Assembly: GCA_017547845.1 (NCBI GenBank)
Contig: JAFYNZ010000054.1
Span: 1-49,101 of the forward strand
DNA from: Muribaculaceae bacterium
Lineage (GTDB): Bacteria; Bacteroidota; Bacteroidia; Bacteroidales; Muribaculaceae
Length of the DNA: 49,101 nt
Direction of reading: 5' to 3'
Part shown: positions 1-49,101 of the stretch, piece by piece
Position numbering within the stretch: the first letter of the stretch is position 1
How the letters are laid out: each line of letters begins with the position of its first letter
The notes under the pieces: generated by a model
The model's database searches: none
What the model was told of the DNA's origin: nothing
The model's input: the letters and a program-made list of their open reading frames with translations, nothing else
Made by a program: the position numbers and the translations under genes

Positions 1-34
1 CAACACAAATTTACTAAAAATCCATGACATGACA

Positions 35-77
35 AAGGCTTTCGCGCTGAAAATCAGCATGAAAGCCTTATTTTTTT
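35..77 (+). terminator. Intrinsic terminator of a gene upstream of the window
   Basis: A 9-bp perfect stem (AAGGCTTTC at 35-43 with GAAAGCCTT at 61-69) has a second inner stem GCTG/CAGC and is followed by ATTTTTTT at 70-77. The T-tract lies on the plus strand, so it should end a plus-strand transcript entering from the left of the window. Confidence 0.8.
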
Positions 78-99
78 CGTTGTTTTTTGCAGTACAACA

Positions 100-137
100 A
101 AAATAGAGGCCGACTAACGGACTTGTTAGACAGCCTC
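100..137 (-). terminator. Intrinsic terminator of the BspA-like gene
   Basis: GAGGC (106-110) and GCCTC (133-137) pair, as do CTAAC and GTTAG inside them, giving an interrupted hairpin. Read on the minus strand it is followed by TATTTTTGTT. It lies about 35 nt after the stop of the minus-strand BspA-like gene. Confidence 0.6.
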
Positions 138-172
138 TTCGACGATTGAAATATATTAGGTAGAAAAGTTTG

Positions 173-3100
173 TTATCGGATGATGCTCTTGCTGACTTTG
201 TCGCCACGCTTGATGATATAGAGACCACCCTTTTCAGGATTTGCCACCGGGAGACCTTGGAGGTTGAAGTATTCTGCTTCTTGCTCAGCATCGATGCCCT
301 CAATGCCTACTGTGCCTGCTATGCGACATACTGTTGGCTCAAGTGAATATTCTGCGAGATTTGCTTGAGTGAATGTGATGTTGTCAATGCTGATTTCATA
401 GTCGCCTACGAAATTGTTAGCTGCTTTCACTGTGAGGTAAACCAAAGCACCTTCATCACCGTCAAACTCATTAAGACTCATAGAGTAGCTGAGCAATCGG
501 ATAGTGCCATCTGAACGCATAGCTGAAGTCAATACATGGTCACTACCATTTCGGCCGGACAATGAGATCTTATATTCACCATCTTCTTGGCAAAGCTCAA
601 GACCTTCAGGAAGCTTGATATCGGCTTGGAAACCGGAGAATGCAATGTCATTAGTCAAGTTGACTGCGATTGTCTTAGTTTCACCGGCTTGGATTGAGCA
701 ATCCTCGATGAATAAACGACTTCCCATCGCATATTGTCTTGCCACTCTTGCTGCATGTGGAGCTTCTTCAGGTGTTTCACTGCTAAGGATAATATTTGCT
801 ATAGCCACAATGTCGACAATATTAATCTTACCATCATTAGTGAGGTCTGCAGCATCGAAGATGAAGCCTTCAGGAGTATTGCCAAGAATATAGCTGGCTA
901 CGATGAGAATATCAGTCACATTGATTACTGCATCATTGTTGGTGTCACCAGGAGTTGGTACGACTGTCACAATACAAGAAGCAGAAAGGTCCGAACCGTC
1001 GGTAGTGGTAGCAGTGATAACTGCTGAGCCAATACCAATTGCTGTGACAACACCATTGGCATCTACTGTTGCAACTTCTTCATCAGATGATGTCCATGCC
1101 ACGGCTGTATTAGAAGTTGTTTCAGGAAGCACTGTAGCTGTGAGAGTAGTAGTCTGAGTTGCTCCAAGAGATACTTCAGTCTTATCAAGAGAGATGCTCT
1201 TTGCAAGCATGCGAGCTTCCACCTTTGTGGTAGATGGGCTTAATTCATACTCGGTCTCATCTTTTTGAGCGAAGACGATGTCTTTGATATTGATTTCGTA
1301 GTTGCCTACAAAGTCATTCGCCGCAGTGACTATGAATTTCACTACTGCACCTTCCGAGCCTGAGAATTCATTTAAATTTGCAGAGAAGCAAAGGATACGG
1401 ATTGCACAGTTGGCTTGCTTTCCTGATGTGATGACATGGTCGCTACCTTTGCGATCTGTGAGTTCAAAGATGTAGTCGCCATCCTCTTGTTCGATTTCCA
1501 GACCATCAGGCAAGTACAAGTCTGCTTGGAATCCTGTAAACGCAATCTCGTTAGTGAGATTGATAGCTAATTCTTTTGTTTCTCCGGCATTGATAGCGAA
1601 ATCATCGATAAACAATCTTGGCTCTTCTATTTCAATGATATTAGTGAATTGATTCCAATATTCAGCAGCTTCATAGGCAGATTTACAACCTGCCGGTACA
1701 TACAGGTCTATATCATAATTTGAGAATGTATCTGGTTGAATTGTCGGAGGATTAGTCGCTAAGCATGTGATTTTGGTCAAGCTTGTGCAATCCCAGAACG
1801 CCCTGTTTCCAAAAATCGTGACGTTATTTCCGATTACAATGTTTGTCAAACTTGAGCAAGTATTGAATACTCCGTATCCAATACTTATGACACTATTAGG
1901 TATTTCGATGCTTATCAAGCTTGAGCAACCAGAGAACGCATGGTTTCCGATACTTGTGACGCTATTAGGTATTTCGATGCTTGTCAAGTTTGAGCAACCC
2001 GCAAACACACCATCTACAATACTTGTGACGCTATTAGAAATTTCGATGTTTGTCAAGCTTGAGCAACTATTGAACGCACTATTTCCAATACTAGTGACGC
2101 TATTAGGTATTACGATGTTTGTCAAGCTTGAGCAACTATCGAATGCACGGAATCCAATACTTGTGACGCTATTAGGAATTTCAATGCTTGACAAGCTTGA
2201 ACAATGATAGAATGCACCGTCTCCAATACTTGTAACGGAATTAGGAATTTCGATGCTTGTCAAGCTTGAGCAACCATTGAACGCGCAGTATCCAATACTT
2301 GTTACACTATGTGGAATAATAGTGTTTTGACACCCCGCCATGAGCGTATTTGAAGCAGTTTCAATAATAGCATTGCATCCATTTCGTGAATCATATTTAG
2401 CATTGCCTGGATCAACTACAATGCTTGTCAAACCTGAGCAACTAGAGAACGCATTGTTTCCTATACTTATGACGCTATTGGGGATCTTAATGCTTGTCAA
2501 ATTTGAGCAATCACCGAACGCCCATTCTCCAATTTCTGTTATGGAATTTGGTATTTCGATGTTTGTTAAACTTGTACAATCTCTGAACGCCCACTCTCCA
2601 ATACTTGTTACGGAATTAGGTATTTCAACGTTTGTCAAGCTTGAGCAATAATAAAACGCACTGTTCTTAATTGATGTGACGCTGTATGTTATATTTTCCA
2701 ATTTTACGGTTTCAGGAATAACAATATCTCCAGAATAGTTATTGTTGTTATCATACTGGGCTACGGCTACTTCCTGTTCTTTTACAGTAATGATGAAATT
2801 CAAGCCATCTTTGTTAAATTTATAGCCAACTGTTCCGATTTCAATGATATTACTGAAGTTATTCCAATATTCTGCAGTCTCATAAGCCGCTTTGTAACCA
2901 GCCGGCACATATAGGGTTGCGTCATAATTTGAGAATGCGTCTGAAATAGTTGGAGGATTGGTTGCTAAGCATGTGATATCTGACAATGAACAATATATGA
3001 ATGCACTTTCTCCAATACTTGTTACGCTATTAGGGATTACGATGCTGGTCAAGCTTGAGTGCCATGCAAATGCACTCCCTCCAATACTTGTTACCGAATT

Positions 3101-3631
3101 AGGTATTTTACTATTTTTACAACCAGCAATAAGAGTATTCGATGCTGTTTCAATTATAGCATTGCATCCTTCTCGAGAATCATATTTTGTATTGCCAGAA
3201 TCAACAACAATGCTTGTCAAGCCTGAGCAACCACTGAACGCATAGTCTCCAATACTTTTGACACTATTAGGAATTTCAATGCTTGTCAATCTTGAGCAAA
3301 CATTGAATGCACTTTCTCCAATACTTGTTACGCTATTAGGGACTTCAATGTTTGTCAAATAGTAGCACTCATCGAAAGCAAGGTCTCCGATAATTGTAAC
3401 GCTATAAGTAATACCTCCATATGTAACCGTTTCTGGAATTACTATATTGCCTGCATATTCTTCGGTGTATTCATAATGCGAAGAGCCTTTGTAAGTAACC
3501 TCAACTTCGTTACTATTGAGTTTGTTGTAATAGATTCCATCGACTTCGAAGTCGTGAGCGAGTGACGGTAGCCAACCGATGAGCATCATCGCTACAGCGA
3601 CAATGGCTCTACTAAGACCTGAGTGTTTCAT
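173..3631 (-). CDS. Secreted BspA-like leucine-rich-repeat protein with cohesin-like, Big_2 and dockerin domains
   Basis: This 1152-residue protein begins with a signal peptide (about residues 1-25, ending LPSLA). Two blocks of BspA/TpLRR repeats (LRR_5, repeating core NSVTSIGxxAFxxCSSL) span about 60-270 and 295-660. Each closes with the typical cap 'CLATNPPT...LYVPAG' and a YW-rich tail. Then come a cohesin-like beta domain (about 667-805), a Big_2 Ig-like domain (about 809-892), a dockerin-like pair of calcium loops (DTNNDAVINVTD and DLTNDGKINIVD, about 890-950) and a second cohesin-like domain (about 970-1090). The C-terminus (NLQGLPVANPEKGGLYIIK) resembles the sorting tails of Bacteroidales surface proteins. 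BspA-type repeats in this group mediate adhesion or glycan contact; the ligand here cannot be told. It has its own promoter and terminator and no operon partner. Confidence 0.9.
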   Translation of the reverse strand: MKHSGLSRAIVAVAMMLIGWLPSLAHDFEVDGIYYNKLNSNEVEVTYKGSSHYEYTEEYAGNIVIPETVTYGGITYSVTIIGDLAFDECYYLTNIEVPNSVTSIGESAFNVCSRLTSIEIPNSVKSIGDYAFSGCSGLTSIVVDSGNTKYDSREGCNAIIETASNTLIAGCKNSKIPNSVTSIGGSAFAWHSSLTSIVIPNSVTSIGESAFIYCSLSDITCLATNPPTISDAFSNYDATLYVPAGYKAAYETAEYWNNFSNIIEIGTVGYKFNKDGLNFIITVKEQEVAVAQYDNNNNYSGDIVIPETVKLENITYSVTSIKNSAFYYCSSLTNVEIPNSVTSIGEWAFRDCTSLTNIEIPNSITEIGEWAFGDCSNLTSIKIPNSVISIGNNAFSSCSGLTSIVVDPGNAKYDSRNGCNAIIETASNTLMAGCQNTIIPHSVTSIGYCAFNGCSSLTSIEIPNSVTSIGDGAFYHCSSLSSIEIPNSVTSIGFRAFDSCSSLTNIVIPNSVTSIGNSAFNSCSSLTNIEISNSVTSIVDGVFAGCSNLTSIEIPNSVTSIGNHAFSGCSSLISIEIPNSVISIGYGVFNTCSSLTNIVIGNNVTIFGNRAFWDCTSLTKITCLATNPPTIQPDTFSNYDIDLYVPAGCKSAYEAAEYWNQFTNIIEIEEPRLFIDDFAINAGETKELAINLTNEIAFTGFQADLYLPDGLEIEQEDGDYIFELTDRKGSDHVITSGKQANCAIRILCFSANLNEFSGSEGAVVKFIVTAANDFVGNYEINIKDIVFAQKDETEYELSPSTTKVEARMLAKSISLDKTEVSLGATQTTTLTATVLPETTSNTAVAWTSSDEEVATVDANGVVTAIGIGSAVITATTTDGSDLSASCIVTVVPTPGDTNNDAVINVTDILIVASYILGNTPEGFIFDAADLTNDGKINIVDIVAIANIILSSETPEEAPHAARVARQYAMGSRLFIEDCSIQAGETKTIAVNLTNDIAFSGFQADIKLPEGLELCQEDGEYKISLSGRNGSDHVLTSAMRSDGTIRLLSYSMSLNEFDGDEGALVYLTVKAANNFVGDYEISIDNITFTQANLAEYSLEPTVCRIAGTVGIEGIDAEQEAEYFNLQGLPVANPEKGGLYIIKRGDKVSKSIIR

Positions 3632-3719
3632 AATTAATATTATTTTGTATACTAACTTTCTGTATTAGAGATTTTACAAATACAAAGTGGACTTTGATGT
3701 GTTAAAATATAATTTTGTG

Positions 3720-3727
3720 CAAAGATA
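3720..3727 (-). promoter_or_regulatory. Candidate -7 box for the BspA-like gene
   Basis: The minus strand reads TATCTTTG here, a match to the Bacteroidetes -7 consensus TAnnTTTG, about 90 nt before the start codon. I see no good TTTG box at the expected upstream distance, so the call is tentative. The region is shared with the divergent promoter of the LOG gene. Confidence 0.45.
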
Positions 3728-3757
3728 GTCTAAAATGTTTGAAACTCGGGCATCGGA

Positions 3758-3789
3758 GTTGCGTTAAATTCAGGAAATTACTAATTTTG
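3758..3789 (+). promoter_or_regulatory. Promoter of the LOG-family gene
   Basis: TAATTTTG at 3782-3789 fits the -7 consensus TAnnTTTG and GTTG at 3758-3761 lies 20 nt upstream as the -33 box. The start codon follows 23 nt later. Confidence 0.6.
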
Positions 3790-3812
3790 CGACCAAACCA
3801 ATCACAACACAA

Positions 3813-4370
3813 ATGAATATCGTAGTATATTGCAGTTCACGCGCCGACTTGGGTGCTGAATATGAAGAGATTGCCTCTTCTTTGGGGCAGTGGGTCGGAA
3901 GTAACGGACACACCCTTATCTACGGAGGTGTCAATGCCGGACTGATGCATTCCGTTGCGCAGGCTTGCCACGATGCCGGAGCAAAGGTCGTAGGAGTAGT
4001 GCCCGAAGTGTTTAGCTATCGCACCGATGAGGTGTGCGACGAAGTTATCCTCACAGCCGACCTCAACGAGCGTAAGGGCAAGATGATAGAGATAGGCGAT
4101 GTGTTTGTAGTGCTGCCGGGTGGCATAGGCACCATCGATGAATGGGTGTCGACACTTTCCGACATCATGGTCAGAGAGAAGGTCGATGCGAATGCCGACC
4201 GACCAATCGTGGTGGTCAACCATCGTGGAATGTACGACGGCATGATTGCCCAACTCGCTGCAACCAACGACTCACCATTCGCCCGTGGCAAACGTGTCGA
4301 CCGTTCCATCGCTGTCGCCACCATCGAGCAACTGCTACAGACACTCACACACGTTTCCACAAAGGTCTGA
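3813..4370 (+). CDS. LOG family (TIGR00730) nucleoside-5'-monophosphate phosphoribohydrolase
   Basis: This 185-residue cytosolic protein has the LOG-family signature PGGIGTIDE near residue 107 and an N-terminal Rossmann start (VVYCSSRADLG...GLMHSVA). Family members cleave ribose-5-phosphate from nucleotide monophosphates (the 'Lonely Guy' cytokinin-activating reaction), although the physiological substrate in Bacteroidales is not settled. Length is normal for the family. It has its own promoter and stands alone. Its neighbour across a 479-bp gap is a TIR gene on the opposite strand. LOG belongs to the same Rossmann superfamily as the SLOG sensor domains of some TIR defence systems, but this protein has the ordinary catalytic motif and may simply be housekeeping. 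Confidence 0.88.
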   Translation: MNIVVYCSSRADLGAEYEEIASSLGQWVGSNGHTLIYGGVNAGLMHSVAQACHDAGAKVVGVVPEVFSYRTDEVCDEVILTADLNERKGKMIEIGDVFVVLPGGIGTIDEWVSTLSDIMVREKVDANADRPIVVVNHRGMYDGMIAQLAATNDSPFARGKRVDRSIAVATIEQLLQTLTHVSTKV

Positions 4371-4849
4371 CCATATCAACAAAAAAAATATTTCACTAAA
4401 AACCGATAGAAAATCGAACACTTTCCGTTCAATATGGTTATAGTGTAAAGCAAGCGACATCGGAGGAGCAGCAAAGGCAGACTTGCTACTACAAAAGCCC
4501 AAAGGGGCGTCGCCCATTAAATACTGCTGTCCCCCGATTGTCCTCAGATGTCTTCGTTGTTCGAGGGTCGGAAGTGGGACAGAGTCGTGAGCGTTAAATG
4601 TTTGATTACTTGGTTAGAAAATGTTGATATTAGGTTAATTAGTTAAGTCCTTCTGTGGGACGGAAAGAGTGGAGAATTGTGAAATTCCCCATTTTTCTTT
4701 TTATCCCCGCCCTGACATCTTCAGCATGATTTGCTAAGTCCATACCGGCCAGGCTAAAAGACTACAAGATTGACAAGGGGATTATTGGCTCCCGACTTTG
4801 TCAATTTTATCAATATATTGCAGAAATCAAACGTGATTTCGGGACAGAA
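4371..4849. other. 479-bp intergenic region between convergent genes
   Basis: This lies between the convergent ends of the LOG and TIR genes. I find no convincing coding frame. The only structure seen is a hairpin at 4770-4804, listed separately. Confidence 0.5.
4770..4808 (+). terminator. Possible terminator hairpin
   Basis: TTGACAA (4770-4776) pairs with TTGTCAA (4798-4804), with inner GGG/CCC pairing, followed by TTTTA. It sits 46 nt past the end of the minus-strand TIR gene but its T-tract is on the plus strand. It may serve the LOG transcript or be bidirectional. Confidence 0.4.
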
Positions 4850-5956
4850 TCACAGGCGATGAAGAACGTAGGTGATTGCATCTCCGGGGACTTCATCGTC
4901 TCGTTGAGAAGTCTTGAAACCGGATTTGCTGACAATTACTTCCTTTGTCAATGCCTGATGAAGCAATGGTATTTCGATATAGAATTTACCATTGTTATCA
5001 GTCACCCCCGTAAACTTATTGTCAACGTTTACATTGACTCCCTCAAGAGGATTTCCATCGACATCAATCACTATACCTGCAAACAAAGCAAACGATTTAT
5101 CCCGACAAATTTTCACATCAACCTGATTGGCAATTCCGGCTCCGAGCTGTTGAACTAATTCCGTCTTAAAATAATATGTTGCTTCGAATGTGATAGGCAC
5201 GTTTTTAAGTCTCCAGTAGCCGGGTAGAGTGTGATTTATCACTGTGTCGCTATCAACAATCAAATACTCGATGCCATCAATCGATAATTTGGCATCTCTC
5301 ATCTGAGGAAGGTTGCACTCTGCGTCTGTAAATCCAATCGAAACCGTTATCGGAACAGCAAACCAATATATCAAAATGGCTATAACCGCCGACAATATGG
5401 TCGAGCCTATAATTTTCCTGCGACGTTCTCGCTGGTATCGTTGCCATAAACTATCGAATGCTACGCCAAGCATATAAGAGACTACCCTTATTAATGCTTT
5501 ATGACGTCCATTTTCGCGAATATCGATAGCTAATAGTTCATCATCTGGATTCTTTTGAGTATGCTCACGCAAGTAAGTAGGTAGACACTCTCTGTCGTCA
5601 CCACCGATTTCCCCATCGATTATAAGTGGAATGATTTGTGACAGTCTACCCCATTCTACAAACGCCTTTACCTCATTGCTCACCCACTGTGATGATGCAG
5701 AATTGGGCGAACATATCACGATTAGATATTTTGAGTTCTGGAGCTTTTCTCTAAGCACATCTGTCAGCACTCCGCCATCTAAATCGGATCGATCTCGGAA
5801 TACAGGGCGCAAGTATCGTGAACTGTCAAGGTCATTATGAATTTCAGAGGGTAGCTTATACGACTCCAATTTGCGCTGTAGCCACCGAGCGATTTTTTCG
5901 TCTCGGTGACTATAGCTTATGAATGCAAAATATTTTTTATCGTGTTCTTTTGTCAT
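4850..5956 (-). CDS. TIR-domain transmembrane protein with periplasmic CarboxypepD_reg-like domain
   Basis: The 368-residue product starts with a TIR domain (about residues 8-150: FAFISYSHRDEKIARWL, then SPNSASSQWVSNEV, where Glu95 after Trp91 is placed like the catalytic Glu of NAD-cleaving TIRs). A basic stretch (RERRRK) precedes one membrane helix at about 182-208. The outside part (about 210-368) ends in a CarboxypepD_reg/CNA_B-like beta domain (GIVIDVDGNPLEGVNVNV...GVTDNNGKF). The predicted topology is TIR in the cytoplasm and an Ig-like sensor in the periplasm. The start is 23 nt after the stop of the TPR gene, so the two are probably co-transcribed. Many bacterial TIR domains hydrolyse or cyclise NAD+; activity here is inferred from the motif only. 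A pure signalling adaptor is the alternative. Confidence 0.85.
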   Translation of the reverse strand: MTKEHDKKYFAFISYSHRDEKIARWLQRKLESYKLPSEIHNDLDSSRYLRPVFRDRSDLDGGVLTDVLREKLQNSKYLIVICSPNSASSQWVSNEVKAFVEWGRLSQIIPLIIDGEIGGDDRECLPTYLREHTQKNPDDELLAIDIRENGRHKALIRVVSYMLGVAFDSLWQRYQRERRRKIIGSTILSAVIAILIYWFAVPITVSIGFTDAECNLPQMRDAKLSIDGIEYLIVDSDTVINHTLPGYWRLKNVPITFEATYYFKTELVQQLGAGIANQVDVKICRDKSFALFAGIVIDVDGNPLEGVNVNVDNKFTGVTDNNGKFYIEIPLLHQALTKEVIVSKSGFKTSQRDDEVPGDAITYVLHRL

Positions 5957-5979
5957 AGGTTACTTTGCCAACATTTTAC

Positions 5980-8160
5980 TCAGTTGTGAGTCGTAGTTTG
6001 CATCGCTTTTTTGATTTTCTTCATCATTTCCGCGGCTCCATCATTGTCGCCTTTCTTGAGCAATATTTGACCCTTTACATCAAGTAGCTCAGCGTAATTG
6101 TTGGTCAAAAACGATGAGGTGTCATAACTGTTAGCCGGAAATACTTGGATAGCCTTTTCGATAAATTCCAATGCGGAGTCACATGAATCAAGATTCATAT
6201 CTGCGATAGCCAACTCCTTGAGAATCAATATATACTCGTTGATATATGCGTCAGGGTAGTTGGAATATAGCAACTCGCAATATTTAAATGCCTCGCTGCC
6301 GTATTGCTTTGCCTTTTCGTAATTCTCTATAGAATTATAAAGAGTTGCAATATTAATTCCGGGTCTGAATATCGCATCAGCAGATAACAAATTAATTCCG
6401 GATAATTCAATTCTTTTATTACCTGCTTCAATACTTTGTAAATATGCTTGTTCGCTCTTTTCTTTATCGCCCAACGTAGAATACAAGTATCCAAGATTAT
6501 TGTAGATAGCACAAGCATAGGCAATCATTTCAATCTCATTTACTAAATAATATTCTGCTTCTTTGATAACCGAAATAGCCTTTATAAATGCTTGTTCTGA
6601 TTCGTCATACTTTCCCAAAGCAAAACATATTTCTCCTAATGTCTGTAAGTTAGATAAATAAGCAACGCAATACGGTTTCGGATTCTTTTTATAAAACTTT
6701 TCAGAGATTGGCAATGTTTCTTTTATCAGAATAAATGCATCTTCGATTTTATTATTTACTCGAAGAGATAATATATATATGCTAAGACCATTAAGTAAAT
6801 TATATTCATGTCGGTTTATCGGTTTCTTTTGATATAAATTAAATGCTATATTATAGGCCTCTTCGGAATATTTTAACATTTTGGAGTAATCACCGACTTG
6901 CTGATAATAAGATATTAAGCCAAATAATGCTTCACATAAATATATATCATCAATAGTTAAGTCATCCTTGTTATTTAATCGCTCTTCATACTTTAAAAAT
7001 ATTTCAGAAGCTTTTTCAGTTTTGAAAGAGTCACTATAGATTTGGGCAATACAGATTTCGGCGCTCATCATTTCATCATTATACCCCCATTCCTTAGCCT
7101 TTGAGTATGCAATTTGGTATTGCTCAAGTGCTTGCTCGTATTGTCCCATCAAATGCAGTACTATACCATAGCCTGATCTTGCCCACAAATACAAGTGTTT
7201 ATTATTTATTTCTTCAAAGTTTATGTGTTGATAGTATTTAATTTCATCAACATATTTAAGATATTTTGGAAGTAAAGTCTTATAGTCTGCTGGAATATTG
7301 TCATTCTTTGCTATGCTAAAACATATTTCGACGATTTTTTTATACCCATCTTGTCCGCCACGCAACAAATAGGTGTCAAACATATTTGACAATGAGACAA
7401 ACAATTGGTCTAATTCCTTGGATTTTTTAGAACTTTCACTATTAAGCGTGGCGATAGCATGGTCTATCTCTGATTTTTCATCAGCTATCTCATGAATTTT
7501 ATTATCAATTCCTAATTCCTCGTAATGTTTGATTGCTTCATCGATTTCGCCTTGACGCACCAACTCTATAATTTCCTGCTCTTCTTTCGACAATTCGCTT
7601 AAGTCAATGCGCGAAAAACGGTCAACATAATTATCTAATTGGGTTAATTGATAATCATATTCTTCTTCCAAAGCTTTAATTTTATTCTCATATTCTTGTT
7701 GTGTCAGCTTATTTTGCTTGCGCTCCTCTTCAAGTTTCTTTTTGTCTCTGTTGTATTGTCTTTCATAACTTTGAGACGATACTCTGCTATATTCATCGCG
7801 AAGTTTCTTTATATCTTCGCAACGCACCATTACAATTGTAAATGACTCATTTTGCGAGCTTATATACCATTGCTCTAATGCTTCTTTATTGAAAATTTCA
7901 TATCCAAGTTTCTCTATTTTACGCACATTCACCTTGTTTCCCGGTTTAAGTGTTCTGAATTGCAATTCATAGCACCCTTTCTTATCAGATACTGTACTAC
8001 TTGCATTTACTACACTCAATTCTACATTCGACAATGGTGTCTTTTTACTTTTTCCTCTATATTCTTGCACCACACCTTTTTGCAATGTCTGAGCAGACAT
8101 TGGACACATGATGGCAAGCATAGTTGCCACCATAATAAATGTTCTGAAAATAGCTCTCAT
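5980..8160 (-). CDS. Exported tetratricopeptide-repeat protein, partner of the TIR protein
   Basis: This 726-residue protein has a signal peptide (about 1-24, ending MSAQ). A CarboxypepD_reg-like beta domain follows (about 27-110, with 'TPLSNVELSVVN' and 'VSDKKGCYELQF'), then a highly charged coiled coil (about 115-180). The long C-terminal part (about 330-715) consists of TPR helices (for example YSKAKEWGYNDEM, LGKYDESEQAFIKAI, LGDKEKSEQAYLQSIEAG). It should be periplasmic or outer-membrane attached. It is the first gene of the operon with the TIR gene, and both carry the same type of beta domain, suggesting they recognise or assemble with each other outside the inner membrane. The gene is more AT-rich than its housekeeping neighbours. 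The ligand is unknown. Confidence 0.82.
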   Translation of the reverse strand: MRAIFRTFIMVATMLAIMCPMSAQTLQKGVVQEYRGKSKKTPLSNVELSVVNASSTVSDKKGCYELQFRTLKPGNKVNVRKIEKLGYEIFNKEALEQWYISSQNESFTIVMVRCEDIKKLRDEYSRVSSQSYERQYNRDKKKLEEERKQNKLTQQEYENKIKALEEEYDYQLTQLDNYVDRFSRIDLSELSKEEQEIIELVRQGEIDEAIKHYEELGIDNKIHEIADEKSEIDHAIATLNSESSKKSKELDQLFVSLSNMFDTYLLRGGQDGYKKIVEICFSIAKNDNIPADYKTLLPKYLKYVDEIKYYQHINFEEINNKHLYLWARSGYGIVLHLMGQYEQALEQYQIAYSKAKEWGYNDEMMSAEICIAQIYSDSFKTEKASEIFLKYEERLNNKDDLTIDDIYLCEALFGLISYYQQVGDYSKMLKYSEEAYNIAFNLYQKKPINRHEYNLLNGLSIYILSLRVNNKIEDAFILIKETLPISEKFYKKNPKPYCVAYLSNLQTLGEICFALGKYDESEQAFIKAISVIKEAEYYLVNEIEMIAYACAIYNNLGYLYSTLGDKEKSEQAYLQSIEAGNKRIELSGINLLSADAIFRPGINIATLYNSIENYEKAKQYGSEAFKYCELLYSNYPDAYINEYILILKELAIADMNLDSCDSALEFIEKAIQVFPANSYDTSSFLTNNYAELLDVKGQILLKKGDNDGAAEMMKKIKKAMQTTTHN

Positions 8161-8266
8161 AATGTATAAGTGTTAGTTTGTAAAATCGTCTATATGGTTG
8201 AAATTTGCACAATTTTCAATATGCAAATCAAAGCGGAGTCTGCTTGAACTTTTGCAAACTGCGTCG

Positions 8267-8297
8267 CAAATATACGAACATTTTTTTATGTTTCAAA
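8267..8297 (-). promoter_or_regulatory. Promoter of the TPR-TIR operon
   Basis: On the minus strand TATATTTG (8274-8267) matches TAnnTTTG and TTTG (8297-8294) lies 19 nt upstream. The transcript would have a leader of about 100 nt before the TPR gene. Confidence 0.65.
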
Positions 8298-8347
8298 GTG
8301 TATGTTAGAAAAACTTTAATCTGTGATTGCAATATTTGACAATTTAA

Positions 8348-8379
8348 TTTGGTGATAGAACTGAAATTGTGTAACTTTG
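8348..8379 (+). promoter_or_regulatory. Promoter of the transglutaminase-like gene
   Basis: TTTG at 8348-8351 and TAACTTTG at 8372-8379 are separated by 20 nt, the usual Bacteroidetes arrangement. It is divergent from the TPR-TIR promoter about 50 nt away. Confidence 0.7.
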
Positions 8380-8391
8380 CAACATACAAGG

Positions 8392-8419
8392 TCTCTCGAT
8401 ACAAAATCCGACCGAGAGA
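8392..8419 (+). other. Hairpin in the 5' leader of the transglutaminase-like gene
   Basis: TCTCTCG (8392-8398) is a perfect inverted repeat of CGAGAGA (8413-8419) with a 14-nt loop, just after the predicted transcription start. It could be an operator or a leader hairpin; the sequence does not say which. Confidence 0.4.
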
Positions 8420-8467
8420 TGGAAGAGAGAGATAATATCGATATAATTCACTTTACACAGCCTTCAT

Positions 8468-9940
8468 ATGAAAAGATTTTTCGCGGTATCATTAGCCATT
8501 GTTTCATTTGTGGTATGCTCAGCTCAGAGTGCCAATGATTATAATGAATTTCGTCAGAAAATGCTAAATGAGTATGGTAAAACGAAAAGCGAAATGCGCA
8601 AAGACTATGATTCGTTTCGCAGTCGTGTGAATGCTGATTATGCAAATTTTTTGAGAAAGGCATGGGACGAAGGTAAGGTCATTGCGCCTATTCCCAAGCC
8701 TAAAGAGGATACTCCGTTTCCACCTGTTGTTTTTGAAGACAGTCAGGATACGACTATTGTCGAAATGGATATTGTGCCTATCGTGAAACCTCAACCAATG
8801 CCTTCTCCTCAACCAATTGAGCCTATAAAGGAAAATGAAAATAAAACAGAGGTGTTTCCTTTTGATTTCTATGGACTTGATATTTCTATCAGGGTGCCAC
8901 AAGCATTTGGCTTCAATTTAACTATTGCTCCGGAAGATATAGCGTCGGCATGGGAAGAGCTTTCAAATGGCTGTTTTGATAATTCATTGGTGGATTTACT
9001 TTCGATTAGGGAAAATAGTCAGTTATGTGATTGGGCTTATATGCAATTGCTTAAGGAGTTCTCGGATAAGTTTTCAGATGATAAAAACACATCAACTCTA
9101 TTGACTGCATGGCTATTATGTCAGTCGGGATATCAAATTCGTTTAGGACACAATAATAGAGAAATCATTTTGCTATATGCCAGTGATCACACCATCTACG
9201 AAAAGTCATATTTCAACATAGACGGAATGAAGTATTATCCTCTCGGGGAGAATTGCTCGAATCTAAATATATGTAATGCGAAATTTGAAGGGGAGAATCC
9301 TTTGTCGTTGATTATTAGTCAAGAGCAAATGTTTGGTAATAAGAGTAGCAATTTACGAACAATAAAATCCGAACAGTATCCCGATATTAATGTAAGTATT
9401 GCAGTGAATGAGAATTATATTGATTTTTATAATTCTTATCCAAGTTCTTCGATTGGAGATAATTCATTAAGTCGTTGGGCTATATATGCCGATACACCAT
9501 TGACTTCAGATTGTGCCAATAGTTTGTATTCTGAATTTAGGTCTATTTTATCTAATTGTTCTAAATTGGAAGCAGCAGAAAGGTTGTTGAATTGGGTGCA
9601 AACCGGTTTGGAATATGAATATGACGACAACGTGTGGGGAAGAGATAGAGCATTCTTTGTAGAGGAAACTCTCTATTATTCGTATGCAGATTGTGAAGAC
9701 CGTTCAATACTTTTCTCTCGATTGGTCAGAGATTTGCTTGGACTTGATGTCGCATTAATCTATTATCCGGGCCACCTTGCAACTGCTGTTAAGTTTGATA
9801 CTGAAGTCAAGGGTGATGCAATGATTATCGATGGTGAAAAATATATAGTTTGCGATCCAACCTATATCGGTGCTCCTGTGGGCTCTCAAATACCAAGAGC
9901 CGAATCTGATAAAGCTCAAGCAATTGTCTTGCAAAGATAA
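8468..9940 (+). CDS. Exported transglutaminase-like protein
   Basis: The 490-residue product has a signal peptide (about 1-20, ending VVCSAQ), a charged helical stretch (about 24-70) and a proline-rich linker (about 75-130). The C-terminal domain carries what looks like a transglutaminase/papain-type triad: Cys409 in 'YADCEDRS', His436 in 'YPGHLATAV' and Asp463 in 'VCDPTY'. Order and spacing fit the transglutaminase-like superfamily, whose bacterial members are often proteases or cross-linkers. It should act in the periplasm or at the cell surface. It has its own promoter, divergent from the TPR-TIR operon, which suggests shared control. The natural substrate is unknown, and the middle of the protein (about 130-380) has no domain I recognise. 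Confidence 0.75.
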   Translation: MKRFFAVSLAIVSFVVCSAQSANDYNEFRQKMLNEYGKTKSEMRKDYDSFRSRVNADYANFLRKAWDEGKVIAPIPKPKEDTPFPPVVFEDSQDTTIVEMDIVPIVKPQPMPSPQPIEPIKENENKTEVFPFDFYGLDISIRVPQAFGFNLTIAPEDIASAWEELSNGCFDNSLVDLLSIRENSQLCDWAYMQLLKEFSDKFSDDKNTSTLLTAWLLCQSGYQIRLGHNNREIILLYASDHTIYEKSYFNIDGMKYYPLGENCSNLNICNAKFEGENPLSLIISQEQMFGNKSSNLRTIKSEQYPDINVSIAVNENYIDFYNSYPSSSIGDNSLSRWAIYADTPLTSDCANSLYSEFRSILSNCSKLEAAERLLNWVQTGLEYEYDDNVWGRDRAFFVEETLYYSYADCEDRSILFSRLVRDLLGLDVALIYYPGHLATAVKFDTEVKGDAMIIDGEKYIVCDPTYIGAPVGSQIPRAESDKAQAIVLQR

Positions 9941-9991
9941 CAAGAACCACTTTATAGTAGGAACTCTATAGTTTCTACGTTGGGGTAAATC

Positions 9992-10022
9992 TTTGATTGT
10001 CTGCAGATTTTTGTTAAATTTG
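9992..10022 (+). promoter_or_regulatory. Promoter of the sigma-like/RyR operon
   Basis: TTTG at 9992-9995 and TAAATTTG at 10015-10022 are separated by 19 nt. The next start codon is about 90 nt downstream, so the sigma-like gene and the two RyR genes probably form a separate transcript from the transglutaminase gene. Confidence 0.65.
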
Positions 10023-10113
10023 CAACATCGTACTGCGAATGTGGTAAACTTCGTAGCAATGAATGTGAAGAATAAATAGATTTTACTCTATTAACCATGA
10101 CAAGTGAACAATA

Positions 10114-10767
10114 ATGACGGATCAACAAATAATAGAAGCTTTGATTGCTCGTGATGAGAATTTGACTTGCGATTTCTTTTATCGTAAGTGTCGCCCTTTG
10201 TTTGCGAGCATCATTCGTCATGTCTTCTCATATGATGTTGATTATGATGAATTTGTCAATGAGTTTTATCTCTATTTGATGGAGAATGATGCTCATCGCC
10301 TAAAGCAATTTGCCAATAAGAGCACAATCTTTCAGTGGATGAAAGTAGTGGCTATCCGATATTTTTTAGCGAAAAGAGACTCTCTTATAGATATGGAAGC
10401 TAACGAAACTACTTTTGAGTCTGCCGGAGATGATGCTATAAACGATAGTACATGTGTTGCTATAGATACTTGTGCTGTAGGTTACTATGATGAATTCGCC
10501 GAGATATATAGAATTGATATTGTTGGATATAATGGAACAGGGGACCTGAGAACTAATATGGGATATACACTTAATTTGAGAGGGGAGCAAATTCCTTGTG
10601 AATTTTCTTTGAAAGATGCTCCTTCCGGAACTAGAATTGAAGGAAATAAGTTGATTACAGGCCTGGTAGGCGGAACGATTGTTATTTGTGGAAAAGGAGA
10701 TGGATTCAATATCAAACCAAGAACTTTAGAAGTCGAGATGGTTAAAACGAAAAAAGAAAGTAAATAA
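10114..10767 (+). CDS. Sigma-70 region 2-like N-terminus joined to an Ig-like C-terminus
   Basis: Residues 1-95 of this 217-residue protein look like the N-terminal half of a Bacteroidales ECF-type sigma factor (MTDQQIIEALIARDE... DEFVNEFYLYLMENDA... STIFQWMKVVAIRYFLAKRD). The -35-binding region 4 that should follow is absent. After a short linker (about 96-120) comes a beta-rich segment (about 130-210) with features of bacterial Ig-like domains (SLKDAPSGTRIEGNKLITGL). The frame is open throughout, so this is either a real fusion or a recombination scar that kept the frame. It leads the operon with the two RyR genes and may regulate it. Without region 4 it could not act as a normal sigma factor. 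Confidence 0.7.
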   Translation: MTDQQIIEALIARDENLTCDFFYRKCRPLFASIIRHVFSYDVDYDEFVNEFYLYLMENDAHRLKQFANKSTIFQWMKVVAIRYFLAKRDSLIDMEANETTFESAGDDAINDSTCVAIDTCAVGYYDEFAEIYRIDIVGYNGTGDLRTNMGYTLNLRGEQIPCEFSLKDAPSGTRIEGNKLITGLVGGTIVICGKGDGFNIKPRTLEVEMVKTKKESK

Positions 10768-10801
10768 TTGCAAAGCAATCGTTGTGAAACACGAGATGTA
10801 A

Positions 10802-10870
10802 GGTGGTGATTATCTATATGATTTTCCGACGATGGAGGAGTTGCGAGAATATTATAAGACTTGGGAGTAG
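10802..10870 (+). pseudogene. Possible out-of-frame gene tail between the sigma-like and RCK-RyR genes
   Basis: In a different frame from the preceding gene, 22 codons with protein-like composition (GGDYLYDFPTMEELREYYKT, then WE and a stop) follow an in-frame stop at 10799-10801. There is no start codon before the internal ATG. It may be the remnant of the tail of an ancestral sigma or other gene, lost when the upstream gene acquired its present C-terminus. This is weak evidence from a short stretch. Confidence 0.25.
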
Positions 10871-10913
10871 CGAAAGGATTTAGGAAACGGTATTTATAAA
10901 ACAAGATAAGAAT

Positions 10914-13328
10914 ATGATAGGAAGAGCGATAGATAGTGTGAAGGCGGTGGCTGATACGGCGATGGTCGGTCAGCATAAGGTGATGGTGGAGTGCCTGGCT
11001 AATAGTGCTTCGGTGGAAAAGGCAGATTCCAAACTCTGTCATTGGTTGGGACAATTGGTTAATCCCGATGGAGCAAATGTTTGGTGGGAGTCGTGGAACT
11101 TCTGTTTTTTCGCCGGGTTAGTAGTCTTTATATTGCTGTGTGTAGTATTTAGATCAACGTGGAAGAGGGTGGTGGATTTTCTGTCGCATCATTTATTGAT
11201 AGCCTCGTTAATAGTGCTTATAGCCGGCTTTTGGGTTTATACATGGGGGTACTACAATCCTGAATTGGGGTGGTACTCGGTGATTCCACGCTCGGTGATA
11301 TCGTCGTTTAAGATGTTTGTGGTGATGCACGATTTGGCGCGTGTCGATAAGGAATTGTTTACCAACGATTTTTATATGGCATGCTTCTCATTAACGCATT
11401 TTGCGGCCGCATTGCTAACGTTTCTGATGATCTTTAAGTTGGTGGGTTTCAGATTGTTTTCGATAATACGGCTGAAAATTTTGCAATGGCGTTTTCGGTT
11501 TTGTTCTAAAGCGCCGATACATGTATTTTGGGGTATAAACGAGGAGTCGTTGTTGCTTGCCGAGAGTATAAAGGCGAGAGGTGAAAAGGATAGCGCGATA
11601 AAAGATGACCGAATTATCTTTGTGAGTATCGTAAAAGATAGTGCCGACATGCCTCGCCAAAAGGCAACGTTGGCAAGTGTGATAGATGTTGTGACGCTCA
11701 GAAATAGCGAACTTGAACGTCTCGATAAGATAGATGCTTTGGTGGATAATTGTCATAATGGTCCGTCAAGTGTGCAGCCGTCGGAAAATCGTGAGGACGA
11801 GTCGCCTACAGATGTTTTCGGGTCGTTGCGTCTAAGAGTGTTGCGAAAGATTGTAGCTCGTGCCGAAGCTGTCAATTTCTATCTACTATCCGACGATGAG
11901 GAGCAGAATGTGTCGGGAGCGTTAAACCTTCAGAACGATAATACGGTGACAAGTCGCGACAAAGTGAAGATATACGTCCATGCTCGCAAAACGATAAACG
12001 CTGAACTATTCGATACCTACGCTCAATATGTTGAGCACGACGATAAGAAACCAAGTGTTAAGCTTGTCGATTCTGCTTATAAATCGGTCAAGAAGCTTAA
12101 AGAGACTGATGTTGAAGAGACTGATGGCTGCTTACCGGTGGATTGTGTCGATTATGATAAGAAGACCGGTCTTGTAAGCTCGCCGTTCACTTCTTTGATT
12201 GTGGGCTTTAATGCGACGGGGCAAGAGGCTTTCAAGTTTCTCTATGAGCATGGCACGTTTATCGGGCCGAACAAAGAAAAGTTGCCGTTTAAATGCTATG
12301 CAGTCGATCAAAATATGACTGCTATAGAGGGTATTATCACCAGCAAAGTCGGATATGTTATAGACAGCAAGGAGTTGGAGCTGATTAATGCCGAAGTTAA
12401 CTCTAAGGTGTTCTGGGACAAGGTGGAGTTGATAATCAATGATTTGAATTATGCAGTGATTGCGCTTAATAATGATGAACTTGGATTGCAACTTGCAGTC
12501 AATCTATTCAAACTTGCATTGCGTAAGCGTGACAATAAGTTGCCACTTAAGATTGCACTTAGGTGTTACGACAGTCACAATATTCGAATGATGCATAAGG
12601 TAGAGAAAAATCTTAACGAGTCGATTAAAGTTAAAGATAGTGAAAAAGATAGTGGAAAAGATAGTGGAATACATGTTTCGTTGACTGTCTTTGGTGACCA
12701 AAGCAAGATATTCGATTATGAGTCAGTGCTTAGCGATGCGGCGTTGGTAAAAGCCAAGAGATATAACTGGGTGTATGAGCAGACGACACCTCTCTACGAC
12801 AAAGAAAAGGAGGAGATGGATGAAGATGAACAATGGAAATTAAGTTTCGGAGCGGATGCTGTTAAAAGTACGTTAGAGAAACCGGAGTCGCACGGCTCGT
12901 TGTATCATGCCAAATATGAGATGCTGTGCAAGATTGAACAGAATTTTGCTAACGTTGCCCACGCTAAGACTAAGTTGCAACTTATGGGATTGGATAAGGA
13001 GCATCAAAAATTGAATGACTTGTTAAAAGTGATTGAAAATAGGGATCCGGGAAAGACAGACTATAAATGCGACAAAGCTGAATATGCCGAGTTGCTGCAT
13101 AATATGGCTCTTCTTGAGCATGAGAGATTCATCTCTGCTCGACGTTTGAAAGGATTTGAGTATGGTAGTCCGAAGGATTTTGTTAAAAAACATCATGATT
13201 GTTTGTGCCCATTGGAAATGTTGGATGAACTTACACAATCTTACGACTGCAATGTGATTGATACCACTCTCCGATTAAAGGCAGAAGAACCACAGAAAAA
13301 ATCCTCTGAGGGTGATAGAAATGGTTGA
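10914..13328 (+). CDS. Membrane protein with RCK/TrkA-N-like Rossmann domains and C-terminal RyR domain
   Basis: The 804-residue product has hydrophobic segments at about 62-80, 93-113 and 153-178, plus an amphipathic or pore-like stretch at about 119-141. Then follow two Rossmann-like domains, the first starting near residue 202 (IHVFWGINEESLLLAESI) and the second near 428 (SLIVGFNATGQEAFKFLYEHG, with a GxxxxG nucleotide-binding turn). The C-terminal part (about 724-790) is an RyR domain (LLHNMALLEHERFISARRLK...FEYG). This layout resembles ligand-gated channels with a double RCK gating ring. No TVGYG potassium filter is present, so ion selectivity, or whether it is a channel at all, is open. 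It is followed at 40 nt by a free RyR-domain gene. The N-terminal 55 residues are probably cytoplasmic. Confidence 0.75.
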   Translation: MIGRAIDSVKAVADTAMVGQHKVMVECLANSASVEKADSKLCHWLGQLVNPDGANVWWESWNFCFFAGLVVFILLCVVFRSTWKRVVDFLSHHLLIASLIVLIAGFWVYTWGYYNPELGWYSVIPRSVISSFKMFVVMHDLARVDKELFTNDFYMACFSLTHFAAALLTFLMIFKLVGFRLFSIIRLKILQWRFRFCSKAPIHVFWGINEESLLLAESIKARGEKDSAIKDDRIIFVSIVKDSADMPRQKATLASVIDVVTLRNSELERLDKIDALVDNCHNGPSSVQPSENREDESPTDVFGSLRLRVLRKIVARAEAVNFYLLSDDEEQNVSGALNLQNDNTVTSRDKVKIYVHARKTINAELFDTYAQYVEHDDKKPSVKLVDSAYKSVKKLKETDVEETDGCLPVDCVDYDKKTGLVSSPFTSLIVGFNATGQEAFKFLYEHGTFIGPNKEKLPFKCYAVDQNMTAIEGIITSKVGYVIDSKELELINAEVNSKVFWDKVELIINDLNYAVIALNNDELGLQLAVNLFKLALRKRDNKLPLKIALRCYDSHNIRMMHKVEKNLNESIKVKDSEKDSGKDSGIHVSLTVFGDQSKIFDYESVLSDAALVKAKRYNWVYEQTTPLYDKEKEEMDEDEQWKLSFGADAVKSTLEKPESHGSLYHAKYEMLCKIEQNFANVAHAKTKLQLMGLDKEHQKLNDLLKVIENRDPGKTDYKCDKAEYAELLHNMALLEHERFISARRLKGFEYGSPKDFVKKHHDCLCPLEMLDELTQSYDCNVIDTTLRLKAEEPQKKSSEGDRNG

Positions 13329-13368
13329 TGAAATGTTTCTATATAAGAAACGTTAAACTGATTTAGAA

Positions 13369-13659
13369 ATGAGAAAGAATTATGAACCGCAACCGATGGA
13401 CACGAGCGATGTCAAGTTGCCTGAAGAGTTAAATGTCTTGGTGGAACACATGGCGAAGAATGTTCACGAAGTGTGGGCAAAAAGTCGCATGGACCAGGGT
13501 TGGGTGTATGGTGACGAACGCAATGATACCCTCAAGACTCACCCATGCTTGGTGGCATACGAGGAGCTTCCCGAGGTGGAGAAAGCGTATGACCGTGACA
13601 CAGCTCTTGAGACACTAAAGCTAATCAGTAAGTTGGGATTTAAAATCACCCAAGGGTAA
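13369..13659 (+). CDS. Stand-alone RyR-domain protein
   Basis: This 96-residue protein is essentially one RyR domain (the repeat first named in animal ryanodine receptors, PF02026). It has the motifs NVHEVWAKSRMDQGWVYG, THPCLVAYEELPEVEKAYDR and ETLKLISKLGF. It has no signal peptide or membrane segment and should be cytosolic. It is the last gene of the operon with the sigma-like and RCK-RyR genes. Its stop is one base from the stop of the convergent pgeF. The function of bacterial RyR domains is not established; a ligand-binding role is suspected. It may bind the same ligand as, or assemble with, the RyR domain of the preceding protein. Confidence 0.9.
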   Translation: MRKNYEPQPMDTSDVKLPEELNVLVEHMAKNVHEVWAKSRMDQGWVYGDERNDTLKTHPCLVAYEELPEVEKAYDRDTALETLKLISKLGFKITQG

Positions 13660-13660
13660 G

Positions 13661-14596
13661 CTATAATCCTTTCGGGTATGGGTGGAGGGTGATGGCGGTG
13701 ATGAGGCGGGCGGGGGTGCCGGGGTAGCGACGCCAGCTGTGGAATGTGAATGCTTCGCTGCTTGTCAATGACGATTTCAGGCTGTGAATCAATGGATCTT
13801 CAATGGATGGTGATGAGTGCTCGGTGCTGTGTGTCGATTGAGTATCGCAATTTGGCGATAAGGGGTCGGAGCTGACGGATGGAGTGGTGGTGTTGCAGCG
13901 TGATCGGGTAGCAGATGGATTGTCGCTACGATGGTGGCGGGTGCAGGGGGATGAGGTGTTTATATTGTTGGATGCCAAACCTTTGTTAATCATGCGTTTG
14001 AAATTCACTTTGACGAGGTCGATGTGTGGCTTGCGTTGGGCAAAGGCGTTGCCGGTCAGTGGGTCGATGGTGTGGCTGTAGATGACGCTGTCGGCAAATC
14101 CGGCGTCGATGAATTGCTGTGCGAGCGACGGGTCGACTTCGTAGCATTGTGGGCAGATTGATGGCCCAAAGCAAGCATGGATTTTCGTTGGATTGCAACC
14201 GCGGTCGGTGAGCATGTCGATGACGTTGTCGACGATGCCGTGGAGCGTGCCTTTCCACCCGGCGTGTATGGCTGCTACGACTCTGATGTCGGCGGCATAG
14301 AGCAGTATAGGCACGCAGTCGGCTGTGCGAACGCCTATGGTGAGACCATCGATGTCGGTGATAAGTGCGTCGGTGTCGGGAAATAGTGGTGAGGGGTTGA
14401 GTCCGATCTGTTCGGGCAGAAGGTCGGGTGTCACCCATGCGACATTGGCTGTGTGAGTCTGCTGAGGAAGCAAGATGGCTGACGGGGCATCTGATGCAGT
14501 GTCGGAGAGGGGTAGTGATGAGGAAAAGACAGCAACCACATCGGGGTGTAGTTGCTGTGCGTTCCAATATATAGGAGTTGTGTTTTCTTGTGTCAT
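13661..14596 (-). CDS. pgeF: PgeF-family purine nucleoside phosphorylase/laccase-domain protein with an insertion
   Basis: The 311-residue protein belongs to the YfiH/PgeF (multicopper polyphenol oxidase, laccase domain) family. It shows HAGWKGTLHGIV, ACFGPSICPQCYEVD and HIDLVKVN, with the metal/active-site His and Cys residues in place. E. coli PgeF edits wrong amino acids out of peptidoglycan precursors, and relatives act as purine nucleoside phosphorylases. The usual length is about 245-270. The excess is a Ser/Thr/His-rich low-complexity insert (about residues 215-275) just before the conserved end block FHSWRRYPGTPARLI. It follows obgE by 7 nt and is the last gene of the minus-strand operon. 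Confidence 0.88.
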   Translation of the reverse strand: MTQENTTPIYWNAQQLHPDVVAVFSSSLPLSDTASDAPSAILLPQQTHTANVAWVTPDLLPEQIGLNPSPLFPDTDALITDIDGLTIGVRTADCVPILLYAADIRVVAAIHAGWKGTLHGIVDNVIDMLTDRGCNPTKIHACFGPSICPQCYEVDPSLAQQFIDAGFADSVIYSHTIDPLTGNAFAQRKPHIDLVKVNFKRMINKGLASNNINTSSPCTRHHRSDNPSATRSRCNTTTPSVSSDPLSPNCDTQSTHSTEHSSPSIEDPLIHSLKSSLTSSEAFTFHSWRRYPGTPARLITAITLHPYPKGL

Positions 14597-14603
14597 GCGG
14601 GGA

Positions 14604-15776
14604 TTAATCGGGGTTGACTGATGATTCTTCTTCCCAGAATTCGTCGTTCCAGTCTTCGTCGGTGAGTAGCATCAATTCGTCGTCATCGATAGGCTCTTGC
14701 TCGAAGATGAATTCGTCTTCTTCTTCGACGCGGTGGCGAATGTCGAGTGGACGATGAGTGATTGTCGACACAATCTTGTTGCTTTCATCGTTGATTTCAC
14801 GCCAGAGGATGTCTTTGAGCTCGGTGAGACCGTAACCTGTGACGGCTGAGATGAATACTGTCTGTATGCCTTCAGGGAGTTCTTGCATCATCTCTTCGCG
14901 AAGTTCGTCGTCGAGCATATCCGACTTGGTGACTGCGAGGATACGGCTCTTGTCCATAAGTTCAGGGTTGAATTCACGGAGTTCGTTGAGCAGGATTTCG
15001 TAGTCTTTGCGAATGTCGTTGCTGTCGGCCGGAATCATGAAGAGGAGCACTGCGTTGCGCTCGATGTGACGAAGGAAACGCAATCCGAGACCGCGACCTT
15101 CGCTTGCGCCTTCGATGATGCCCGGAATGTCAGCCATTGTAAATGACTGACCACCACGATATTGCACAATGCCAAGACTTGGTTCCATGGTAGTGAACGG
15201 ATAGTCGGCTATCTTGGGGCGTGCTGCAGAGATTGACGAGAGGAGTGTCGATTTACCGGCGTTAGGGAAGCCTACGAGACCGACGTCGCCAAGGAGCTTG
15301 AGCTCGAGGATGACGGCTTTCTCGATGGCCGGTTGGCCCGGTTGAGCGTAACGAGGTGCTTGGTTGGTAGGCGTAGCGAAGTGGCAGTTGCCAAGTCCGC
15401 CTTTACCGCCACGGAGGAGCTTAATCTCTTGTCCGTCTTCGGTCACTTCACAAAGGAACTGGCCTGTCTCGGCATCGAAAACGGTTGTGCCGATTGGCAC
15501 TTCGATTGTGCGATCTTCCCCGTCTTTACCAAACGAGCGGTTTGCACCACCACTTTGGCCGTCGGTAGCGAAGATATGGCGTTGATAACGGAGGTGGAGC
15601 AGCGTCCACATGTTGCGATTGCCACGGAGAATGATGTGACCTCCGCGACCGCCGTCGCCGCCGTCAGGACCACCTTTAGGCACATATTTAGCTCTGTGAT
15701 AGTGGCGTGAGCCGGCACCACCTTTGCCTGAGCGACAAAGGATTTTGACGTAGTCTATAAAGTTTGATTCTGCCAT
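14604..15776 (-). CDS. obgE: GTPase Obg
   Basis: The 390-residue product has the glycine-rich Obg fold (about 1-160: [20 protein letters not shown]...[11 protein letters not shown]). The G domain follows with P-loop GFPNAGKST, switch/G3 DIPGIIEGA and G4 TKSD. An acidic C-terminal tail ([10 protein letters not shown]...EEESS) completes it. Obg associates with the 50S ribosomal subunit and links ribosome maturation to the cell's nucleotide state; it is essential in most bacteria. In many Bacteroidales obgE follows adk; here it instead follows a nucleotidyltransferase gene by 28 nt. Confidence 0.97.
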
Positions 15777-15804
15777 TTGTCTAAACTGATTAAGTGGTTG
15801 AACA

Positions 15805-16857
15805 TTAGCGGAAGTCGGGTCTTGACATTAGCTCTTGTGCGTAGCGGAAATCGTCGGGAGAGCCGATGTCGATCCAAGTTCCATTGATACGGTAGTGACA
15901 CACCTTGTGTCCGTCGGTAATCAGTTGCTCGATGAAATCGGGAGCATCGAGGTAGTCGCCCGACTTGATACGACTGAGCATCTGATGTCTGATTATATAT
16001 ATACCGGCGTTTGCCAGATAGTTGTGGGTCGGTTTTTCGATAAGACCTTTGACACTGTCGCCCTCATGGCTGAGAATAGCGAATGGGATAGAGACAGTGT
16101 AAGGGATTACGGCCATCGTGAGGTCGGCTTGGTGGTCGATGTGATGGGCAAACATCTCTTCAAAGCTGAGAGTGGTCAACAAGTCGGAATTCATCACCAA
16201 GACATGATCGTGCTTGAGGTCGTCAATAAGTGCAACAGAACCGATGGTGCCGAGGCGTTTTGGCTCAAGGACGCATCTGACGCTAGTGCCTTGTCGGGGA
16301 TTGCTGAAGTGCTCTTCGATTTTCTCGTGCAGATAGTTGACCGTGACAAAAATATTGTCGACACCGTTGCGGATAAGAGCGTCGATATTGTAGTCGATGA
16401 TAGCCTTGCCGCCGATCTGAAGTAGGGGCTTCGGGGTGTCGAGAGTGAGCGGACGCAGTCTTTCGCCTTTGCCACCTGCCATGAGCACTGCATCGATAGG
16501 CAGCATGCTAACTGTCGAACAGAGGTCGATAGCGTCCAAGATGCGATTGTCGTCGTCAAGCAACGGAATGAGATGTATGTGGCTCTGTTTCAGCTCACGA
16601 AGGTAGCGATAATTGTCGGCACTACGGCGAAGGAAGCAGAAGTCGCGTTTCATGACCGAAGCGATGGCGTCGGTCAGCGTTTTGCCACTGATAAGACCAC
16701 GACGAAGGTCGCCGTCGGTGAGAGTTCCGACCATGCGTTGCTCCTTGTCGATGACAAAAAGCGTCATGATGCCACCCGAAAGATTGTTGAGAGCCACGAG
16801 TGCATCTTTCAGAGTCGCATTGTCGAATATCAGGTGTCGAGAGATGTCTTGTCTCAT
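15805..16857 (-). CDS. CBS-domain sugar-1-phosphate nucleotidyltransferase (PtmE-like architecture)
   Basis: This 350-residue protein has two CBS motifs (about 8-65 and 68-118) followed by a nucleotidyltransferase domain (about 121-345). The domain carries the signature [14 protein letters not shown] and [13 protein letters not shown], and later NSDLLTT and [12 protein letters not shown]. The CBS-plus-NTP-transferase order is that of Campylobacter PtmE, a guanylyltransferase for glucosamine-1-phosphate in legionaminic acid synthesis. The remaining legionaminic pathway genes are not in the window, so the sugar is uncertain. Upstream lie a DUF115-like gene and an SDR gene, consistent with a surface-sugar job. 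A promoter in the 179-bp gap upstream probably also drives obgE and pgeF. Confidence 0.85.
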
Positions 16858-16900
16858 AGTGTTGCTGTGATTATTTGAGTACTATACTCCATTAAACTTG

Positions 16901-16931
16901 CAAAATTAGCAAAAATCGTTTAGAAAATCAA
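16901..16931 (-). promoter_or_regulatory. Promoter of the nucleotidyltransferase-obgE-pgeF unit
   Basis: On the minus strand TAATTTTG (16908-16901) matches TAnnTTTG and TTG (16931-16929) lies 20 nt upstream. It sits in the 179-bp gap after the DUF115-like gene. Confidence 0.6.
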
Positions 16932-17036
16932 CACCTAATAAAATTATAGTGCACTTATCGGGGTTTTCAGATGTCGCAGAAGTCGCAAATCGGTATTGTT
17001 TCAGCTTATCAAACGACGACTTGCCGGGCAAGTTTT

Positions 17037-17885
17037 TTAGAGGCGAAGACGAGGGAATGCATCGATGAATGAGTCGGGGGTGATGTTGAGGATATCGATA
17101 CCTTTGGTCTTGGCGTAGTCGGCGATGTCGAAGTAGGAGCGAAAGGCGATGTAGAGACTTTGCAGAATTTGGTGCAAGGGATAGTTGTGATACTCGGTTG
17201 CCACGCGCTTCTTTTCCTCTTCGTTGTCTTGATAGAAGTGGGGCTGAATACTGACGACGCGATTGTCTTCGTCTACCCAAAGAGTGCGGGTCCAAGAGTG
17301 GTCGGCTCCGGCTATGTAGATGGTGCCGTAGCCCTCACGGATTGCGAGCATTATCGATGGGATAAGCACATTGCGAGGTCGAGGCATACCGAGTCCGTAG
17401 TGGAATAGTTTGTGACTCAATGATTTACAACCCTCTACGGGGGTGAGATTGTAGTAGCTGATGGTGAGATGGGGAATGTCGGAGAGTCGCATCTCGGTGA
17501 CAAACTCTTTTCGATTGGCAGGGAGGAATAGCGTCATCGGCCAACGAGTGGAGCGAATGTTGCCCCACAATTTCGCTACGTTGGGGTCGGTCGAAATGCC
17601 ATCGAAGAAATGAGGGTCGGCAAGCACATAGCCTGTCGGCTGAAGTTCGAAGAATTCGGGAGCATTGGCTGCGAAATTGACAGCAATTCTGTCGTGACTC
17701 ATGAGGAAGTCGCGATGGTCGGCTATGGTGGTGCGTAGCGATGGCCCGTTGCCTAAAACGATGACACGACGTGACTTGTCGACCGGGCGTGACGATGCCA
17801 CACGCTTGGAGAGGAGCATCACTTTGAGCAGAGAGGCTATGGAGGCTGTGAGCAATGACAGATTGTCGGCTACGCGTTTAATCAT
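17037..17885 (-). CDS. DUF115/MptE-like protein, probable glycan-related enzyme
   Basis: The 282-residue protein has a central motif VIVLGNGPSLRTTI (about 43-57), the GNGPSL loop shared by DUF115/MptE-like proteins and Campylobacter-type sialyltransferases. Further blocks include YVLADPHFFDG, IYIAGADHSWT and the ending ILNITPDSFIDAFPRL, which I recognise from DUF115-like proteins in polysaccharide loci. The first 25 residues are hydrophobic enough for membrane association. It overlaps the upstream SDR gene by 8 nt, so the two are translated together. A glycosyltransferase-like role on a surface glycan is likely but the substrate is unknown. Confidence 0.7.
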   Translation of the reverse strand: MIKRVADNLSLLTASIASLLKVMLLSKRVASSRPVDKSRRVIVLGNGPSLRTTIADHRDFLMSHDRIAVNFAANAPEFFELQPTGYVLADPHFFDGISTDPNVAKLWGNIRSTRWPMTLFLPANRKEFVTEMRLSDIPHLTISYYNLTPVEGCKSLSHKLFHYGLGMPRPRNVLIPSIMLAIREGYGTIYIAGADHSWTRTLWVDEDNRVVSIQPHFYQDNEEEKKRVATEYHNYPLHQILQSLYIAFRSYFDIADYAKTKGIDILNITPDSFIDAFPRLRL

Positions 17886-18798
17886 TGTGTTGGTAGGGAT
17901 AAGTGGTTGAACGACGGGCGATTACATCGATGGTGTTGTGCGGCTGAAGACCTGTTTTTTCTATCAGTCGAGCATTGGAGAATGTCAGCGTAGAGGTGAG
18001 TATCGACAGCTTGTCGGAGTTGAGCATTCGACCGAGAGGTGGAATTATGTCGCCGATTTTAGCACAAAGTTTTGCCAATTTGAGAGGGCAATAGATGATG
18101 CGTTTGTCCTTGCCTGAATGTGCCGCCATGGCGTCGGCGAGTTCGATGACTGTCGGAGTGAGGCCGTCGGTCACGTTGTAGACACCACCCTCTTGATATG
18201 TCAATCGGCATGCCTTGGCCACATCATCGGCCATTACGAGACTGCGACGAGCCTGGTTGCCTCTGATATGGAAGTAGCGACCGCTGTGGATAGCATCAAA
18301 CATCTCTGCAGCCTTGCCTGTGATGCCGTTACCGAAAGTGAGTGCGGGACGGAGAATGGTCAAGACCACGTTGCGACTTTCACACCAAGCTTTGATGGCG
18401 CGTTCGGCATCGAGTTTGGAGCGACCATATTCGGTGATAGGCAGAGTCATTGACTGCTCGTCGATGTCGGTGCCTTCGGTCTTGCCGTAGACGGATAGAG
18501 AGCTTATGAAAACAAAGTGTCGAGGTGGTTGAGACTCAAGCGAACTGAGGAGGTTGAGAGTTCCTATACGATTGACTTTGTCGGCAGTGGCTTCGTCGGT
18601 GGTGCCTGCACAGTGGACGACGAGGTCGAAGCGTCGACTTAGAGTTGGGATGCCTGCTGAGAGGTCGACACGAATGTCGTTGTCGGCGGAACGGCCGAGG
18701 GTGGTGACTTGGCAGTCGGCAAATTCACGAAGAATGTAGCTTCCGATCATGCCGGTGGCACCGGTGAGGAGGATTGTGGTCGTATTTGTGTCTTGCAT
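17878..18798 (-). CDS. NAD-dependent epimerase/dehydratase (extended SDR)
   Basis: The 306-residue protein has an N-terminal Rossmann fold with GATGMIGSYIL (extended-SDR GxxGxxG). It also has FISSLSVYG and the catalytic YGRSKLDAE (YxxxK). Its C-terminal half reads like a nucleotide-sugar epimerase or reductase (GGVYNVTDGL). It is the first gene of the minus-strand group and its 3' end overlaps the DUF115-like gene, supporting a shared role in nucleotide-sugar or glycan metabolism. The exact substrate cannot be read from the sequence. Confidence 0.85.
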   Translation of the reverse strand: MQDTNTTTILLTGATGMIGSYILREFADCQVTTLGRSADNDIRVDLSAGIPTLSRRFDLVVHCAGTTDEATADKVNRIGTLNLLSSLESQPPRHFVFISSLSVYGKTEGTDIDEQSMTLPITEYGRSKLDAERAIKAWCESRNVVLTILRPALTFGNGITGKAAEMFDAIHSGRYFHIRGNQARRSLVMADDVAKACRLTYQEGGVYNVTDGLTPTVIELADAMAAHSGKDKRIIYCPLKLAKLCAKIGDIIPPLGRMLNSDKLSILTSTLTFSNARLIEKTGLQPHNTIDVIARRSTTYPYQHND

Positions 18799-18909
18799 TG
18801 CTCTTGTAAATGTGTGTGGGCACGGATATAGGGAATACCTATATACGACAGTCGCGCCATGTTATCGTTTGCAAAATTAACCAAAGCCATCCATACCGCC
18901 AAAAATGTC

Positions 18910-18940
18910 TTTGAATAAATTAAAAAAATCACTAACTTTG
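18910..18940 (+). promoter_or_regulatory. Promoter of the parE operon
   Basis: TTTG (18910-18913) and TAACTTTG (18933-18940) are separated by 19 nt, 36 nt before the parE start. Confidence 0.7.
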
Positions 18941-18976
18941 CAGATTGGAAGTCAATAAATGACTCATTGAACAACT

Positions 18977-20938
18977 ATGGCGGAGAGAGAAGACGAAATA
19001 TTAGACGGCGCAGTAGTCTCCAACTACGACGATAGCGCCATTCAGACGCTGGAGTGGAACGAACACATCCGTCGTCGCCCGGGTATGTATATCGGTAAGC
19101 TTGGCGATGGCAGCCATGCCGAAGATGGTATCTATGTGCTTATCAAGGAGGTGATTGACAACTCTATTGACGAGTTTAACATGGGTGTCGGAAAGCAAAT
19201 CGATATCAGCATCAGCGAAGATGGTGAAGTGATGGTGCGCGACTATGGCCGTGGCATTCCGTTGGGCAAGGTGAAAGATGTCGCTTCGGAAATCAACACC
19301 GGCGGTAAGTTTGACGACAAGAACTTTAAGAAGTCGGTCGGTCTGAATGGTGTAGGTCTGAAGGCTGTCAACGCATTGTCTACTTTCTGCGAGGTGATAA
19401 GCCACCGCGACGGTGAGTGCGTCAAGGTGACCTTCGAGCGAGGCAACCTTGTGGAACATTGCGCTCCGACTCCGACCGATGAACCGAACGGTACGAAAGT
19501 GCGCTTTATCCCCGACAATTCGCTCTTCCGCGACTATCGCTACAACCTCGACTTTGTCGAAACGATGGTCAACAACTATACCTACCTCAACTCGGGGCTG
19601 GCAATCTACTTCAATGGCAAACGCTACATCTCGCGTCATGGTCTTCTCGACTTGCTGAAGGAAAACATGACAGCCGACCCGTTGTATCCCATTATTCACA
19701 TCAAGGGTGAGGACATAGAGTTTGTGTTGACACACACCGACCAGTATGGCGAAGAGTACTACTCGTTTGTCAATGGTCAGCACACGACTCAAGGCGGTAC
19801 GCACCTCTCAGCATTCCGTGAAAGCGTGTCGCGCACCATCAAGGAGCACTTCGGCAAAGGCTTCGAGTACTCCGACATTCGCAACGGTATGGTGGCGGCT
19901 ATCAGCGTCAGAATCCAAGAGCCTGTGTTTGAGTCACAGACCAAGACCAAGCTCGGCAGCAAGGAAATAGCACCGGATAGCCCTATAACAATCAACAAGT
20001 TTATCGGCGACTTCCTCAAGCTTGAGCTCGACAACTTCTTACACAAGAATCCTGACTTGACCGAGGTGATGCTCAAGAAGATTCAGCGTAGCGAGAAGGA
20101 ACGCAAGGCGATGGCAGGCGTGACCAAGTTGGCTCGCGAACGTGCTAAGACAGCCAGTCTGCACAATCGCAAACTACGCGACTGCAATATCCACTACAAC
20201 GATACACTCAAGGCTAACGCCAAGGAGGACCTCAGAGAGTTGACCTCTATCTTTGTGACCGAGGGTGACTCTGCATCGGGCACTATCACCAAGGTGAGAG
20301 ATGCTCAGACTCAAGCTGTCTTCTCGTTGCGTGGTAAGCCTCTGAATACGTTTGGTTTGACTCAGGAGATTATCTACAAGAATGAAGAGTTCAACCTCCT
20401 TCAAGCGGCTCTCAATATCGAAGACGGACTCGAAGGATTGCGCTACAACAAGGTGATTATCGCTACCGATGCCGATGTCGACGGTATGCACATTCGTCTG
20501 CTGGTGCTGACCTTTTTCTTGACCTTCTTCCCCGATCTGGTGAAGAAAGGACACGTCTATATCCTCCAGACACCGCTCTTCCGTGTCAGAAACAAGAAGC
20601 TCATCAAGGCTCGTGGCTCAAAGCGCAAAAAGAAGGGCGAAGATGACGAAAACGCTGAAAAGGACACATTCTATTGCTACACCGACGAGGAACGCATCGC
20701 TGCAATCGAGCGTCTCGGTAGCAATGCAGAGATAACACGATTTAAAGGTCTTGGTGAGATTAACCCCGACGAGTTCAAGGACTTCATCGGTCCGGAGATA
20801 CGACTCGACCCTGTCAAGCTCAAGAAGGACGACAGCGTGGAGAAACTACTCGAATTCTACATGGGCAAAAACACCATGACACGCCAGAATTTTATTATCG
20901 ATAATCTTGTGATAGAAGATGACTCAGAAATCTCATAA
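18977..20938 (+). CDS. parE: DNA topoisomerase IV subunit B
   Basis: The 653-residue type IIA topoisomerase ATPase subunit shows the GHKL motifs ([31 protein letters not shown]). Its TOPRIM motifs are VTEGDSASG and [12 protein letters not shown]. The TOPRIM text EGDSASGTI with '[14 protein letters not shown]' fits the Bacteroidetes ParE form rather than GyrB (EGDSAGGSA). It decatenates daughter chromosomes together with ParC, whose gene is not in the window. The gene leads an operon; its last 20 nt overlap coaD. Confidence 0.93.
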
Positions 20939-21401
20939 CACTCAACGCATAGCCGTATTCCCGGGCTCGTTCGACCCATTCACCATCGGTCACTTGTCGG
21001 TCGTGGAGCGTGGTTTGCAACTGTTTGATAAGGTGATCGTGGCGATAGGCTACAACGAACACAAGACCACAGCCGCGGGCATCGAGGAACGCTTGCAGCG
21101 TATTCGCGAAGCATTCGGCAAGGATGCAGCCGTAGAGGTCGACTGCTATTCGGGATTGACTATCGACTATGCGCGTCGCAAAGGTGCTCGGTTTATCTTG
21201 CGAGGAGCGAGAACCTACACCGACTTCGAGTACGAACGCAATCTTGCCGATGTCAATCGAAAGATATCGGGCATCGAGACGGTCATACTGTTTACACTCC
21301 CCGAGCACGCCTACATCTCAAGTTCAATGGTGCGTGAGTTGCAGCACAATGACTATGCTGTCGACGAATTTGTCGCTCCAAGAGTGATAGATAAGGATTA
21401 A
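20919..21401 (+). CDS. coaD: Pantetheine-phosphate adenylyltransferase
   Basis: The 160-residue enzyme makes dephospho-CoA from 4'-phosphopantetheine and ATP. Family motifs are [16 protein letters not shown] (the TxGH nucleotidyl-transfer loop), [12 protein letters not shown] and ISSSMVRE. Length is normal. The ATG lies inside the end of parE in another frame (20-nt overlap), so translation is probably coupled to parE. Confidence 0.96.
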
Positions 21402-21456
21402 ACTTGTGGTCTAATACAGCATCTAAGGTGATGTGAATACATAAAAATAATAGAAA

Positions 21457-23061
21457 ATGAAGAAAGCATTTATAATACTCCTGACGACTGTGATGGCGAC
21501 CGTGGTGTCGGCACAATTCGGTAAATTTACGCCCGGTCAGAAATTGCGTGCGGCAGAGCAGTTTGTGGCCAACTACTACGTCGATACGGTCAACGAAGAT
21601 AAGTTGGTCGAAGATGCCATTCGCGGTATGCTCAATGAACTTGACCCTCACTCCACTTATAGCACTGCCGAAGAAACTCGCGAACTGAATGAGCCGTTGC
21701 AAGGCAAGTTCAGCGGTATCGGTATCACGTTCAACATGAATCAGGATACACTCTATGTCATTCAGACCGTTGCCGGCGGTCCGTCGGAGCGTGTCGGCAT
21801 TCTCGCAGGCGACCGTATCATAGAGGTCAATGACACTGTGATTGCCGGGGTAAAGATGAAGAACTCTCGCATCATGAAGATGCTCCGTGGCAAGAAGGGC
21901 ACCGAGGTAGATGTGAAGGTGCTTCGTCGTCAAGCAGGTCAACCTGACGATACTGTGGCGTTTACGATTACTCGCGACGATATACCTATCCATAGCGTCG
22001 ACGCTGCTTATATGGTCGACAAGACGACCGGTTATATCCGCATCAACAAGTATGCATTGGACACTCCTAATGAGTTTAAGGAGGCTTTCAAGAAACTTGA
22101 GAAGGCCGGTATGAAAAACCTTATCATCGACCTTACCGACAATGGTGGTGGCTATCTAAATGCCGCTGTGGAACTTGTCGGCGAACTAATCGAGAAGGGC
22201 AAGATGGTGGTTTATACCGAAGGCAAGAACTCTCCACGCTATGAGAATTTCTCGAATCCTTCGGGTCGTAAGCCATTGTTCACCGATGGACGATTGGTGC
22301 TTATGGTCAATCAGTACTCGGCATCAGCATCGGAGATTACAGCCGGCGCTATTCAGGACTGGGACCGTGGTGTGATTGTCGGTCGACGCACCTATGGCAA
22401 GGGCTTGGTGCAACGCCCATTCCCATTCCCCGACGGCTCAATGATACGCCTGACCATCGCTCATTACTACACTCCGACAGGTCGCGACATCCAACGTCCA
22501 TACGAAAAAGGCGACAAAAAGAAATATGCTCAAGACATCTTAGACCGTCTCAACAGTGGCGAATTGATGCACGAAGACAGCGTTCACTACATCGACTCGC
22601 TCAAGGTGCATACACTCGTCAAAGGCCGTGAGATTTACGGCGGTGGTGGTATCTCGCCCGATAAGTTTGTGGCTCTCGACACTACTCACAACACCAAATA
22701 CTATCGCAACGTGATGGCCAAAGGCTTGCTCAATCGTTATGCGATCAGTTATGTCGATGCTCATCGCAAGGAGTTGACAAAACGCTACAAGAATGACGAT
22801 GCGTTTGTCGCTGACTTTGAGGTGACAGATGAGATGCTTGCCGAATTGGTCGAAATGGCTGACAAGGAGAAAGTGGAGTTTGACCAAGAGCAATTTGATA
22901 CGGCACGTCCATTGTTTGCAATGATAGTCAAGGCATTGATAGGCCGTGATGCCTTTGATGATCAGACATATTTCAAGGTCTACAACACCTACGATCCTAT
23001 ATTCAAGGAGGCTCTCAGGGTGATTAACTCCGATGAGTACGACCAATTGCTTAACCCATAG
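21457..23061 (+). CDS. S41 family C-terminal processing peptidase
   Basis: The 534-residue protein has an N-terminal signal peptide (ending VVSAQ, about 18 residues), a PDZ domain (about 85-165, GIGITF...AGDRIIEVND) and the S41 protease core. The catalytic Ser is in QYSASASEITAGA and the Lys in GRRTYGKGLVQ. Ctp proteases cut C-termini of periplasmic proteins. It begins 56 nt after coaD and is followed at 15 nt by the DUF3078 gene. Confidence 0.94.
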   Translation: MKKAFIILLTTVMATVVSAQFGKFTPGQKLRAAEQFVANYYVDTVNEDKLVEDAIRGMLNELDPHSTYSTAEETRELNEPLQGKFSGIGITFNMNQDTLYVIQTVAGGPSERVGILAGDRIIEVNDTVIAGVKMKNSRIMKMLRGKKGTEVDVKVLRRQAGQPDDTVAFTITRDDIPIHSVDAAYMVDKTTGYIRINKYALDTPNEFKEAFKKLEKAGMKNLIIDLTDNGGGYLNAAVELVGELIEKGKMVVYTEGKNSPRYENFSNPSGRKPLFTDGRLVLMVNQYSASASEITAGAIQDWDRGVIVGRRTYGKGLVQRPFPFPDGSMIRLTIAHYYTPTGRDIQRPYEKGDKKKYAQDILDRLNSGELMHEDSVHYIDSLKVHTLVKGREIYGGGGISPDKFVALDTTHNTKYYRNVMAKGLLNRYAISYVDAHRKELTKRYKNDDAFVADFEVTDEMLAELVEMADKEKVEFDQEQFDTARPLFAMIVKALIGRDAFDDQTYFKVYNTYDPIFKEALRVINSDEYDQLLNP

Positions 23062-23076
23062 TAAATCAGAGGATTA

Positions 23077-24552
23077 ATGAGAAAGATTCTATCGATAATA
23101 GCTCTGTCGGTGTCTGCATTTGCGGCACAAGCACAGATCGCCGTGGCAACGCAGTCGGATAGCGTTGTCTATAAAGATATCCAGCCCGTCATAATCGACA
23201 AAGTGACAGGCGAGGCTAAGGTTGTCCCGACTATGCGACCGAGAGTGGCAAGCAATATCGAAGCGTTGCCGGTCGATACGATTGTCGACGAGCAACCGCA
23301 AGAACCGGTAATCCCGCTTGACACCATCATCGCTCGCAATCTGAGTGCCATCATGCAGTCGCTCCCCGAATATAAGAAGGATAAGTTTGCCTTGACGATG
23401 GTCAAGATGCCGTTGATACTTGATAGATTTCACTCAAACGTGCAAAAGGAGTCGGTACAACTCGACACATTCGACTATGCCCGTAAAGCGTTGTGCCTTG
23501 CGACCAAGCAAGACCATGGCATTCAGTATGAACTGCTTGTGCCAAAGATGACTCGCAACTACGAAGCCTACACTGCGTTGCGCTACGACTATATCGTCAA
23601 TCGTCCGGACCATAAGGTGGTGCTGGCTTGGAAACTCCCGAAATTTAAGAAGCTCGAAGATGTGAAAGTCAAAGAGATAGTGGCCATTCCGACAATCGCT
23701 CAGCCCGACATACCGGTGGAGGTGGTCGAACTGAAGAAAACCCACTGGTTGCATCTGCTCGATGGCTCGGTGCAGTTCTCTCAAGCCTACTTGTCACCCA
23801 ACTGGTATCAAGGGGGCAACAACAGCTTGTCATTGGTGGCCAATTTCTTGTGGGACGTCAAGCTCAACGAGGTCTATCACCCAAATCTCCTCTTCGAAAA
23901 TAGCGTACAGTACAAACTTGGTCTTTACTCGACACCCCAAGACGAATTCCACCACTATTCTATCTCGGAAGACAACTTCCAATGGAACATGAAGGTCGGT
24001 GTGAAAGCGTTCAAGAAATGGTTCTACAGCTTTACATCGCAATTCAAGACACAGCTGCTCAACACCTATCCGCAGAATGACATGACACGCATCGCCTCAT
24101 TTTTGTCGCCGGGCGATCTCAACTTAGGTCTCGGTATGACCTACAGCGTCAGCAACAAGTCGAAGTCACTCAAATTCAACGCCTCAATAGCACCGATATC
24201 CTACAACCTCAAGACTTGCATCGACCCGGTCGTTGACCCTACACAGTTTAATATCGCTCCGGGCAAGATAATGACAACCGAAATCGGTAGCAACGCCGAA
24301 TTGACACTCGACTGGACCATTGCCAAGAACTTGAACTATCGCTCTCGTCTCTTCGCATTCTCCAACTATAAATACTTCCTTAGCGACTGGGAAAACACCA
24401 TCTCATTCGCATTCAACAAGTTTCTCAGCACGCAGATATATGTCCACGTGCGCTACGACTCCAGTGCCGAACTTAGCGAGCAATGGCGTCATTGGCAACT
24501 TAAAGAGATACTGAGCTTCGGCTTCCAATACAAATTCTCAACCAAACTATAG
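23077..24552 (+). CDS. DUF3078 outer-membrane protein
   Basis: The 491-residue protein has a signal peptide (ending FAAQAQ). A C-terminal half (about 225-491) is rich in amphipathic beta strands and carries the DUF3078 hallmark YLSPNWYQGGNNSLS. It ends in an aromatic strand (FGFQYKFSTKL), typical of an outer-membrane beta barrel. Function is unknown; the family is restricted to Bacteroidetes. The position between an S41 protease and two small exported proteins suggests a cell-envelope gene group. Confidence 0.85.
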   Translation: MRKILSIIALSVSAFAAQAQIAVATQSDSVVYKDIQPVIIDKVTGEAKVVPTMRPRVASNIEALPVDTIVDEQPQEPVIPLDTIIARNLSAIMQSLPEYKKDKFALTMVKMPLILDRFHSNVQKESVQLDTFDYARKALCLATKQDHGIQYELLVPKMTRNYEAYTALRYDYIVNRPDHKVVLAWKLPKFKKLEDVKVKEIVAIPTIAQPDIPVEVVELKKTHWLHLLDGSVQFSQAYLSPNWYQGGNNSLSLVANFLWDVKLNEVYHPNLLFENSVQYKLGLYSTPQDEFHHYSISEDNFQWNMKVGVKAFKKWFYSFTSQFKTQLLNTYPQNDMTRIASFLSPGDLNLGLGMTYSVSNKSKSLKFNASIAPISYNLKTCIDPVVDPTQFNIAPGKIMTTEIGSNAELTLDWTIAKNLNYRSRLFAFSNYKYFLSDWENTISFAFNKFLSTQIYVHVRYDSSAELSEQWRHWQLKEILSFGFQYKFSTKL

Positions 24553-24564
24553 CCCCACCGACCG

Positions 24565-25167
24565 ATGTCAAAGCGAGCAGTGCTGTCGATAGTGAGTGCG
24601 ATGCTGATAGTCATTGCGACATATGGCAAAGCAGCGTTGCCAAAGCCCTGCGTCGTGGAAGGAGTGACACGCCAAAGCGTCAAAGAATACTGCGACACGA
24701 CCGCGCTCGATGCCATAGAAGGCGTCTGGTCATATCCCGACGACGGCATGCTGATGCTCATAACCAAAGTGGCAGATGCAGCCGACATCGACTCCTCGGT
24801 GCACTATCGTATCGTAGTAATAGAGTCGGCCGACCAGAGTCTCAGGCCCGGACAAGTAATAGGCTATCTTGCGATGACCCCCGAAGTCGGACAATTCCGA
24901 TTGTGGATGTACACCGACATCAGCCGTCGCATACCCGTCCGTCCCGAAGAATGCCATGCCACACTCAGCGACGACCGATGCGGACTCGCAATCGTTGCCA
25001 AACAATACAAACTGAAAATCAACCCATTCGGACTCTTGCCGAACTTCTGGCGTATGGCACGCATTCAGACCATCGACCCTGCGACCAAAACATCGAAAGG
25101 ATTTATAAAAGTATACCCAAGCTACGACGGCAACGGCTCACAACGTCGCACACCAAGATACCTGTAA
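24565..25167 (+). CDS. Exported hypothetical protein
   Basis: I do not recognise this 200-residue protein. A signal-like hydrophobic stretch (about 5-24) precedes a compact alpha/beta sequence containing 'IEGVWSYPDDGMLMLI' and 'RIVVIESADQSLRPGQVIGYL'. These look like a small beta-barrel or lipocalin-like envelope protein. It starts 12 nt after the DUF3078 gene and 27 nt before the next exported gene, so it belongs to the same transcript. Confidence 0.65.
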   Translation: MSKRAVLSIVSAMLIVIATYGKAALPKPCVVEGVTRQSVKEYCDTTALDAIEGVWSYPDDGMLMLITKVADAADIDSSVHYRIVVIESADQSLRPGQVIGYLAMTPEVGQFRLWMYTDISRRIPVRPEECHATLSDDRCGLAIVAKQYKLKINPFGLLPNFWRMARIQTIDPATKTSKGFIKVYPSYDGNGSQRRTPRYL

Positions 25168-25194
25168 TCATAGACCCCATCAATCCACCGAGAC

Positions 25195-25692
25195 ATGAAT
25201 CGACTACTATCACTCACCATCGCAGCACTAATGCTCATCACTCCCCTCAGTTTGGACGCACGCAAAGTGAAGACCAAGATAGAGGTAGAGCCGACTGATA
25301 CATTGCAGATGGAGCGTGGCACATTCATCGTCTCAGCCGACGCATGCGAAAGTTGCAACAACGGCTACTCCCTCACTCAACTCCTGCTTACAGGCTACGA
25401 CAAACCCCTTAACTCCGACACAGAGACATTCTTTGTGACCAACAACACCGACTGCGACCTGACAACCATCTCAATAGAGATCGAATACCTTACGCTCGAC
25501 TCTCGACAACTGCACAAGCGATTTGAACGCATAAAATGCGACATACCGGCAGGTGAAACACGCAAAATCGACATTCGTACATGGGACCGTCAGCACTCCT
25601 TCTACTACCACCTCAGCACGCGTCCGCGCCGCCAAGCGACCCCCTACACCATCACCATCACCCCCATCACCATCACCCTCCGCTTCCCCTAA
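25195..25692 (+). CDS. Exported hypothetical protein with Ig-like beta fold
   Basis: The 165-residue product has a signal peptide (about 1-22) and a beta-rich mature part (FFVTNNTDCDLTTISIEIEY and PAGETRKIDI), like small Ig-fold envelope proteins. The C-terminal tail is a Thr/Ile alternation (TITITPITITLRF) encoded by an imperfect ACCATC repeat. It is the last gene before the terminator at 25729. Function is unknown. Confidence 0.6.
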   Translation: MNRLLSLTIAALMLITPLSLDARKVKTKIEVEPTDTLQMERGTFIVSADACESCNNGYSLTQLLLTGYDKPLNSDTETFFVTNNTDCDLTTISIEIEYLTLDSRQLHKRFERIKCDIPAGETRKIDIRTWDRQHSFYYHLSTRPRRQATPYTITITPITITLRFP

Positions 25693-25728
25693 TCATAGAT
25701 TTCCGAGCACTAAAAATCCAACCAAGAT

Positions 25729-25759
25729 TATAGACCCGAGGGCTATATTTTCTTTTTTC
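25729..25759 (+). terminator. Terminator of the parE-to-envelope operon
   Basis: TATAG (25729-25733) and CTATA (25743-25747) pair around a CC/GG inner stem and are followed by TTTTCTTTTTT. Confidence 0.65.
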
Positions 25760-25843
25760 TATTCGTGAAATTTGATTTGTTTGAGTTTAAGTTATGTATA
25801 TCAGTCTGAAAATCAACAGTTAAAGTCGATGAGAAGAGGGTGG

Positions 25844-27076
25844 TTAATGGGTGGGGAGGGTGTCCTCGAGGATGCGGACGAAGGAGCGGGGCAGGGCGAT
25901 GTGGTCGATGCCGAGTGCTTCAGCGAAGAGTGGAGCCATATCTTCGTCGCGGAATCCGGCGATGCCACATCCGATGCGTGTCACGAGAAACACCTTGTCG
26001 GTGTGCTCCTTTGCGTAGACGATGAAGTCATCGACATACGGTCGTATCTCATCGATACCACCATGCATTGTCGGGATGGCGTAGCAGTCGCCTGTCATGC
26101 CGACTCCGACTCCCCATTCTGCTCCGAAGTTTTGGTGGGCAATGCGTGCCGCTCCTCCTCCATGCATTCCGGCCAGGTTGCTTCCAAAGACGAAGACTTC
26201 TCCGTCGCGTAGTTGTGTTATCATGCCGGGTGTGAAGCGTTGCTTTGGTTTCTGCATCGTACTGGGGACGGGCTCGCCTTGGGCTGCGAATGCATCGAAT
26301 TGTCGAATTACGGTCAGCATCGAATCGGGCAACATCTCCAACGCTTGGTCTACCCAACTCTGTGGCATTTCGCCATAGTAGGCGTATGCCATCGGTCCGG
26401 CTATGGCACACATCGTGTCGGCATCAGCCCCCATCGAGATGCAAAGACGGATACAATCGTCGTAGCTTGTCGACTCAAGGAAGCAAGCGATGCTTTGCGG
26501 CACAGTGTCTTGACAGGTCTCGTTAAACTCGTAGCCAATCTTCATCTCCTCAATCGGACACATACGGAAATCGGGATAGAAGCGGTGAAGAACGTGGTCG
26601 CGCACGAAGTCTTTGTCCTTACCTTGCATCAATGAGTAGATAGCCAACGCAGCAGCTTGAGCACCTTTCACTCCTTCAGGGTGATTATGAGTCACATCGG
26701 CACTCCATTTTGCGAGGTGCAGACACTCCTCTTCGCTCTTGGCAGCGAATGCACAAGCCGACACTCTCATCGCAGAGCCATTGCCAAAGCTATTGTAAGG
26801 GGCAGAATCCTTGCTGTGAATCCACACTGTGAATCTACCCCCGTAGCCTCGGCCCGGGAAATCGAGACACCATTGCTTGAGAGTCGTTGCCAAGTCCTTG
26901 CCTGTAATCAGTGCGTCTGCGATAGCAAGTGTGCAGACAGAGTCGTCAGTGAAGAAAGATTGGGTTTTAGGAAGGACTATGGCATCGTAGTCTCTGCAAG
27001 GGTTGAACTCATAGGTAGAGCCGGCGATGTCGCCGACGACTGCCGAAAGCAGCAAATTATCAATAGGTCGTTTCAT
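25844..27076 (-). CDS. ADP-ribosylglycohydrolase fused to a macro-like (A1S_2505-type) domain
   Basis: I start the gene at the ATG at 27076 (410 residues); an in-frame TTG two codons upstream is less likely. Residues about 5-245 form a DraG-type ADP-ribosylglycohydrolase with the metal-binding motifs TDDSVCTLAIADAL, GNGSAMRVS and GADADTMCAIAG, which removes ADP-ribose from proteins or small molecules. Residues about 285-400 are a second domain with VFVFGSNLAGMHGGGAA and FLVTRIGCGIAGF. This occurs widely alone and in fusions and resembles the ADP-ribose-binding macro fold. The gene is 29 nt downstream of an NrtR-like Nudix gene and likely co-transcribed, pointing to NAD+/ADP-ribose metabolism. 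Confidence 0.88.
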   Translation of the reverse strand: MKRPIDNLLLSAVVGDIAGSTYEFNPCRDYDAIVLPKTQSFFTDDSVCTLAIADALITGKDLATTLKQWCLDFPGRGYGGRFTVWIHSKDSAPYNSFGNGSAMRVSACAFAAKSEEECLHLAKWSADVTHNHPEGVKGAQAAALAIYSLMQGKDKDFVRDHVLHRFYPDFRMCPIEEMKIGYEFNETCQDTVPQSIACFLESTSYDDCIRLCISMGADADTMCAIAGPMAYAYYGEMPQSWVDQALEMLPDSMLTVIRQFDAFAAQGEPVPSTMQKPKQRFTPGMITQLRDGEVFVFGSNLAGMHGGGAARIAHQNFGAEWGVGVGMTGDCYAIPTMHGGIDEIRPYVDDFIVYAKEHTDKVFLVTRIGCGIAGFRDEDMAPLFAEALGIDHIALPRSFVRILEDTLPTH

Positions 27077-27105
27077 AAACAATTGGGTATCTATATTTTA
27101 GGTAT

Positions 27106-27807
27106 TCAAAATTCGAGTTTCATGCCTTTATTTTTGAGGGCATTGTATTCACGCTCGTTGAAGCTATAGAGCTGGCCGGAGCGACCTCTGCCCGAAGTAT
27201 CCTTCTCATCAAGAGGAACGAGGATACCGAGGCCGGTGATTTTCTTGTGGAAATTGCGACGGTCGAATTGCACGCCCAAAATCGCTTCGTAAAGGCGTTG
27301 CAACTCCGAGATGGTGAACTTCTCATCGAGCAGATTGAAACCGATAGGCTCGAAGTGTATACGCTCGCGAAGCACACGCTCTGCGCATCGAAGGATACTA
27401 TCGTGGTCGAAAGCAAGTGTCGGCAACTCCTTGATGTTCCACCACTTAGCCTTCACAGCGTCGTCACCCGCCATCACTTTGTAGTCGCTCTTTCTGACCA
27501 AAGCATAGTGGGCTACGGTCACGACTCTCTCGCGTGGGTCTCTGTCGACGCTGCTGAATGTGTTGAACTGCTCGACAAACTCGATGTCGACTCCGGTCTC
27601 TTCAAGCAACTCTCGACGAGCACACTCTGTGATGGTCTCATCCATTCGCATAAATCCACCCGGCAATGCCCAACGACCTTTAAACGGCTCAATGCCCCTC
27701 TCGATGAGCAAAACGGCGAGTGACTCGCCATCGAAACCGAAGACTACGCAGTCGGCTGTCAGCGCAGCGTGAGGATACTTGTAACAATATTTATTTTCGT
27801 TGTCCAT
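27106..27807 (-). CDS. NrtR-family Nudix-type transcription regulator
   Basis: The 233-residue protein has an N-terminal Nudix domain (about 10-150) with a complete Nudix box (GFMRMDETITECARRELLEETGV, matching GX5EX7REUXEEXGU). A C-terminal winged-helix-like part follows (about 155-233: FTISELQRLYEAIL, RRNFHKKI, GRSGQLYSF). That is the NrtR layout; NrtR proteins repress NAD-metabolism genes and bind ADP-ribose, and some Bacteroidetes paralogues control sugar use instead. It is upstream of the ADP-ribosylglycohydrolase gene, which fits an ADP-ribose-sensing regulator. Because the box is intact, hydrolase activity is also possible. Confidence 0.82.
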   Translation of the reverse strand: MDNENKYCYKYPHAALTADCVVFGFDGESLAVLLIERGIEPFKGRWALPGGFMRMDETITECARRELLEETGVDIEFVEQFNTFSSVDRDPRERVVTVAHYALVRKSDYKVMAGDDAVKAKWWNIKELPTLAFDHDSILRCAERVLRERIHFEPIGFNLLDEKFTISELQRLYEAILGVQFDRRNFHKKITGLGILVPLDEKDTSGRGRSGQLYSFNEREYNALKNKGMKLEF

Positions 27808-27830
27808 ACATTAATTGTGTTATGATGACG

Positions 27831-27862
27831 CAAAGTTACGACAAGTTTTTGAAACCACCAAA
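27831..27862 (-). promoter_or_regulatory. Promoter of the NrtR-like/ADP-ribosylglycohydrolase operon
   Basis: On the minus strand TTTG (27862-27859) and TAACTTTG (27838-27831) are separated by 20 nt. The spacer begins with a run that recurs in the tRNA-Asp promoter at 48700-48731. Confidence 0.7.
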
Positions 27863-27910
27863 TTATTTGTGTGTTTTTTACACTTTATTTTTATCCTCAG
27901 ACTCTACAAA

Positions 27911-27942
27911 CGACAAAAGAGCGAGTCGCTGCACGACTCACT
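27911..27942 (-). terminator. Terminator of the alcohol dehydrogenase gene
   Basis: GAGTCG (27923-27928) pairs with CGACTC (27934-27939), with an outer GAG/CTC extension. Read on the minus strand it is followed by TTTTGTCGTTTG. It lies just after the stop of the minus-strand alcohol dehydrogenase gene. Confidence 0.65.
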
Positions 27943-27977
27943 CCTTTGATATTCAATACTTTAACACCCCTATTTGA

Positions 27978-29147
27978 TTAAAGACTCATTTCGAAGATTT
28001 TTTCGACATCGGCAGGCACGAGGTGCTTGAAACCTTTAAGCACACCCTTGCCACAAGCCTTGCGGGCCATAATCGGGAAGTGAGTCCTGTCGATTCCTAT
28101 CTCCGACAGAGCGCTCTGCAAGCCGAGCGTCTTGAAGAAGAAGTCAGACAATCGGCTGATGCCCTCACGAGCAATCTGCATAGGTGGCAACGATGCATCG
28201 ACTCCAAACACATTGACAGCAAACTGCACATACTTGCTGACGGTGGTCTCATCGAGACAGTGTTCCATCCAGCGTGGAGTGACGATGGCCAATCCGAGTC
28301 CATGGGTAATGTCGTAGTAAGCGGAGAGTTCGTGCTCTATCGGGTGACAGCTCCACGCCTGACGTTTACCGCCGTCGATAAAGCCGTTGATAGCCCACGA
28401 AGAGGTCCACATGAGGTTGGCGCGAGCTTCGTAGTTGTCAGGTTGCTCCATTGCAATGGGAGTGTAGCGAATGATAGTCTTCATCATGCCTTCCATGAAG
28501 CAGTCGAGCATATAGAGGTCTTGCTCCATATTGAAATAGACCTCCAAGATGTGCGACATCATGTCGGCAGCACCACACGCAGTCTGGAACTTGCTGACAG
28601 AGTATGTAGCCGTCGGATCAAGGAATGACACCTTAGGCAACATCGGTGGTGCCATTCGGCCAATCTTGTCCTGCGTCTCAGGATTGCTGATTACGCCACC
28701 GCTATCCATCTCCGAGCCGGTAGCCGACAAAGTAAGGATAGAGATGATAGGCAATGCTTTTTCAATCGGAGCCCACTTCTCGCTGAGGAAATCCCACGGG
28801 TCGTGGTCGACACATGCTCCGGCAGCCATAAATTTGGTGGCATCAATCGTTGAGCCACCACCGACTGCCAACAACACGTCGATGCCATGACGCTTACACA
28901 TTTCTGCACCCTCACGCACCGACTCAATGCGTGGATTAGGTTCGATGCCCGAAAGTTCATACACTTCAAAACCGCCCTCTTTAAGTTGCTTCATCACCTC
29001 ATCGTAGAGACCGATACGTTTAATCGAACCGCCACCATAGGTGAGCAACACACGGCGACCATATTTAGCCAATTCTTCGCCAAGGTGGTGCAACTGATTT
29101 TGCCCGAAATAGACCTTGACCGGAATATCATACACGAAATTATTCAT
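27978..29147 (-). CDS. Iron-containing (group III) alcohol dehydrogenase
   Basis: The likely protein starts at the ATG at 29147 (MNNFVYDIPVKVYFGQNQL; 389 residues). The open frame runs on to 29303, but the extra 52 residues look unlike the family and overlap the divergent promoter region. Motifs are the nucleotide-binding AVGGGSTIDATKF and the metal-binding His residues in 'HPIEHELSAYYDITHGLGLA' and WMEH. The protein resembles NADPH-dependent butanol/aldehyde reductases (YqhD/BdhA type). It is a single-gene transcript, convergent with nothing and divergent from the phosphatase gene. Confidence 0.92.
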   Translation of the reverse strand: MNNFVYDIPVKVYFGQNQLHHLGEELAKYGRRVLLTYGGGSIKRIGLYDEVMKQLKEGGFEVYELSGIEPNPRIESVREGAEMCKRHGIDVLLAVGGGSTIDATKFMAAGACVDHDPWDFLSEKWAPIEKALPIISILTLSATGSEMDSGGVISNPETQDKIGRMAPPMLPKVSFLDPTATYSVSKFQTACGAADMMSHILEVYFNMEQDLYMLDCFMEGMMKTIIRYTPIAMEQPDNYEARANLMWTSSWAINGFIDGGKRQAWSCHPIEHELSAYYDITHGLGLAIVTPRWMEHCLDETTVSKYVQFAVNVFGVDASLPPMQIAREGISRLSDFFFKTLGLQSALSEIGIDRTHFPIMARKACGKGVLKGFKHLVPADVEKIFEMSL

Positions 29148-29256
29148 ATCACAGATTTTAATGATTCTACTATCTATATAACACGCCATCTCCCGGATAT
29201 ATTGCTTTGAGACAACAGAAAAATATGCCGACACAACCGTCGACAGCCACAAAAGA

Positions 29257-29288
29257 GTTGCGTTGTTGAGGGATTTGTTGTAAATTTG
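29257..29288 (+). promoter_or_regulatory. Promoter of the low-molecular-weight phosphatase gene
   Basis: GTTG (29257-29260) and TAAATTTG (29281-29288) are separated by 20 nt, 24 nt before the start codon. Confidence 0.65.
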
Positions 29289-29312
29289 TAGAAAATATAT
29301 CACTAAAGAATT

Positions 29313-29819
29313 ATGGCAACAGGCAATATAATCGACGACTTGAAAGGTCGCAACGAAATCAGTATCCTATTTGTGTGTCTTGGCAACATCTGCCGCTCTC
29401 CGGCTGCCGAGGGTATCATGCAGAGCGTGGTCGACAAGGCCGGTCAAAGCCATCGCTTCCGTCTGGACTCTGCCGGCACTTACGGTGGTCATGCAGGCGA
29501 GTTGCCCGACAGTCGTATGCGTCAATGCGCATTCCAACACGGCTACCGACTCGAGCATCGCTCTCGCCAAGTGAGATCGACCGACCTTGAAGAATTTGAC
29601 TTGATTGTCGCAATGGACAACACCAACTACGACAATCTTCGTCGCATGGCCCCGACCGTCGAAGACGAGCGTAAAGTGGTCAGAATGATAGACTTCTGCA
29701 CCGACCACGACCACTACACCTATATCCCTGACCCCTACTACGAAGGAATGGCAGGATTTCACATCGTCATCGAGCTTCTCGAAGATGCTTGCCAAGGACT
29801 CTTCGACGCATTGAAATAG
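29313..29819 (+). CDS. Low-molecular-weight protein-tyrosine-phosphatase
   Basis: The 168-residue cytosolic enzyme has the P-loop FVCLGNICRSPAAEG with nucleophile Cys22 and Arg28 (CX5R), followed later by the general-acid loop DPYYEG. In many bacteria such phosphatases reverse tyrosine-kinase phosphorylation in capsule synthesis; no such kinase is in the window. Single-gene transcript with its own promoter. Confidence 0.93.
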   Translation: MATGNIIDDLKGRNEISILFVCLGNICRSPAAEGIMQSVVDKAGQSHRFRLDSAGTYGGHAGELPDSRMRQCAFQHGYRLEHRSRQVRSTDLEEFDLIVAMDNTNYDNLRRMAPTVEDERKVVRMIDFCTDHDHYTYIPDPYYEGMAGFHIVIELLEDACQGLFDALK

Positions 29820-29930
29820 CTTTTACAAATTAGTTTAAACGTGTTTTGCGATTTTACAACCTTAACCAATATTACTGAGATAATTTTTCAAATTATTGTG
29901 CCAACAAGGTAAAAATTCCGGAAAAATCAG

Positions 29931-29938
29931 TAACTTTG
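29931..29938 (+). promoter_or_regulatory. Candidate -7 box for the AAA/DUF4143 gene
   Basis: TAACTTTG matches TAnnTTTG and lies 42 nt before the start codon. A matching -33 box is not obvious. Confidence 0.5.
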
Positions 29939-29980
29939 CACTTCGTAAAGGTGTGGAATGCCACATAATTCAGAAGTAGA

Positions 29981-31234
29981 ATGATAATACAACGACCAAT
30001 TTATCTCAATAAACTAATCGAATCCCGCCACAATCACATGATAAAAATTGTTACCGGAGTTCGTCGATGTGGAAAGTCTTATCTTTTGTTTATGTTATAC
30101 ACTGAATGGCTTAAACAACAAGGAGTAAACGCATCCCACATCATACATATCGATTTAGAAGATAGACGCAATAAAGTATTGCGAGATCCCGACAATTTGA
30201 TGAATTACATTGACAGCAAAATGAAGGATAGTGATATGTATTATATCATGGTCGATGAAATTCAGCATGTAGCCGAGTTTGAAGATGTGCTAAATAGTTA
30301 CCTAAAAATCATAAATGCCGATGTCTATGTAACAGGTAGTAATGCTCGATTTTTGTCAAAAGATGTTGTAACTACATTTCGCGGTCGTGGCGATGAAATA
30401 AGAGTGTTTCCTCTCTGTTTTAGTGAATTTATGAGTGTTTATGAGGGATCAAAAGAACGAGCATTAGATGAATATATGACTTTCGGGGGTATGCCTCAAA
30501 TTCTTGAGCATACTTCTGAATCTAAAAAGTCTGAATATCTAAAAAGCCTGTTTGAGAACACCTATATCAGAGACATAAAAGAGCGATATCACATCAAGAA
30601 TGACGAGGTTATGGATAATTTGCTTGATGTTGTGTCGTCATCAATAGGCAGTTTAACTAATCCCACCAAACTTGCAAACACTTTAACAAGTATTCGCCAC
30701 GAAAACATCAACAACAAAACCACAAATAATTATCTCGAATATATTTGTGATTCATTCTTAATGGAGCGAGTTGAACGATACGATGTAAAAGGCAAACGAT
30801 ATTTCGAAAGTCCATATAAGTACTACTTTGTTGACCTTGGTTTACGTAATGCAAGATTGAACTTCCGTCAATTGGAGAAAACTCACATGATGGAAAATGT
30901 CATCTATAACGAATTGCGCGTAAGAGGTTTCAACATCGATATCGGGGTTGTTCATGTATATAAAAATAATAGCGAGGGCAAAACAACGCGAAGCAATTTA
31001 GAGATAGATTTTGTTTGTAATCAAGGTAGTAAACGCTATTATATACAGTCTGCATATAGCATGCCAACAGAAGAAAAGGTAGAGCAAGAAGAAGCATCTC
31101 TGCGAAATATCAATGATTCATTTAAGAAAATCGTAATAGTCGGAGAGGATATTTTGGTAAGACGAAATGAAGCGGGCATCACAACAATGAGTATTTACGA
31201 CTTCTTGCTAAACCCCAATTCATTAGAATTATAA
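29981..31234 (+). CDS. AAA ATPase with DUF4143 (AAA_14 family)
   Basis: The 417-residue protein has a P-loop GVRRCGKSY (about 26-34) and Walker B YYIMVDEIQ (about 87-95). A C-terminal DUF4143 domain (about 210-370) contains 'YFVDLGLRNARLNF' and 'NLEIDFVCNQG'. The last is a PD-(D/E)XK-like stretch seen in many family members. These ATPases are numerous and mobile in Bacteroidales and of unknown function. The gene is more AT-rich than queG after it, compatible with recent gain. Confidence 0.88.
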   Translation: MIIQRPIYLNKLIESRHNHMIKIVTGVRRCGKSYLLFMLYTEWLKQQGVNASHIIHIDLEDRRNKVLRDPDNLMNYIDSKMKDSDMYYIMVDEIQHVAEFEDVLNSYLKIINADVYVTGSNARFLSKDVVTTFRGRGDEIRVFPLCFSEFMSVYEGSKERALDEYMTFGGMPQILEHTSESKKSEYLKSLFENTYIRDIKERYHIKNDEVMDNLLDVVSSSIGSLTNPTKLANTLTSIRHENINNKTTNNYLEYICDSFLMERVERYDVKGKRYFESPYKYYFVDLGLRNARLNFRQLEKTHMMENVIYNELRVRGFNIDIGVVHVYKNNSEGKTTRSNLEIDFVCNQGSKRYYIQSAYSMPTEEKVEQEEASLRNINDSFKKIVIVGEDILVRRNEAGITTMSIYDFLLNPNSLEL

Positions 31235-31259
31235 ACAACCATCAAACAAATCGATCGAG

Positions 31260-32174
31260 ATGGAAAAGAGTTTGATTAAGCAAGAATTGCGTGAAATGAT
31301 ACTCGCTGCCGGTGCGGAGCGAGTGGGATTTGCTACAGCAGAGCCTGTCGATGCCGAAAGCTTCGATAAGTTTACGCAGTGGCTTGCACAAGGACGACAC
31401 GGCGGCATGAAATACCTCGAAAATTACCCCGACATCCGTCGCGACCCACGCTTGCTACTCGATGGCGCCAAGAGCGTGATAAGCATAGCATTCAACTACT
31501 ATCCACCTCAACTTCGCGACTCATCACTGCCCTACATTTCGCTCTATGCCTATGGTCAAGACTACCACGACGTGATACGCAAGCGACTCAAGGGTGTATG
31601 CGAGGAGATAGAACGCACTTGGGGAGCACAGACCCGCATCTGCATTGACTCTGCACCGATACTTGAACGCTACTGGGCATGGCGTGCAGGACTCGGTTTC
31701 CAAGGCATCAACGGCACATTCATTCTCCCCGGCAGAGGCTCCTACTTCTTCCTCTGCGAGATAGTGACAACCCTTGAGATAGACCCAAACACGCCTATCA
31801 TGGGCGACTGTGGAGGTTGTGGCAGATGTCTGCGCGAATGCCCGACAAAAGCCATCTTGGGCAACGGACGCATCGACGCATCACGGTGCCTCAGCTACCT
31901 CACTATCGAATGTCGCGACGACTGGCATGTAGACTCTGATATAGACACTCCTCTTTATGGTTGCGACCGATGCCAACTCGCTTGCCACCACAACCGTCGC
32001 GCCCTACCGACCCCCATCGAGGAATTTCACGCATCAGAGCGAATGCTCTCACTCGACTACGACGACATCGCATCGATGACCGAAGAAGAATTCCGTCTGA
32101 CATTCCGTGGCTCAGCCATCAAACGCACCAAACACTCCGGTCTGCTCCGCAACCTTACCAAACTCCGTCGTTGA
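31260..32174 (+). CDS. queG: Epoxyqueuosine reductase
   Basis: The 304-residue cobalamin-dependent enzyme makes queuosine in tRNA from epoxyqueuosine. It has the two ferredoxin-type [4Fe-4S] cysteine motifs CGGCGRCLRECPTKAI and CDRCQLACHHN. The N-terminal substrate and cobalamin domain includes RHGGMKYLENYPDIRRDPR, typical of QueG. The length suits the short QueG form without C-terminal HEAT repeats. It begins 25 nt after the ATPase gene. Confidence 0.95.
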   Translation: MEKSLIKQELREMILAAGAERVGFATAEPVDAESFDKFTQWLAQGRHGGMKYLENYPDIRRDPRLLLDGAKSVISIAFNYYPPQLRDSSLPYISLYAYGQDYHDVIRKRLKGVCEEIERTWGAQTRICIDSAPILERYWAWRAGLGFQGINGTFILPGRGSYFFLCEIVTTLEIDPNTPIMGDCGGCGRCLRECPTKAILGNGRIDASRCLSYLTIECRDDWHVDSDIDTPLYGCDRCQLACHHNRRALPTPIEEFHASERMLSLDYDDIASMTEEEFRLTFRGSAIKRTKHSGLLRNLTKLRR

Positions 32175-32220
32175 AAACAATGCCAATCCGGGCAAACCTC
32201 CACCCGTTCAATCCTTGTAG

Positions 32221-32309
32221 AATTTCGGGGAAATCGGGGAATTGGCTATTTTAAATTTTGGGGAAATCGGGGAAATCTATGATAAAAATTTCGGGGAAAT
32301 CGGAAAATT
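32221..32309. repeat. Three 23-bp direct repeats at a 33-bp period
   Basis: Copies start at 32221, 32254 and 32287, each about 23 bp. They share the core GGGGAAATCGG after a TTTC/TTTT run, with 10-nt AT-rich spacers. They lie in the 318-bp gap between convergent queG and the POT transporter. The exact 33-bp period resembles iterons or a protein-binding array; the spacers are too short for CRISPR. Confidence 0.75.
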
Positions 32310-32350
32310 CTCTCAAATCAGACTTGCACTATCACAACTATAGATGCAGT

Positions 32351-32382
32351 GAAGGCTGACGCCCGAATGGGAATCAGCCTTC
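32351..32382. terminator. Terminator hairpin between queG and the POT gene
   Basis: GAAGGCTGA (32351-32359) pairs with TCAGCCTTC (32374-32382), with inner CCC/GGG. There is a modest T-rich stretch after it on the plus strand (TATGTTTTG). Confidence 0.55.
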
Positions 32383-32492
32383 TATGTTTTGTTGGGAATT
32401 TTATCTATTCCTCAAAGTCACTGTCGACTTCTTCTGTCCAAATTTGGTCTTAAGCGTCGACAGCTTTTGACATCATTGATGTGCAGGACATC

Positions 32493-34244
32493 TTACTTTG
32501 TCACACTCTCGAGACGCTTCATCATGATAAACATGAAGAGAGCTGAGAGCAAACACAATGAGATGAACACTGCCCATACGCTCCACAATGGAATACCTGC
32601 CCAGAGGAAACCACCGACTGCAACGAGCATGTTACCGATAGCTGTAGCTACAAACCATCCACCCATCATCAAACCCTTCAACTTCGGAGGTGCTACCTTT
32701 GACACGAATGAGATACCCATTGGTGAGAGCAACAATTCTGCGAATGTAAGGATAAGGTAAGTGAAGATCAACCAGTAAGGTGATGTGCGAGTTTCTTCCT
32801 TAGTGTCGGCCTTGATAGTAGCGAGTTGAGCTTCAGCAGCTGCCACTTGTGCTTGGTCGCTATCAGCTGACATTGTCACCATAGAAGCGTTGTAGACAGT
32901 TTCAAACACCTCTTTGTTTTCCTTAGTAAGCTTGCCTTCGAAGTCAGACTTAGCCTTTTCGGCAGCCTTGCGAGCTGCGTCGTCAGCTGCGTTGTTCATA
33001 TCCTTAGCGATAGTTTCAGCCTTGTTGACTGCGATAGCGCGTGCTTGATCGTTAGGAGTGTTGAGGCCTTGTGAACCTACTGCCATGATAGCAAAACCGA
33101 TAGCTGCTACGAGCATACCGTAAGCGATCTTGCGTGGAGCAGATGGCTCTTTGCCACTCTTAGCAAGCGAGCCGAAGATAGCCATTGACACCGGTGTGAG
33201 AGCCACAACGTAGAATGGGTTGAACTGTTGGAAGATAGGAGCTGACACTGCCAATTCTGTGCCTTCTGCACCAAATGCACGATAAACCAAGAATGCGAGG
33301 ATACCTGTAGCCAATACGCCTGATGTCAATTTACCCTTAGCCGATGTGCTTTGGAAGATAGAGAATGTAGCGTAAACTGCCACGATGAGCATCACAAGAT
33401 TCCATACGTCGAAGAGCATTGTGTCGAAACCAAATGCTGTAGTGTTAGTAAACTCGTCGGCGAAGTATGTGAGTGTAAGACCATTCTGGTGGAATGCCAT
33501 CCAGAAGAAGATTACGACTGCAAACACGAGGCAGAGAGCCACGATGCGTTGCTTAGTTTCTGCAGGAGTGAGTGTGTCGTTGACTTGAGCTGCCGCAGCA
33601 CCATTCTTCTTGCCACCTTCGACATGACGGAATGTAGAGCGGAATGCATAGTAGATGATGATTGAAACGACAAGTGCCACACATGCCACTGCAAATGCGA
33701 AGTGGTAAGCATCATTTGATGAATAGCCAAGGTCGTTTTGAGCCCAGTTCTTGATACCAACGGCTGTAGTCGGAGCGAAGAGTGAGCCGACGTTGATAGC
33801 CATGTAGAAGAGTGAGAAACCTGAGTCACGCTTGTCGGCATACTTAGGATCGTTGTACAAGTCACCGACCATTACCTGGAGGTTACCCTTGAAGAGACCG
33901 GTACCGAGACTGATAAACAAGAGAGCAGCCATCATTGCGATCATCGCAATCATGTCGCCACCCAATGGGAATGACAACAACATGTAGCCCACAAACATGA
34001 TAGAGATACCGATTGTCACCATTTTGCCGAAACCAAACTTGTCGGCCATAACGCCACCGATAAGCGGCATGAAATACACTAACCCAAGGAATGTTGAGTA
34101 GATAGCACCGGCTGTACCGGCTTCAAGGCCGAAGTTTTCGCGCAAGAAGAGCGCAAACACAGCCAACATCGTGTAGTAGCCAAAACGCTCACCCGTATTA
34201 GAGAGAGCCAAGGCGTAGAGTCCTTTTGGATGTCCTTTAAACAT
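32493..34244 (-). CDS. POT/PTR-family proton-coupled peptide transporter
   Basis: The 583-residue inner-membrane MFS protein carries the POT signature NTGERFGYYTM and starts with the PKGLYALALSNT leader. It takes up di- and tripeptides with protons. It is about 80 residues longer than the second POT protein downstream. The excess is an Ala/Lys/Glu-rich hydrophilic loop (about 395-485, with NNAADDAARKAAEKAK) before the last membrane segments. It has its own promoter and lies beside a relic of a related gene and a second intact POT gene, indicating past duplication. Confidence 0.92.
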   Translation of the reverse strand: MFKGHPKGLYALALSNTGERFGYYTMLAVFALFLRENFGLEAGTAGAIYSTFLGLVYFMPLIGGVMADKFGFGKMVTIGISIMFVGYMLLSFPLGGDMIAMIAMMAALLFISLGTGLFKGNLQVMVGDLYNDPKYADKRDSGFSLFYMAINVGSLFAPTTAVGIKNWAQNDLGYSSNDAYHFAFAVACVALVVSIIIYYAFRSTFRHVEGGKKNGAAAAQVNDTLTPAETKQRIVALCLVFAVVIFFWMAFHQNGLTLTYFADEFTNTTAFGFDTMLFDVWNLVMLIVAVYATFSIFQSTSAKGKLTSGVLATGILAFLVYRAFGAEGTELAVSAPIFQQFNPFYVVALTPVSMAIFGSLAKSGKEPSAPRKIAYGMLVAAIGFAIMAVGSQGLNTPNDQARAIAVNKAETIAKDMNNAADDAARKAAEKAKSDFEGKLTKENKEVFETVYNASMVTMSADSDQAQVAAAEAQLATIKADTKEETRTSPYWLIFTYLILTFAELLLSPMGISFVSKVAPPKLKGLMMGGWFVATAIGNMLVAVGGFLWAGIPLWSVWAVFISLCLLSALFMFIMMKRLESVTK

Positions 34245-34278
34245 AAATTTTTTAGATTAATAATTACAAATTTGGTTG

Positions 34279-34286
34279 CAAAGTTA
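34279..34286 (-). promoter_or_regulatory. Candidate -7 box of the first POT gene
   Basis: The minus strand reads TAACTTTG about 35 nt before the start codon. A good -33 box is not seen at the usual distance. Confidence 0.5.
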
Positions 34287-34455
34287 GTCATTATATTTCA
34301 AACTATCGATATTATCGCTCATATTCCCACTTAAGATACTATGAATACTATAGTCATTATGCAAAAGAGACCGCCTCGAGAAGAAGCAGTCCCTTTGATG
34401 TGTATTTGACGAGGGCTTTTCGTTATGTGCCCTCGGATTTGTCGGTTGTGAGCAC

Positions 34456-34560
34456 GGATTATTGTGTCACTCGTTCGAGCCACTTCACCATACCGAACAT
34501 GATACCCATTGAGATGAGGCAAACAGCCGAGAAGACTGTCCAGCATTGCCAGATAGGCCA
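34456..34560 (-). pseudogene. 105-bp relic of a POT transporter 3' end
   Basis: This segment matches 35504-35608 (the last 33 codons and stop of the intact second POT gene) at 104 of 105 positions by my count. The one difference is near 34529. It encodes the final membrane helix and tail ending MVKWLERVTQ and is cut off abruptly at 34560; the rest of the gene is missing. It is a leftover of tandem duplication followed by deletion or insertion. Confidence 0.8.
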
Positions 34561-34605
34561 GCGTTCATGTCAATCAAGCATATATTGTAATTTCGTGTAA
34601 TCATT

Positions 34606-35181
34606 CTATCGAAAAATTATTCGTGTTTTTTGTCTTTTTTTTGTTCCTTTCATATCTTCGGGTGAAGCATAAGAACGATATATCCTATCATCATAGCCAT
34701 CATCCTCATCTATCTTATTAATTTGTTCATAAAAATCCGTAATTAAATATGAACGCCACTTCAACTTCTGATTTTTAAAAAGAAATTGTTCCCCACTCGT
34801 TATATCTACTGATAATATCGAATCATTTTCGACTATTAGACAAAGATTTTCTTGAAATGTTGATGGATATGGCAAAGTGTCATAATCACAAGTTAAAACA
34901 AATTTTCCTTCTATATTCTCATAACCTATAGAATCCTTAGGCAATATTGTATCCCCATATTGCTTCCATGTAGCAACAGCATACATATGCGTTCCTCGAT
35001 TACCGATGCACATTGTTGTATCCGAGTCTATAAAAACTTGTAAATAACGCATATTCATCTGTGTATCAAATGCACAATATAACCCTTTTCGCGGCTTTTC
35101 AACCGTTCTACTATTTGTAACAATACTCATAAAAGGCATCGTTAATAGCAACAATAAAAAAACTAAAAATATTTTACGCAT
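34606..35181 (-). CDS. Hypothetical exported protein
   Basis: The 191-residue product has a hydrophobic N-terminus (KIFLVFLLLLLTMPFMSIV), likely a signal peptide or anchor. The mature part is polar (KFVLTCDYDTLPYP, NLCLIVENDSILSVDI) and has no domain I recognise. It may be a small beta-sandwich protein. The gene is clearly more AT-rich than the flanking transporter genes and sits exactly where a POT copy is missing, so it was probably gained with the event that destroyed that copy. Confidence 0.65.
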   Translation of the reverse strand: MRKIFLVFLLLLLTMPFMSIVTNSRTVEKPRKGLYCAFDTQMNMRYLQVFIDSDTTMCIGNRGTHMYAVATWKQYGDTILPKDSIGYENIEGKFVLTCDYDTLPYPSTFQENLCLIVENDSILSVDITSGEQFLFKNQKLKWRSYLITDFYEQINKIDEDDGYDDRIYRSYASPEDMKGTKKRQKTRIIFR

Positions 35182-35211
35182 CTTTACTTTGTTTTATAAT
35201 ATGTTACACCA

Positions 35212-35345
35212 TTAATTCTGAAAGCATGATTTAAGAGCAGCATACTCGTCTGTTATATCATACAGCAAGTTGGGAAAAACCTCATATCCATCATGCCTTG
35301 ATATGTTAGGTCCTATACTATATTCTCCGACTTCAAACTTTAGCG
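35212..35345 (-). other. Open leader segment with protein-like reading frame
   Basis: On the minus strand a frame ending at 35212-35214 is open for about 45-54 codons and reads like protein (GEYSIGPNISRHDGYEVF, then NLLYDITDEYAALK). It has no ATG, only a possible TTG near 35376. It follows directly on the predicted promoter of the next gene. It could be a truncated gene end or the decayed 5' part of a neighbour. Confidence 0.25.
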
Positions 35346-35376
35346 CAAAGGTACAAAAATTAATTGGAGAGTGCAA
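35346..35376 (-). promoter_or_regulatory. Promoter upstream of the small hypothetical gene
   Basis: On the minus strand TTG (35376-35374) and TACCTTTG (35353-35346) are separated by 20 nt. The leader to the 191-residue gene would be about 160 nt. Confidence 0.6.
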
Positions 35377-35417
35377 TATTGAATTTTATTTGAGTATGAG
35401 GTTTAGGGGGTAAATGG

Positions 35418-35451
35418 AAAGAGATTGCTCCGGGTGGGGAGCAATCTCTTT
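35418..35451 (-). terminator. Terminator of the second POT gene
   Basis: A perfect 14-bp stem (AAAGAGATTGCTCC at 35418-35431 with its complement at 35438-35451) has a 6-nt loop, about 55 nt beyond the POT stop codon on the minus strand. Confidence 0.75.
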
Positions 35452-35506
35452 GCTGTGGATATACCGAGGGAAATTCCCTTGATTAGTCGTTTTTGCGAGT
35501 GGTGGA

Positions 35507-37021
35507 TTATTGTGTCACTCGTTCGAGCCACTTCACCATACCGAACATGATACCCATTGAGATGAGGCAAACAGCCAAGAAGACTGTCCAGCATTGCCAG
35601 ATAGGCCATGCGTTGTACATCAATGGACCCATCCAGAGAAGGAGGTTACCAAGTGCTGTCGCACCGAGCCAAAGACCTTGGCAAAGACCTTGGAGGTGCT
35701 TTGGAGCCACCTTTGACACGAATGAAAGACCGAGTGGTGAGATAAACAATTCAGCCACTGTAAGGAAGAAATAGAGTGCAAACAATACCCATGCACCGGC
35801 CTTCACTTGGTTAGCAATAGGAAGTGCGAGATAGTCTGTAGCTGAAGGATAACCCATCATGTAAGAGTAAACTGCCAAGAAGAGAAATGCGAGACCGGCG
35901 ATGAACATACCGATAGCAATCTTGCGTGGAGTAGAGATTTCCTTACCGCGACGGCTCAATGCGCCGAACACAGCCATGATGACCGGAGTGAGGATAATCA
36001 CATAGAATGGGTTGAGTGCTTGCCAGATTTCAGGTTGCACTGTAGATGTCTCTACGAAGTCGCGAGCGAAGAGTGAGAGTGATGTACCATTTTGGTGGAA
36101 TGAGAACCAGAAGAAGATCACTACGCCAAGCACTGCGAAGAGTGCAGCCATGCGTTGCTTGATATCCTTAGCCATAGCAGCCTTTTCTTCAGCTGTGTAT
36201 GTCACAGTCTCAGCAGCAGCCTTCTTAGCTGGAGTTGGGAATTGCTTCTTAGTGCAGATAAAGATAGTCAATGAGATGAACATTGCAGCCACTGAAGCGA
36301 TGAATGAGTAGTGGATACCTTCATTGAAGATTTGGAGATAGCGAGTGCAAGACTCAGCAAGGTTGTCGATGCTACCACCTGCAGCAGTCATAGCAGCAGT
36401 GAGGTTGTTCATAGCCTCAGCACCCATAGCAGCGCCATTGTTGATAAACTCGTGGCAGAGAGCAGGGAGGTTAGAGTTGTAAACGAAGCCGTTTTCGCCG
36501 AGCCACCAAGAGCGAAGCAATGGAGCAACGAATGGAGCGATAAGACCACCGACATTGATGAATACATAGAAAATTTGGAAACCTGAGTCGCGTTGCTTTT
36601 CGTAGCGTGGGTCGTCATACATCTGACCGACGATAGCCTGGAGGTTACCCTTGAAAAGACCATTACCAAAAGCAATCATGAACAATGCGCCGCAAGTCAT
36701 AGCGAGAAGCCATGTAGAGTTGCCTGCTGTCGCAAGGATTGGAATTGAAAGCACTACATAACCGAGAGCCATGATCACAAGACCAGTCATGATTGTACCC
36801 TTGTAGTTCTGAGTTTTGTCGGCGATAAGACCACCTACAAGGCTGAGAATGTAGATTCCGGCATAGAATACGGAGTAGACGATAGAACTTGTCTCACCGC
36901 TAAGACCGAATTTCGAGCATAAGAACAATACGAGTACGGCATTCATGATGTAGTAGCCGAATCGTTCTCCCATGTTACTGAGAGCTGCAGGGATCAACCC
37001 TTTTGGATGATTTTTAAACAT
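35507..37021 (-). CDS. POT/PTR-family proton-coupled peptide transporter
   Basis: The 504-residue MFS peptide transporter has NMGERFGYYIM and the leader FKNHPKGLIPAALS. It is a paralogue of the transporter at 32493-34244 but lacks its long Ala-rich loop. It has a different periplasmic or cytoplasmic loop near 165-220. It follows sufE by 47 nt with no clear promoter between, so may be co-transcribed with it. Its last 105 bp recur as a relic at 34456-34560. Confidence 0.93.
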   Translation of the reverse strand: MFKNHPKGLIPAALSNMGERFGYYIMNAVLVLFLCSKFGLSGETSSIVYSVFYAGIYILSLVGGLIADKTQNYKGTIMTGLVIMALGYVVLSIPILATAGNSTWLLAMTCGALFMIAFGNGLFKGNLQAIVGQMYDDPRYEKQRDSGFQIFYVFINVGGLIAPFVAPLLRSWWLGENGFVYNSNLPALCHEFINNGAAMGAEAMNNLTAAMTAAGGSIDNLAESCTRYLQIFNEGIHYSFIASVAAMFISLTIFICTKKQFPTPAKKAAAETVTYTAEEKAAMAKDIKQRMAALFAVLGVVIFFWFSFHQNGTSLSLFARDFVETSTVQPEIWQALNPFYVIILTPVIMAVFGALSRRGKEISTPRKIAIGMFIAGLAFLFLAVYSYMMGYPSATDYLALPIANQVKAGAWVLFALYFFLTVAELFISPLGLSFVSKVAPKHLQGLCQGLWLGATALGNLLLWMGPLMYNAWPIWQCWTVFLAVCLISMGIMFGMVKWLERVTQ

Positions 37022-37068
37022 AAATTTGTAGTGAATTAATTATTGAATGATTTATTTATTTTCGCTAT

Positions 37069-37497
37069 TTAGTTGCCTTTCAATGTCTTAAACGCCAAGG
37101 CATACATGCGCATCTGCTTCACCATCGCCACCAAGCCATTGCTGCGAGTAGGCGAAAGGTGCTCTTTGAGTCCGATGCTGTCGATGAAATAGAGTTCCGA
37201 GTCGAGGATATCTTCAGGCTTCTGCGAGCTCAACACTCTGAGCAACAATGCCACGATGCCCTTGACAATCATAGCGTCGGAGTCTGCCTCAAACACGACC
37301 TCGCCATCACCATTGAGTTCAGCATGAATCCACACTCGCGACTGACAGCCCTCGATAAGGTTTTCAGGTGTCTTGTAAGACTCAGGAATCTCAGGAAGTT
37401 GGCCTCCGAGTTCGATAATATACGCATAACGGTCCATCCAATCGGTCAGACCTTCAAATTCTTCGATTATTTCATCCTGTATATCATTGATTCTCAT
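37069..37497 (-). CDS. sufE: SufE cysteine desulfuration protein
   Basis: The 142-residue sulfur acceptor of the SUF iron-sulfur cluster pathway has the acceptor Cys51 in IEGCQSRVW, where the family expects it. It would work with SufS, not present in the window. It has its own promoter (TATCTTTG). Confidence 0.95.
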   Translation of the reverse strand: MRINDIQDEIIEEFEGLTDWMDRYAYIIELGGQLPEIPESYKTPENLIEGCQSRVWIHAELNGDGEVVFEADSDAMIVKGIVALLLRVLSSQKPEDILDSELYFIDSIGLKEHLSPTRSNGLVAMVKQMRMYALAFKTLKGN

Positions 37498-37539
37498 ATA
37501 TTTAACTTAATTTTAGGCGTTATCAAAACACATTTGGGA

Positions 37540-37547
37540 CAAAGATA
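37540..37547 (-). promoter_or_regulatory. Candidate -7 box of sufE
   Basis: The minus strand reads TATCTTTG, 43 nt before the start codon. A -33 box is not clear. Confidence 0.5.
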
Positions 37548-37653
37548 CAAAAAATCTTTCACATTATCGCATTCTTTGTGCAATTTCAACGATTTTTCAG
37601 TCTTTTTAGCGACTTTCATTGCTCAATGCACGACGACGGCACGCAACAGAAGC

Positions 37654-37685
37654 TTTGCACGCAACGAATATTTTTCGTAACTTTG
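37654..37685 (+). promoter_or_regulatory. Promoter of the acyltransferase gene
   Basis: TTTG (37654-37657) and TAACTTTG (37678-37685) are separated by 20 nt, 24 nt before the start codon. Confidence 0.7.
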
Positions 37686-37708
37686 CATAGACCATTAGAC
37701 AAACGATT

Positions 37709-38551
37709 ATGAATCAGATGCCGTTACAGATTGATTTGCAAGCCATTATCATCGCTCGCGTTCCTCGCAAAAAGCGACGCTTTGTGCCCAACGCTTTGAT
37801 ACGCCTTGTGGAGAAAATCATTTGCCAAGATCAGCTCAACGCCATACTCCGTGACACCCACCCCCACGAGGGAGTGGCATTTGCCGACGCTCTGCTCCGT
37901 CACCTCAACATCAGCATCGAAGTCATCGGTCGCGAGAATATCCCGAGCCACGGCAGATTCATCTTCGCATCCAATCACCCTCTCGGTGGCCTCGACGGCA
38001 TCTCGCTCATCAAAGTACTGGGCGACATTTACGGCCCTGACGGCGTGCGATTTCTGGTCAACGACATCTTAATGAACGTGCGTCCTCTGCGCAGCGTCTT
38101 TCTACCCATCAACAAATACGGCTCCCAAGGACGTGCGGCAGCCGAACTCATCAACCAGACCTACGTTTCTGACACTCAAATGATTATCTTCCCCGCCGGA
38201 CTTGTCAGCCGACGACACAAGGGAGGCGCAATCAAAGACCTTCAGTGGCAGAAAGCATTCATCGCCAAAGCCATAGAGCACGAGCGCGACATCATACCCA
38301 TCTACTTCGAGGGACTCAACAGCTCCTTCTTCTACAACTTTGCTCATTGGCGTAAACGCAGCGGTCTGAAAATCAACATTGAGCAAGCACTCCTCCCCTC
38401 CGAACTCGTCAAAGCTCGCGACAAGCATTTCCGCATCCACATCGGTCGACCTGTCGGTTGGCAATCGCTCAAACAAAGCGACCTCACCCCTATCCAACTT
38501 GCCGACGACATCAAAGCCGTTGTTTACGACCTCCCTCTGCAAAAGCGATAA
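37709..38551 (+). CDS. PlsC-like acyltransferase (GlsA-type)
   Basis: The 280-residue protein has an acyltransferase core with SNHPLGGLDGISL (a His-X5-Asp variant of the HX4D motif), FLVNDILMNVRPL and FPAGLVSRRHKGG. It adds an acyl chain to a lysolipid at the inner membrane face. The NHPLGGLD form is the one I associate with the Bacteroides O-acyltransferase of glycine-lipid synthesis (GlsA); the GlsB partner is not beside it, so the lipid product is uncertain. Confidence 0.82.
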   Translation: MNQMPLQIDLQAIIIARVPRKKRRFVPNALIRLVEKIICQDQLNAILRDTHPHEGVAFADALLRHLNISIEVIGRENIPSHGRFIFASNHPLGGLDGISLIKVLGDIYGPDGVRFLVNDILMNVRPLRSVFLPINKYGSQGRAAAELINQTYVSDTQMIIFPAGLVSRRHKGGAIKDLQWQKAFIAKAIEHERDIIPIYFEGLNSSFFYNFAHWRKRSGLKINIEQALLPSELVKARDKHFRIHIGRPVGWQSLKQSDLTPIQLADDIKAVVYDLPLQKR

Positions 38552-38706
38552 AACAGAATTGCGTGATGCTCAGCGAACTATTTTATCAGTCAGAATGTTG
38601 AATATAAGGTTAACTATAGATTCACAAAATCGAGTTAACGATATATTTACAAATTAACCTATAATCAATAGAGAAACCTTTTTTACCAATCATAAATCAA
38701 ACAATT

Positions 38707-39198
38707 ATGAAGATAAATAAAAAATTAATCTTCGGTATCGTGTGCCTTTCGTATCTCGGACTGGGAGACATCTCTGCCGGTGTGATGCAGATACACTTCA
38801 CCGAAGACAAGCCTATGATCGAAACCGATCTGAGCGCAATCGATAAGATCACCTTTACTGATACAAGTTTTTCGATTCTATCGACCGACAATGCGACTAC
38901 AGATTACGGCTATGGAGAAGTAGACAAAATCACATTTTCCGACTTCAACAGCATTCAAAAGATTGGCAATGAGGATAATATCCGACTGCTGATTTCGCCT
39001 AATCCGGTCGACGACATCATTCGCATCGTCGGATACAACAATTCTGAGGCGGCTCAACTCGCAATCTATTCGCTCGATGGTGAAGAGATGATGCGAGTCG
39101 ACAATTGGCAAGGCGAGCCTATCGATGCGTCGCAACTCTCAGCAGGCATTTACATTTTAAGAATTAACACCCACACAATTAAATTCATCAAATCATGA
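38707..39198 (+). CDS. Small exported protein with T9SS type A sorting domain (copy 1)
   Basis: The 163-residue protein has a signal peptide (about 1-25, ending DISAG). A short beta region follows with two IDKITF/VDKITF strands, then a C-terminal Por-secretion/type A sorting domain (about 95-163: ISPNPVDDIIRI, YSLDGEEMMRV, LSAGIYILRI, KFIKS). The sorting domain forms almost half the protein, so the mature cargo is tiny. Its stop overlaps the start of the next gene by 4 nt (ATGA), implying coupled translation. About 14 residues differ from copy 2 at 41341, mainly in the signal peptide. Confidence 0.88.
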   Translation: MKINKKLIFGIVCLSYLGLGDISAGVMQIHFTEDKPMIETDLSAIDKITFTDTSFSILSTDNATTDYGYGEVDKITFSDFNSIQKIGNEDNIRLLISPNPVDDIIRIVGYNNSEAAQLAIYSLDGEEMMRVDNWQGEPIDASQLSAGIYILRINTHTIKFIKS

Positions 39199-41294
39199 AG
39201 AAGATATACTCTTTATTAGCACTGCTGATGACATTCTTCTATGTCTCGGCACAAACCACGGAAGTGAGAAATCGTCTGGTCATCACAGAAAAAAGTGGCA
39301 AACAAAGCATTTTTATTATCGATGACTTGGAAGATGTGTCGTTTAAGACGATAAAATATGTATATGCCGATATCGTCATCCATGAAATCACAAGCAATAA
39401 ACTTGTAATCTCGACTGAGAAGTCAAGAAATTGCGCCAGCTACAAGTTGATGTGCATGCCGACGGCAGAAGCATCTCAATATTCAGACTTGGAATTGGCT
39501 GAATACATCAACGACAATTCGACAAACACCTACACACAAAATCTTGATTACGAAGTGTTGAGTGGACTTAATCTGTCGGAAGACGAAGACTACACACTTG
39601 CCTCTGTCGGCATCGATACCTATGGTATTGCGTCGGAAGTGGTCAGAGCTCCATTCTCTCTCTCCGACATCAGCGACATTCTCAATGTCTATGATATCAC
39701 CCAAAACAGCTTCTCTTTCGACATCAACATTGAGGGCAATTACTTGTTCTTCCCTATAGCGAAAGCAGAGTTGGACATCTATGGCGTCACTACCAATCAA
39801 TATCTCGAACAGTTTGGTATTCCGGGCTTAAATGCAAACAGCTACACATGGATAGACGGCAACTATTATGACTCTGTATATCCGATGAGCGTTAAGCCTG
39901 ACAGAGATTATATCTTGGCAGCTGTCGAAACAGATGCCGACAAGAACATAATCGGCGAAATCACCTACACTTTGGAGTTCAGAACGCCTCCGACTGCTAC
40001 TTCCGAGGCCGGTGTGCAGACAGTCTTTTCCGACATCACCTCTACATCGGTGAAGATTTCGACTACACCCGACAGTTCGGTTAAGTCCTACTATGTATAT
40101 GTTCGCGATAAGGCATGGTATGACAGCATTATTTCCGGCTACGGCGAAAGCATGCTCATGACGCTTATCAAGTACCCAAGTGCAGGATCATGGTATCTCA
40201 GCGGCAACAACACCGATACCTGGAGCGGACTTATTCCAAGCACAGAATATTGCATCGGAGTATTGGCAGTAGACAATAACAACGCCGAAAAACTTGAGAT
40301 TTACAATTTCACCACTCTCGAATCATCAGGTCTCCTCCCAAGCGTCGATGTGGTATTGAATCCTCACAGCACTAAGGGACACAACACTTTGACACTCAAC
40401 CTCAAGGGCGAAAATGTGGCTAACCTCTACTACGCATTTACAGCAGATGCCGATATTAAGGAAGAATTGAACAAAGGATTTACTGTTGCCGAAGTGGCAA
40501 AGAATCGCGGTGCGCAACTTACAAGCGAACAAATTGCGATGTTGACATCAGGAGCGGGCGTTAATATCGAGTTTGACAACCTATGGCGTAGCACCGACTA
40601 CACTTGCTTGGTATGCGCTATCAGCGCCGAACAGGTAGAGACATCTGCAAGCATCACAACCACTACCGAGCCTGAGCCTGTACCGACCCGCGTAGAGTCT
40701 GAACTATTCGAAACACTTGTCGGCGAATGGGAGATCTCTTACGAATTTATGGATTACAATTATCTGCCACAAGTCATCGAAGGCGCAGTAGTCAGAATTG
40801 CAGCAGGCGTCGATGACGCAAGCACTCAAGAATATCGTTCGCTCAATCGCCTCGTCATTCTCGACTATCCATTCCAAGCAGACTGGGCAACCAATCCTAT
40901 CCCATCATTATTGCCTGAAGACTTGTGTGCATACACTTATTGGAAGGAGAATAAATCGTTGGCATATCGCGACTACGGACCAAAATTCTTCTTGGAAATA
41001 GATGCGAATGGCAATATCACTATCCCTACTGCACAAAACTACAACTTCTACGGTTGGAGCGACAATGTGATGCAATTCTACGGTTGCGACTACGACAACC
41101 TTATGACTGCTCCTGCCACTTTCCCTGTGACTTTATCGGAAGATGGCAACACGCTGACCATCAAAGCTCACGTGGCGGGTCCTGAGTTCGACAACGGCGT
41201 TTATCGTCCAGCTGTATTTATGAAGGCAAGCGACGGCGACAAGATGTGGAATGCCGCAATCACCGACATTGTACTCACCAGAGTAATCAAATAA
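39195..41294 (+). CDS. Exported repeat/beta-domain protein without sorting domain (copy 1 partner)
   Basis: The 699-residue protein has a signal peptide (MKKIYSLLALLMTFFYVSAQ). An N-terminal stub (about 20-55: NRLVITEKSGKQ...DLEDVSF) is also found in the partner of copy 2. Then come fibronectin III-like or Ig-like beta segments (for example 'VLAAVE' and 'TPDSSVKSYYVYVRDKAWY'). The C-terminal domain (about 505-699) has 'LVGEWEISYEF', which looks lipocalin-like. No T9SS sorting domain is visible at its end (IVLTRVIK). The function may be an extracellular binding protein, sorted or anchored by another means. Confidence 0.75.
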   Translation: MKKIYSLLALLMTFFYVSAQTTEVRNRLVITEKSGKQSIFIIDDLEDVSFKTIKYVYADIVIHEITSNKLVISTEKSRNCASYKLMCMPTAEASQYSDLELAEYINDNSTNTYTQNLDYEVLSGLNLSEDEDYTLASVGIDTYGIASEVVRAPFSLSDISDILNVYDITQNSFSFDINIEGNYLFFPIAKAELDIYGVTTNQYLEQFGIPGLNANSYTWIDGNYYDSVYPMSVKPDRDYILAAVETDADKNIIGEITYTLEFRTPPTATSEAGVQTVFSDITSTSVKISTTPDSSVKSYYVYVRDKAWYDSIISGYGESMLMTLIKYPSAGSWYLSGNNTDTWSGLIPSTEYCIGVLAVDNNNAEKLEIYNFTTLESSGLLPSVDVVLNPHSTKGHNTLTLNLKGENVANLYYAFTADADIKEELNKGFTVAEVAKNRGAQLTSEQIAMLTSGAGVNIEFDNLWRSTDYTCLVCAISAEQVETSASITTTTEPEPVPTRVESELFETLVGEWEISYEFMDYNYLPQVIEGAVVRIAAGVDDASTQEYRSLNRLVILDYPFQADWATNPIPSLLPEDLCAYTYWKENKSLAYRDYGPKFFLEIDANGNITIPTAQNYNFYGWSDNVMQFYGCDYDNLMTAPATFPVTLSEDGNTLTIKAHVAGPEFDNGVYRPAVFMKASDGDKMWNAAITDIVLTRVIK

Positions 41295-41340
41295 CCGAGT
41301 ATCATCAGATTAATGTTTTACGAATCATAACGCAAACAGT

Positions 41341-41832
41341 ATGAATCTAAATAAGAAAATAATCCTTGGCATCGCGTGTCTTTCATCTCTTGGACTGAAA
41401 GACGCCTCTGCCGGTGTGATGCAGATACACTTCACCGAAGACAAGCCCATGATCGAAACCGATCTAAGTGCAATCGATAAAATCACCTTTACCGATACAA
41501 GTTTTTCGATTCTATCGACCGACAATGCGACTACAGACTATAGCTATGGCGAAGTAGAGAAAATCACATTTTCCGATTTCAACAGCATTCATAAAATTGG
41601 CAATGAGGATAATATCCGACTGCTGATTTCGCCTAATCCGGTCGACGACATCATTCGCATCGTAGGCTACAACAACTCTGAGCCTGCGCAACTCTCAATC
41701 TATTCGCTCGACGGTGAAGAGATGATGCGAATCGACAATTGGCAAGGCGAGCCTATCGATGCGTCGCAACTCTCAGCAGGCATTTACATTCTAAGAATCA
41801 ACACCCACACAATTAAATTTATCAAATCATGA
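41341..41832 (+). CDS. Small exported protein with T9SS type A sorting domain (copy 2)
   Basis: The 163-residue near-duplicate of 38707-39198 has the same layout of signal peptide, IDKITF strands and sorting domain. It differs at about 14 positions (about 8 in the signal peptide). It again overlaps the following gene by 4 nt. The gap to the preceding gene is 46 nt. High similarity to copy 1 contrasts with the strong divergence of the genes that follow each copy. Confidence 0.88.
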   Translation: MNLNKKIILGIACLSSLGLKDASAGVMQIHFTEDKPMIETDLSAIDKITFTDTSFSILSTDNATTDYSYGEVEKITFSDFNSIHKIGNEDNIRLLISPNPVDDIIRIVGYNNSEPAQLSIYSLDGEEMMRIDNWQGEPIDASQLSAGIYILRINTHTIKFIKS

Positions 41833-44330
41833 AAAAGATATATGCAATATTGGCAGTGCTGATGACCTTCTTTGTTGTCTCGGCACAAACCTCAGAAGAG
41901 AGAAATCGTCTGATCGTCACAGAAAAAAGTGGTGTGCAGACTGCATTTAAAGTAGAAAACATTGAAAGCATCTCGTTTGAATATGTCAATGAGGGGACAG
42001 AAGGGTTCGGAGTCGATATCTCCTACTCATCACTCGGTGTCTCTGGCGCTACCATCACATTTACACCCAACGAAGCTTCTACCTCCTACATCGCACGTGT
42101 AATGTCGAAGAAGGACCTGCAGTCATATCAGTGCTACGACCAAAACGGCAGATTGGACGATGCCGCGACACTGAGATACGTGACAAACAACCCTTATATT
42201 GACAACTATGCACACATAGGCACATATTCTACGACAGTCAACAACCTTCTTCCAAACACAGAATATGTCGCTTTAGCATTCGAATACTATACAGATGTCA
42301 ACAAAGTTGACCATATAGAATTTAAGACTCTAGATGGAGAAATAGATGCTAAATTCGTGGCATCCGACATTGTCACCGATTACAGAAAAGCCACTGTGAA
42401 TATCACAGCCCAAAATGGTGGCGAGGCATGGACTTACTATCTGATGGAAAAAGAGTGGTATCTCACCTACGACGAGCCTGTCCAAAACTGCTACTACGGA
42501 TTATACAACACATACGTAATCACTCCTGACAAATACAACTACTCTTTCAGCGAATACCTCAAGAGCGTGGCCCTCTACGGCGACCAAACCATCTCGTTGA
42601 CTAATCTTGAAAGCGACAAAGAATATGTGCTTGCAGTATTCAATATCGATATAAATACTACCGACCCAACTCAAGTCTACGACTGGTACTACTTGCCGGT
42701 AGAGTTTAAAACACTAACCCCTGATGAAGGCAATCAGCCTGAAATAGATGTGTTCGTAGAACGTATCGAACAAAACACATTAAACTATTATATCTATTTC
42801 AATGTCCGTATGAACGAAGCTGCAGTAGAGGCCTACGACAGTCTGCTTCCTTACAGTACCTTTGGCTCATACTACCAACAAGGTGGTTGGGATAATGTTG
42901 GCGACCTCTTCCACTCTCCTTACGGAACAAACCACTCCTTGACTGAGTATGACCCAACAGCAATCGAACAAGCCAAGACCGCTAATGGATTTACCTTCGT
43001 TTACACTTGGTCGAAACTCAATCACGACTACTATAAGAGCGCAGGCAACTATAACTATGGTCTTTGTATCACTGTTTTCAACGAGCAGGGAGTCCGCGCG
43101 CAAAATGGGGTAATAGTGAAGTCTTCAGAATTGGAAAATTCCGACACAAGACCGGACACAGGCGAGGGTATTAAAATCGACATCGCAAGTGTTTCGATAA
43201 ATCCGACCAATGCAACCATCAAATTCATCCCAAGCGACTCGACTACAGAGTACATCGCTCGCATGATATCAAAAGCTGAATTGAATGCTGCCGGACTACT
43301 TAATGCCGACGGAACTGTTGCTGAATTGAATACTCTTGCTTATCTCTTGAACAACCCATTCATCGAGAATTATTTACATGTTGGCAACTACGAAATGTAT
43401 GTGAACAGTCTCCGTCCACAGACAGAATATGTGGCTGTCGCATTCGAGTATTCCACTGATGTGATGAAACTCGACTACATGCAATTCACTACACCTCAAG
43501 GTGATACAACCGACCAATTTGCTATAAACAGCATAGATATTGACTACACTAAGGCCACTGTTGACGTAACAGCGTTGAACAATGGTGGTGCGTGGACATA
43601 TTATTTGATGGAAAAAGAATGGTATATCACTTACGACGATCCAATTCAAAACTGCTACTATGGATTGTATAACACGTTCGTAATCAAACCGGACGATTAT
43701 AACAACTCATTTAGCGAATACCTTAAAACTGTTGCCCTCTATGGCGACCAAACCATCACTTTGACCAATCTCGAAAGTGACAAGGAATATGTCTTGGCAC
43801 TATTTAATATCGACATAAACACTATCGATCCGACTCAAATCTATGATTGGAACTATATGCCGGTGGAATTCAAAACTCTCACACCAAGTGATGACAATAA
43901 GCCTACGGTAGATGTTACATTAGAAAAAATCGAACAAGATGATACCAGCTACTACATCTACGTCAATCTAAAGGTTAATGACCTCGTGACTGAAGCATGG
44001 GACAAGTTGTTGCCAGACAATAATTTCAAGACATATTACGACGCAGGCGGTTGGGATAATATGGGTGACCTCTTCCATTCACCTTCGGGTTGGGGAAATC
44101 ACAATGTGACTACTTACGACTCTGACGCTATCCAACAAGCCAAGACTGCCGAGGGATTTACCTTCAAATACGCATGGCCAAAATACTACCACGAAGAATT
44201 TAAGAAGTATGGCGATGTTTCAGAATGCTACGGATTATGTGTGACAGTATTTACCGAGCAAGGTGCTCGTGCTCAAGATGGCATCATTATCTACAACGAG
44301 GATTTGGAAAATTCAAATTACGCGCAATAA
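41829..44330 (+). CDS. Exported protein with two about 385-residue repeats (copy 2 partner)
   Basis: The 833-residue protein has a signal peptide (about 1-20, ending VVSAQ). The same N-terminal stub as its counterpart follows (NRLIVTEKSGVQ...IESISF). Then come two long repeats, about 59-444 and 445-833. Each contains YIARxxSK, PNTEYVA/PQTEYVA, AWTYYLMEKEWY, NCYYGLYNT, LESDKEYVLA and GGWDN, and each half looks like Ig/FN3 pairs. No sorting domain is visible at the C-terminus (EDLENSNYAQ). The function is unknown; it is probably surface-exposed. Confidence 0.78.
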   Translation: MKKIYAILAVLMTFFVVSAQTSEERNRLIVTEKSGVQTAFKVENIESISFEYVNEGTEGFGVDISYSSLGVSGATITFTPNEASTSYIARVMSKKDLQSYQCYDQNGRLDDAATLRYVTNNPYIDNYAHIGTYSTTVNNLLPNTEYVALAFEYYTDVNKVDHIEFKTLDGEIDAKFVASDIVTDYRKATVNITAQNGGEAWTYYLMEKEWYLTYDEPVQNCYYGLYNTYVITPDKYNYSFSEYLKSVALYGDQTISLTNLESDKEYVLAVFNIDINTTDPTQVYDWYYLPVEFKTLTPDEGNQPEIDVFVERIEQNTLNYYIYFNVRMNEAAVEAYDSLLPYSTFGSYYQQGGWDNVGDLFHSPYGTNHSLTEYDPTAIEQAKTANGFTFVYTWSKLNHDYYKSAGNYNYGLCITVFNEQGVRAQNGVIVKSSELENSDTRPDTGEGIKIDIASVSINPTNATIKFIPSDSTTEYIARMISKAELNAAGLLNADGTVAELNTLAYLLNNPFIENYLHVGNYEMYVNSLRPQTEYVAVAFEYSTDVMKLDYMQFTTPQGDTTDQFAINSIDIDYTKATVDVTALNNGGAWTYYLMEKEWYITYDDPIQNCYYGLYNTFVIKPDDYNNSFSEYLKTVALYGDQTITLTNLESDKEYVLALFNIDINTIDPTQIYDWNYMPVEFKTLTPSDDNKPTVDVTLEKIEQDDTSYYIYVNLKVNDLVTEAWDKLLPDNNFKTYYDAGGWDNMGDLFHSPSGWGNHNVTTYDSDAIQQAKTAEGFTFKYAWPKYYHEEFKKYGDVSECYGLCVTVFTEQGARAQDGIIIYNEDLENSNYAQ
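42003..44327 (+). repeat. Internal duplication within the 833-residue gene
   Basis: The segments 42003-43160 and 43161-44327 encode the two long homologous repeats of the 833-residue protein. They are alike in order and spacing of motifs throughout but already diverged at many residues. Confidence 0.8.
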
Positions 44331-44364
44331 TGTGTCGCTAACACCGACAATCGGTTAAACGAAT

Positions 44365-44384
44365 TTGACCATTAAGGTCAATTT
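44365..44384 (+). terminator. Short hairpin after the duplicated module
   Basis: TTGACC (44365-44370) pairs with GGTCAA (44376-44381), with a 5-nt loop and TTT after it. It lies 35 nt past the stop of the 833-residue gene. Confidence 0.4.
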
Positions 44385-44393
44385 GCAGGCTGC

Positions 44394-44443
44394 GATATGC
44401 CCACACTCCCTACAAATGCGGGGGTTGTGGGCATATCTATTTA
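44394..44443 (+). terminator. Terminator of the surface-protein module
   Basis: A perfect 12-bp stem, GATATGCCCACA (44394-44405) with its complement (44426-44437), is followed by TATTTAT. It lies about 65 nt after the 833-residue gene. The rest of the 331-bp gap to pyrG holds the pyrG promoter and nothing else I can identify. Confidence 0.65.
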
Positions 44444-44572
44444 TCGGGAGAGTGATTTCTATTTTGGGATCGCTCGACAGGTCATTTTTCAACTCTGCTG
44501 ACGATGAGACATATCATTACAACTCTCGCAACAACTATCGACGACATGACGAAATTTAAATCCTTATTCGCT

Positions 44573-44603
44573 ATTGTGGATTGTATAAATTTTGTTAACT
44601 TTG
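44573..44603 (+). promoter_or_regulatory. Promoter of pyrG
   Basis: ATTG (44573-44576) and TAACTTTG (44596-44603) are separated by 19 nt, about 60 nt before the pyrG start. Confidence 0.6.
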
Positions 44604-44649
44604 CAGATTGAATGGTGTTTTCTATTCAGTACTAAAAGTTTGCAAATAA

Positions 44650-46278
<1,629 letters not shown>

Positions 46279-46307
46279 AACCAAACATTATTCTGATATA
46301 ACAAAGT

Positions 46308-48419
46308 ATGGATAAAAACACGATAACCGGGTTAGTGCTAATCGGGCTTCTATTCCTCGGTTTTATGTGGTTGTCGCCGGAACCTGAGCAGACTCAGAGC
46401 TCAAACGACATTACCACACAGACAGAAACGACTGCCACCGCTATGGGTGTCGACTCTTTGTCGGCTTCTGAATTGGGCTGGCTCAAGGAAAACATCCGCA
46501 CAGCAGGCGCTGTCGCAGTAAAAGATTCTGCTGCGAACTACAACCTCAAGGGCGCTGGCTACGACCTCACTCTCAGCGGTGAGGCTATCAGCGGTACGCT
46601 CACTCTCGACGGCAAAGATGTGGTCAACTACGACGACGTGATGGCTAAAGACCTCACCAAGATGACAGCCGTGCAGCAACGCAAAGCCATCGACATGCTT
46701 CGCAACACTATCAACACGCTTGGCAAGTATGGCAAGTTTGCACAATTCCTCAGCGGCGATGAGCAGACAATCACTCTCGAAAACGACGTGCTCGCTCTCC
46801 AACTCAACTCCAAATCGGGCTCAATCAGCCGTGCCGAACTCAAGCAATACGAGTCGGAATACAACGCCGATGAGACAGTCAACGACAAGCACAAAGTAGT
46901 CCTGTTTGAAAATGGTTCAAACAACCTCAACTTCGTCATCAACACACCTCAAGCACTCAACACAGGCGACTTCTATTTCCGTCCCCAACAACTCAACGAC
47001 TCGACTGTCCTTATGACACTCGACCTTTCAAAAGATGCTTACTGGGGTATCAAGTACACCCTTCCTAAGGGCGAAAACTATGTCGTAAAGGTCGACATCG
47101 TGCAGCACAACATCGGCAAGGAAGTACTCTCAAATAGCCCAATCCTTGGCATCGACTGGAGACAAGACGTGCGCCGTCAAGAGAAGGGTCAGATGTTTGA
47201 AGAACGCAACTCGGCTCTCTACTACAAGTTTGCCGGTGGCGACGTAGAAAACCTCAGCGAAATGGAAGACGAGAAGGAAGAAAAGGTGGCTAAGCTCGAA
47301 TGGATCGGCTACAAAAACCAATTCTTCTCTTCAGTACTCATTCCGACTAAGACTATCAACACAGCCGACTTCGAGTCGACTATCATTCCTCGTGGCACCG
47401 ACTACCTCAAAAACCTCTCTACCGCAGCCGAATTCAACGACTACGATTGGCAGTCGGAAAACCCTGTGAGCTTCGACTACTACCTCGGTCCTAACCTCTA
47501 CCCTCTTCTCTCCGACCTCGAAGACACTCTTCGTCCGGAACAAGACCTCGAACTCACTGAGCTTATCCCACTCGGATGGACATTCTTCCGCTGGATTAAC
47601 ACCATTATTATTATACCGGTGTTTGACTTCCTTGGCGGATTTGGTCTCAACTATGGTATTGTAATCCTCTTACTCACCATCTTCATCAAGCTCGTAATCT
47701 TCCCATTCACATTCAAGAGCTACAAGAGCCAAGCCAAGATGCGTGTACTTGCTCCGGATATCAAGGCCATCAACGACAAATACCCTGGCAACGAAAATGC
47801 TATGCTTCGTCAGCAGAAGACTATGGAACTCTACAGCAAGGCGGGCGCATCACCATTCTCAGGTTGCTTGCCAATGTTGTTCCAAATGCCTATCCTCTTC
47901 GCCATGTTCACATTCTTCCCATCATGCATCGAATTGCGTGGCGAAAGCTTCCTTTGGGCTCACGACCTCTCAGCTCCTGACGCTATCATCTCATGGTCGG
48001 GCAATATCCCATTGATTACCGAATATTTCGGTAACCACATCTCACTCTTCTGCTTGCTCATGACAGCGACCAACATCATCTATACCTACATCACAATGCA
48101 AAGCCAAGGTGGCGCACAAATGCCGGGTATGAAATGGATGATGTACTTGATGCCGGTGATGTTCATGGTATTCTTCAACAACTACGCATCTGGTCTTAGC
48201 TACTACTACTTCGTCTCATTGCTCATCACAATCCTCCAGACTTATGCATTCCGCAAAGTCATCAAGGAAGACGCTGTGCGCAGAGAGATGGCAGAAAACG
48301 CTAAGAAACCTCGCAAGAAGAGCGGATTTATGGCTCGCCTCGAAGAAGCACAACGCCAACAACAAGCAATGCTTCGCGAGCAACAAAAACGCAACCACAA
48401 CGGCAAAGGTCGTCAATAA
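46308..48419 (+). CDS. yidC: Membrane protein insertase YidC
   Basis: The 703-residue protein has an N-terminal membrane anchor (about 5-22, TGLVLIGLLFLGFMWLS), a large periplasmic beta domain and the conserved insertase core. That core spans about 440-650: FGLNYGIVILLLTIFIKLV, NPFSGCLP-like SPFSGCLPMLFQMPILFAM and PGMKWMMYLMPVMFMVFFN. It ends in a basic tail, as typical. It inserts inner-membrane proteins alone or with Sec. Bacteroidetes versions are long; this one is at the long end. Confidence 0.97.
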   Translation: MDKNTITGLVLIGLLFLGFMWLSPEPEQTQSSNDITTQTETTATAMGVDSLSASELGWLKENIRTAGAVAVKDSAANYNLKGAGYDLTLSGEAISGTLTLDGKDVVNYDDVMAKDLTKMTAVQQRKAIDMLRNTINTLGKYGKFAQFLSGDEQTITLENDVLALQLNSKSGSISRAELKQYESEYNADETVNDKHKVVLFENGSNNLNFVINTPQALNTGDFYFRPQQLNDSTVLMTLDLSKDAYWGIKYTLPKGENYVVKVDIVQHNIGKEVLSNSPILGIDWRQDVRRQEKGQMFEERNSALYYKFAGGDVENLSEMEDEKEEKVAKLEWIGYKNQFFSSVLIPTKTINTADFESTIIPRGTDYLKNLSTAAEFNDYDWQSENPVSFDYYLGPNLYPLLSDLEDTLRPEQDLELTELIPLGWTFFRWINTIIIIPVFDFLGGFGLNYGIVILLLTIFIKLVIFPFTFKSYKSQAKMRVLAPDIKAINDKYPGNENAMLRQQKTMELYSKAGASPFSGCLPMLFQMPILFAMFTFFPSCIELRGESFLWAHDLSAPDAIISWSGNIPLITEYFGNHISLFCLLMTATNIIYTYITMQSQGGAQMPGMKWMMYLMPVMFMVFFNNYASGLSYYYFVSLLITILQTYAFRKVIKEDAVRREMAENAKKPRKKSGFMARLEEAQRQQQAMLREQQKRNHNGKGRQ

Positions 48420-48486
48420 TCGACACCGATAATCCGATAGATACTTGACGCAGAAGTCGATAACCGGCAACTCGTCAGAGATACTC

Positions 48487-48529
48487 GGGGGATAGTCAAG
48501 CACAGACTTGATTGTCCCCCTACTTTATT
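48487..48529 (+). terminator. Terminator of pyrG-yidC
   Basis: A 14-bp stem (48487-48500 with 48507-48520), including two G-U pairs and a GGGGGA/TCCCCC base, is followed by TACTTTATT. Confidence 0.7.
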
Positions 48530-48699
48530 CCCCTTAGCTACCTTGGATCGAAGGAATTTTAGGGAGTCTGACATCTATTGTATCAATCACATCGAAGCCA
48601 ACTCTCGATAAACCCCAAATAACAACCATCGCTCATACCATTGATTTACAGAGAGTTAAAACATTCAGCGAAAAATTTCGCAAAAATTTAGTCGAAAAA

Positions 48700-48731
48700 T
48701 TTGGTGGTTTCAAAAATAGTGCGTAACTTTG
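48700..48731 (+). promoter_or_regulatory. Promoter of tRNA-Asp
   Basis: TTTG (48700-48703) and TAACTTTG (48724-48731) are separated by 20 nt, about 40 nt before the tRNA. The first part of the box region, TTTGGTGGTTTCAAAAA, is identical to that of the NrtR-like promoter at 27831-27862. Confidence 0.7.
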
Positions 48732-48771
48732 CACTCGCAAATGAGAAACAACTTCTCAAGAGCGACTAAAC

Positions 48772-48845
48772 GGTGTGGTAGTTCAGCTGGTTAGAATACC
48801 TGCCTGTCACGCAGGGGGTCGCGGGTTCGAGTCCCGTCCATACCG
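48772..48845 (+). tRNA. tRNA-Asp (anticodon GTC)
   Basis: The cloverleaf is complete. The acceptor GGTGTGG pairs with CCATACC (one G-U pair), discriminator G. The anticodon stem CCTGC/GCAGG carries loop CTGTCAC with anticodon GTC. The T arm is CGGGTTCGAGTCCCG. CCA is not fully encoded. Confidence 0.95.
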
Positions 48846-48859
48846 CCGAGGAGAGAGTA

Positions 48860-48908
48860 ATATAGCGATACAGAAACTTAGTTTTCTTATCGCTATATTT
48901 GTTTTTTA
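48860..48908 (+). terminator. Terminator of tRNA-Asp
   Basis: An 11-bp perfect stem (ATATAGCGATA at 48860-48870 with its complement at 48888-48898) is followed by TTTGTTTTTT. Confidence 0.8.
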
Positions 48909-49002
48909 TGCTACGGCATGATAGTAACGATAGTGTTTATAGTATTTATAGGAACTATAGTGGCTCAGTAGCAAAAAGGTGTGGGCATAAATAAAAAAAT
49001 GT

Positions 49003-49010
49003 TATCTTTG
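49003..49010 (+). promoter_or_regulatory. Candidate -7 box just before the transposase start
   Basis: TATCTTTG ends 5 nt before the ATG, so transcription would begin at or next to the start codon (leaderless or nearly so). No clear -33 box. Confidence 0.4.
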
Positions 49011-49015
49011 TAGGC

Positions 49016-49101
49016 ATGGAAACAAAGATATTAGAACAATTGGCAAGCCTAGTATTGCCCAAAGAAATCCTCGACCGTTTTGTAATAGTAAAAATAGAGA
49101 C
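49016..49101 (+). CDS. Partial ISAon1-like transposase N-terminal protein
   Basis: Twenty-eight codons from ATG at 49016 (METKILEQLASLVLPKEILD, then RFVIVKIE) stay open to the window edge. The text resembles the N-terminal accessory protein of ISAon1/ISL3-like elements of Bacteroidetes. The identification is from memory of a short stretch and therefore tentative. Confidence 0.5.
   Translation, partial: METKILEQLASLVLPKEILDRFVIVKIE

Follow-up and report, generated by a model that had tools for sequence, protein, structure and literature searches.

The locus lies in a window of 49,101 nucleotides (the whole stretch of DNA that was analysed) on contig JAFYNZ010000054.1 of a Muribaculaceae bacterium from the gut. 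All of the genes named in an initial annotation were found where it had placed them, by Pfam-type profile matches and open reading frames; one further open reading frame, 10114-10767, had been overlooked. The features are:

3813-4370: LOG-family protein (TIGR00730 111.7 bits, over cut-off; Lysine_decarbox 79.2 bits)
4850..5956, minus strand: TIR-TM-CarboxypepD_reg protein of 368 aa that may synthesise the signal (TIR_2 52.9 bits, ThsB_TIR 42.8 bits)
5672-5674, minus strand: candidate catalytic Glu, E95, of the TIR protein, in an S-x-W-x3-E context
5980..8160, minus strand: exported TPR protein of 726 aa, a candidate sensor partner outside the cytoplasm (TPR matches, hydrophobic N-terminus)
8267..8274, minus strand: TAnnTTTG promoter-like motif 5' of the TPR-TIR pair, individually weak
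8468-9940: transglutaminase-like protein (weak match, 20.6 bits against a cut-off of 23)
10015..10022, plus strand: TAnnTTTG promoter-like motif 5' of the sigma remnant, RCK-RyR and RyR genes, individually weak
10114..10767, plus strand: ECF-like sigma factor cut short to its N-terminal ~105-111 aa and followed by an unrelated tail, at most 72% identical to sigma factors of relatives
10914..13328, plus strand: membrane double-Rossmann (RCK/TrkA_N-like) protein with a C-terminal RyR domain (RCK-RyR), putative signal receiver/effector by profiles and residues
13119-13121, 13128-13130, 13194-13196 and 13245-13247, plus strand: H736, F739, H761 and D778 of RCK-RyR, placed by alignment
13369..13659, plus strand: free RyR-domain protein of 96 aa that may buffer or hydrolyse the signal, with H33, W36, H58 and D75 (PF02026 124.7 bits)

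Proteins encoded at the locus

The TIR gene follows the TPR gene on the same strand, and this pair is separated from the RCK-RyR and RyR genes, which lie on the opposite strand, by two genes. The TIR protein has a single hydrophobic segment near residue 181, its residues 293-352 match CarboxypepD_reg at 28.7 bits (below the 32.3 cut-off), and full-length relatives with 45-49% identity occur in four genomes of the family. The initial annotation had called the candidate catalytic glutamate intact, and E95 indeed falls in a conserved column: glutamate is present in 110 of the 111 TIR genes (108 distinct) of a local-profile collection, with a gap in the remaining one. No DUF4062 (PF13271) match was seen in this protein at an E-value of 0.1. 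PADLOC reported weak TIR or ThsB-type models for the TIR protein (ThsB models at 28 bits or less), two weak matches for the TPR protein and, among ten genes of relatives, matches for three TIR-bearing proteins only; assignment to a known defence system was rejected. The TAnnTTTG motif, which we take to be the promoter consensus at both window sites, occurs 50 times in the window against 31 expected.

The RCK-RyR protein has hydrophobic segments near residues 58, 85 and 153, followed by conserved glycines in two Rossmann-like stretches (G207 and G431/G436). In an alignment of 66 sequences, F135 between the transmembrane segments is conserved in all and D140 in 53, and the membrane part showed no K+ filter motif. 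TrkA_N gave no match to the window protein or to its Fusobacterium relative; its cut-off was passed by the relatives L254 (as L235), L256 and L257 and by those of Sinorhizobium and Arcobacter. The C-terminal RyR domain scores 21.5 bits, under the Pfam cut-off of 27.4, and only 8 of 16 members of the RCK-RyR family show a RyR match at E 0.1 or better. Distant RCK-RyR relatives also passed the RyR cut-off, and comparison of the fused RyR profile with that of the free RyR family gave 98.4% in hhalign.

Two of the remaining genes were rejected as components of the system. Homologues of the LOG gene occur in only 2 of 79 RCK-RyR loci in named genomes; because this gene is not a conserved part, the parallel with Thoeris SLOG proteins drawn in the initial annotation falls. 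Homologues of the transglutaminase-like gene occur in none of the 79; one was seen near YfiH in a genus mate (L282), and apart from that match the flanks share only YfiH with six genus mates. Homologues of the truncated sigma factor adjoin RyR genes in relatives. The anti-sigma-like RyR gene that lies 3' of the sigma gene in those relatives was not found in the window, and the foreign tail of the sigma remnant has no homologue among the genes of the collected loci. In some relatives RyR stands beside sigma and anti-sigma-like genes, and a fusion of RyR to an anti-sigma-like protein also occurs in relatives.

Linkage of TIR and RyR genes in relatives

We counted associations in a sample of 149 genomes of the family, leaving out the window genome and using raw counts in which kinship is ignored. 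A TIR_2 protein is encoded in 26/30 RyR-positive and in 16/118 RyR-negative genomes, and a TIR gene lies within 10 kb of 23 of the 42 RyR anchors, versus 0.9 expected. As control anchors we used one accessory class, type I restriction specificity genes, 113 in number after 37 second-half rows of listed genes had been removed from the 150 rows listed (one gene of the TIR-less genome G097 being lost). Among the matches listed, only 1/113 of these has a TIR gene within 10 kb; with anchors confined to TIR-bearing genomes the comparison is 23/37 for RyR versus 1/32 for the control (again among the matches listed). At the genome level the control genes show no association with TIR (26/82 versus 16/66, P=0.21, among the matches listed).

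The same linkage was seen in named genomes, where 48 of the 79 RCK-RyR loci have TIR in their flanks (a raw count, kinship ignored), or 45/71 once eight loci that repeat family-sample loci are dropped. As for the 31 loci lacking a flanking TIR, 28 of those genomes carry one elsewhere, in trans, and three have none. The nearest TIR is on the same strand as RCK-RyR in 41/46 cases and belongs to the same directon in 35 of the 76 loci with a full RCK-RyR ORF; TPR homologues are present in 16/79, 15 of them also with TIR. The initial annotation had let its grouping stand or fall with co-occurrence of the TIR-TPR and RyR pairs in related genomes, and this is what we found: all four genes are present in 10/79 loci, eight of which form one directon with the genes co-directional and gaps of at most 95 bp. 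The core of its model, a TIR that would make an NAD-derived signal, an RCK-RyR protein that would respond and two operons that would belong together, withstood this check, and inclusion of the LOG and transglutaminase-like genes found no support. A further gene in such operons encodes an LRR-caspase protein with a hydrophobic N-terminus (Pfam run on L171 only).

RCK-RyR also pairs with TIR or TIR-like genes beyond the family. In other parts of the phylum, TIR adjoins four divergent RCK-RyR genes (L254-L257) and lies 3.6 kb from a fifth (L260), and in Fusobacterium a TIR gene is 3 bp upstream of RCK-RyR. The neighbour is a TIR-like DUF4062 protein in Arcobacter (54.2 bits, over cut-off), where RCK-RyR is split and the copy is on a plasmid with a type I restriction gene and recombinases close by, and in Sinorhizobium a protein scoring 23.6 bits, just below the DUF4062 cut-off of 24.7. 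The local profile picked out no free RyR gene in the distant loci, and tandem-RyR proteins in seven loci have RyR domains with no TIR nearby. Stand-alone RyR genes with the HWHD residue set are found on phage-like contigs; no RCK-RyR gene on a viral contig was confirmed, and neither plasmids searched with the window protein nor phages searched with a distant RCK-RyR protein yielded one. On contig L277 an RCK-like ORF lies beside TIR, in what looks like host DNA. Taken together, these results demonstrate that TIR and RyR genes are paired in relatives far beyond chance, and that the window holds such genes with their key residues intact, the strong linkage of TIR with RyR genes being conserved into other phyla.

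A proposed signalling route and its alternatives

The free RyR profile matches the solved B. thetaiotaomicron RyR protein 3nrt. Of 57 free RyR genes, 54 of them distinct, 55 carry the HWHD set. In the fused domain the corresponding residues are H736 (66/66), W739 (65/66), H761 (63/66) and D778 (66/66), the window protein being the only one with F at position 739; in Fusobacterium the D of the set lies at a shifted position, and Sinorhizobium lacks it. The window residues are spaced +0/+3/+25/+42, as are H75/W78/H100/D117 of the phage protein RyDEP, so that counterparts of its ligand-handling residues align in both window RyR domains, with F for W in the fused one. Nanomolar binding constants for 2'/3'cADPR have been reported for two phage RyR domains that belong to the same Pfam family, as have hydrolase and sponge roles of phage RyR proteins, H75 and D117 as the catalytic pair of RyDEP and binding of adenine ligands by the R12 repeat of human RyR3 (PMC13232231). 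The phage homologues thus lend outside experimental support to RyR as a domain for ADPR-type ligands.

We consider it likely, judging from sequence, that the locus encodes a two-part system in which TIR makes an ADP-ribose-type signal, RCK-RyR receives it and the free RyR protein removes it. Activation of the membrane-anchored TIR would probably run via its outer region together with the exported TPR protein, and the enzyme would turn NAD+ into a product of the ADP-ribose type, either ADP-ribose itself or a cyclic isomer. The RCK/TrkA_N-like membrane protein may bind this product through the RyR domain at its cytosolic end, upon which the protein would change state, most likely opening an ion pathway and leading to growth stop or cell death; free RyR would bind or hydrolyse the same molecule and so end the response. 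The signal, its binding, the ion flow and an anti-phage purpose are what we infer. Against this two-part reading stand the split strands, the truncated sigma factor, F739, the TIR-less loci and the RyR domains with no TIR nearby, as do the altered D in two distant relatives, the K+ filter that was looked for in vain, the Kch comparison and the neglect of kinship in the counts.

The same wiring might instead serve envelope stress or community signalling with periplasmic sensing parts, which we regard as possible but somewhat doubtful. The TIR protein, with its predicted transmembrane segment and then a CarboxypepD_reg-like domain, and the hydrophobic N-terminus of its TPR partner would fit such a role, as would the LRR-caspase gene with its own hydrophobic N-terminus (L171 only) and the RyR genes next to sigma/anti-sigma-like genes; the Arcobacter plasmid copy with its restriction gene and recombinases and the HWHD RyR genes of phage-like contigs speak against it.

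In other proteins NAD(H) is a ligand of RCK/TrkA_N folds, and TrkA_N passes its cut-off in distant members. It is conceivable, if unlikely, that there is no dedicated signal: RCK-RyR would sense the fall of NAD(H) or the rise of ADP-ribose caused by a plain TIR NADase, its Rossmann domains reading the dinucleotide pool and its RyR domain binding generic adenine nucleotides. The adenine ligands of human RyR3 R12 (PMC13232231) agree with this, as does the DUF4062 neighbour in Arcobacter and, with a score just short of the cut-off, Sinorhizobium, a domain reported to hydrolyse NAD+ to ADP-ribose (PMC13174449). However, the nanomolar binding by the phage domains argues for a specific ligand, and a dedicated free RyR protein suits a specific signal better than a bulk pool.

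We find it still less probable that the RyR proteins are an antidote that destroys or holds the product of a toxic TIR (with TPR and, in some relatives, the caspase-like protein). Counterparts of the RyDEP H75/D117 pair in both window RyR proteins and the hydrolase or sponge activity of phage RyR proteins would agree with an antidote, but the membrane part and two Rossmann domains would be needless for one, and distant loci that pair RCK-RyR with TIR, no free RyR being tagged, suggest a receiver. Hitch-hiking of TIR and RyR genes in shared variable islands, in keeping with the patchiness of both (31 and 43 of 149 genomes), is very improbable given the one control class (1/113 among the matches listed) and the adjacency or overlap seen again in further families of the phylum and beyond it.

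Known systems and meaning

CASTOR and POLLUX are RCK-gated ion channels. Like the RCK-gated channels Slo, MthK and Kch, RCK-RyR appears to have transmembrane segments followed by two Rossmann domains, with TrkA_N over its cut-off in distant members; it differs in that no TVGYG-type filter was seen, in its C-terminal RyR domain and in giving no match between the window family and E. coli Kch. In a second family (A6), Slo-like_RCK matches weakly, at 16.4 bits against a cut-off of 24, and hhalign pairs the family weakly with Kch, at a probability of 43%. Animal ryanodine receptors, known for the R12 repeat and cADPR-linked Ca2+ release, are matched by the free RyR profile (RyR1-3), whereas the window has a bacterial gene pair and, in a PDB sequence search, the RCK-RyR profile matched the receptors in the RyR region only. 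Thoeris likewise combines in one operon a TIR, of the ThsB_TIR kind matched by the window protein, and a second protein with a candidate sensor for the TIR product; however, PADLOC found no ThsA among seven window proteins, and the receiver here would be the membrane TrkA_N/RCK-RyR protein. RyDEP, an anti-Thoeris protein (PMC13232231), shares PF02026 and the residue spacing but is a phage counter-defence, whereas the window RyR domains are host-encoded, TIR-linked and in one case fused to a membrane Rossmann protein. Swarozyc is alike through the DUF4062 neighbours of RCK-RyR, but is described as acting by NAD+ depletion, and the window TIR is a canonical TIR_2; RyR, ryanodine and TrkA were not found in the text on Swarozyc (PMC13174449).

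For host-encoded bacterial RyR-domain proteins we found no described role in the open-licence literature searched. Nor did the accessible part of that literature yield a paper on a bacterial TIR and RyR/RCK gene pair, which may be mentioned in a 2015 NAR survey said to treat nucleotide-centric conflict systems. RyR and ryanodine do not occur in PMC9503650, PMC7824862 or PMC7159879.

As distant bacteria share the partnership, it has the look of a genuine signalling system, for stress or against phage, that is as yet undescribed. That host RyR-domain proteins of several phyla are found time and again with TIR or TIR-like NADases further suggests that they probably receive or remove a TIR-made nucleotide. 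TIR signalling would thereby gain a membrane receiver, the presence of RyR proteins in phages would be explained, and there would be a small system for direct tests of the cADPR-ryanodine receptor link. More tentatively, and with the balance of our belief against it, the locus may encode a bacterial cyclic-ADP-ribose-gated channel, in which TIR would make the signal, RCK-RyR would open, free RyR would end the response and, in relatives, the anti-sigma-like RyR would pass it on to transcription. If true, the animal link between cADPR and the ryanodine receptor would have a counterpart in bacteria, which might be its ancestor.

Gene content and conserved residues

All of the genes named in the initial annotation are present in the window, whose contig is one of 69 in an assembly of 2.32 Mb. 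The features considered here are:

4850-5956, minus strand: TIR gene
5980-8160, minus strand: TPR gene, the exported partner of the TIR gene
8267-8274, minus strand: TAnnTTTG promoter-like motif 5' of the TPR gene, individually weak
8468-9940, plus strand: transglutaminase-like gene
10015-10022, plus strand: TAnnTTTG promoter-like motif 5' of the sigma ORF, individually weak
10114-10767, plus strand: sigma-like ORF
10914-13328, plus strand: RCK-RyR, a membrane double-Rossmann protein with an RyR domain
13369-13659, plus strand: free RyR protein

We take TAnnTTTG to be a promoter-like consensus for both motifs. Elsewhere on the minus strand are a BspA-like LRR protein of 1152 aa with Big_2 and dockerin domains (173-3631) and a YfiH/Cu-oxidase_4 gene (13661-14596), which is convergent with the free RyR gene, nearly abuts it, and encodes an unusual Ser/Thr-rich run beyond residue ~226.

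The window TIR carries an S-x-W-x3-E motif with E95, and this column is E in 110 of the 111 TIR genes (108 distinct) collected by local profiles, with a gap in the other. A preprint of May 2026 reports that RyDEP, a phage RyR-domain protein, cleaves 2'/3'cADPR with catalysis by H75 and D117 and ligand contacts through W78 and H100; binding of 2'/3'cADPR signals is reported there for 6 of 8 phage homologues (PMC13232231). The spacing of these residues (+3, +25 and +42 from H75) recurs in the window free RyR as H33, W36, H58 and D75, and HWHD was found in 55 of 57 free RyR genes (54 distinct) of the collected loci. In a 66-sequence alignment of the fused RCK-RyR family, H736 and D778 are kept in all 66 and H761 in 63; 65 sequences have W at position 739, where the window protein has F. 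A scan for HWHD at fixed spacing recovered only 17 of 96 fused-class genes; we put this low count down to insertions and place more trust in the alignment.

Association of TIR and RyR genes

We queried the 149 genomes of the window's family with the RCK-RyR protein (27 genomes matched, some through RyR alone), the TIR protein (28), PF02026 (31), the TPR protein (10, at E 1e-10) and PF13676 (TIR_2; 43, at E 1e-5). With the window genome excluded, TIR_2 was present in 26 of 30 RyR-positive compared with 16 of 118 RyR-negative genomes; it lay within 10 kb of 23 of 42 RyR anchors, where 0.9 were expected (random positions, 2.5 Mb), and TIR-RyR linkage was seen in 14 of the 30 RyR genomes compared with a mean of 1.1 over 20,000 random placements. 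Anchors that share a locus are non-independent observations, and the statistics ignore kinship. Type I restriction specificity anchors served as the control, 113 being kept among the first 150 rows of a longer list. A TIR lay within 10 kb of one of these 113, at a locus that also has RCK-RyR; 32 of them, compared with 37 of the 42 RyR anchors, were in TIR-bearing genomes, and the restriction control had no genome-level association with TIR (26/82 versus 16/66, P=0.21).

A scan of contigs of named genomes, using the RCK-RyR alignment as query, yielded 104 confirmed relatives, from which 79 loci were kept, nearly all titled as Bacteroidales or groups inside it. One, L214, is titled Clostridium sp., a label that is probably wrong: L102 (G118, from the window's own family) has an identical RCK protein. 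Within flanks of at most 10 kb, frequently shortened by contig ends, a TIR was found at 48 of the 79 loci, or 45 of 71 after removal of the 8 that duplicate family-sample loci; the TPR partner was found at 16, 15 of them with TIR. The RCK-RyR ORF is complete at 76 loci, 46 of which had a TIR (28 of 44 with full flanks and 18 of 32 with cut flanks), the nearest being on the RCK-RyR strand in 41 of the 46 (binomial P 2e-8), within 300 bp in 20 and in the same directon in 35. For 28 of the 31 flank-TIR-negative loci, a TIR was present elsewhere in the genome.

All four window genes occur together at ten named loci (L149, L158, L170, L171, L174, L175, L177, L182, L201 and L219), eight of which, all but L158 and L219, have them in a single co-directional run where no gap exceeds 95 bp. 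In L219, TIR-TPR is divergent from RCK-RyR and RyR, an arrangement resembling that of the window. These comparisons demonstrated linkage, intact residues and architecture, and comparative genomics supports well the central TIR-RyR link proposed in the initial annotation; the LOG-family and transglutaminase-like genes, which it had listed in the same region, drop out.

Accessory modules and distant relatives

Other flank genes at the 79 named loci were a second RCK-RyR family (A6; 15 loci), an ECF-like sigma gene (11, and 7 family-sample loci), an M48 protease (11), an anti-sigma-like RyR gene (10) and PrsW (7). The A6 family retains H, W, H and D and matches the first at 98.1% across 466 columns. 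In relatives, the gene after sigma encodes an N-terminal 'LAAFLDGNVS'-type segment, which we take to resemble anti-sigma factors, a middle part that matches C39 weakly and below cut-off, and an RyR at the C-terminus; it lies directly 3' of sigma in L092 (15559-16545), L104 (11602-12546) and other loci. The pair is possibly a nucleotide-controlled sigma switch. The window ORF retains approximately the first 105-111 aa of the relatives' sigma, in frame with an unrelated tail, Ig-like in look; sigma region 4 and the anti-sigma-like RyR gene are absent, as after a deletion, and none of the best 40 matches for window 7901-14000 covered the N-terminal part of the anti-sigma-like RyR protein alone. 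The L171 operon includes an LRR protein (15312-16820) whose N-terminus is hydrophobic and which has a caspase domain (61.2 bits; Pfam, L171 only). A gene of 502-504 aa occupies this position also in L158, L166, L170, L177, L182 and L184.

In a phylum sample of 296 genomes, matches were found in 20 besides the window genome. Fourteen belong to a single genus, of another class, and are tandem-RyR proteins of a different kind; in seven of these (L258, L259, L261-L265), local profiles found no TIR nearby. These proteins have 875-890 aa (the L264 ORF is shorter) and carry two RyR domains at the C-terminus, reminiscent of the R12 pair of animals; that of L258 has weak AAA matches under cut-off (Pfam, L258 only). 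We examined loci of five of the other six genomes, leaving out G313 (a TM-region match). TrkA_N and RyR were both over cut-off in L254 (as L235), L256 and L257; local profiles assigned L255, of the same genus as L254, and L260. The TIR gene overlaps RCK-RyR in L254 and lies 4 bp away in L256, 23 bp in L257 and 3.6 kb in L260; in L255 it adjoins RCK-RyR, but its ORF is short and possibly broken.

The L254 protein matched five records of a plasmid collection. In Fusobacterium vincentii, a TIR-WD40 gene lies 3 bp upstream of a putative RCK-RyR gene, called from local profiles with neither domain found by Pfam. In Sinorhizobium (three records, one locus type; Pfam on one), TrkA_N is over cut-off and RyR under (18.2), and the partner gene, overlapping by 4 bp, encodes 747 aa with DUF4062 just under cut-off (23.6 versus 24.7) and AAA and TPR matches. 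In Arcobacter, TrkA_N and RyR are split into separate genes, both over cut-off, adjoining a DUF4062 gene (54.2 bits) with a type I restriction gene close by. One study describes DUF4062 as a TIR-like NADase that acts in defence against phage (PMC13174449). All 11 rows of an RyR alignment keep both H columns and the W/F column, and D is shifted by one in Fusobacterium and missing in Sinorhizobium.

Phage RyR proteins and the proposed pathway

Sixteen viral contigs (L266-L281) encode relatives of the free RyR, at 36-63% identity; an RyR-tagged ORF was read in 13, with HWHD in 10. Among ten proteins of four contigs compared with PHROGs, those of L271 and L272 matched ligases and other families of nucleotide metabolism, as would suit phage, and L268 had a match to a transposase family; L277, with TIR and RCK-like genes, is host DNA by appearance. 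The window free RyR also matched 234 named phage records, all but two below 60% identity. These matches would fit a counter-defence role of phage RyR proteins.

We propose that the TIR makes an ADPR-type molecule, that the fused RyR domain of RCK-RyR binds it, that the ligand-bound membrane protein alters ion flow, and that the free RyR would terminate the signal. The segment between the RCK-RyR TM helices, with F135 in 66/66 and D140 in 53/66, could be pore-like; no K+ filter was seen in it. The periplasmic parts make envelope stress a possible alternative use. We consider a defence role the most probable, since TIR, DUF4062 and phage RyR all point there. The system resembles Thoeris in its proposed way of working as a TIR system but differs in its effector, on which it falls outside Thoeris; we therefore place it as a variant of TIR nucleotide signalling.
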